NCBI RefSeq assembly: GCF_900109885.1
Contig: NZ_FOBS01000034.1
Span: 1-32,044 of the forward strand
Length of the DNA: 32,044 bases
Direction of reading: 5' to 3'
From: Syntrophus gentianae
GTDB taxonomy: Bacteria; Desulfobacterota; Syntrophia; Syntrophales; Syntrophaceae
Under the pieces are notes generated by a model. That model ran no database searches, was not told the origin of the DNA, and saw nothing but the letters and a program-made list of their open reading frames with translations. The translations under genes were made by a program, and so were the position numbers. Of the stretch, positions 1 through 32,044 are shown one piece after another; position 1 is the first letter of the stretch; each line of letters opens with the position of its first letter.

Positions 1-204
1 CGCTGCCCGATGGATGCGATCATCAGCGCGAAGAAGCAGGTTCATATCATTGAGCAGGATAAGTGTATCCGTTGCGGAGCCTGCTTTGCCGCCTGCCCGC
101 CGCAGTTCAGCGCGATTACGAAGCTGGTCGGCGAGGCTGTTCCCCCGCCTCCGCCGGAAGGTCAGCGGGACGTCGTCAAAAAGGGCAAGGAAGCGACGGC
201 ATGA
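1..204 (+). CDS. C-terminal end of a 2[4Fe-4S] electron-transfer subunit (NuoF/HndC-like), partial
   Basis: The frame is open from base 1 and only the last 67 codons are present. The visible part is the end of a bacterial 2[4Fe-4S] ferredoxin domain: a CP pair from the first cluster, then the second cluster motif CIRCGACFAACP. A proline-rich linker and a basic tail ending in KKGKEATA follow. Ferredoxin domains at the C-terminus are typical of NuoF-like NADH-binding subunits of complex I and of HndC/HydB subunits of NAD(P)-linked hydrogenases, which pass electrons between NAD(P)H and an iron-sulfur chain. The flavin and NADH domains would lie outside the window, so the exact family is inferred. 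A strong hairpin terminator starts 23 bases after the stop, so this is probably the last gene of its operon. The ferredoxin fold is certain; the NuoF/HndC assignment is moderate. Confidence 0.6.
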   Translation, partial: RCPMDAIISAKKQVHIIEQDKCIRCGACFAACPPQFSAITKLVGEAVPPPPPEGQRDVVKKGKEATA

Positions 205-262
205 CTTGCAGTGAAATAATTGTTTCGGGCTTGGGCAGAAAAAATCTGCCCAGCCCATCTTT
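171..262 (+). repeat. Copy 1 of a duplicated gene-tail-plus-terminator segment
   Basis: Bases 171-200 match 753-782 at 28 of 30 positions, and similarity continues through the following terminator hairpin. This copy encodes the last residues of the iron-sulfur subunit (DVVKKGKEATA). The second copy is not in a recognisable gene. The two copies flank the rubredoxin gene. Confidence 0.75.
227..256 (+). terminator. Intrinsic terminator after the iron-sulfur subunit
   Basis: The arms GGGCTTGGGCAGA and TCTGCCCAGCCC pair with one bulged T around an A-rich loop and are followed by ATCTTTT. The position just after the stop at 204 fits a rho-independent terminator for the upstream operon. Confidence 0.8.
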
Positions 263-461
263 TGACCTGCAAACCCGCCTGCCTTTTGATTCAGTATGTC
301 TGACCCTGAAAGACGATACGTTGTTTAATTTTTTAAGTTCAGCTGAATATTTATCCTGCAAGAAAAGGGGAGGTCGCGTCATGCCACTCTACCTTCCTGC
401 TCACGATGAATTTCAGCATTGAATAAACACCACAGTAACACAAGATAAAAAGGAGCGGAAA

Positions 462-668
462 ATGGAAACATACAAGTGTACAAACTGCAATCATTTTTAT
501 AATCCGGAACGCGGGGACAAAAAACACGGTATCCCGGCAGGCACAGCCTTTAAGGATATCCCTAACGACTGGCGCTGCCCAGGGTGCGGCAGCGATAAAT
601 CCAAGTATAAGCTTGACAAACCTCGCCCCTTCCCCGGCTACGGCCCTACTTTTGAGAAGAAAGACTAA
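462..668 (+). CDS. Rubredoxin with a short C-terminal extension
   Basis: The 68-residue protein has the rubredoxin iron site as two CXXC pairs, C6/C9 and C39/C42 (CTNC and CPGCG), which hold one Fe in a Fe(Cys)4 centre. The family core is also present: Y13-N-P-E-x-G-D, the GIPAGTAF turn, and DWRCPGCG. Rubredoxins are small cytoplasmic one-electron carriers, commonly serving superoxide or oxygen reductases in anaerobes. Usual length is 52-54 residues; here a Pro/Gly-rich tail of about 14 residues (RPFPGYGPTFEKKD) is added. The start has a good AAGGAG site 7 bases upstream. The gene stands alone, with a terminator on each side, so its redox partner is not indicated by context. Confidence 0.95.
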   Translation: METYKCTNCNHFYNPERGDKKHGIPAGTAFKDIPNDWRCPGCGSDKSKYKLDKPRPFPGYGPTFEKKD

Positions 669-752
669 ACGTCTTTGGCCGCCTTCAAGCGGTCACCATC
701 GATAAACTCTGGACCCCGTTTGTATTTTTCAAGGAAAACGGCCGATTCGGAA

Positions 753-845
753 CGTCGTCAAAAAGGGCAAAGAAGCGACAGCAAAACAAAGGAAGAAAAT
801 ATTGATTTCGGACTGGGGCAGAAAAAATCTGCCCCAGTCCAACTT
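753..845 (+). repeat. Copy 2 of the gene-tail-plus-terminator segment
   Basis: This is a near copy of 171-262, downstream of rubredoxin. The stop codon present in copy 1 is lost here and no gene reads into it, so it looks like a remnant of a duplication or recombination event rather than coding sequence. Confidence 0.7.
810..840 (+). terminator. Intrinsic terminator downstream of rubredoxin
   Basis: A perfect 13-bp stem (GGACTGGGGCAGA with TCTGCCCCAGTCC) encloses an A5 loop and is followed by AACTTTT. It is the counterpart of the hairpin at 227-256; paired bases differ between the copies in a compensated way, so the stem itself is conserved. Confidence 0.75.
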
Positions 846-850
846 TTCAG

Positions 851-882
851 GAAGGACTTAGCCCGGCCGGGCTAAGTCCTTC
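851..882. terminator. Perfect 32-bp palindrome, probable bidirectional terminator
   Basis: The sequence is its own reverse complement (arms GAAGGACTTAGCCCGG and CCGGGCTAAGTCCTTC) and is followed by TTTG. It lies 10 bases after another terminator stem. A terminator or a transcript-end stabilising hairpin is the simplest reading; a protein-binding palindrome is possible. Confidence 0.55.
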
Positions 883-1010
883 TTTGCGTAAGCCCAGCAT
901 GGGCGCACTCCTGCGCTCACTGTTTCCCAACGTAAAAGTAAGTTCTTGAAGTCTTCGACTCTTCTTACCGCCTGCCTGCCATTTAAGTTGACCAGATAGA
1001 CGCACGCTCG

Positions 1011-1080
1011 TTATCAAATGTTATTATAAGTAAAAAATAGTCGGATTATATCTCTTGTAATAGTTTCTTCCGTTTGATAA
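1011..1080 (+). promoter_or_regulatory. AT-rich leader hairpin before the ArgG-like operon
   Basis: Two nested inverted repeats occur: TTATCAAA (1011-1018) with TTTGATAA (1073-1080), and TATTATAAG (1022-1030) with CTTGTAATA (1054-1062, one mismatch). Together they would fold a 70-base leader ending 9 bases before the first start codon at 1090. It could be an operator, a leader RNA structure, or the remains of a small inverted-repeat element. Confidence 0.4.
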
Positions 1081-1089
1081 TGGAAGTCC

Positions 1090-1656
1090 ATGAGTCATCA
1101 GTCATCTGCACTCCTTTGTATCGATCTTCAGCGAGAGTACTTTGATCCCGGACGGCCGCTCTGGGTTCCCGAAGGCGCTTTCGTCCTGACAAACACGGCC
1201 AAACTCGTCCATAAAGCTCGGCATATCGGAACGCCAGTGGTGCATGTACGTCATGTGAGTCGGAAGCCTGGCGCGGTTACCTTCGCACCGAACAGCGAAT
1301 TTCTGGAGTTTCCCGAGGATGTCTCTCCCCGGGATGGGGAGTATGTCATTACAAAATCCCGGCCGGGCGCTTTTTATGAAACCGCTTTGGATGCCCACTT
1401 GCAGTCACTTGGAATAACGCGTCTATTCCTCTGCGGTCTGCTCTCCTTTATGTGCGTGGACACGACAGCCCGTGAAGCTCACGCGAGAGGGTACGAAGTG
1501 ATCTTTGTTCGTGACGCCACAGCAGCGCTTCCAATAGGCGATTTGTCGGCTGATGTCATACATAGGGTGGTTTGCGCAATCCAGGGGTGGATGTTTTCCA
1601 AGGTCGTGTGCACGGATGATGCGATAAAACTTCTTACAGGAGAGCCATGTGATTAA
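1090..1656 (+). CDS. Isochorismatase-like cysteine hydrolase
   Basis: The 188-residue protein belongs to the isochorismatase-like hydrolase superfamily, whose members cleave amide, carbamoyl or vinyl-ether bonds (nicotinamidase, N-carbamoylsarcosine amidase, isochorismatase). The catalytic triad is visible: D12 in LLCIDLQREYF, K89 in ITKSRPGAF, and nucleophile C122 in LCGLLSFMCVDTTAREA. The last motif resembles the usual G-x-x-T-x-x-C-V-x-x-T-A. Length is normal for the family. The true substrate cannot be read from sequence. The stop overlaps the start of the ArgG-like gene by 8 bases, so the two are probably translationally coupled; a hydrolase beside an amide- or guanidine-forming ligase suggests a shared nitrogen-containing substrate. 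The start site at 1090 has only a weak ribosome site. Confidence 0.85.
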   Translation: MSHQSSALLCIDLQREYFDPGRPLWVPEGAFVLTNTAKLVHKARHIGTPVVHVRHVSRKPGAVTFAPNSEFLEFPEDVSPRDGEYVITKSRPGAFYETALDAHLQSLGITRLFLCGLLSFMCVDTTAREAHARGYEVIFVRDATAALPIGDLSADVIHRVVCAIQGWMFSKVVCTDDAIKLLTGEPCD

Positions 1657-2776
1657 AAAAAATTATCGTGCAGTAGCCCTCTATTCCGGGGGGGTCGATT
1701 CGACGGTCGCTCCACTCCTTGCTTTAGAAGACCTCGGCCTCCAACGGGAAGAGATGCTCTTGCTCTACGTCGACTTAGGCGGTTTTGCCAACCGAAAGAG
1801 CAGGGCCGAGCAACGAGCGAAGGTCCTCGGTCTGGACTACACCTCTCTTGATGGACGAGCCGACTTCGCCCGAAATTTCTTATCGCAGGCGATTTTGATG
1901 AACGGCTCCTATTGGGGATATCCACTGATCACGCCGCTCTCCCGGGCATACATCGTCGAAGCGGCGGCTGCTTACCTCACGTTCGAGGGTGGTGAAACGA
2001 GATACTTGATCAACGGCTGTACACGATACCAGAATACGCGCTACCGGATCGAGAAACATTGCACTCTGCATCCGCACTTTATTGCGGTGACGCCTTTTAA
2101 ATATCGATACATGACCCGTCAGGAAAAAATAGAAGTTCTTCAGCAATATGGCATGACACCCGGAAAAAGCGCCGGCATTGCCGAGGATGAGAACCTTTGG
2201 GGACGAGCCCTGGAAGGGGGGCCTCTGAATGACCTTGATGACGTCGAGGCAAAGGGGGTGTTTCATGTCACACAGGACTTTCGGTCATCGTCTCTCCCTC
2301 CCGATCGCTTATCCCTTCGTTTCGCGGACGGATTACCCATTGCCATCGATAGCAAATCGATGTCTTTGCACGAGATCATCGAACAGTGCGCAATAATCGG
2401 AGCAAAACATGGGGTAGGCAGGATTGTTGTCTTCGAGGACACGATCCCTGAACTCGGGTACAAGGAACGGGGCGTTTACGAATCACCGGCCAGTGCTATT
2501 CTTTACGCCGCCCATCAATTTATCGAGGACGCCGTTCTGACCCTTTCCGAACGTGTCCTGAAACGGGACATGGACCAGCAATGGGCGGAAATTGTCTATC
2601 GTGGAGGCTGGTATGACGCAAACCGCCGCGAGTTGTCAGACCTTGCCCGCAGCTTCCACTCCAAGGTATCCGGAGAAGTCACCGTCGAGGTATTTCTCGG
2701 ACATGTCCGGGTCCTGAATGCGGATATTCCTAACTGCAAGATCCTGGGACCCCAGGCGATCGCAGGCCACGATTAA
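1649..2776 (+). CDS. Argininosuccinate synthase-like ligase (divergent ArgG paralogue)
   Basis: The 375-residue protein follows the ArgG plan: an N-terminal ATP-pyrophosphatase P-loop (SGGVDST at residues 13-19, ArgG consensus SGGLDTS), then ENLWG and LEGG, the C-terminal KHGVGRI and RGVYESP motifs, and an AEIVYRGGWY block like the ArgG AELVYNGLWF. Canonical ArgG joins citrulline and aspartate using ATP. The usual HGATGKGNDQVRFE stretch, which helps bind citrulline and aspartate, is replaced by NGCTRYQNTRYRIE, and the tyrosine/serine loop near GTSLARP is also changed. The amino-acid substrate is therefore probably different. Translation starts at GTG (1649) with CAGGAGAG upstream. The partners are a cysteine hydrolase and a radical SAM enzyme, not argF or argH, which also argues against a simple arginine-pathway role. 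Confidence 0.85.
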   Translation: MIKKNYRAVALYSGGVDSTVAPLLALEDLGLQREEMLLLYVDLGGFANRKSRAEQRAKVLGLDYTSLDGRADFARNFLSQAILMNGSYWGYPLITPLSRAYIVEAAAAYLTFEGGETRYLINGCTRYQNTRYRIEKHCTLHPHFIAVTPFKYRYMTRQEKIEVLQQYGMTPGKSAGIAEDENLWGRALEGGPLNDLDDVEAKGVFHVTQDFRSSSLPPDRLSLRFADGLPIAIDSKSMSLHEIIEQCAIIGAKHGVGRIVVFEDTIPELGYKERGVYESPASAILYAAHQFIEDAVLTLSERVLKRDMDQQWAEIVYRGGWYDANRRELSDLARSFHSKVSGEVTVEVFLGHVRVLNADIPNCKILGPQAIAGHD

Positions 2777-2829
2777 TTCGGAGATAGAGTCCTCCTTCCG
2801 GTCTGAGAGAAAGAGGAAGCCACATCATC

Positions 2830-3945
2830 ATGAGAAAACAGACGGAACATGCCGAAAAATTAGAGAGGATGTATTCTCTGGAAGAGGGAAGAGTCCAGGG
2901 AACGGGCCGATGGGCGAAATTCCCTCTCTTCTGGTTCCACTTGTTTCTGTCGTACAAGTGTACAAGAAGGTGTGAATATTGTTATGCCTTCAATCAGGTC
3001 GGCGATGAAAGTCCCTTGGAGATGGATGAAAAAACCTTTTCGCGACTGCTGGAGTGGATTCCGGAAGTCTGGAAGGTAAATCAGATCAAGGTAAATTCCG
3101 TTATTTTTCTCGGTGGCGAACCCTTGTTGAGAACGGACAGAATCAGGAAAGTGATGGATTCCGTCTTTGAGAATACCGATGGCATGCAGGCGTCCCTCTA
3201 TACGAATGGGGATCTGATCGATTCCGTCTATTGGGAGGATCTGGAAGACATTCAGTATATCATCACCAATGCCGCGGATACCGCGATTGAAGAATTGTCG
3301 AGAAGGATGAAGATCGTCAGCGAGAGATCCAACGTGATGGGGCAGACGGTTGTTGCTACGTTGGATGATTACAATCTGGAGCGGCTTCTCGACCTGTCAA
3401 GGTTCGGCGTAGAAAATGGATATCGGTTACGGTTCCAAAGGGACATGTACAGGGGATCGGATGGGGCCTACAGAACAAGATTATTGAAGAAATATCATGA
3501 ATTATGTGACTTGCTGGAAGGTTATATCGTTGAGGGATACGATGTCAAGATGACCTTCCTGCTGGATTTCCTGATCCCCGAATGGGAGAGCGAATTTTCT
3601 CCCTATGGTTGTGGGAAAAGACTCGTCACGATCCATCCTGACGGAACGGTCACGTCCTGTATCCGGGAACATTCCCGTCTATCGGGGACCATCTTTGACC
3701 CGGATCCTTTAAAAGCCATCCAATGTCCTCTCTATTACTACGAGGTATCGGAACCGGACATTCCCGGGGAATGCAGGCAGTGTGAGGTCAAAACGGCCTG
3801 TCAGGGAGGATGTCCCCACGATAAACTGCTCCTGACCGGTACGAGGGCGGGAAAATCGGTTCTCTGCGAGATTCACAGGGAAATTATTCCCCGGTTGAGA
3901 TTCTTGAACCGACTGAAGAAAGAAAGAGTTCATCAAGAGAATTAA
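2830..3945 (+). CDS. Radical SAM protein with SPASM-type C-terminus
   Basis: The 371-residue protein has the radical SAM cluster motif CX3CX2C at C44, C48 and C51 (CTRRCEYC), the GGEP S-adenosylmethionine motif (FLGGEPLL), and a C-terminal Cys-rich region. That region, with GCGKRLVTIHPDGTVTSC and then CRQCEVKTACQGGC, matches the SPASM/twitch auxiliary-cluster pattern. SPASM enzymes modify peptides or proteins by radical chemistry (anaerobic sulfatase maturation, PQQ and mycofactocin maturation, sactipeptides). No short precursor-peptide gene is obvious within the operon. It lies 53 bases after the ArgG-like gene on the same strand and is probably in the same transcript. It ends 10 bases from the convergent nickel operon with no visible terminator between them. 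Confidence 0.88.
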   Translation: MRKQTEHAEKLERMYSLEEGRVQGTGRWAKFPLFWFHLFLSYKCTRRCEYCYAFNQVGDESPLEMDEKTFSRLLEWIPEVWKVNQIKVNSVIFLGGEPLLRTDRIRKVMDSVFENTDGMQASLYTNGDLIDSVYWEDLEDIQYIITNAADTAIEELSRRMKIVSERSNVMGQTVVATLDDYNLERLLDLSRFGVENGYRLRFQRDMYRGSDGAYRTRLLKKYHELCDLLEGYIVEGYDVKMTFLLDFLIPEWESEFSPYGCGKRLVTIHPDGTVTSCIREHSRLSGTIFDPDPLKAIQCPLYYYEVSEPDIPGECRQCEVKTACQGGCPHDKLLLTGTRAGKSVLCEIHREIIPRLRFLNRLKKERVHQEN

Positions 3946-3955
3946 AAATCACCCC

Positions 3956-4780
3956 TTAATGTTCCGTATCGGGATGCCGGTGATAGACATAATGGGAATG
4001 GCGGTGGGTGTGCAAGGTCTTTCCGTGGTAGTGCATGTGTTCGTGGATAAGATTCACCTTCAGTAGCAGATCCTCATCCTGCAGGATTTCTTCTGCGGAA
4101 CCGATCGTCTCGATGGAGTGCTCCTCGGAGAGGACGGCCACGGTGGGCTGGAATTCAGAAATGAGGGTCAGGTCATGGGTGCTGATCAGGATCGTCTTTC
4201 CCGCCTGACTGAGTTCAAAGATCAGCTCCGTCAGAAAACACTGCGTCCTTGGATCAAGGCCGTTGGCCGGTTCATCGAGCAGCAGGACCTGAGGATTCAT
4301 GGTCAGAACGGAGCCGAGGGCAACCCGCTTTTTTTCTCCGCCGGACAGCATGTAGGGAGGCCTGTCCCGGAGCCCTTCAAGGCCGAGCATCTTCATGACC
4401 TCCTCGACCCGGTCTTTTGATTCCCTCTTGCAGATCCCCAGCTGCAGGGGACCAAAGATCAGTTCGTCAAAAACGGTGGGGCAGAAAAGCTGCACATCGG
4501 AATCCTGGAAGATGTAGCCCACCCCTGCCCGGAAAAACCGAAGAAAAATTCCATCCTTCAGGGATTTTTCCGATACTTCCCGCCCCTGGAACGTCACGCT
4601 GCCCTGATCCGGAGTAAGAAGACCGCTCATGATCCTCAGCAGGGTTGATTTTCCGCAGCCGTTTGCCCCGATGACCGCGTATCGCTCTCCTTCTTTGATG
4701 TTGAGACTGACGTCCACCAGGGCAGGAATCGTGTTGTGGTAGCGGTAGCTGATATTTTTCACGGCAAGAATATCGCCCAT
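3956..4780 (-). CDS. cbiO: Ni/Co ECF transporter ATP-binding protein (NikO/CbiO) with His-rich tail
   Basis: The 274-residue ABC ATPase has Walker A GANGCGKST, signature LSGGEKKR, Walker B VLLLDEPANGLD and the switch histidine in ISTHD. It powers the cobalt/nickel energy-coupling-factor importer together with the CbiM/NikM, NikN and CbiQ/NikQ proteins encoded upstream on the same strand. The last 29 residues contain 11 histidines in alternating HxH patterns, which suggests a cytoplasmic metal-binding tail for receiving or storing imported metal. Last gene of the five-gene operon. Together with the NikR-like operator upstream, nickel is the more likely substrate, although cobalt cannot be excluded. 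Confidence 0.92.
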   Translation of the reverse strand: MGDILAVKNISYRYHNTIPALVDVSLNIKEGERYAVIGANGCGKSTLLRIMSGLLTPDQGSVTFQGREVSEKSLKDGIFLRFFRAGVGYIFQDSDVQLFCPTVFDELIFGPLQLGICKRESKDRVEEVMKMLGLEGLRDRPPYMLSGGEKKRVALGSVLTMNPQVLLLDEPANGLDPRTQCFLTELIFELSQAGKTILISTHDLTLISEFQPTVAVLSEEHSIETIGSAEEILQDEDLLLKVNLIHEHMHYHGKTLHTHRHSHYVYHRHPDTEH

Positions 4781-4789
4781 AAACCATCC

Positions 4790-5713
4790 TTAAAAAATCA
4801 GAAATAAAACCCCAAGGAAAAAAAGCAGAGAAGTCCAGGCCAGATCGGCCTTCCTTATTTTTCTCGGGGCATAGAGCTTAACCTCGCCGGAAAATCCCCG
4901 TGCCAGCATGGCGGCAAAGACCTCTTCGCACCGTCCCTTTGTCTTGCGGAGAAGAAAGGCCATCCGTCCCGCCACCCAGTTTCTCGCCTCGCCGGGATCT
5001 CTCCCGATCACTTTGCTCTTCCTGGCGAGATGGAGATCTTCCAGGGTCTTCGTAAAGAGGAAAATGTACTGATAGGAAAGGGTGACAATCAGGAGAAAGG
5101 GATCCGGAACTTTCAGGCTTTTGAGGGCCCGGATCATTTCAGAAAAGGGTGTCGTGTAAATGACGAGGAAGGACAGGGACAGGGAATTGAAGACACGCAG
5201 GGTTAGCATCAACACCCCTTCCAGACCCTGCCGCGTCACGCCGACGGTTTCCGGAATACACCAGATCCAGAAGCAGCGCTCCTTTGAAAAATGAACCAGG
5301 GGAAGGATCACTTCGCCGGAGATAATGACATTCAGGCAGGAGGGCAGGGCCACGAGGAAACCGAAGAGAAAGCTCAGAAACGAGACCCGGCTGTAGAAGG
5401 ACCACAGATCAAGACGGGACAGCCCTGCGAGGAGACAGACAAAAAGGGCGATGCCCGCCTCCGGAAGGAGGCTCTGCTTGATGCTGACCAGAACGACAAA
5501 AAAAAGGAGGAAAAACACCTTCACCCGGGCGTCCAGCTTCTGGAAGAATCCATCGCGCCGGGCCGTATCCCACTGGATACAGGTCGTTTTGATGAGGGCC
5601 GCAAAGCTTGTCAGACTCTTGTCCAGAAAGGTTGTCCTGGATACAGGTTCGGCGGACTCAGCCGGATACGGAGGCGGCGGACGCAATAGGAAGGGGGGAA
5701 TGTTACCTTGCAC
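4790..5713 (-). CDS. cbiQ: Ni/Co ECF transporter T component (NikQ/CbiQ)
   Basis: The protein is a CbiQ-family transmembrane coupling subunit with several hydrophobic segments beginning near residue 65 (VKVFFLLFFVVLVSI). It carries the two ATPase-contact alanine-arginine helices, seen as LHLARKSKVIGR and AAMLARGFSGE. It links substrate capture by CbiM/NikM to ATP hydrolysis by CbiO/NikO in the inner membrane. At 307 residues it is longer than usual because of an extra N-terminal stretch of about 60 residues rich in Pro. The frame opens with GTG at 5713, which overlaps the upstream PDGLE gene by 11 bases. No ATG lies near the expected family start, so the extension may be real, or translation may begin at an internal non-ATG codon. 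Confidence 0.9.
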   Translation of the reverse strand: MQGNIPPFLLRPPPPYPAESAEPVSRTTFLDKSLTSFAALIKTTCIQWDTARRDGFFQKLDARVKVFFLLFFVVLVSIKQSLLPEAGIALFVCLLAGLSRLDLWSFYSRVSFLSFLFGFLVALPSCLNVIISGEVILPLVHFSKERCFWIWCIPETVGVTRQGLEGVLMLTLRVFNSLSLSFLVIYTTPFSEMIRALKSLKVPDPFLLIVTLSYQYIFLFTKTLEDLHLARKSKVIGRDPGEARNWVAGRMAFLLRKTKGRCEEVFAAMLARGFSGEVKLYAPRKIRKADLAWTSLLFFLGVLFLIF

Positions 5714-6038
5714 GCCTGAAAATCCCCTTGGAAAGGAGATAAATCACCGAAGCGGTCAGAAGGATACCCAGAAGTCCAGAAATCACGTAGGCAACGATCT
5801 GCATGCCCAGAGAAGCCCCTTCTCCCCAGAAGTTGTAATCCGGGATGGGGGCTTTCCATATCTCCGCGTATCTCTGCAATCCTGCGGGAACATAGCCGAG
5901 AAGCTGCTGAAGGGTGTCCGTGCCCCATTCCCCCCAGGCATCCCCGGCCTGGAACTTTTCGGGAAGGATAATGCCCAGCGGCGATAGAAAGGCAAGAACA
6001 ATCAGGCCGATCCAGAGTTTTTTCTCTCCTTTACCCAT
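5703..6038 (-). CDS. NikN/PDGLE-type accessory membrane protein of the Ni/Co transporter
   Basis: This small protein (111 residues from the preferred start) has one hydrophobic segment at each end (LWIGLIVLAFLSPLGIIL and IVAYVISGLLGILLTASVIYLL). The central periplasmic loop contains GDAWGEWG, GYVPAGLQ and IPDYNFWGE, the pattern of the PDGLE/NikN/CbiN-like module that is either fused to or encoded beside CbiM/NikM. It is thought to assist metal loading of the M component. The start is placed at 6038 rather than 6065 because AGGAGG lies 6 bases upstream of it. The stop of nikM (6040-6042) sits immediately before this ATG, indicating coupled translation. Confidence 0.8.
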   Translation of the reverse strand: MGKGEKKLWIGLIVLAFLSPLGIILPEKFQAGDAWGEWGTDTLQQLLGYVPAGLQRYAEIWKAPIPDYNFWGEGASLGMQIVAYVISGLLGILLTASVIYLLSKGIFRRAR

Positions 6039-6039
6039 C

Positions 6040-6726
6040 TCATTCCTCCTTTCCGTGCAGGGCATAAATCTGAGCCGGTTCGTGTATCAGAAAATACTTG
6101 AGCAGAAGAACCGTGACGACGCCTTCAATAATGCTGAATAGAACCAGGTGTTCGATCGCCATCGCCGGAACGGCAATGGATAAGGGGTAGGGGGCATAAA
6201 GAGGTCTGCCGTCCGGGCTGTGGGCGATAAGAGGCTGAATGCCGAATTCCACCGCCGTGACGAGGGCGGCCACCGAGAGTCCCACATACCCGGAAAAAAA
6301 GGCAGCCAGGGAAGTGCGCATCCCTGATCCTGTTTTGCCGTTGACCAGTTGAAACACCCCATAGGAAACAAAGGGCATAATGACCGCCATATTGAAGCAG
6401 TTCGCCCCGATGGCCGTGATGCCTCCGTCGCCGAAGACAACCGCCTGGAGGATGAGGACGACGGAAACGGCGATCACCGCCGTCCAGGGACCAAGGAAAA
6501 GGGCGATGATCCCGGCGCCCACAGCATGTCCCGTTGTCCCGCCGGGGATGGGAACATTGAACATCATGATCAGGAAGGAAAAGGCTGCCGCCATGGCCAG
6601 GTAAGGAACCTGTTTCGTTGATACTTCCTTCTTGACTTTTTTAAGGGCAACGGACCAGCAGGCAAGGGATACGCCCCAGAGAGGCGCATAGGTCTGTGGA
6701 CTCAAATATCCGTCAGGAATATGCAT
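6040..6726 (-). CDS. cbiM: Ni/Co ECF transporter substrate-capture permease (NikM/CbiM)
   Basis: The protein begins MHIPDGYLSP, the invariant CbiM/NikM N-terminus in which His2 and the amino group coordinate the metal. Further family motifs are NVPIPGGTTGHAVG (metal-loop histidine) and FGDGGITAIGANCFNMA. About six membrane segments are visible. The start is fixed at 6726, not the longer frame at 6753, because the family N-terminus must be exact and GGAGG lies 8 bases upstream. It is the substrate-specific S component of the importer, directly downstream of an outer-membrane barrel gene and upstream of NikN, NikQ and NikO. Confidence 0.95.
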   Translation of the reverse strand: MHIPDGYLSPQTYAPLWGVSLACWSVALKKVKKEVSTKQVPYLAMAAAFSFLIMMFNVPIPGGTTGHAVGAGIIALFLGPWTAVIAVSVVLILQAVVFGDGGITAIGANCFNMAVIMPFVSYGVFQLVNGKTGSGMRTSLAAFFSGYVGLSVAALVTAVEFGIQPLIAHSPDGRPLYAPYPLSIAVPAMAIEHLVLFSIIEGVVTVLLLKYFLIHEPAQIYALHGKEE

Positions 6727-6727
6727 T

Positions 6728-7531
6728 TTAAAACCTCCAGGTGATACCGCCACGGACGGAAACGTCTGCTTCGGTGTCTGTCAGGCCGCCTTTAATCCCA
6801 AGACCGAAATCCAGATTCTCCAGGGGCGAATAGATGAAGCCGCCCAGGATGTAGGCCGGATCGATGGAAGAACAGGGGTCCGGATTCTGTTCCATGCCGA
6901 TGTCGCCAACGAGCTTCAATGGTTTGAAAATTTCATAGCTCGATGCCAACGAGACGTGCCAGAGGTCATCCCGCTCATCATTTTTGTTTTCATTCCGGAT
7001 GTAGGCCACGTTCAGATGGAAGGCCCAGGGGTCCATTTCTTTGGATGCCAACAGGAAAAGATACTCCGTTACTCTTCCTGCTCCCAGCCCCTTGTCCTCG
7101 TCACCGGTCGGCAGGGTCAAACCGGGCTTCAGGGCCAGGCTGAAGCCGTCCTTTTCGAAGAACCGCCACTTCGCTTCAATGGCCAGATCGGCCAACCCGT
7201 CATCTTTCTCGGTACATCCGCCTTCTTTTTCTCTCCAGAACGAGTAGGGAACCGAAAGGACGATATCGACCGGATCGAGGATGCCATAGGTGAGAGACGC
7301 CGTGACACCCTGTGTCTCTCCCTTAATCCCATCTTCCTTGTCATGATCATACTCTCCGAGAACCTCCAGTTGGAACTTCCCCTTTCCCTGGGTTCCGGTG
7401 TCATCGGTGATCAGAGGAATGGCTGCAAACGCAGCCGGTATCGAGGCCGTTAAACAGATCAACGAGAATAAAATAAAAGGAAAAAGAATTTTTTTCGACA
7501 TTCGCACTAGAGTCAGCCATACGCCCTCCAT
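6728..7531 (-). CDS. Outer-membrane beta-barrel protein of the nickel/cobalt operon
   Basis: The 267-residue protein has an N-terminal signal sequence (hydrophobic ILFPFILFSLICLTASI, then AAFA before AIPL), followed by alternating beta-strand-like segments and a C-terminal aromatic residue (GGITWRF), as in outer-membrane barrels. The composition resembles the putative phenol-degradation (MetA-like) transporter barrels. It is the first gene of the operon and ends 1 base before the ATG of cbiM/nikM, so a role in passing nickel or cobalt across the outer membrane is a reasonable inference. Two starts are possible: 7531 (GGTGAG upstream) and 7501 (shorter signal peptide). No TonB box is evident. 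Confidence 0.75.
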   Translation of the reverse strand: MEGVWLTLVRMSKKILFPFILFSLICLTASIPAAFAAIPLITDDTGTQGKGKFQLEVLGEYDHDKEDGIKGETQGVTASLTYGILDPVDIVLSVPYSFWREKEGGCTEKDDGLADLAIEAKWRFFEKDGFSLALKPGLTLPTGDEDKGLGAGRVTEYLFLLASKEMDPWAFHLNVAYIRNENKNDERDDLWHVSLASSYEIFKPLKLVGDIGMEQNPDPCSSIDPAYILGGFIYSPLENLDFGLGIKGGLTDTEADVSVRGGITWRF

Positions 7532-7781
7532 GAGACCTCACCTTCCTCGTGAACTTGAAATATTATGATCCGTTGAATTGTGTTACCGATTGAGCAAAAA
7601 AATTTTCAGCCCTTTTGATCTCTTCCCTCCGTTTTTCTTTACTTCCTCCTTTACCCTGATCAGACTGTTGCTCCATTTTCGTAATAAAACTCAAAGGCCT
7701 CTGTCTGTATCGATCTTCACGAATACACGGCACTTTTTCAAAAAACCGTTTCAAAGGGCAACACTTCTTTTGCAATGAGAT

Positions 7782-7808
7782 GTGTTACTAAATATATGAT
7801 CGTAATAC
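7782..7808 (-). promoter_or_regulatory. Probable NikR operator
   Basis: GTGTTAC, 13 bases, then GTAATAC. The published deltaproteobacterial NikR signal is GTGTTAC-N13/14-GTAACAC, so only one of 14 half-site positions differs. It lies about 250 bases upstream of the operon encoding the barrel and NikM-N-Q-O proteins. On the minus strand a TATATT hexamer falls inside the spacer, so bound NikR could block a promoter there. Confidence 0.65.
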
Positions 7809-7972
7809 GTATCAGGTCCTTCATACATTGTCAAAGCAATTTTCTGAAAACTTAGGAAGAACCATGGCAGGACGAGGAGAGATCAGCGGAAGAATACAAA
7901 AAGGGATTGAGGCACTCGTCATCAAAAATTCGATAATTTGATACAAACCGGCAACTTATTACTATTATGAAT

Positions 7973-8001
7973 TTGACATATTAATAATTGATATATATGA
8001 A
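7973..8001 (+). promoter_or_regulatory. Candidate sigma70 promoter of the corrinoid methyltransferase operon
   Basis: TTGACA (7973-7978) is separated by 17 bases from TATGAA (7996-8001). Transcription would start near 8008, leaving a leader of about 140 bases before the ATG at 8149. The -35 is perfect and the -10 is only fair. Confidence 0.4.
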
Positions 8002-8148
8002 CTCAGCGAACGTAAAACAGATAAAGATCGTCATATTAAACCTTTAATTTTATTGGAATCAACATTTCAGGGTTATAGGGATTCATCGGTTGAAGCCTTT
8101 AAACTGGATTAAACTTTCACGATTGCGGCCGTGACGGAGGGAAGAAAA

Positions 8149-8811
8149 ATGCCACGATCAAAGGATCAACTTCACAAGGATCTTTCAGATGCCGTCCTTG
8201 ATATGGAAGAAGAAAAAACCGTATCCATTGCAAAAACGATCGTCGAAAACAGGATGGATGCCTATCAGGCCATAGAAAACGGTCTTTCTGACGGCATGAA
8301 CAGGGCTGGTCGGCTTTATGAAGAAGAGGAATATTTCATCCCGGAACTTCTGCTTTGTTCCGATGCCATGTATGCCGGCCTCGATGTCCTGAGGCCTCAC
8401 CTCAAAGTCAATGAAGAAGCGGCGAAGCAGAAAGTCGTTATCGGTGTTGTCGAAGGCGACACGCATGATATTGGAAAAAATCTGGTGAAGATCATGTTCG
8501 AGACGTCCGGTTTTGACGTGGTTGATCTGGGAAGAGACGTTCCGCCGAAAGATTTTGTGGAAAAGGCCAAAGAGATCGACGCAAGGATCATTGCCCTTTC
8601 AACTTTGATGACCACAACCATGAATGGCATGAAAGAAGTCATCGCCCTCCTGGAAAAAGAAAACATTCGGGATCGCTTCAAAGTGATGGTCGGAGGCGGG
8701 CCGATTTCCCAGGGTTTTGCCGAACGGATCGGTGCGGACGGTTATGCCGCCAACGCCTCGGAGGCGGCAAAACTGGCTAGGAAATTAGTGGAGGGCTTGA
8801 TTCATGGCTAA
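8149..8811 (+). CDS. Corrinoid methyl-carrier protein (MtaC/MtbC/MttC-like)
   Basis: The 220-residue protein has the two-domain layout of methyltransferase corrinoid proteins. A helical cap (residues 1-90) covers the bound corrinoid. The B12-binding Rossmann domain carries DTHDIGKN, whose H106 provides the lower cobalt ligand, then LSTLMTTTM and VMVGGGPIS. The cobalt carries the methyl group between a substrate-specific methyltransferase and an acceptor methyltransferase. The start is set at the ATG at 8149, 8 bases after GGAGGG; the GTG at 8131 is less likely. It overlaps the next gene by 8 bases. Its partners are two UroD-family methyltransferases and a RACo-type activator; no MttB-type (trimethylamine) methyltransferase is present. 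Confidence 0.94.
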   Translation: MPRSKDQLHKDLSDAVLDMEEEKTVSIAKTIVENRMDAYQAIENGLSDGMNRAGRLYEEEEYFIPELLLCSDAMYAGLDVLRPHLKVNEEAAKQKVVIGVVEGDTHDIGKNLVKIMFETSGFDVVDLGRDVPPKDFVEKAKEIDARIIALSTLMTTTMNGMKEVIALLEKENIRDRFKVMVGGGPISQGFAERIGADGYAANASEAAKLARKLVEGLIHG

Positions 8812-9868
8812 GGATCAAATGACCTCCCTGGAAAGAATAACGGCCTACAACAAAGGAGAGAGCATCGACCGTTTGCCCTGCAATCCCAATATCGCCAATG
8901 GCGCCGCCCGGGTGATCGGCTGCAGGGTATCCGAATTCAAAAACAACGGGAGATTGATTGCGGAAGCCCATATCCAGGCCTATCGGAAGTTCAACTATGA
9001 CGGGGTTCGCGTCTTCACCGATCTTTACGTCCAGGCGGAGGCGATGGGGGCCAAAGTCCGTTATCCCCTGGATGACACCGCAGACCTCGACACACCGGCG
9101 ATCCAGGATGTTGCCGACATAGAAAGAATTCTGCCGGCAGATCCTTACAAGGACGGACGTCTCCCCTCTCACCTGGAAGCGGCGAAGATTCTCATCGATC
9201 AAGTCAGCAAAGAGGTCCCCTGTTCCGGCGGGGTGGTGGGGCCTTTTACCACGGCCTTTTTCCTGGTCGGTGTGGAATACATGACCCGGCTTCTGCTGAA
9301 GAACCCCGAAGCAGTGCATCGGCTCTGTGAAGTCTCCCTGGAAACAAGCCTTCGCTATGCCGATGCCTTCATGGAGATCGGGCTCACGCCGACCATTTCG
9401 GAACCGCTGTCCTCCTGCACCATTGTCAGCCCGAAACATTTTAAAGAATATTCCTTCCCTTATTTGAAACGCCTCATAGATTTTATCCATTCCCGGGGAA
9501 AGGCGGTGACGCTGCACATCTGCGGAAAAACCGACAAGATCTGGGAGGCGATGGCCGATGCCGGAGCGAATTGCCTCAGCATCGACGATGTGGCCAGTCT
9601 CTCTGACTGTAAAAAACAGGTCGGGGATCGCGTGCGCATCATGGGGAATGTCGATCCCTCCGGGATCATGTACGCCGGAACCCCGGAAGATGTGAGGAAA
9701 GCCACCCTGGAATGTGTCAGGCAGGCTTATAACAATCCCAAGGGGTATATCATCTGTTCCGGTTGCAGTCTTCCGATTGACACCCCCTTTGAAAATATCC
9801 AAGCCATGATGGATACCGCCAGAGAAATCGGCGACCCGGCAGACTCGGATCTGCTGGCAAGAGAATGA
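8804..9868 (+). CDS. UroD-family (MtaA/CmuA-like) cobalamin-dependent methyltransferase 1
   Basis: The 354-residue protein belongs to the uroporphyrinogen-decarboxylase fold methyltransferases, TIM barrels with a zinc site that activates a thiol or other methyl donor or acceptor. The candidate zinc ligands are H238 and C240 (LHICGKTD) with C318 or C321 (CSGCSLPIDTP), the H-x-C-Xn-C layout of MtaA/MtbA/CmuA. It overlaps the corrinoid-protein gene by 8 bases. With a second UroD-family enzyme next door, one is likely to transfer methyl from the growth substrate to the corrinoid and the other from the corrinoid to an acceptor such as tetrahydrofolate or a thiol. Which does which cannot be told from sequence. 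Confidence 0.9.
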   Translation: MAKDQMTSLERITAYNKGESIDRLPCNPNIANGAARVIGCRVSEFKNNGRLIAEAHIQAYRKFNYDGVRVFTDLYVQAEAMGAKVRYPLDDTADLDTPAIQDVADIERILPADPYKDGRLPSHLEAAKILIDQVSKEVPCSGGVVGPFTTAFFLVGVEYMTRLLLKNPEAVHRLCEVSLETSLRYADAFMEIGLTPTISEPLSSCTIVSPKHFKEYSFPYLKRLIDFIHSRGKAVTLHICGKTDKIWEAMADAGANCLSIDDVASLSDCKKQVGDRVRIMGNVDPSGIMYAGTPEDVRKATLECVRQAYNNPKGYIICSGCSLPIDTPFENIQAMMDTAREIGDPADSDLLARE

Positions 9869-9872
9869 TCTC

Positions 9873-10895
9873 ATGACATCCTTGAGTTTAAAAGAGCGAC
9901 TCCTGGGGGTTCTGCAGAAAAAAAAGATGGATCGGCCCCCCGTGGCCTGTTCCGGCGGCATGATGAACGCCGCCATTGTTGAGATCATGAGCCGGACCGG
10001 CCAGACCCTCCCGGAAGCGCATTTCGATGACCGGCTCATGGCGGAGCTTGCCTACGCCGTGCACATCCATACCGGGTTCGAAAATATCGGCATTCCCTTT
10101 GACGTGACGGCCGAAGCGGATGTGCTGGGAAGTGAAATCAGCTACGGTTCTCTATCCTGTGAACCCAAGGTGGTAAAGGAACATTTCTCTTCCGTTGCAG
10201 AAGTCGTCTGCAGGGATATTCGCGAACTGATGAATTCCAGCCGCATTTCTACCATTGTCCAGGCTGGGTATCGCCTGTCCCGCAGTCATCCCGATATCCC
10301 GGTTATCGGAAATCTTACCGGACCGATTACAACAGCTGCCTCCATTGTCGATCCGCTCTCCTTTCTCAAGGAACTCCGAAAAGACAAAGATCATGCCCAC
10401 CGGGTCATTGATTACATCTGTGATTTTCTCATCGAGTACGCCAGACTGTTGGTTGACAACGGCGTAGATCTGATCTGCATCGGCGATCCAACGGCATCGG
10501 GAGAAATCGTGGGACCGAAAATCTTTGAGGAATATGCCGTCAGGTATTTGAACAAGATCATCGATGGCATTCATGCCCTTAATGCACCGGTGATCCTGCA
10601 CATCTGCGGCAATATGAATTCGGTGGAGCATCTGATCCCCCGCATCCGCTGCGACGCCATCAGCACTGACGCCATGGTCAATCTGCCCCTGCTGAAGCGG
10701 ACCTATCCGCAACTCACCACCATGGGAAACATCAGCACGTATCTTCTGGAGTTCGGTCCGGCCGACAGAATTGCCGGAACGGCGGAAAAACTGGTTCGCG
10801 ACGGCGTGGATATCATTTCTCCGGCCTGTGGATTAAGCACCTCGACGACCTTGGATCATATCAGAGCTCTGACCGGAGCGGTGAAGGGGAGTTAG
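9873..10895 (+). CDS. UroD-family (MtaA/CmuA-like) cobalamin-dependent methyltransferase 2
   Basis: The 340-residue UroD-fold methyltransferase follows the first one after a 4-base gap. Zinc-site residues are H243 and C245 (LHICGNMN) and C319 (ISPACGLSTST). It differs throughout from its neighbour, including a single C-terminal cysteine instead of CxxC, so the pair is not a recent duplication. The segment ACGLSTSTTLDHIRAL is typical of the family C-terminus. Together with the corrinoid protein it should complete a substrate to corrinoid to acceptor methyl relay in the cytoplasm. Confidence 0.9.
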   Translation: MTSLSLKERLLGVLQKKKMDRPPVACSGGMMNAAIVEIMSRTGQTLPEAHFDDRLMAELAYAVHIHTGFENIGIPFDVTAEADVLGSEISYGSLSCEPKVVKEHFSSVAEVVCRDIRELMNSSRISTIVQAGYRLSRSHPDIPVIGNLTGPITTAASIVDPLSFLKELRKDKDHAHRVIDYICDFLIEYARLLVDNGVDLICIGDPTASGEIVGPKIFEEYAVRYLNKIIDGIHALNAPVILHICGNMNSVEHLIPRIRCDAISTDAMVNLPLLKRTYPQLTTMGNISTYLLEFGPADRIAGTAEKLVRDGVDIISPACGLSTSTTLDHIRALTGAVKGS

Positions 10896-10899
10896 AACG

Positions 10900-12579
10900 T
10901 TGGCCAAAGTGACTTTCCAGCCGGCCAATCGCTCCGTGGAAGTGCAGAAAGGCGCCAGTATCCTGGAAGCGGCAAAGATGGCGGGAGTCGTCGTTGAATC
11001 CCCCTGCAACGGGTTTGGCACCTGCGGGAAATGCAAAGTCAGGCTTGAGCCGGAATTCCTGAATGGCATCTCGTACGAGAATGACCGGCATCTTTCGGAA
11101 GCGGAAAAAAGCCGGGGGGTTGTCCTGTCCTGTCTGGCGCAGGTCAAGGATGACCTCTCGGTATGCGTCGAGGAATCGGACCGTAAGGAAAGTTCTGCCC
11201 TGGCGATTTTAGGCTACGCCAAGGCCATGACCTTGGAGATGGACGGCTTTGTAAAGAAGCAATTTAGCGAGCCTGAGAACCTGACCAGAATTTACGGCGG
11301 GGACGAAGTCCTGGGCGTCGAACCGGGAAATACGGAGGACAGGAATTATGGAATGGTTGTGGATATCGGGACGACGACGTTAGTGGCTTCCCTTGTCGAT
11401 ATCCGTGAAGGGAAAGAACTGGGATCCGTTTTTTCGCTGAATCCCCAGGTTCGTCATGCCCAGGACGTGTTGTCCCGGATTGCGATGGCCTCGGAGGAAC
11501 ACGGTCTGGCTCTGCTCCATTCCGAGCTTACCGCTGAAATCAACCGGATGATCGACCAGGCCGCCCGGTCTCTGGAAATCCAAAGGAAGAACCTCTATGA
11601 GGTTGTCTACAGCGGCAATACCTGCATGCTCCATCTGGCTGCCCGAATCTCTCCCTATTCGCTGGGAAAATATCCTTACACCCCCTGTATGACCGGTGGA
11701 ACTTCTCTGAAGGCGACGGAATTTGGCCTGGATATTTCGGAGTTCGGCCTCCTGTATCTGCCCCCCATTATCTCCGCCTATGTGGGGGCGGACATCACTT
11801 CCGGAATCCTCGCCTCCGGGCTCCATAAGCAACAGGGCGTTGCGCTCTTCGTGGATATCGGGACCAATGGAGAGATGGTGCTCGCTTCTGAAGGCAGGCT
11901 TTCTGCGACCTCAACGGCGGCGGGACCTGCTTTTGAGGGAATGAACATTACCTGTGGCATGAGGGCGGATGAAGGCGCCGTGGAGCGCTTCGCTGTCGGG
12001 GAGGATGGTTCCGTTACCATAAAAACGATCGGCCGCACAAAGGCGGTCGGACTGTGCGGAAGCGGCCTGGTGGACATTGTGGGGGAACTGGTTGCCCATG
12101 GTGTGATCCGTAAAAATGGCCGGTTTGTCGATCCTCAGGCCGATTTCCTGCCGCCGGCTTTAAGGGAAAGGCTTGTCAGGTACAACGGGAAACCCGGTTT
12201 CAGGGTGTCTGACGGCGTATATCTCCTCCAGAAAGATGTCCGGCAGGTGCAGCTCGCCAAAGGCGCTGTCCGGGCGGGCGTTGAAATCCTGCTGCAGCAT
12301 CGGGGGATCAGGGCGGCGGATGTGGACCGGGTCTTGATCGCCGGGGCCTTCGGCTATCACCTGAGAACTTATAGTTTAATCAACATCGGGCTCTTGCCCC
12401 GGGAATTTGAGGGCCGGATCGAATTCATCGGCAATACGTCCAAATCAGGCGGTCAGGCCTTTCTGCTGAACAGAGCCTATCGACGGGAAATGACAGAGGT
12501 GGCGAAAGCCGTTGATGTGTTGGAATTGGCTAATTTTGAGGCGTTCGAAAAGGTCTTTGTTCACTGTCTCAGCTTTTAG
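10900..12579 (+). CDS. RACo-like reductive activator of corrinoid proteins (ferredoxin plus ASKHA ATPase)
   Basis: The 559-residue protein starts with a [2Fe-2S] ferredoxin domain whose cysteines are C36, C42, C45 and C78 (CNGFGTCGKC and LSCLAQ). After a linker it continues with an ASKHA-type ATPase: VVDIGTTTLVASLVD, the FVDIGTNGEMVL phosphate loop, and VLIAGAFGYHL near the C-terminus. RACo/RamA-type proteins use ATP and a low-potential electron to return oxidised Co(II) corrinoid to Co(I). The start codon is TTG at 10900, with GGGGAG upstream, 4 bases after the preceding stop. Some relatives are about 60 residues longer. It completes the corrinoid methyltransferase operon. Confidence 0.93.
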   Translation: MAKVTFQPANRSVEVQKGASILEAAKMAGVVVESPCNGFGTCGKCKVRLEPEFLNGISYENDRHLSEAEKSRGVVLSCLAQVKDDLSVCVEESDRKESSALAILGYAKAMTLEMDGFVKKQFSEPENLTRIYGGDEVLGVEPGNTEDRNYGMVVDIGTTTLVASLVDIREGKELGSVFSLNPQVRHAQDVLSRIAMASEEHGLALLHSELTAEINRMIDQAARSLEIQRKNLYEVVYSGNTCMLHLAARISPYSLGKYPYTPCMTGGTSLKATEFGLDISEFGLLYLPPIISAYVGADITSGILASGLHKQQGVALFVDIGTNGEMVLASEGRLSATSTAAGPAFEGMNITCGMRADEGAVERFAVGEDGSVTIKTIGRTKAVGLCGSGLVDIVGELVAHGVIRKNGRFVDPQADFLPPALRERLVRYNGKPGFRVSDGVYLLQKDVRQVQLAKGAVRAGVEILLQHRGIRAADVDRVLIAGAFGYHLRTYSLINIGLLPREFEGRIEFIGNTSKSGGQAFLLNRAYRREMTEVAKAVDVLELANFEAFEKVFVHCLSF

Positions 12580-12593
12580 GCCAATGATTGGCC
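12579..12593 (+). promoter_or_regulatory. Small hairpin directly after the RACo gene
   Basis: GGCCAA-TGA-TTGGCC forms a 6-bp stem with a 3-base loop immediately after the stop codon. No run of T follows, so it is more likely an mRNA-end or attenuating structure than a strong terminator. Confidence 0.35.
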
Positions 12594-12647
12594 GCAAAGC
12601 AATGTTGCTGAACAAAATTTCATGATGAAGGGGGGGAACTTATAAGG

Positions 12648-12688
12648 ACTGAAAATCAGCATGCAGACAGGATTTCTGATTGTTCAGT
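12648..12688 (+). promoter_or_regulatory. Imperfect inverted repeat in the leader of the ABC transporter genes
   Basis: ACTGAAAATCAG (12648-12659) pairs with CTGATTGTTCAGT (12676-12688) with one extra base. It lies 45 bases before the ATG of the ATPase gene, in the 153-base gap after the methyltransferase genes. It could be an operator or a transcript-processing hairpin that sets transporter expression apart from the enzymes. Confidence 0.35.
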
Positions 12689-12732
12689 TCAGATAGATTA
12701 GGAAGGGGAAGAAAGAATTATGGAGGTTCAAT

Positions 12733-13599
12733 ATGTTAGAGGTATCGGCAAACAACTTACACTTTGCATATGACAGTGAACTGGTTTTGGGCGGCATTGA
12801 TTATCAAGCCAAAGCCGGTAAATTTGTTTGCTTTTTGGGGTTATCGGGTTGTGGAAAGAGCACGCTTTTGCGATTGATTGCAGGTCTGGAAAAGTCAGAT
12901 CCCAGGCAACTGCTCGTCGGCGGCAAGCCTGTCAATGGGCCGAGCTTGGACAGACCGATGGTATTCCAGGATTATGGCTTGTTCCCATGGATGACGGCAG
13001 GCGACAACATCTGCATTGCATTGAAGCAAAAGTATAAGGAGTGGGACAAACACAAAAGAAAAGAAGTGGCCTTGGAATGGGTTCACAATTTAGGTCTGGA
13101 TGAAGACCTTTATGAAAAATTGCCCATGAACCTTTCCGGCGGTCAGCGTCAACGTTTTGCAGTCGCCCGGGCTTTTGCGCTTGATGCGCCGCTGCTCTTG
13201 ATGGATGAGCCTTTTGGCTCTTTGGATGCTGTTACGACAGCCCTGTTGCAGGACACCGTTCTGGACTTGTGGCAAAAGGAAAAGGAAAACCGCAAGACGA
13301 TTTTTTTTGTGACGCACAGTGTGGACGAGGCCCTGCTGCTGGCAACAGATATCGTGGTCATGGGACAGGCTCCAAGCAAAATCATTTATACGCACTCATT
13401 CACGGAAGAAACAAAACCCAAACGGGAATCGTTGTATACGGATCCTACCGTGCTGGATTTGCGTACCCTCTTATACAAAATCATCAATGATGAAATTGCT
13501 GAAAAAGCGCAGCGCTTGAAAGCAGAGAAGGCCAATGCCCTTGGCGGCAAAGCCAATACGAAAAAATCATTATTCTTTTTAAGAAGGAAGGCGAGTTGA
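12733..13599 (+). CDS. NitT/TauT-family ABC importer ATP-binding protein
   Basis: The 288-residue ABC ATPase has Walker A GLSGCGKST, Q-loop VFQDYGLFPWMT, signature LSGGQRQRFAVARA, Walker B LLLMDEPFGSLD and the H-loop FVTHSVDEALLLA. The Q-loop wording is typical of the nitrate/sulfonate/taurine importer group (SsuB/TauB). A basic C-terminal tail of about 40 residues is extra. GGAGG lies 6 bases before the ATG. It is followed after 3 bases by a lipoprotein binding protein and then a permease. The position behind a methyltransferase operon suggests that it imports the methylated substrate, but the ligand is not predictable. Confidence 0.93.
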   Translation: MLEVSANNLHFAYDSELVLGGIDYQAKAGKFVCFLGLSGCGKSTLLRLIAGLEKSDPRQLLVGGKPVNGPSLDRPMVFQDYGLFPWMTAGDNICIALKQKYKEWDKHKRKEVALEWVHNLGLDEDLYEKLPMNLSGGQRQRFAVARAFALDAPLLLMDEPFGSLDAVTTALLQDTVLDLWQKEKENRKTIFFVTHSVDEALLLATDIVVMGQAPSKIIYTHSFTEETKPKRESLYTDPTVLDLRTLLYKIINDEIAEKAQRLKAEKANALGGKANTKKSLFFLRRKAS

Positions 13600-13602
13600 T
13601 TT

Positions 13603-14664
13603 ATGAAAAAAACAGTATCTTCAATGGCTCTTTGTTTCGTCTTGTTGCTTGTTCTTGCCGGATGCAGCTCCAATAAGGATAAAGGAACCGCCGGCGCCAA
13701 AAATGAGGTTTTGTCTGTTTCCGTTGCAGCCCAGAGCAACTCCGGTCAAGTGTTTCAGTACATGGCTGAAGCACGCAACTTCCTGAAAGAAGAAGGCGTT
13801 GATGTTAAAATGGTTTATATCAACAATGGGACGGATGCCTTCCAGGCTCTTGTGGCTGGAAAAGTTGATGTCCTCTCTACCTACGGTACGGGCGGCCCGC
13901 TCATCCAGATTGCTCACGGCCAGGACATCACCGTTTTCAGCGGTTATATGATTACCGGGGAAACACCTTGCTTTGGCAAACCGGAAACCAAATGGACCAG
14001 CCTGGAAAGCTTCCGCGGCAAAAGAATCGGGATCACCCGTTTCGGCACGCCGGATGTCGTGTTGAAAGGGGTGCTGCACGATGCAGGTCTTTTAAAGGAT
14101 GTAACCTTTGTTGAATTTAAGAAAAACCAGGAAGTTCTCCAAGCCGTCGCCAGTGGCGAAGTGGACTTCGGCGCAACCGCAACGGGATATGAACTGCAGG
14201 CTGCGGACCTGGGTCTGGAAGTCAAGATGTGGCCTGATGATTATTGGCCGAATCATTCCTGCTGCCGTGTGCTCGCCAAGGGTTCATGGATGAAAGACGA
14301 AAAAAATCAAGAAGCGCTTTATCGTATGATCCGCGCCTTTCTGAGAGCGGAAGAGGCCATGCAGGGCCACTATGATGAAGTTGTCGATCTAGTTGTGAAA
14401 AAACTCGACCTGGACAAAGCGACCGCAGAAAGCTTTGTCAAGAGCCCCCATATGAAATACGACAACGACCCATACAAAAAAAGCGTCGTCAAGATGTGGG
14501 ATAAGATGCATCAATTCGGTTACATTACGGATACCAAAGTTACAATTGAAGATCATATCAATACAGCCATTTACAAAAAGGCTTTGGATTCTTTGATTCG
14601 AGATTATCCCAACAGCAAATTCTTCAAAGAGAAACTGGAGGTATTCAACAAATACAACGTATAG
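13603..14664 (+). CDS. Substrate-binding lipoprotein of the NitT/TauT-type importer
   Basis: The 353-residue protein begins with a lipoprotein signal peptide ending in lipobox LAGC (C21). It continues as an NMT1/THI5-like periplasmic binding protein: the GTDAFQALVAGKVDVL segment, GKRIGITRFGTPDVVLKGVL, and the ATGYELQAADLG lobe. Such proteins bind sulfonates, nitrate, taurine, pyrimidines or aromatic acids and deliver them to the permease. It has no close tie to a specific ligand class that I can read. It lies between the ATPase and permease genes in the usual operon arrangement. Confidence 0.92.
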   Translation: MKKTVSSMALCFVLLLVLAGCSSNKDKGTAGAKNEVLSVSVAAQSNSGQVFQYMAEARNFLKEEGVDVKMVYINNGTDAFQALVAGKVDVLSTYGTGGPLIQIAHGQDITVFSGYMITGETPCFGKPETKWTSLESFRGKRIGITRFGTPDVVLKGVLHDAGLLKDVTFVEFKKNQEVLQAVASGEVDFGATATGYELQAADLGLEVKMWPDDYWPNHSCCRVLAKGSWMKDEKNQEALYRMIRAFLRAEEAMQGHYDEVVDLVVKKLDLDKATAESFVKSPHMKYDNDPYKKSVVKMWDKMHQFGYITDTKVTIEDHINTAIYKKALDSLIRDYPNSKFFKEKLEVFNKYNV

Positions 14665-14727
14665 GAGAATGAGCGGACTTTTTTCAGGGATAATCCACTT
14701 TGAAATTAAGGAGTGAAATTTTAGCGG

Positions 14728-15486
14728 ATGGAAAAATATGTGAGAAGTTATGGAAGCATTATCGCCATCGGCGTTTGCATTCTGCTTGGCTATGTCCTGC
14801 TGACGGATGGATTTGGCGTATTATCCGGATTTCTTTTCCCAAGCATCTTTGATGTGGTCAAACAGTTTCCCGAGTATATCGGCCAGTTGATAACTGGCCT
14901 GAAAAGCTCTTTGTATCTGCTGGTTACGGCTTATGTCCTTGCCGTTGTCAGCGCTATTGCACTGGGCACATTGATTGGCCTGAAAAGCGGTCTGCGCAAA
15001 AACCTGACCCCTTATATCAATGCTTTCAGTGCGATCCCGGTGCCGCTCATGACGCCGTATGCGATCAATTTATTCCCCACTTTCAAGGCCGCTTCCATCT
15101 TTTTGATCTGGCTGGCTGCCTTCTGGGTCATTCTGGGCACGACCATCGGCGCCGTTATGAGTATCGACAAACGCTATCTGGAAAATGCCGCAACCTTGGA
15201 AATACCGAGCATGGAAAAGCTCTTCAAGATTATTCTGCCGGCGGCGTCCCCTGCCATTCTGGTGGGTTGTTCCATCGCTTTAACTTTGTCGTTCATGATG
15301 CTGGCGGTTGCCGAAATGTTCGGCGCAAGCTCGGGGATGGCCTATTTTGTTCAATACTATTCCGATTTTGCCAGATTTGACCTGGTCATGCTGGGCTTCC
15401 TGTTTACGGCCCTGATTCTGGTTTCCATCATGTATGTCTTCGATAAAATCAAACATCGAATTCTGCATTGGACAATCAATAACTGA
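14728..15486 (+). CDS. NitT/TauT-type ABC importer permease
   Basis: The 252-residue membrane protein has about six hydrophobic segments. The cytoplasmic coupling loop is ENAATLEIPSMEKLFKIILPAASPAIL, a variant of the EAA motif of importer permeases. Its size is normal for SsuC/TauC-like subunits. An in-frame stop lies two codons upstream of the ATG, so the start at 14728 or slightly downstream is fixed; the AAGGAG site is rather distant (about 14 bases). It completes the three-gene importer. Confidence 0.92.
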   Translation: MEKYVRSYGSIIAIGVCILLGYVLLTDGFGVLSGFLFPSIFDVVKQFPEYIGQLITGLKSSLYLLVTAYVLAVVSAIALGTLIGLKSGLRKNLTPYINAFSAIPVPLMTPYAINLFPTFKAASIFLIWLAAFWVILGTTIGAVMSIDKRYLENAATLEIPSMEKLFKIILPAASPAILVGCSIALTLSFMMLAVAEMFGASSGMAYFVQYYSDFARFDLVMLGFLFTALILVSIMYVFDKIKHRILHWTINN

Positions 15487-15525
15487 CAGTAGAAGGCGCC
15501 CGGAAAACAGAGAGAATCGGTAAAT

Positions 15526-15574
15526 ATCCGGGGGAGAATGTTCCCGTCGTAAGGAGAGTCCATTCTCCCCGGAT
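15526..15574 (+). terminator. Long-loop hairpin after the permease gene
   Basis: ATCCGGGGGAGAATG (15526-15540) pairs with CATTCTCCCCGGAT (15561-15574) with one bulged G around a 20-base loop. No T-run follows. A processing or partial termination structure separating the importer from the next operon is the likely role. Confidence 0.45.
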
Positions 15575-15657
15575 GAATACACGCGTAAAGAACAGAAATC
15601 TGGTGTCTTTCATCCCGTTGTCTCGGAGCTGAAAGACGAATTACAGGAGGAGTCAAG

Positions 15658-16200
15658 ATCAGCAAGAAATTATTTTTGTTTGTCCTTTTATTATTCATAT
15701 CCTGCGGGTCAAGGGACTTGAGCCAGATCGAGGCTGAGAAAATTCTCGAGGAACAGATTAAACCAAGACCGATTTATGTCCATTTAAAAAGCTCGGATCC
15801 AAGAAGTCCGGAAACGGACCGGGAAATACGGCGTCTGAGATCCCGGCATGCAAGTTCCCCCGGTTCGTGTCAGGGTGCGTGTAAATTTTATCACCCTTCG
15901 GAGGAAGGGGAAAAATATTTCAGAGAGATCTATTGTTACGGCAGCCGGTGTGGCGGCTATTTCACGATCGGCTATAAAAGGATTAAAGAAGTTACGGAGG
16001 TTCTCAATGACAGTAGCAATGATTCCGCGGTTGTAAAATATCTTTTGATTTTTGAACCGCTTGAACCTTTTTACTCAGAGATTTGCGCCGGCGGAAAATG
16101 TGACCGGTACACCCGCGTGTTGGAAAAACCGATTAAAGCCCCATTCAAGAGATATGATAAGGGCTGGAGGATGAAAGAACTTCCGAGTTGCTGCGGATAA
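15658..16200 (+). CDS. Cys-rich lipoprotein at the head of the NosL/ABC operon
   Basis: The product is unrecognised. It has a lipoprotein-type N-terminus (ISKKLFLFVLLLFISCGS, with the lipobox Cys after FIS) and eight further cysteines, arranged as CQGAC, CYGSRC, CAGGKC and a final CC. Such spaced cysteines suggest metal binding or disulfides in the periplasm. The annotated start is unusual. AGGAGG (15645-15650) and the basic end of the signal peptide both point to codon 15658, which is ATC rather than ATG; the nearest standard start (TTG, 15676) would remove the lysines and part of the hydrophobic core. A changed or non-standard start codon is therefore likely. It precedes two NosL genes on the same strand, 21 bases from the first. 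Confidence 0.65.
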   Translation: MSKKLFLFVLLLFISCGSRDLSQIEAEKILEEQIKPRPIYVHLKSSDPRSPETDREIRRLRSRHASSPGSCQGACKFYHPSEEGEKYFREIYCYGSRCGGYFTIGYKRIKEVTEVLNDSSNDSAVVKYLLIFEPLEPFYSEICAGGKCDRYTRVLEKPIKAPFKRYDKGWRMKELPSCCG

Positions 16201-16221
16201 AATAAAAAAGGAGAAAATATC

Positions 16222-16767
16222 ATGAACAAAAAGACCATCGCCATCTTAGTCATCTGTCTTGCTGCCTTTCTTTTAATCCCCCTGGCGGCCTCGGCACAAA
16301 ACGAGGGAAAAGATCAAGCCGCGTGTAAATACTGCGGCATGGACCTCAACGTCTACGCCCACAGCAGAATGCTCGTCACTTACGATGATGGCTCATCTGT
16401 GGGCACTTGCAGCCTGCACTGCCTCTCTGTCGAGCTTGCTCTCCATATCGACAAGACCCCCAAAAGCGTGGAAGTGGGCGACTACAAAACAAAGAAACTG
16501 ATCGACGCCGAGAAGGCGACCTGGGTCATCGGCGGCGGCAAACCCGGCGTCATGACCAAAAGGTCCAAGTGGGCCTTCGAAAACAAGGCGGATGCCGATG
16601 CCTTCATTAAAGAAAACGGCGGAATACCGGCAACTTTTGATGAGGCAATCAAGGCCTCCTATGAGGATATGTATTCCGACACAAAGATGATCCGTGAAAA
16701 ACGCAGGATGAAAAGAATGATGAAAAAGTCCACGGCGCCGGTGACTCCGATGGAACAGCACAAATAA
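16222..16767 (+). CDS. NosL-family copper-binding accessory protein 1
   Basis: The 181-residue protein has a signal peptide (IAILVICLAAFLLIPLAASA) and the NosL metal motif CKYCGMD (C35, C38, M40). CSLHC (C62, H65, C66) follows, in place of the usual single conserved segment. NosL proteins bind Cu(I) and help assemble the copper sites of nitrous oxide reductase. The C-terminus is basic and Met-rich (KRRMKRMMKKS), an addition compared with simple NosL proteins. Another NosL-family protein follows 15 bases later. No nosZ is in the window, so the client enzyme is unknown. Confidence 0.88.
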   Translation: MNKKTIAILVICLAAFLLIPLAASAQNEGKDQAACKYCGMDLNVYAHSRMLVTYDDGSSVGTCSLHCLSVELALHIDKTPKSVEVGDYKTKKLIDAEKATWVIGGGKPGVMTKRSKWAFENKADADAFIKENGGIPATFDEAIKASYEDMYSDTKMIREKRRMKRMMKKSTAPVTPMEQHK

Positions 16768-16782
16768 CGGGAGCCCTCCTTC

Positions 16783-17268
16783 ATGAAAAAATCGTGTCTG
16801 TCGGTTTGTTGTGTTTACCTGATCCTGCTGTCGGTTTTCTCTGCCGCCTGGGCCGGACCTCCGGCCCCGTCAAAGCCTGAAGCCAGGGAAAAGTGCCCCG
16901 TCTGCGGCATGTTCGTGGCGAAGTATCCCGATTTTCTTGCCCAGACCGTCTTCAAGGACGGGAAAGTCTTTTTCTTTGATGGCGTCAAGGACATGATGAA
17001 GTTCATTTTCCGCCCCGACAGGTACAGTCCGGGCCGGAAGGTTTCAGACATGATCGCCGTCTATGTGACGGATTACTACAGCATGGCGCCGATCGACGGC
17101 CGAAGGGCTTTCTATGTGATCGGAAGCGACGTCTATGGGCCCATGGGGAGAGAACTGATTCCCTTTCAGATGAAAAATGAAGCCGGGGAGTTTTTGAGAG
17201 ACCACAAAGGCAAGCGCATTCTCACCTTTGGAGAAATTTCGCCGGAGCTGATCAGGAAAATCGACTGA
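16783..17268 (+). CDS. NosL-family copper-binding accessory protein 2
   Basis: The 161-residue protein has an N-terminal signal sequence (VYLILLSVFSAAWA) and the NosL core CPVCGMFVAKYPDFLAQ (C38, C41, M43), followed by FFFDGVKDMMKFIF and FYVIGSDVYGPMGREL. These are classic NosL/TlpA-associated segments, in which the CxxCGM motif carries Cu(I). It lies between NosL 1 and a short membrane protein, with which it overlaps by one base (TGATG). A periplasmic location and a metal relay to the ABC permease complex are inferred. Confidence 0.9.
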   Translation: MKKSCLSVCCVYLILLSVFSAAWAGPPAPSKPEAREKCPVCGMFVAKYPDFLAQTVFKDGKVFFFDGVKDMMKFIFRPDRYSPGRKVSDMIAVYVTDYYSMAPIDGRRAFYVIGSDVYGPMGRELIPFQMKNEAGEFLRDHKGKRILTFGEISPELIRKID

Positions 17269-17597
17269 TGCACATCCGCAAGGCAAACGCCTTTCTTCTC
17301 TTTTCGCTTTTCAATTTGGCGGTCCTTGCCCTCCTTTTTACCCATGGGGAGATTGAACGGCAGCGGCAGGGACCGGTTCTTCTTGCCAAAAAAAAGCTTG
17401 TGGAGACCATCGGGCTGACCGACATCTGCCTGTTCACCGATGCCCGATATACGCGAAACCCTGCGGTGGCCGACAGGAGTTCAGCCTTCCAGGACAATCC
17501 CCTTGCCCTGGATTATTTCCCCTCCGGTTCGATTCTGCCGATTCCTCCCCATTTAAGAGACTCTGAACATGATCGAAAAGCAGAAAAACATCCTTGA
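17268..17597 (+). CDS. Small single-pass membrane protein of the NosL/ABC operon
   Basis: The 109-residue protein is not assigned to a named family. One N-terminal hydrophobic helix (AFLLFSLFNLAVLALLF) is followed by a soluble segment with the pattern DICLFTDARYTRNPA. That segment recalls short proteins found next to NosL and FtsX-type genes, where they probably anchor or cap the complex. It starts by stop-start overlap with NosL 2, and its 3' end overlaps the permease gene by 29 bases, so it is translated as part of the operon. The coding status is supported by this tight packing. Confidence 0.7.
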   Translation: MHIRKANAFLLFSLFNLAVLALLFTHGEIERQRQGPVLLAKKKLVETIGLTDICLFTDARYTRNPAVADRSSAFQDNPLALDYFPSGSILPIPPHLRDSEHDRKAEKHP

Positions 17598-18696
17598 GTT
17601 TGCCTTGTCCTCCCTCCTGAGGCGTTGGAAGAAAAATGTGGCCCTTCTGTTCGTGTACACCTTTGTCGTCTTCATCATCGCATCGGTTATCTTCTTTATT
17701 GAAGCCCTCAAGCGGGAGGCCTTCCTGGTCCTCGAAGGAGCCCCGGATGTCGTTGTGCAGCGCCTCGTTGCCGGAAGGCATGCCCTCGTTTCCTGCAGCC
17801 ACATGGAGAAGCTCCGATCGATAACGGGCGTATCTGACGTGAAGGGTCGTCTATGGGCTTACTACTACGAGCCGTCGGTGAGGGCTAACTATACCCTTGT
17901 GGTCACTCCCGAGGCATCCCGTCAGCCCGGCAGAGTCGCCATCGGCGCCGGCGTCTCCCGGACGCTTCATGCGGACAAAGGGGATCTCATCGAGTTTCGG
18001 GGCCATGACGGCTCCTATGTGAGCTTTGAGGTTGCACGGATCTTCCCCTCGTCATCGGAACTTGTCTCTGCCGATCTTGTCGAACTCTCCGATGAGGATT
18101 TCCGCTCTCTCTTCGGCCTGCCGGATGGTTCGTACACGGATATTGTGCTTCAGGTGAGAAACCCGAAAGAAACCATCACGGCGGCCCACAAAATCCGGAA
18201 ACTCCTGCCCGACACGAGACCGATTCTCCGCGAAGACATGCTCAGGACCTACGAGGCCCTCTTCGACTGGAGAGGGGGAATTGTCCTGGCGATCTTCGCC
18301 GGCGCCGGACTGGCCTTTCTTATTTTCGCCTGGGACAAGGCAACAAGCCTATCCCTCGATGAGCGGAGAGAGATCGGTATTTTAAAGGCCGTCGGCTGGG
18401 AAACATCGGAAGTCCTTGCCATGAAGTCATGGGAGGGCATCGCCGTTTCCCTTACAGCCTTCCTGATCGGCGCTTCCCTGGCCTACATCCATGTCTTTTT
18501 CGCATCGGGAACCCTTTTTGAACCGGTTTTGAAGGGTTGGGCCGTTCTCTATCCCCGTTTTTGTCCCGTGCCCTTTATAGACCCGTACCAGATCGCCACG
18601 CTGTTCTTCCTGACGGTGGCGCCTTACACGGTGGCTACCGTCATTCCCTCCTGGGGGGCGGCAACGATCGATCCCGACACCGTCATGCGTCAATAG
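17569..18696 (+). CDS. FtsX/MacB-like ABC transporter permease
   Basis: The 375-residue protein has the MacB/LolC/FtsX layout: an N-terminal transmembrane helix (VALLFVYTFVVFIIASVIFF), a large extracytoplasmic domain of about 200 residues, and then three more helices in the FtsX domain (ATSLSLDERREIGILKAVGWET is its typical cytoplasmic coupling segment). Such permeases use ATP to drive periplasmic events, such as lipoprotein release, rather than classic import. It overlaps the small membrane protein upstream and lies 14 bases before the ATPase gene. With two NosL proteins upstream, the cargo may be a metal or a metallated protein. Confidence 0.88.
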   Translation: MIEKQKNILEFALSSLLRRWKKNVALLFVYTFVVFIIASVIFFIEALKREAFLVLEGAPDVVVQRLVAGRHALVSCSHMEKLRSITGVSDVKGRLWAYYYEPSVRANYTLVVTPEASRQPGRVAIGAGVSRTLHADKGDLIEFRGHDGSYVSFEVARIFPSSSELVSADLVELSDEDFRSLFGLPDGSYTDIVLQVRNPKETITAAHKIRKLLPDTRPILREDMLRTYEALFDWRGGIVLAIFAGAGLAFLIFAWDKATSLSLDERREIGILKAVGWETSEVLAMKSWEGIAVSLTAFLIGASLAYIHVFFASGTLFEPVLKGWAVLYPRFCPVPFIDPYQIATLFFLTVAPYTVATVIPSWGAATIDPDTVMRQ

Positions 18697-18710
18697 AGGG
18701 CAGATATGCC

Positions 18711-19403
18711 ATGAGCCTGATTACCCTGCAAGACATCACCAAAATCTTCAACCGGGGAAGACCTGACGAATTCACCGCCCTGAGCAAGGTGGACCTTGAG
18801 ATCGAATCCTGCAGGCTTGCCGTTTTCAGGGGTCCGAGCGGTTCGGGAAAGACGACCCTGCTGTCCGTTGTCGGCTGTATGACAAAGCCTACCGCGGGAC
18901 GTGTCTTTGTCCAGGGACGGGAGGTAACGAGCCTGTCGGAACGTTTTCTCACGGACATCCGTCGCCATACCTTCGGGTTCATCTTTCAGCAATTTCATCT
19001 TCTCCGGGGCATCAGTGCCCTGGAAAATGTGATCCTGCCGGCCTATCCCTCCGGGGAAAAGCTGTCGGTTCTCAAGAAAAGGGGGAAGCGACTGCTGGAT
19101 CTCCTGGAGCTTTCGCCAAGGGCAACCGCCTCCGTCGAGTGGCTCTCCGGTGGGGAAGCCCAGCGCGTGGCCATCGCCCGGGCGCTCATCAATGATCCCT
19201 TCATTGTCATAGCCGACGAGCCCACGGCCCACCTGGACACGAAGCTTTCCCGCGATTTCATGGCCATCATGGAACGGCTCAAGTCGGAGGGCAAGACAAT
19301 CCTTGTAACGAGCCACGATCCCCTCATTTACGAATCCGCTACGGTGGATCGTGTTCTGGACATGCGCGACGGAAGGATTCTTTCGGAAAGGCAGGGGACA
19401 TGA
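18711..19403 (+). CDS. LolD/MacB-type ABC transporter ATP-binding protein
   Basis: The 230-residue ABC ATPase has Walker A GPSGSGKTT, the Q-loop FIFQQFHLL characteristic of the LolD/MacB class, signature LSGGEAQRVAIARAL, Walker B FIVIADEPTAHLD and switch VTSHDP. The start at 18711 is chosen because it gives the normal N-terminus (MSLITLQDITKIF); the frame is open further upstream only as overlap with the permease gene. It is the partner of the FtsX-type permease. Its last codons overlap the next gene by 4 bases (ATGA). Confidence 0.92.
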   Translation: MSLITLQDITKIFNRGRPDEFTALSKVDLEIESCRLAVFRGPSGSGKTTLLSVVGCMTKPTAGRVFVQGREVTSLSERFLTDIRRHTFGFIFQQFHLLRGISALENVILPAYPSGEKLSVLKKRGKRLLDLLELSPRATASVEWLSGGEAQRVAIARALINDPFIVIADEPTAHLDTKLSRDFMAIMERLKSEGKTILVTSHDPLIYESATVDRVLDMRDGRILSERQGT

Positions 19404-20398
19404 TCCTGAGCCCGCCCGTCATCGCCCTTTCGCTGGGAGCGGCTGCCACTTCCCTCCTGGCAATCCAGGCTTCCGTCCTCGGCGTCCGGATCATCAGGAA
19501 ATGGGACCTCGCCAGTGGAAGCGAGCAGCAGCTTCAGCTGGAAAAGCGCACCTACCTGATCTCGACCCTGATGGCCTGCGCTTTTGCGTTTCAGATCGCT
19601 TCTCTCTTCCTCTTCATCTTCACCGCGGAAGACCTTCATCAGCTTTTTGTGGGCGCCATGTGTGCCGCCGGAACCCTCAATGTCAACAAGTTCGGATATC
19701 CGACGATTCTGCTGAAAACAGGCAACGCCCTGTTGGGCGGAGTCTGGCTGATTGTCAATTATGTCGACAACAGGGCTTATGATTATCCCCTCATCCGCAA
19801 AAAATACCTCTTTCTTCTGATGCTCACCCCGCTGCTCCTTGCAGAGGCGGTACTCCAAGGCGCCTATTTTGCCGGCTTGGAACCCGACGTGATCACTTCT
19901 TGCTGTGGAAGTCTCTTTGGATCGGGAGCCAGTGGCGCTTCCGCGTGGCTCGCCGACCTCTCTCCGAAGGTGCTGGGGACGGCTTTGACTGCAATCCTGG
20001 CAATCACCTTCAGTTCAGGGATCCTTTTTCATCGAGGACGGACCTGGGCCGGGGCCATTTTCTCCATTGCTGCTCTGTTCACCTTTCTCATCTCTCTGGC
20101 GGCCCTGATATCCTTCATCTCACCTTATATTTACGAGCTTCCGACCCATTCCTGCCCCTTCTGCATTCTGCAACGGGAATACGCCTATGTGGGCTACTTT
20201 TTCTACGTCTTTCTGCTGGGAGGGGCGGTGCCCGGAATGGCCGTGGGTGCACTCCTTCCTTTTCGCCGCATTGAAAGTCTCTGCCAAGTGCTGCCGCCGC
20301 TCCTCAGGCGGCTTGCCCTGTTTTCGCTGGTTGCCTACGCCTTCTTTGCGCTGATCAGTGCCTACGTCATCAGTTTTTCCAATCTTTCCATGAGTTAA
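19400..20398 (+). CDS. Polytopic membrane protein with a DsbB-like Cys pair
   Basis: The 332-residue protein has about eight or nine hydrophobic segments and no family name I can give. Near residue 250 it carries HSCPFCILQREYAY (C252, C255), which closely resembles the redox-active CxxC-x-x-QR loop of DsbB. DsbB passes disulfide electrons from DsbA to quinone, and its QR pair contacts the quinone. Further cysteines occur at C88 and C168/C169 (ITSCCGSLFG) in other loops. It closes the NosL/ABC operon by a 4-base overlap with the ATPase gene. An electron or thiol relay keeping metal-binding cysteines of the NosL proteins reduced is a plausible role, but this is inference. Confidence 0.75.
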   Translation: MILSPPVIALSLGAAATSLLAIQASVLGVRIIRKWDLASGSEQQLQLEKRTYLISTLMACAFAFQIASLFLFIFTAEDLHQLFVGAMCAAGTLNVNKFGYPTILLKTGNALLGGVWLIVNYVDNRAYDYPLIRKKYLFLLMLTPLLLAEAVLQGAYFAGLEPDVITSCCGSLFGSGASGASAWLADLSPKVLGTALTAILAITFSSGILFHRGRTWAGAIFSIAALFTFLISLAALISFISPYIYELPTHSCPFCILQREYAYVGYFFYVFLLGGAVPGMAVGALLPFRRIESLCQVLPPLLRRLALFSLVAYAFFALISAYVISFSNLSMS

Positions 20399-20595
20399 AG
20401 AAAAGAGTCAGATAAGGCGGGAATATCCTGGATTATTCATGTTTTCCTGAAGAAAACGGCCCTTTCCACAGCGAAGGAAAATTTTCAACTTGCCAGCAGG
20501 CCACGAAGGATAGCGCCATTTTCAATCTGTCGTGTAAAAATTTTCATAACGAAACGCAGAAAAGCGATCTTGTCAGGCGGCAGGGCTCATAAAAC

Positions 20596-22233
20596 TCACA
20601 TCCGCAGATCATCAAGGAATTCCGACGCCGGAGCAACGCTCGTCACCAGGAGATGATCCCGGGCGCGGGTGCAGGCGACATAGAGCAGGTGTCGCTCCGT
20701 GTTGTAGACCTCTTCCAGATCCGTATCATCGGCCACTGCCTCAATCCGTTCCTGGAGGGGAACGATTTCGTCATCACAGGCCATCACGGCAACGGCCCTG
20801 AATTCAAGACCTTTTGCCAGGTGCATCGTGCTGATCGAGACATAGCCACCCGTCGTTTCGACTTTATCATCAAGAATCTTGAATGGCAGCCCGGCCGTCT
20901 CGACAGCACGGCGGCCCCGATCCAATTCCGCAGCCGATCGGACAAAAACGCCGATTTCATGAGGCGCCATCCCCTCACCGATCCGCTCGATCATCCATCC
21001 TCCGACCCCTTTGATTTCATCCTCCGGGCTGTCGAACATCATGATGGCTGGTTTCGGCCCGTTGAAGACGGAAACGATGCCGCGCCGCTCTTCCGTGTTC
21101 CCGTCCACGTCGGATAACTCGGGTCCAAGGAGGCGGTCAGCCTGCATGCGGATCTGATGTGACGTCCGGTAGTTGATCCGAAGGGTCCGGGACCGCCCCC
21201 GGATATCGACACCCAGTGCCTTCCAGGAGAAGGGTTGTTGGAAGATTCGCTGGCCCAGGTCGCCGGCGAAGAAAAGGCTGTTCAGCCGTCCAGTTCCGAG
21301 GGCGGCGATGAACCGCAAGGGTTGGATGCCGATATCCTGAGCCTCATCGACCACAACAAAGTCGAAGGGCGGTTTCCGACCATCTCCCAAATGGGCGGCG
21401 ACATGGTTGAACATGCCGGCCATCGTGACAAGATTTCCGCTCTTCAGGGACGATTGCACCCTTTCGAAAATCGACCAGAGGACGGCGCGCTGCTTCTCCG
21501 GCAGACGCGTTTTCCGGCCCAGACGCCGGGCGTCGCGGTAAGCCTCCCAGGAATCCAGCTGCCAGGCATCAACCACGTCTTCCCACTCCATTATCAGAAA
21601 ATGGCGTGTAAATTTGTGCCCCCCGACTGCGCCGCCAGCTTCTTCGAGAAGCTGGCGGATATTCTCCCGTGAGGCAATATGTGGGAGTCCGATGTTCAAC
21701 TCATTGAGCCGCAAGCCGATTTCGTTCAGGGCATGGATCTCCAGACGCTCGCCGAGACGCGGTTCATGGTGGATCAGACGCCTCAGCTTCGTTTTCAGGG
21801 CATGAGCCAGGGTTTCGGAGAAGGTGGTGAGCAAGACCCGGGCATCGGGATTGGCTCTGGCCAGGAAGACCGCCCTGTGAAGGGCGACGATCGTCTTCCC
21901 CGTGCCCGCCGAACCGGAAACCCGCGCGGGACCGCTGAAATCCCGTTCCACCAGTTGACGCTGCGCAGGATGGAGGAAGACCGTCCACTTTTCCCAGGGA
22001 TATTCCAGGGCGCGCTCCAGTTCTTCGGCATTCTGCATCACGCGAAAACGCCGATGGGCATCGGGATGGGCGAAGGGATCGGTTCCGGCGGCAAGAGGCG
22101 GTGCGGCGTGCGGAGTTGTGCCCGTCGCCAGGCAGAGAAGCGCTTCGGCTGCCTCCCCCGGTAGATGATCGGCCAGTTCCAGCAGGACATCCTCGTCGGC
22201 CCGGCGCACATCGTCCAACCATTCGGCCGGCAC
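20596..22233 (-). pseudogene. SF1 (UvrD-like) helicase, C-terminal part of a gene split by an IS21 insertion
   Basis: This part holds the motor: Walker A GSAGTGKT, motif II VVDEAQDIG, motif III FAGDLGQRI, NYRTSHQIR, and the C-terminal STMHLAKGLEFRAV and VACTRARDHL of UvrD/Rep-type helicases. The N-terminal 148 codons lie at 24452-24895 on the same strand beyond an IS21 element. Joining 24895-24447 with 22228-20596 gives one frame of 693 residues in which GYGVP continues directly as AEWLDDV. The remaining piece may still be expressed from a GTG (22233), or from a TTG (22239) inside the element end, giving a helicase without its N-terminal RelE-like domain. Convergent with the NosL operon, with 197 bases between them and no strong terminator. 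Confidence 0.88.
22229..22233. repeat. Target-site duplication, left copy (GGCAC)
   Basis: The 5-bp sequence GGCAC directly abuts the TGTCAA end of the IS21 element and is repeated at 24447-24451 after the other end. Removing the element and one copy restores the helicase frame. Confidence 0.9.
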
Positions 22234-22286
22234 TGTCAATGGGAAAGTAAAAGTGTACCAGTTCTGGGAAAATAAAAATGTACCAC
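22234..22286 (+). repeat. IS21 left terminal repeat
   Basis: It holds two subrepeats, GTGTACCA (22253-22260) and ATGTACCAC (22278-22286). The outermost bases read TTGACA on the minus strand, an outward-facing -35 hexamer. Confidence 0.8.
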
Positions 22287-22307
22287 CCCTTTATGCTGGC
22301 ACACGGT

Positions 22308-23087
22308 TCATGATGACAGGTCGTTCACGGAATCACCTCCTTGCTGGTTGTAAATCTGTTTGCTGAAGGCATGTTCTTTTAAGCGGTAGCTATGCCCCTT
22401 GATGTTGATCACCTTGCTGTGATGGAGAAGCCTGTCCAGGATGGCAGAGGCAATCACGGGATCTCCAAAGAGTTCCTGCCAATCGATGAAGCTCTTGTTT
22501 GAGGTGATGATGGTTGAGCTCTTCTCATAGCGGTAAGAGATGGACTGGAAAAAGAGGTAGGCTTCCTTACTGTCTACGGGAAGATAACCGGCTTCATCAA
22601 CGATCACGAGGCTGGAGTTCAGATAGGCCTTGCCCTTGCTCTGGCTTTCCTTGAGTTTGGCAATCAGGGTGTGCATGGTGGTAAAGTAGACCTTGAATCC
22701 GTGACTGCAGGCCTTGATCGCCAGAGAGATGGCAAGATGCGTCTTACCAACTCCTGGAGGTCCCAGAAAGATGACGTTCTCATGCTTGGAGATAAAAGAG
22801 AGATCGAAGAGCTCCATGACGGCCTTCTTGTCCAGATGAGGATGGAAAGAGAAGTCGTATTCCTCGATGGTTTTGGCAAAGGGAAGGCCTGCGATCTTCA
22901 GGGAGGTTTCGATCCGCCTCTTTTCCTTGGCTGCCACTTCCTCTTCCAGGAGGTGATCCAGGAAAGAGAGATACGAAACCCGATCTTCCTCGGAATGAGT
23001 TACGATGGCGTCCAGGACCTCTGCAGCCTTGGTCAGTTTAAGACGCTTGAGGTTGTCCTGGAGGCGTTCATGGGTCAATTGTTCCAT
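22308..23087 (-). CDS. istB: IS21-family ATPase/helper protein IstB
   Basis: The 259-residue AAA+ ATPase has Walker A GPPGVGKTH, Walker B VIVDEAGYLP and the family N-terminal region (LTHERLQDNLKRLKL). IstB oligomerises on target DNA and helps IstA choose and integrate into the site. GGAGG precedes the ATG. The start overlaps the 3' end of istA by 13 bases, as in other IS21 elements. Confidence 0.96.
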   Translation of the reverse strand: MEQLTHERLQDNLKRLKLTKAAEVLDAIVTHSEEDRVSYLSFLDHLLEEEVAAKEKRRIETSLKIAGLPFAKTIEEYDFSFHPHLDKKAVMELFDLSFISKHENVIFLGPPGVGKTHLAISLAIKACSHGFKVYFTTMHTLIAKLKESQSKGKAYLNSSLVIVDEAGYLPVDSKEAYLFFQSISYRYEKSSTIITSNKSFIDWQELFGDPVIASAILDRLLHHSKVINIKGHSYRLKEHAFSKQIYNQQGGDSVNDLSS

Positions 23088-24343
23088 AAGGCACCTCCGG
23101 AGGCATACCTTTCATATTCTTTAAGGGGCCTGTAAGCCACATTGATGAAGAGGCTGCCATTGATCAGGCCGCGGGTGGCCTGAGCGCGGCCCTTGCCATA
23201 CTTTCTTTTTAACTGCTCTTTGTCATGTCTGAGTTCTTCGCCGAGACGCGCATCGGCAATCAGATTGTGCTTTGTTCCAGGTTCTTCATAGGTAATCAGA
23301 AGATCCTGATCATCGTAAATGCGGATCAGTCCATTCTTGATCTTCAGCAGCACCTTCTTGCCGACCATGCGGTGGGGGACCTGGTAACGATTTCCGTTGT
23401 AGGAGATCTGGCAATCCCGGTAGACTTTGCGGAAAACTTTGATCGACGTGTCGTAGTCCGATGGAGGAAGTTGTCCCAATTTGGAGATCTCTTCTTCCCA
23501 TCGGGCCTGGACGCATTGATGATGGGTTCCATGGATTCTCCGGTTTGCCGTTTCATTGAGCCATGCCAGGACATCCTCGTTGGCTTTTTCGATCGTGGTG
23601 AAGGTGTAGCCCCGCCAGAACCGTTCCCGGATGAAGTTTATCGGCCTTTCCACCTTCCCCTTGATCCAGGGGCTGTACGGTGGCGCCGCCATGGGCTGGA
23701 AACCGTAGTGATGGGAGAAGTGGAGGAACTCATGGTTGAAGACCACTTTCCCCTCCTGTCTGCCGATGACGACGTTTTTCATGTTGTCATAGAGGACTTC
23801 TGCTGGAGTTCCCTGGAGATATTTGAATGCGTGGATGTGACAGTCCATGAAGATGTCCATCGTACATTGCCGGACAAACTCGACATACATGGCTCTGGAG
23901 AAACCGAGAACGATAACGAAGGCGTAAAAAGTGGTGGTGTTTCCGTCGGCATCGACGACTTGGAAATCACCCCAGTCACACTGGGCCTGGAGTCCCGGTT
24001 CCGTTTCGAACCGGAGATAGGCCAGGCGAGTCTTCTGCTCTTTGAGTTTACTGACGTACTGCTTGACCGTATCGTAACCGCCGGGATAATCGATCTTTTT
24101 CAGGCGATCGTAAATCCAGGTTGCCAGGTAATCATCCTCGTCCAGAAAATCGTGGATCGTCTGGTAGTATGGTGCCAAAATGGATTCCCTCCGTTTATTT
24201 TTTTTGTATTTGGGGAAGGAATTGTTTTCAAGGTGTCTTTTGACGGTCTTTCTGTGGACACCGAGAGTCTCGGCTATTTTCCGAATACTGTAACCTCGAC
24301 GGTGCAAATGATAAATGTCCATAAATACCTCGCTGGTAATCAT
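23075..24343 (-). CDS. istA: IS21-family transposase IstA
   Basis: The 422-residue transposase has an N-terminal helix-turn-helix (RRGYSIRKIAETLGVHRKTVKRHL). A DDE integrase core follows: an Asp in QCDWGDFQV, an Asp in LYDNMKNVV, and a Glu in the KGKVERPINF block. A C-terminal beta domain closes the protein. It cuts the element ends and joins them to target DNA. GAGGAG lies upstream of the ATG at 24343. The frame is complete. Confidence 0.96.
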   Translation of the reverse strand: MITSEVFMDIYHLHRRGYSIRKIAETLGVHRKTVKRHLENNSFPKYKKNKRRESILAPYYQTIHDFLDEDDYLATWIYDRLKKIDYPGGYDTVKQYVSKLKEQKTRLAYLRFETEPGLQAQCDWGDFQVVDADGNTTTFYAFVIVLGFSRAMYVEFVRQCTMDIFMDCHIHAFKYLQGTPAEVLYDNMKNVVIGRQEGKVVFNHEFLHFSHHYGFQPMAAPPYSPWIKGKVERPINFIRERFWRGYTFTTIEKANEDVLAWLNETANRRIHGTHHQCVQARWEEEISKLGQLPPSDYDTSIKVFRKVYRDCQISYNGNRYQVPHRMVGKKVLLKIKNGLIRIYDDQDLLITYEEPGTKHNLIADARLGEELRHDKEQLKRKYGKGRAQATRGLINGSLFINVAYRPLKEYERYASGGALWNN

Positions 24344-24393
24344 CGGTAACTCCTCCTCTCTTAAAGGAGATGTTACCAGGATTAGAGTTTCCA

Positions 24394-24446
24394 GGTGGTA
24401 TACTTTTCATTCCCATTTCTGGTACACTTTATCGTTCCCGTCGACA
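24394..24446 (-). repeat. IS21 right terminal repeat
   Basis: This is the inverted counterpart of 22234-22286, with subrepeats TGGTACAC (24420-24427) and TGGTATAC (24396-24403). The element ends with TCGACA at 24446. Confidence 0.8.
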
Positions 24447-24451
24447 GGCAC
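24447..24451. repeat. Target-site duplication, right copy (GGCAC)
   Basis: Matches 22229-22233 exactly and abuts the right end of the IS21 element. Confidence 0.9.
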
Positions 24452-24895
24452 ACCGTAACCCAGGAGAACCTCGCTTGCAACACCTGCAAAGAGAGGCGCT
24501 TTGGGATGAACCTGTTCTTCCCCAATCGTATACTGGGGAAGCGCAATCTCTTTTATGGTCTCCCGGATCTCGACCAGCTGCGCCGCGCCGGTCTGCGGGT
24601 GCGTCTCCAGCTTCCGCCGTTCCGCCCAGTGATAGGCGTTGTCATGATGGCCGACATAGCACAGGAGCATGCTTTCCGCCGTCCGGTGAACGATGAGCCG
24701 GATGTCGCTGCCGACACGAACGGACCAGAAATTCGGATCCCGGGCCTTGTCCAGCTTATGGAACCGCATGCCCGGACTGGTGGAATCCAACTGGAGGTCA
24801 AAGGCCGTCGTCTTGACGAGCTTTTGCTCTTCGTTGTTCAACTTTGCGAGGCTGTCGGTAAAGGTGTCGGCGATACGGAAGTTCACTGGTTTCAT
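24447..24895 (-). pseudogene. N-terminal part of the split SF1 helicase, RelE-like domain
   Basis: The first 149 codons of the helicase interrupted by IS21. They begin MKPVNFRIADTFTDSL (ATG at 24895, AAAGG upstream), 19 bases after the stop of the PHP-ATPase gene. Residues 30-95 contain FHKLDKARDPNFWSVRVG, DIRLIVHRT and CYVGHHDNAYHWAERR. This order of strands, ending in a His-rich turn, matches RelE/ParE/YafQ-type folds. Such N-terminal domains occur in known UvrD-like helicases, where they presumably contact RNA or DNA rather than act as a free toxin. As it stands the frame runs into the IS21 end and stops at 24407, giving a 162-residue product with a foreign tail. Confidence 0.85.
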
Positions 24896-24914
24896 CTTGC
24901 CTTTAATGATCGCA

Positions 24915-27734
24915 TTAGAAATGGTACTTTTCTCTTCTGCGGCGGAATGCTTCTTCTGTACCCTCCATGATGTCAAGGACCGCTTTAGTTACGACACCCT
25001 TATCCAGGCCTCCCTGCGCCAGTGCAACACCATGACCATCTCGTGCCTCAAAAGCGTACACTAATTCACTATCCCCATTCACGGGCAAGTTCGCGTTGTG
25101 TGTGGCCATGATTAGCTGGCGTTTGGATTTCACCTTGCGGAGCATCGGAATTAGCTCTCGGAAGACAAAGTTGGAATCCAACTCATCCTCTGGCTGATCA
25201 ATGACAAGTGGGCCACCTTCCTGAGCCAATAGGAGCGCAAGGGCCGCGGTATTCCGTTGCCCATCCGACAGTAATCCTTCGGCAATACTTCCGGCGATAG
25301 TTCCGTCAGCCCTGAAGAGCTTCATATCCACTGTGTCTCTTACCCGAGAACAGCGGAGCTTTTCCCACGCCTCGCGGTTCGCCTGAATATGCTGATAGAG
25401 TTCCTTCGATGTTTCGCCAAAATCGCTTCCGACCGAACCGTCCTCGATAGACAGTCGCTCATGCAGCAGTTGCCATGGGGAATCTAATACATCGTTCATC
25501 ATAAACAGATCATACAACTTCTGGCCGTGGTTTTCCCAATTTCTTCCAAGGCGAGTTCGCCCATCAGTTGGAGCGAATCCTTGCCATAGCTCGCGGAAGT
25601 TGTTAAAATCACATTGATACTTGGTGGTCACTTCTATAAACCGCTGACGCCCTTCTTGGAGCACTGCCAGTTTGTTTGCACGCCTCGCGGCTTTAGCGCG
25701 CTTTTGGTATTGTTTTTTCCAGATAATTTGCAGGCATCGAATAAGCCTTTCTGGATCTCCTGCCAAATCTTTTAGCTTCTGAATTTCAGCAGCAGTCTCA
25801 TCGATCTCCTTCTGCTTTTTCGAACGTGATTCACTGATCTCCTGTAGATGCCCTACATCATCTGTGGTCAAACCCTTCAATGCGCAGGCTTCGCTGAATT
25901 TCGTATCTGCCTGATCCAGCTCATTTTTTATGTTAACCCATGCTGGGTCATGAGTCTTAAGCCCTTCGATTGCGTTGTTGAATCGATCGACCGCATCGCG
26001 GATGGTCCTTGCCAGGTCATCCTTTGCTGCCTTCACATTGCTGTCGAACTGCTGAAACCAATCTCCGTGCGGGGAATCTACCAATGCAAAAGCGACATGC
26101 GCGGCGGCAATAGATTCAGCCAAGGATGCCACATCAGAGAACCGCTTGCCGGGTGTACCGAACATCTCTTCAAGGTAACTATTCTCCGACTTGAGTAGTT
26201 GATGCCTGCGAGCATCTTCCTGGATCTCACTGCGGGCTTTCCATTGGCGATCAAGATCCTGATGCTCTTGCTGGAGTCGCTTCAGTTCCTTATCCATGCT
26301 CTCGGCTTTGCGTAGGTTGTTAAAGGCATCTTGAATCTGGAGCTTGATCTTACGTTCCTGATCGCCTAGGTCGTCCAACTCAGATTGGGTGAATCCATCC
26401 ACAAGTTCAAGCAAGCGTTGGGCTTGGCGAACACTGCCGTCATCGGTTTTGGATTCAGTCAGCCTGTTGAGTTGCTGTTGGCTGTAAAACCGAATCGGAA
26501 GATTGCTGAAGAATGTATCCGGATCTGGAAGTTTCCTGTTGATGACGGACGGACTACCATTACGCCACACGATACGATCCTCGACTCCATCAGCGCTTCT
26601 CCAGCAAACCTCAAGTTCAGCACCGGCAGCATTCAAAGTGTCCCGAACACGTTTGATGCGATCTTTCGTGCCTGGATCAAGGTCCTTGGCCTTGTCTTTA
26701 CCCAATATAATGCGGAGGTATTCGAGAAGCATTGATTTGCCGCTACCTCTGCCACCTATGACGCAGTTCATATTGGGAGAGAAATGAATATTCTGATTCG
26801 CAAGGAACGCCACGCCCTTGATGCTGATAGACTGAATTTGTGCCTGCTTGATGCGCACGGCAGGGTGGATATCGGTCGAGACATTTTCGGGCAAAACGAT
26901 ACGTGAATCGTGATCTAAAAAGGCTTGGCGGAGCGATTCGATTGATGGTTCTGACATCTTTATCCAGGAGAATCGATACCCAATGCTATTCGGTGTTGGC
27001 TTGCCATCTCCGTCAGTAGCGATAAGCTTTTTATTGTCCGAAGACATAAGTGTCGCGATGGGTCGAATCCGTTTCCAATCCTGAAGGCAATCATTACCAG
27101 AGCGGAACAGTGTTTGGAAAGCCTTGCTAAGCTGGCTAATTGGCTTCGGAACCTCGACAGCCAAAAGATCAGGGTTGGTGAATTGATCCTTCTGGAGCCA
27201 CTCAGAAATTGAGCTATTGTCGAATATTCCGTCGTTACTCATCGCGTGCGGTAACATGACAATGCCGCTATGTTTGTCCTGAACGAGTTTCAAGATGTCC
27301 TTAAGGTTTTTGTCTGACTTTGCCAACTGGCCACTCATATTAACCCGTGGATAGCCAACGCCACATTCGGTGAGAATGGATTCAAGCAGCGCCATGTCGG
27401 AACTGGGCTCAAACAGACACAACACATGCACCCCACGACCGATGCCTGCGGCCTCAAACTCGAATCCAGGAAATAGCGTAATCTTATGGCTGAATCCTCG
27501 TTCGTCCTCATCGAAAGCTACCCGGAGATGGGATAGAAAGTCCTTACTGAGAAAGTTGTGGTCAGTAATTCCAACAACATCCAAGCCTGATTGGTAGCAG
27601 GCATCGGCAAAATCCTTGGCGGCTTTGGCTTCTTGGCCGCCAACAATACCCTCACCGGCCCAGTGTTGAGAATCTGCTGGTGTATGCATATGCAGATCAC
27701 ATTTCAGCCAGCGCATACCCTTATAGCAAGTCAT
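24915..27734 (-). CDS. PHP-domain plus SMC-like ATPase (TrlF-like), probable defence effector
   Basis: The protein (939 residues from ATG 27734) begins with a PHP phosphoesterase domain: CDLHMHTPAD near residue 13 and GITDHNF near residue 55, whose histidines and aspartates bind metals. From about residue 325 it is an SMC/RecN-like ATPase: Walker A GGRGSGKS, then a long charged coiled-coil stretch, signature LLSDGQRNTAALALLLAQ, Walker B LVIDQPEDELDS and the THNANLPV switch. This arrangement matches TrlF-family AAA-like proteins found in defence islands, in which a metal phosphoesterase or nuclease is controlled by the ATPase. The start at 27734 is preferred over GTG 27740 because GGAGA lies 6 bases upstream. 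The gene is clearly AT-richer than the genes on either side, suggesting a separate origin. Confidence 0.88.
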   Translation of the reverse strand: MTCYKGMRWLKCDLHMHTPADSQHWAGEGIVGGQEAKAAKDFADACYQSGLDVVGITDHNFLSKDFLSHLRVAFDEDERGFSHKITLFPGFEFEAAGIGRGVHVLCLFEPSSDMALLESILTECGVGYPRVNMSGQLAKSDKNLKDILKLVQDKHSGIVMLPHAMSNDGIFDNSSISEWLQKDQFTNPDLLAVEVPKPISQLSKAFQTLFRSGNDCLQDWKRIRPIATLMSSDNKKLIATDGDGKPTPNSIGYRFSWIKMSEPSIESLRQAFLDHDSRIVLPENVSTDIHPAVRIKQAQIQSISIKGVAFLANQNIHFSPNMNCVIGGRGSGKSMLLEYLRIILGKDKAKDLDPGTKDRIKRVRDTLNAAGAELEVCWRSADGVEDRIVWRNGSPSVINRKLPDPDTFFSNLPIRFYSQQQLNRLTESKTDDGSVRQAQRLLELVDGFTQSELDDLGDQERKIKLQIQDAFNNLRKAESMDKELKRLQQEHQDLDRQWKARSEIQEDARRHQLLKSENSYLEEMFGTPGKRFSDVASLAESIAAAHVAFALVDSPHGDWFQQFDSNVKAAKDDLARTIRDAVDRFNNAIEGLKTHDPAWVNIKNELDQADTKFSEACALKGLTTDDVGHLQEISESRSKKQKEIDETAAEIQKLKDLAGDPERLIRCLQIIWKKQYQKRAKAARRANKLAVLQEGRQRFIEVTTKYQCDFNNFRELWQGFAPTDGRTRLGRNWENHGQKLYDLFMMNDVLDSPWQLLHERLSIEDGSVGSDFGETSKELYQHIQANREAWEKLRCSRVRDTVDMKLFRADGTIAGSIAEGLLSDGQRNTAALALLLAQEGGPLVIDQPEDELDSNFVFRELIPMLRKVKSKRQLIMATHNANLPVNGDSELVYAFEARDGHGVALAQGGLDKGVVTKAVLDIMEGTEEAFRRRREKYHF

Positions 27735-27773
27735 TGCCACTCTCCATTATCTGATAGGCTCAAAAATTGTCTC

Positions 27774-30554
27774 TCAAACCCTGAAAACCTTCATGACTTC
27801 ATCCCCTAAATGATTAATGACCTTCACGGCGATGCGGCCGGAGGTCGGTTTGTCGAAGGGGCGGGAGGTGTCACTGTGGAGGGTGGCCCAGGCCTCTTCG
27901 TTGATTTCGGCTTTGAGAGTGATCTTGAGGGATTTGTAGGGGTCGTTCGCCCCCAGGAAATAGGCGTGGCGGACGAAGAAGCTCTCCTCGTTGTAGTCCG
28001 TGTCGATGAACCAGCAGGCGATTCCTTCGGCCCCATCGCTGCGGACTTCGCCGGTGTTGGGATGGAAGACGTCCACGCCGTTGATCTTCACCTGGATCTG
28101 CCCGTCTTTTCCTTCTGTCCCAGGCGTCTCCAGGATGTCGATGTCCGGTTCGCCGAAGATGACGAAGAGGTTTCCCTTGCCGGTGTTCTTGAGGTCGTCG
28201 GCCATATGAAGGTCGGCGTTCATCCGTGCTTTGAGGACGGGGATGCGGCCCAGCTTGTTGAATTCCGAGGAATGGGCGTCGTAGTTGAAAGCGCAGGTGA
28301 TGAGGACGTCGAAGTCTGCGTCGCCAGCCTCGCGGGCCGCGGAGACCAGATCGGGACGGGAGACGGTGCCGAATTCGGGGCCGATGAAGATGGCGGCGCG
28401 TTTTTCAGCGCCGGTTTCTGTGTTTCCCTCCAGGTAGCGGCCGTCGGCGCAGATCAGATAGCCCGGCCAGGGCGTGATTGCGGTGAAGGAGATCTTGTCT
28501 TCCTTGTGGGCCTGCTGGACACCGGCGATCCGGAGATTTTCCATGATGATCCGGGTGAAGTCCCGCTCCTCGCCGTAGGTGGTTTTAGAGTCCGCAACGC
28601 CGTCGGTCAGGTCGTCGTTCTCGTCCACCGTCAGGACGCGATGAGGCAGAAGGCTCTCCACCGTGAACGGCCCGGCGACACGGACCTTCTTGTTGTTCTC
28701 ATAGGGCTTGTCGTAAAGGTATTCGAAGTCGGCCTTGGAGGCGTCGATCTCCTGCTGCCGGGCAATGCGCTCTTTCCACCAGTCGGCGTGGAGCCTTTTC
28801 GTGGCCTCCGGCCATTTTGGATCGGCGTCGCGGGGGATCTCCCATTCCTCCCATTTCTTCCCGAGGGCCTCGTTGAGCTTTGTCCGCAATGGCTCCAGCG
28901 TTTCCTGGAACCGCTCCCAGATGATGTCAATCTCGGCATTGTTGGCGATGGACTTCAGCGTGATGTGCGGCACCCTTTCGTAAACGAATCCCTGGCGGAT
29001 GTCGCCGCGGATCGGTTGACTTGACGGCTCGGTGCGGGAAACTTCCGCCTCTTTGAGCTGGCCGTCGCGGCTGTCGGCCAGGATATAATAGGGATAGCGG
29101 GCACCCATGATCCGGGCTCTGGCCAGAGCAAGGGCGACACGGGAGGTGTCGATGGTGATCCAACGGCGGCCCCACTGTTCGGCGACATAGGCGGTGGTGC
29201 CGGACCCGCAGGTGGGGTCCAGGACGAGATCGCCAGGGTCGGTGGCGAGGAGAATGCAGCGTCCTACAATGCTCGTTGAAGTTTGAACTACATAAATCTT
29301 TGGATCAGAACGACTTTGTACTGCCCCGCTGATATCTGACCACAAATTACCAATTGCAGCGTATCCAAAGTCATTCTGAACCCGCCTATAGTTGAGCTTG
29401 CCGTTCTTGGTAACTTGAAAACGATCAGCTTTCGCAAGCCGAATAAGACCTGTCTCTGTCGTCTTGAAGGTTCCTTTTCCGGGATTAAATTCCTGATTGA
29501 ACCACTTAAAGCAAGTAACATCGCCTTCTCCCGCCGGACGGGAGCTTGTTATGTTATCTAATCTGAAGAGTGAACCGTCAAAATATTCTGAAGTATATCG
29601 ACTTTCGGCCTCACCACTTCTTTCTCCGTAGAGTCTACGTGCCTTTGTATCATCAAAGCTTTTAGCAAACCAAATAACGAAATCACAGGTGGACCCTAAT
29701 AGGCTACTACCCTCACTTGTCGTTTTACGAACCGTTATAAGGCTCACGAAATTATCTTCCCCAAACACTTCATCCATCAACGCCCGCACCCTATGCACAT
29801 TCTCATCCCCGATCTGGACAAATATCGAACCGCTTTCCGTCAGGAGATCCCTGGCCACGGTCAGGCGGTCGCGGAGGTAGGTCAGGTAGGAGTGAATCCC
29901 GTCCCGCCAGGTATCCCGGAAGGCCTTGACCTGTTCGGGCTCGCGGGTGATGTGGTCCGTGTTGCCGTCCTTTACGTCGCGGCTGGTCGTGGACCACTGG
30001 AAGTTGGAGTTGAACTTGATGCCGTATGGCGGGTCGAGGTAGATGCACTGGACCTTGCCGCGGAGGCCCTCCCTTTCGGCCAGGGACGCCATGACCTGGA
30101 GACTGTCGCCCAGGATCATGCGGTTTGTCCAGTTGGCGTCGTGCTGGTAGAATTCGGTCTTGGCCGCTTCCGTCGGGATGCCGTTGAAATCGGCGAAGAG
30201 GTCGACCTGGAATCCGGGTTTCTGCGCCCGGGCCTTTTCCGACTGGAGGAGCAGATCGTCGATGAGAACCTTGGGCTTTACCTTCTCCTGAATATAGAGG
30301 GGCGGGGCGTGGACGACGAGGTCCGACCAGTCCTGCTCATCCTTGCCGCGCCACACCAGTTGCGGGTCGAGGTCGCGGTTGCGGCCGTCCTTTTCCCGCT
30401 CCAGTCCGGTGGAGCCACGCTCATAGGCGACGCGGATCGGACTTTCCTCCTCCTTCTGCATCACCGACTGGTATTCGGCGGTGGGGATGTTCTTCCGCCG
30501 GGCCGCCTCGTGGGTAATGGATTCGATGGATTTTACGCTTTCCTTCCTGGCCAT
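27774..30554 (-). CDS. Beta-class N6-adenine DNA methyltransferase (type III Mod-like)
   Basis: The 926-residue protein has catalytic motif IV DPPY (YLDPPYGIKF, about residue 172). The variable target-recognition region (about residues 265-425) follows, then motif I LDPTCGSGTTAYVA near residue 444. That order is the beta class of N6-adenine methyltransferases used in type III-like systems. The C-terminal half, after about residue 480, is a long extension of unknown role. The start is set at the ATG at 30554 (GAAGGA upstream), 4 bases after the upstream stop. The target-recognition segment is AT-rich inside a GC-rich gene (see findings). No type III Res helicase-nuclease follows; the next gene is the PHP-ATPase, 39 bases downstream. 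Confidence 0.93.
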   Translation of the reverse strand: MARKESVKSIESITHEAARRKNIPTAEYQSVMQKEEESPIRVAYERGSTGLEREKDGRNRDLDPQLVWRGKDEQDWSDLVVHAPPLYIQEKVKPKVLIDDLLLQSEKARAQKPGFQVDLFADFNGIPTEAAKTEFYQHDANWTNRMILGDSLQVMASLAEREGLRGKVQCIYLDPPYGIKFNSNFQWSTTSRDVKDGNTDHITREPEQVKAFRDTWRDGIHSYLTYLRDRLTVARDLLTESGSIFVQIGDENVHRVRALMDEVFGEDNFVSLITVRKTTSEGSSLLGSTCDFVIWFAKSFDDTKARRLYGERSGEAESRYTSEYFDGSLFRLDNITSSRPAGEGDVTCFKWFNQEFNPGKGTFKTTETGLIRLAKADRFQVTKNGKLNYRRVQNDFGYAAIGNLWSDISGAVQSRSDPKIYVVQTSTSIVGRCILLATDPGDLVLDPTCGSGTTAYVAEQWGRRWITIDTSRVALALARARIMGARYPYYILADSRDGQLKEAEVSRTEPSSQPIRGDIRQGFVYERVPHITLKSIANNAEIDIIWERFQETLEPLRTKLNEALGKKWEEWEIPRDADPKWPEATKRLHADWWKERIARQQEIDASKADFEYLYDKPYENNKKVRVAGPFTVESLLPHRVLTVDENDDLTDGVADSKTTYGEERDFTRIIMENLRIAGVQQAHKEDKISFTAITPWPGYLICADGRYLEGNTETGAEKRAAIFIGPEFGTVSRPDLVSAAREAGDADFDVLITCAFNYDAHSSEFNKLGRIPVLKARMNADLHMADDLKNTGKGNLFVIFGEPDIDILETPGTEGKDGQIQVKINGVDVFHPNTGEVRSDGAEGIACWFIDTDYNEESFFVRHAYFLGANDPYKSLKITLKAEINEEAWATLHSDTSRPFDKPTSGRIAVKVINHLGDEVMKVFRV

Positions 30555-30558
30555 GTGT

Positions 30559-31692
30559 TTATCCTTCACTCTTTTCAATAACTTCCCAATGTCCGCCCTT
30601 GGCCGGCCCGACACGTTTTAAACGACCGGTCTGACGAAGTTTCCGAACGGCTCGTTCCATGGCACTTTCCGACTTCTCCATTTTTTCAGCGAGTTCCGGA
30701 ATGGATAAGGATGGATGCTCTGTTAGATACATGAGAATCCGTTCTGGCGTTTTCCCCGGCGTTTTCCCCGGCGTTTTCCCCGGCGTTTTCCCCGGCGTTT
30801 CTGTTAAACCAGGAAGTTCTCCTGCCCCACCCACCGCTTTCCGGTGAACCGTGGCGGTGAACAGGCAGCCTTCCCGATCGTCTGTAAAGTCGATATCCGG
30901 CCATTTCCCCAGCGCCCGTTTGATCCCCGAGCCGAGGCCGTGATAGGGCAAAAGCCCCTTGGCCACGAACGAAACCAGGATCGGGTTGCGGATATTGGAC
31001 ATCCCTGTCCGGATCTTCTCCACCGTCAGGTTGTTGGGCAGGTGACCGGGACTGATGATCTCGATGCGGTTGTCGAAGATGAAAAGGCGAATGGTGGCGC
31101 TGACCAGGTAGTCCCGGTGGATCAGGGCGTTGACCAGCAGCTCCTCGAAAACCGCCTCCGGGATCTCCGGCAGTCCCGGGGCATTGACGCCGCGACCGGC
31201 CTGTACCTTGTGCAGGTTGCGCATGACAAACGCCAGGGAATCATCGAACACCTTGCGCAGGGGGCCGGAAAAATCCTCCGTATCGACATAGTCGCTGACG
31301 TGGATCTCGTTTCCCGGATAGCGGATCGCCTTGACGACAAACTGGGGCTTGATCCATTCCGGACGTTCGGCAAAAAGGAGGACGCCGGCCAGATTCAGCA
31401 TGCCTCCCTCGGTGGCGAGATTCATGTTCTGCAAGAGCCGCAGCCGTTCGGCAGGCGAGTCCGGATAGTCCAGCTTGTAGAAATCGCGCAGAAAGTCGCG
31501 GAAGCGCAGCTTATCGATTTTCTCTATTCCCGCCTTGGTGGGCAACTCGTCGGCATGGAATTGATCGGACAGTTGGAAGAGTCTGCGCAGTTCTTCCTTG
31601 GAATTGATCCGCCGTTTATCGGCACCACTTTTCAGCCAGATAACGCCGTTTTTATCAAAGTAGGGTTTGTCGACCCCTTTGGGGACGGTTAA
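30559..31692 (-). pseudogene. RecG-like ATP-binding regulator, 5'-truncated (AlbA_2 domain lost)
   Basis: The frame is readable from about 31692 and begins inside a conserved stretch (VPKGVDKPYFDKNGVIW, then SGADKRRI) that normally follows an N-terminal AlbA_2/Schlafen-like domain of about 100 residues. That domain is missing; upstream sequence belongs to an IS1634-like element, and the frame meets a stop shortly beyond. The rest is complete: the RecG-like GHKL ATP-binding part (EELLVNALIHRDY, IEIISPGHLPNN, HGLGSGIKRAL), a TPGK repeat linker, and a C-terminal winged helix (LSIPELAEKMEKSESAMERAVRKL). These proteins often sit beside DNA methyltransferases and may regulate them. A product could still start at TTG 31545. 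The stop lies 4 bases before the methyltransferase start. Confidence 0.8.
30746..30800 (+). repeat. 12-bp tandem repeat encoding TPGK units
   Basis: Four exact copies of GGCGTTTTCCCC run head to tail with a partial fifth. Read on the minus strand they encode a TPGK repeat linking the ATP-binding part to the winged helix. Because 12 is divisible by 3, copy-number change alters linker length without breaking the frame. Confidence 0.95.
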
Positions 31693-32044
31693 CCCATCTT
31701 TAACACTACTGAAAAATGTTTCAATAAATACAAGGTGATATATTCATAAAAAACGGCAAGTGGCACTACATTCATGTAATTTAGGATCAAATGGTCAGTT
31801 TCTGAATCCCTCCCGGAGAAATGGAAAGGTCCAGGGCGTCATAGAGTTCCTTCAGGTTCGACTCAGCAACAGTGGTCTTGCGGACATGCAGGGTCCGGCC
31901 ATCCCGCTGTTTGAAAGTGGCAGTGACACGCTGCTGTACTGAAAAGATTTCCCTCAGCCTTGCCCAGCTCAGGTTGATTTTGTGCGCTTTGAATCGCCGT
32001 CGTATAACCTGAACAGCCTGGTAGGCCAGCACCGTAATGAACAA
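31693..32044 (-). mobile_element. IS1634-like insertion element, 3' end only
   Basis: The C-terminal end of an IS1634/IS4-type transposase runs off the window edge. About 90 bases of AT-rich non-coding end sequence separate its stop from the point where the RecG-like frame resumes. The exact element end near 31693 is estimated from where that homology stops; the other end and any target duplication are outside the window. Confidence 0.7.
31787..32044 (-). CDS. IS1634/IS4-type transposase, C-terminal fragment (runs off window)
   Basis: The last 85 codons show the family C-terminus: LFITVLAYQ-type start of the last helix (here MFITVLAYQAVQVIR), KAHKINLSWARLREIF, then DGRTLHVRKTT and LYDALDLSISPGG. 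The catalytic DDE core would lie outside the window. It points towards the damaged RecG-like gene and probably removed that gene's 5' end. Confidence 0.82.
   Translation of the reverse strand: MFITVLAYQAVQVIRRRFKAHKINLSWARLREIFSVQQRVTATFKQRDGRTLHVRKTTVAESNLKELYDALDLSISPGGIQKLTI

Follow-up and report, generated by a model that had tools for sequence, protein, structure and literature searches.

A six-gene NosL and FtsX/LolD module in Syntrophus gentianae that looks like an ATP-powered machine handling copper outside the inner membrane

We analysed a stretch of 32,044 nucleotides (the window) from Syntrophus gentianae (assembly GCF_900109885.1, contig NZ_FOBS01000034.1, positions 1-32,044). The open reading frames and their translations revealed seven frames at 15658-20398, all on the + strand, as follows.

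15658 or 15676..16200, + strand: G1, a Cys-rich, lipoprotein-like protein, first in the row; no match in Pfam or NCBIfam at E 1
16222..16767, + strand: NosLa, a NosL-type protein with a CXXCGM and a CSLHC motif; PF05573, 53.3 bits
16783..17268, + strand: NosLb, a NosL-type protein with a clade-II-like CXXCXM motif; PF05573, 113.5 bits
17268..17597, + strand: G4, a small protein anchored in the membrane; conserved stretch ARYTR...FQD.P...FP.GS
17569..18696, + strand: FtsX/LolC-type (type VII) ABC permease; weak LolC/LolE profile match, LolC in the PDB
18711..19403, + strand: LolD/MacB-like ABC ATPase; PF00005, 91 bits, with LolD the best-scoring family
19400..20398, + strand: G7, a membrane protein of eight helices whose GAMC, SCC and HxCPFC loops lie on the same side; no match in Pfam or NCBIfam

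Three overlaps (17268, 17569-17597 and 19400-19403) confirm the earlier description of the row, made from the sequence alone, as packed with overlaps, and the two proteins called NosL-type there both exceed the Pfam cut-off of 24 bits. Promoter- and terminator-like sites were no more numerous than in shuffled sequences, and no copper genes other than those of the operon itself were recognised within the window.

Homologues of G1 numbered 0 in 80 related loci, with none in 11 regions of the class. On this evidence, G1 lies outside the conserved module. Its start may lie at a non-standard ATC (15658), since a TTG start at 15676 would, as judged by eye, deprive the signal peptide of its basic beginning.

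Eight other genomes of the class have the remaining genes, NosLa-NosLb-G4-FtsX-LolD-G7, in identical order; in two of them a contig end cuts G7. The sequence-only reading had held that it would fail if the genes were not conserved together; the last six are, and the observation holds, except that G1 is not a conserved member. Among the 80 loci, some of them on short contigs, G7 was present in 80, LolD in 78, FtsX in 75, G4 in 74, NosLb in 68 and NosLa in 50; the loci were picked by patterns spanning GAMC and CPFC, which biases them toward C88 and C252 of G7. NosL was absent from 5 of the 67 loci with more than 4 kb of upstream sequence. Of the 394 genomes sampled from the phylum, 56 carried a G7 relative, and further module loci were found in Methylococcaceae, Nitrospirota and others. 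The six-gene block looks like an undescribed ATP-powered machine handling copper outside the inner membrane; no description of it was found in the open-access literature searched, to which this statement is limited.

NosL chaperones are known from the nitrous oxide enzyme. Alignments showed that C38, C41, M43 and M121 of NosLb are kept in 69/69 rows, while C35, C38, M40, C63 and C67 of NosLa are kept in 48 of 51 rows and M111 in 49 of 51. The NosL copper motif, as given in excerpts of PMC6530538, is CXM (CXXCXM in clade II) with a second conserved Met, and this combination is present in all 69 NosLb rows and in 48-49 of the 51 NosLa rows. Moreover, the NosLb profile matches the solved NosL structure 7og7 at E 2.8e-12. 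Judged by eye, the signal peptides of the two proteins end in ASA-Q and AWA-G, and neither has the lipobox Cys by which a mature NosL is anchored.

The FtsX-type permease and LolD-type ATPase of the sequence-only reading hold up as family resemblances, with all NCBIfam scores below cut-off. The permease scores 28.2 bits against LolC/LolE (cut-off 362.45) and 24.8 bits against the FtsX C-terminal domain PF02687, slightly below its cut-off of 25.5, and a profile search of the PDB matched it to LolC (E 1.2e-6); the ATPase scores 186.7 bits for LolD (cut-off 307.75), 185.1 for MacB and 178.5 for FtsE. This resemblance to LolC, LolE and LolD, together with the lipoprotein look of G1, is what would be expected of Lol-like lipoprotein release, or of some other mechanical task to which NosL is merely a bystander. 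However, the LolD and LolCE cut-offs are missed by a wide margin, and it is G1 that is not conserved, whereas NosLb is present in 68/80 loci; we regard such a role as very improbable. For G4, Pfam and NCBIfam gave no match at E 1, and a PDB sequence search with its profile (best E 0.12) returned no relative; its single-sequence structure model is poor (mean pLDDT 57.5) and shows one N-terminal helix.

Neither Pfam nor NCBIfam gave a match to G7 at E 1, and hence none to a DsbB/VKOR family, and its profile matched no PDB sequence. Its structure model (mean pLDDT 91.2) gave no Foldseek match in the PDB at E 0.001 (best E 0.16), a missing match that does not amount to a new fold, and VIA-align returned mostly generic helix bundles. 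M87, C88, C168, C169 and C252 are invariant in 95/95 rows, and 14 rows that came from searches other than the GAMC/CPFC patterns show the same invariant residues. These data bear on whether G7 could work with TlpA-like partners as an oxidoreductase of the DsbB/VKOR type, controlling the redox state of cysteines in NosL or a client. The DsbB-like loop noted earlier is there, CPFC being followed by LQRE in a manner reminiscent of DsbB, and TlpA-like genes lie within 5 kb in 16 of the 80 loci. However, C255, the second Cys of CPFC, is D or I in 8/95 rows while the five other residues never vary, and no family match links G7 to such enzymes, which makes this role unlikely. Of the proposed ATP-driven periplasmic metal or thiol delivery, the metal half is supported, as a copper system with an ABC motor whose genes are conserved together, and the thiol half is not supported.

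The neighbourhoods of the module point to copper as its substrate, which we consider very likely. Within 5 kb of the 80 related loci, we counted CusA in 22, CusB in 17, SCO1 in 7, a multicopper oxidase in 6 (with 8 more loci farther out), a Cu-ATPase in 4 and a TonB receptor in 3; 37 of the 80, some on short contigs, had none of the counted copper genes at this distance. The seed proteins were drawn from the same neighbourhoods and one best match was taken per family and locus, so the near and far numbers are purely descriptive. In the TonB receptors adjoining five loci (L072, L087, L089, L024 and L025), CxxxM and HxM are both preserved, which excerpts of PMC8610252 give as the copper site of OprC. 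In the nearest relative, a multicopper oxidase, CusB, CusA and the module all lie on one contig, and in a G7 tree the window copy groups with locus L027 (99) and is placed with three loci that carry Cus and a multicopper oxidase (support 84). The genome of S. gentianae encodes a multicopper oxidase-CopB fusion with four HxH/HCH sites on a contig other than that of the module; the fusion adjoins a Cys-rich protein whose homologues lie near the module in L045, L077 and L072. CusA gave no match in this genome at E 1e-150, with four of nine candidates scored.

Profiling co-occurrence with cuproenzymes, as the sequence-only reading had suggested, linked the multicopper oxidase to G7. In counts over the 394 genomes of the phylum that ignore kinship, PF07731 was present in 41 of 56 G7 carriers and 83 of 338 other genomes (p 4e-12); within the class, the figures were 8/11 and 9/144 (p 5e-7). 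When the branch of the window was delimited as G7 of at least 360 bits (n=38), a split chosen after the scores had been seen, the oxidase was found in 34/38 (p 3e-15 against the same 338), and COX2 showed no enrichment (8/38 vs 71/338). Cytochrome oxidase, which was also not found in the genome of S. gentianae, was rejected on these grounds as the client of this branch. The 18 divergent carriers behaved differently, with no link to the multicopper oxidase (7/18, p 0.17) and a link to COX2 (12/18); over all 56 carriers the COX2 link was weak (20/56, p 0.025). The oxidase was present in 43 of the 49 operon genomes. It was missing from three of the 11 G7 carriers of the class (completeness 74, 96 and 100%), from 15 of the 56 in the phylum and from 6 of the 49 operon genomes, and three congeners of S. 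gentianae had neither G7 nor the oxidase. PF07731 also matches the CuA domain of NosZ weakly (20.8 bits), so some weak oxidase matches may be other proteins. The Cu-ATPase matched in 14/14 genomes and exceeded the cut-off in 12, and was thus uninformative.

The same neighbours could reflect copper detoxification only, in which Cu(I) would be stripped off the outer face of the membrane and passed by NosL to Cus or another exit, with no cuproenzyme loaded and the oxidase a co-occurring resistance gene. The proximity of CusA in 22/80 loci is consistent with this, as are a CusA subclade (identity 68% or more, a limit set once the scores had been seen) found in 8 genomes of the class, 7 of them with G7 (p 7e-9), and the fusion of the S. 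gentianae oxidase to CopB, a copper-resistance family. However, the CusA family overall is weakly linked to G7 (8/11 vs 45/144, p 0.008), the genome of S. gentianae lacks a CusA match at the threshold above, and both the OprC-type receptors beside five loci and the SCO1/PCuAC genes or nosZ clusters beside divergent relatives suggest supply as well. We therefore judge detoxification alone to be rather unlikely, albeit the most plausible of the alternatives.

Searches with PF18764 found no NosZ in the genome of S. gentianae, where its presence would have told against the sequence-only reading, and none in the 49 operon genomes, a search whose controls were silent; the model does match in G098, L146 and L147. 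On these searches NosZ was rejected as the client of the window copy, and the earlier suggestion that the client is not nitrous oxide reductase is upheld for this branch, whose clients are probably copper oxidases instead. Divergent relatives of the module lie beside SCO1/PCuAC or inside nosZ-nosDFY clusters, and L140, L141 and L143 carry a module relative and a NosDFY machine side by side. Pfam confirmed NosZ for L146 and L147, while that of L148 rests on a match to a longest-frame query from L107 that is likely antisense. In the G7 tree, the three copies linked to NosZ group together (99) within a nine-row clade (99), apart from most main-branch rows. The nos clusters might suggest that the window copy is a NosZ maturation system remaining after loss of nosZ; given this separate clade and the lack of NosZ matches in the genomes searched, that history is extremely improbable. 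Across the wider module family, NosZ is probably one of the clients, and the divergent relatives make the module look like a machine for copper in general that serves several clients.

Several known systems resemble the module in part. It shares with NosDFY-NosL the NosL chaperones, a dedicated ABC machine and periplasmic copper; however, its permease is FtsX/LolC-type rather than ABC-2, G4 and G7 are additional, the two NosL proteins have no lipobox by eye, and neither a NosD among the operon proteins nor a NosZ in the genome was found. The ATPase and permease are alike by profile to the type VII machines LolCDE, MacAB and FtsEX, from which the module differs by its single permease gene, its NosL and G7 partners and its copper neighbours. 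The Cus Cu(I)/Ag(I) efflux system (CusA/CusB) often adjoins the module in relatives, but the module itself has no RND part. PcoA/CopA-CopB resistance proteins are related through the oxidase-CopB fusion and co-occurrence across genomes, although the fusion lies on a different contig here; classical pco/cop systems are not known to include an ABC machine. Like DsbB/VKOR, G7 is a helix bundle with CxxC on an outward loop, but it has eight helices and a second Cys that is not invariant.

We lean, by a modest margin of confidence, toward an ATP-driven periplasmic Cu(I) machine whose clients in this branch are chiefly multicopper oxidases, and the Cus pump where present. On G7, Cu(I) would be bound by a Met-Cys / Cys-Cys / Cys(-His) site on the outer side of the inner membrane; the mechanotransmitting type VII pair FtsX-LolD, with tethered G4, would use ATP to move the ion between G7 and the NosL chaperones, which are soluble and would then pass it to these periplasmic clients. 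Copper binding by G7, the coupling to ATP, the direction of flow and the hand-over step are inferred, and delivery to any client is suggested by co-occurrence and adjacency. More tentatively, and with somewhat less than even confidence, the module may represent an undescribed class of ATP-driven periplasmic copper-insertion machine in which a type VII FtsX/LolD pair and a tether are combined with NosL chaperones and a new Cu(I)-binding protein of eight helices, with branches that serve multicopper oxidases (that of the window), CuA oxidases with SCO1/PCuAC, and NosZ in nos clusters.

A detailed picture of ATP-driven periplasmic copper delivery is not known to exist for any enzyme but NosZ. The carriers include several named isolates, with Geomonas, Pelotalea and Methylobacter (loci L077, L104 and L085) among the cultivable ones, which makes removal of the genes feasible, and the model offers a testable function for G4 and G7, protein families without Pfam or NCBIfam models. 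If true, a second NosL-based ABC machine would show ATP-driven periplasmic copper delivery to be general, and would give a reason for the NosL genes of genomes without nitrous oxide reductase.

Seven tightly packed frames, with overlaps among them, span 15658-20398 on the forward strand, and the set described in the sequence-only reading, with two NosL-type proteins, an FtsX-type permease and a LolD-type ATPase, is present there. Two frames pass the Pfam NosL model (53.3 and 113.5 bits against a cut-off of 24). The ATPase is nearest to LolD, MacB and FtsE, below the cut-off in each of the 25 NCBIfam families shown, and the permease is of the FtsX/LolC type (PF02687, 24.8 bits against 25.5; its profile matches PDB LolC at E 1.2e-6). 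Searches of Pfam and NCBIfam at E 1 returned no family for the first gene, the small anchored protein (G4) or the eight-helix membrane protein (G7), whose loops carry conserved GAMC, SCC and HxCPFC. By eye, the first gene, which looks like that of a Cys-rich lipoprotein, likely starts at ATC 15658, directly 3' of a ribosome-site-like GGAGG; the alternative TTG at 15676, 18 bases after ATC, looks less likely. Elsewhere in the window lie:

6040-6753, reverse strand: CbiM-type cobalt transporter gene
8131-12579, forward strand: corrinoid methyltransferase set
within 8131-12579, forward strand: corrinoid protein (by eye)
within 8131-12579, forward strand: two MtaA/CmuA-like methyltransferases
within 8131-12579, forward strand: AcsV-like corrinoid activase, below the model cut-off
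20596-31545, reverse strand: defence-island-like stretch, downstream of the module
within 20596-31545, reverse strand: UvrD-like helicase
within 20596-31545, reverse strand: TrlF-family ATPase, 563 bits against a cut-off of 350
within 20596-31545, reverse strand: type III methyltransferase (PADLOC, 1417 bits)
22308-24343: IS21-like pair (by eye), inside the defence-island-like stretch

G7 has a relative in 11 of the 155 genomes of the class Syntrophia (E 1e-5), and the order NosLa-NosLb-G4-FtsX-LolD-G7 is kept in nine, the window's genome counted, a contig end truncating G7 in two. A scan of named genomes yielded 266 relatives, of which the best 80 loci were used for counts (these and further loci bear L-numbers below); by their titles, these belong to Deltaproteobacteria/Desulfobacterota, Nitrospirae, Methylococcales, Geothrix/Holophagaceae, one Lentisphaerae MAG and others. 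Within this set, which includes loci on short contigs, G7 occurs in 80, LolD in 78, FtsX in 75, G4 in 74, NosLb in 68 and NosLa in 50, and a homologue of the first gene in none. NosL is absent from 5 of the 67 loci with more than 4 kb upstream (L029, L034, L050, L051 and L084). Based on these counts, the conserved unit comprises six genes, with NosLa the most dispensable; the proposed seven-gene operon thus holds for six, and its first gene falls outside the unit.

NosLb retains C38, C41, M43 and M121 in all 69 rows, and in NosLa each of its six sulphur ligands is kept in 48 or 49 of the 51 rows. These residues match what has been reported for NosL, a CXXCXM motif plus a second Met (PMC6530538, excerpt), and the NosLb profile matches the solved NosL chains 7og7 and 7osf. 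Unlike classical NosL, which has a lipobox, NosLa and NosLb both lack one by eye. A NosL domain joined to an outer-membrane-barrel-like domain occurs in L049 and L106, with a similar look in other Methylococcales loci; the barrel of such fusions is Phenol_MetA_deg-like at L106:11547-13019 (just below the model cut-off), L049:2458-3876 and L140:3000-4352.

The G7 model, built from 40 sequences, has a mean pLDDT of 91.2 and eight long helices. Structure matches cover residues 1-164 and 185-326, as expected of two bundles; fold searches gave no relative, an absence uninformative on fold novelty. Lys and Arg are fewer around the Cys loops (1, 1 and 1, against 2, 4, 2 and 2 at loops 1-2, 3-4, 5-6 and 7-8), which weakly suggests that these loops face outward. 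M87, C88, C168, C169 and C252 are invariant in 95 of 95 rows, although the 80 loci came from a GAMC and CPFC pattern scan that favours C88 and C252; C168 and C169 lie outside the patterns, and 14 rows from other searches agree on all five. H250 is present in 92 rows and C255 in 87 of 95. The loss of C255 in some rows argues against a CxxC reaction, and so against the thiol alternative of the sequence-only reading, and favours a predicted Cu(I) site.

NosL acts as a NosZ chaperone (PMC7558416, PMC6769254, excerpts) and appears in genome surveys (PMC10974252, PMC11213822, excerpts); an open-access literature search found no pairing of NosL with LolD. NosZ was found neither in the own genome (GCF_900109885.1) nor in any of 49 operon genomes (first 50 of the best 80 loci, one left out; the controls of that search were silent), in agreement with the earlier claim that the client is not nitrous oxide reductase. 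Among class genomes it occurs in 1 of 155, which lacks G7. The NosZ model does score in genome G098 and in stretches L146 and L147.

Within 5 kb of the module, the best 80 loci carry CusA in 22 (three matches short or less similar), CusB in 17, TlpA-like proteins in 16, SCO1 in 7, a Cys-rich family in 6, a multicopper oxidase (MCO) in 6 (8 more past 5 kb), an HMA-DsbD2-cupredoxin fusion in 5, a Cu-ATPase in 4 and a TonB receptor in 3. With one best match taken per locus, no CusA lies past 5 kb. None of the counted copper genes (CusA, CusB, MCO, SCO, receptor, Cu-ATPase, HMA fusion, Cys-rich family) is within 5 kb in 37 of the 80. The receptors' best model is the TonB copper receptor, below cut-off (264 and 250 bits against 472), and they retain both CxxxM and HxM, the OprC copper site (PMC8610252, excerpt). 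Cys-rich family members, module-adjacent in 6 of 80 loci, include L053:5344-5916, L087:2781-3362 and L072:2424-3158; those of L053 and L087 have no Pfam match, and a GDPPDPPP stretch lies close to the protein's end in L048 and L053.

MCO (PF07731) is present in 17 of 155 class genomes: 8 of 11 G7 carriers against 9 of 144 others. The own genome has one; CusA was not found in it at E 1e-150, where four candidates out of nine were scored. Its three congeners lack both MCO and G7. The own enzyme is an 844-aa oxidase-CopB fusion with HWH, HAH, HLH and HCH sites:

L124:6976-9507 (own genome, other contig): MCO-CopB fusion gene, CopB part PF05275 at 239 bits

It adjoins a Cys-rich 136-aa protein of no Pfam family, which has homologues close to the module in L045, L077 and L072. 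Co-occurrence with cuproenzymes, proposed as a check in the sequence-only reading, was profiled across 394 genomes of the phylum Desulfobacterota, with G7 in 56 (E 1e-20) and MCO in 124: MCO occurs in 41 of 56 carriers against 83 of 338 others, where PF07731 can score weakly on CuA domains. COX2, as control, occurs in 20 of 56 against 71 of 338 (p 0.025). At a G7 score split of 360 bits, chosen afterwards, close carriers have MCO in 34 and COX2 in 8 of 38, and divergent carriers MCO in 7 and COX2 in 12 of 18. Close carriers span 20 families, with MCO in the majority within 18, and 43 of 49 operon genomes have MCO. All these tests count related genomes as independent, although they are not. A CusA subclade at ≥68% identity is found in 8 class genomes, 7 carrying G7; the CusA family at large is in 8 of 11 G7 carriers against 45 of 144 others.

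In the G7 tree, the window's copy is sister to that of L027 (99), whose contig holds MCO, CusB, CusA and the module together, and the pair groups with L039, L079 and L144, all Cus and MCO loci (support 84). Nine divergent copies form one clade (99): two SCO-linked, four with no such neighbour seen, and three NosZ-linked, the last a clade of their own within it (99); the remaining SCO-linked loci are dispersed across the main branch. Among the divergent relatives, L134 reads SCO1, Cys-rich, NosLb, G4, FtsX, LolD, G7, PCuAC, SCO1; in L139 SCO1 follows the module, and in L024 and L025 a single divergent G7 precedes an OprC-type receptor. L140, L141 and L143 contain NosL genes, G4, FtsX, LolD and G7, adjoining a TlpA-like gene, an ABC-2 permease and one more NosL; the adjoining stretches L146 and L147 have NosD and NosZ (Pfam), and L148 a NosZ-like match. 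In L140, L141, L143 and L146-L148, nos clusters bring together the FtsX-LolD-G7 module, NosDFY-type genes and at least three NosL genes.

The substrate of the module is very probably copper. In the most likely mechanism, G7 would hold the Cu(I), the FtsX-LolD machine and G4 would move it, and NosL would take it on to Cus or a copper oxidase. The main rival to such delivery is pure copper detoxification. We lean, by a modest degree, towards a module that delivers Cu(I) via NosL to one of these two clients.
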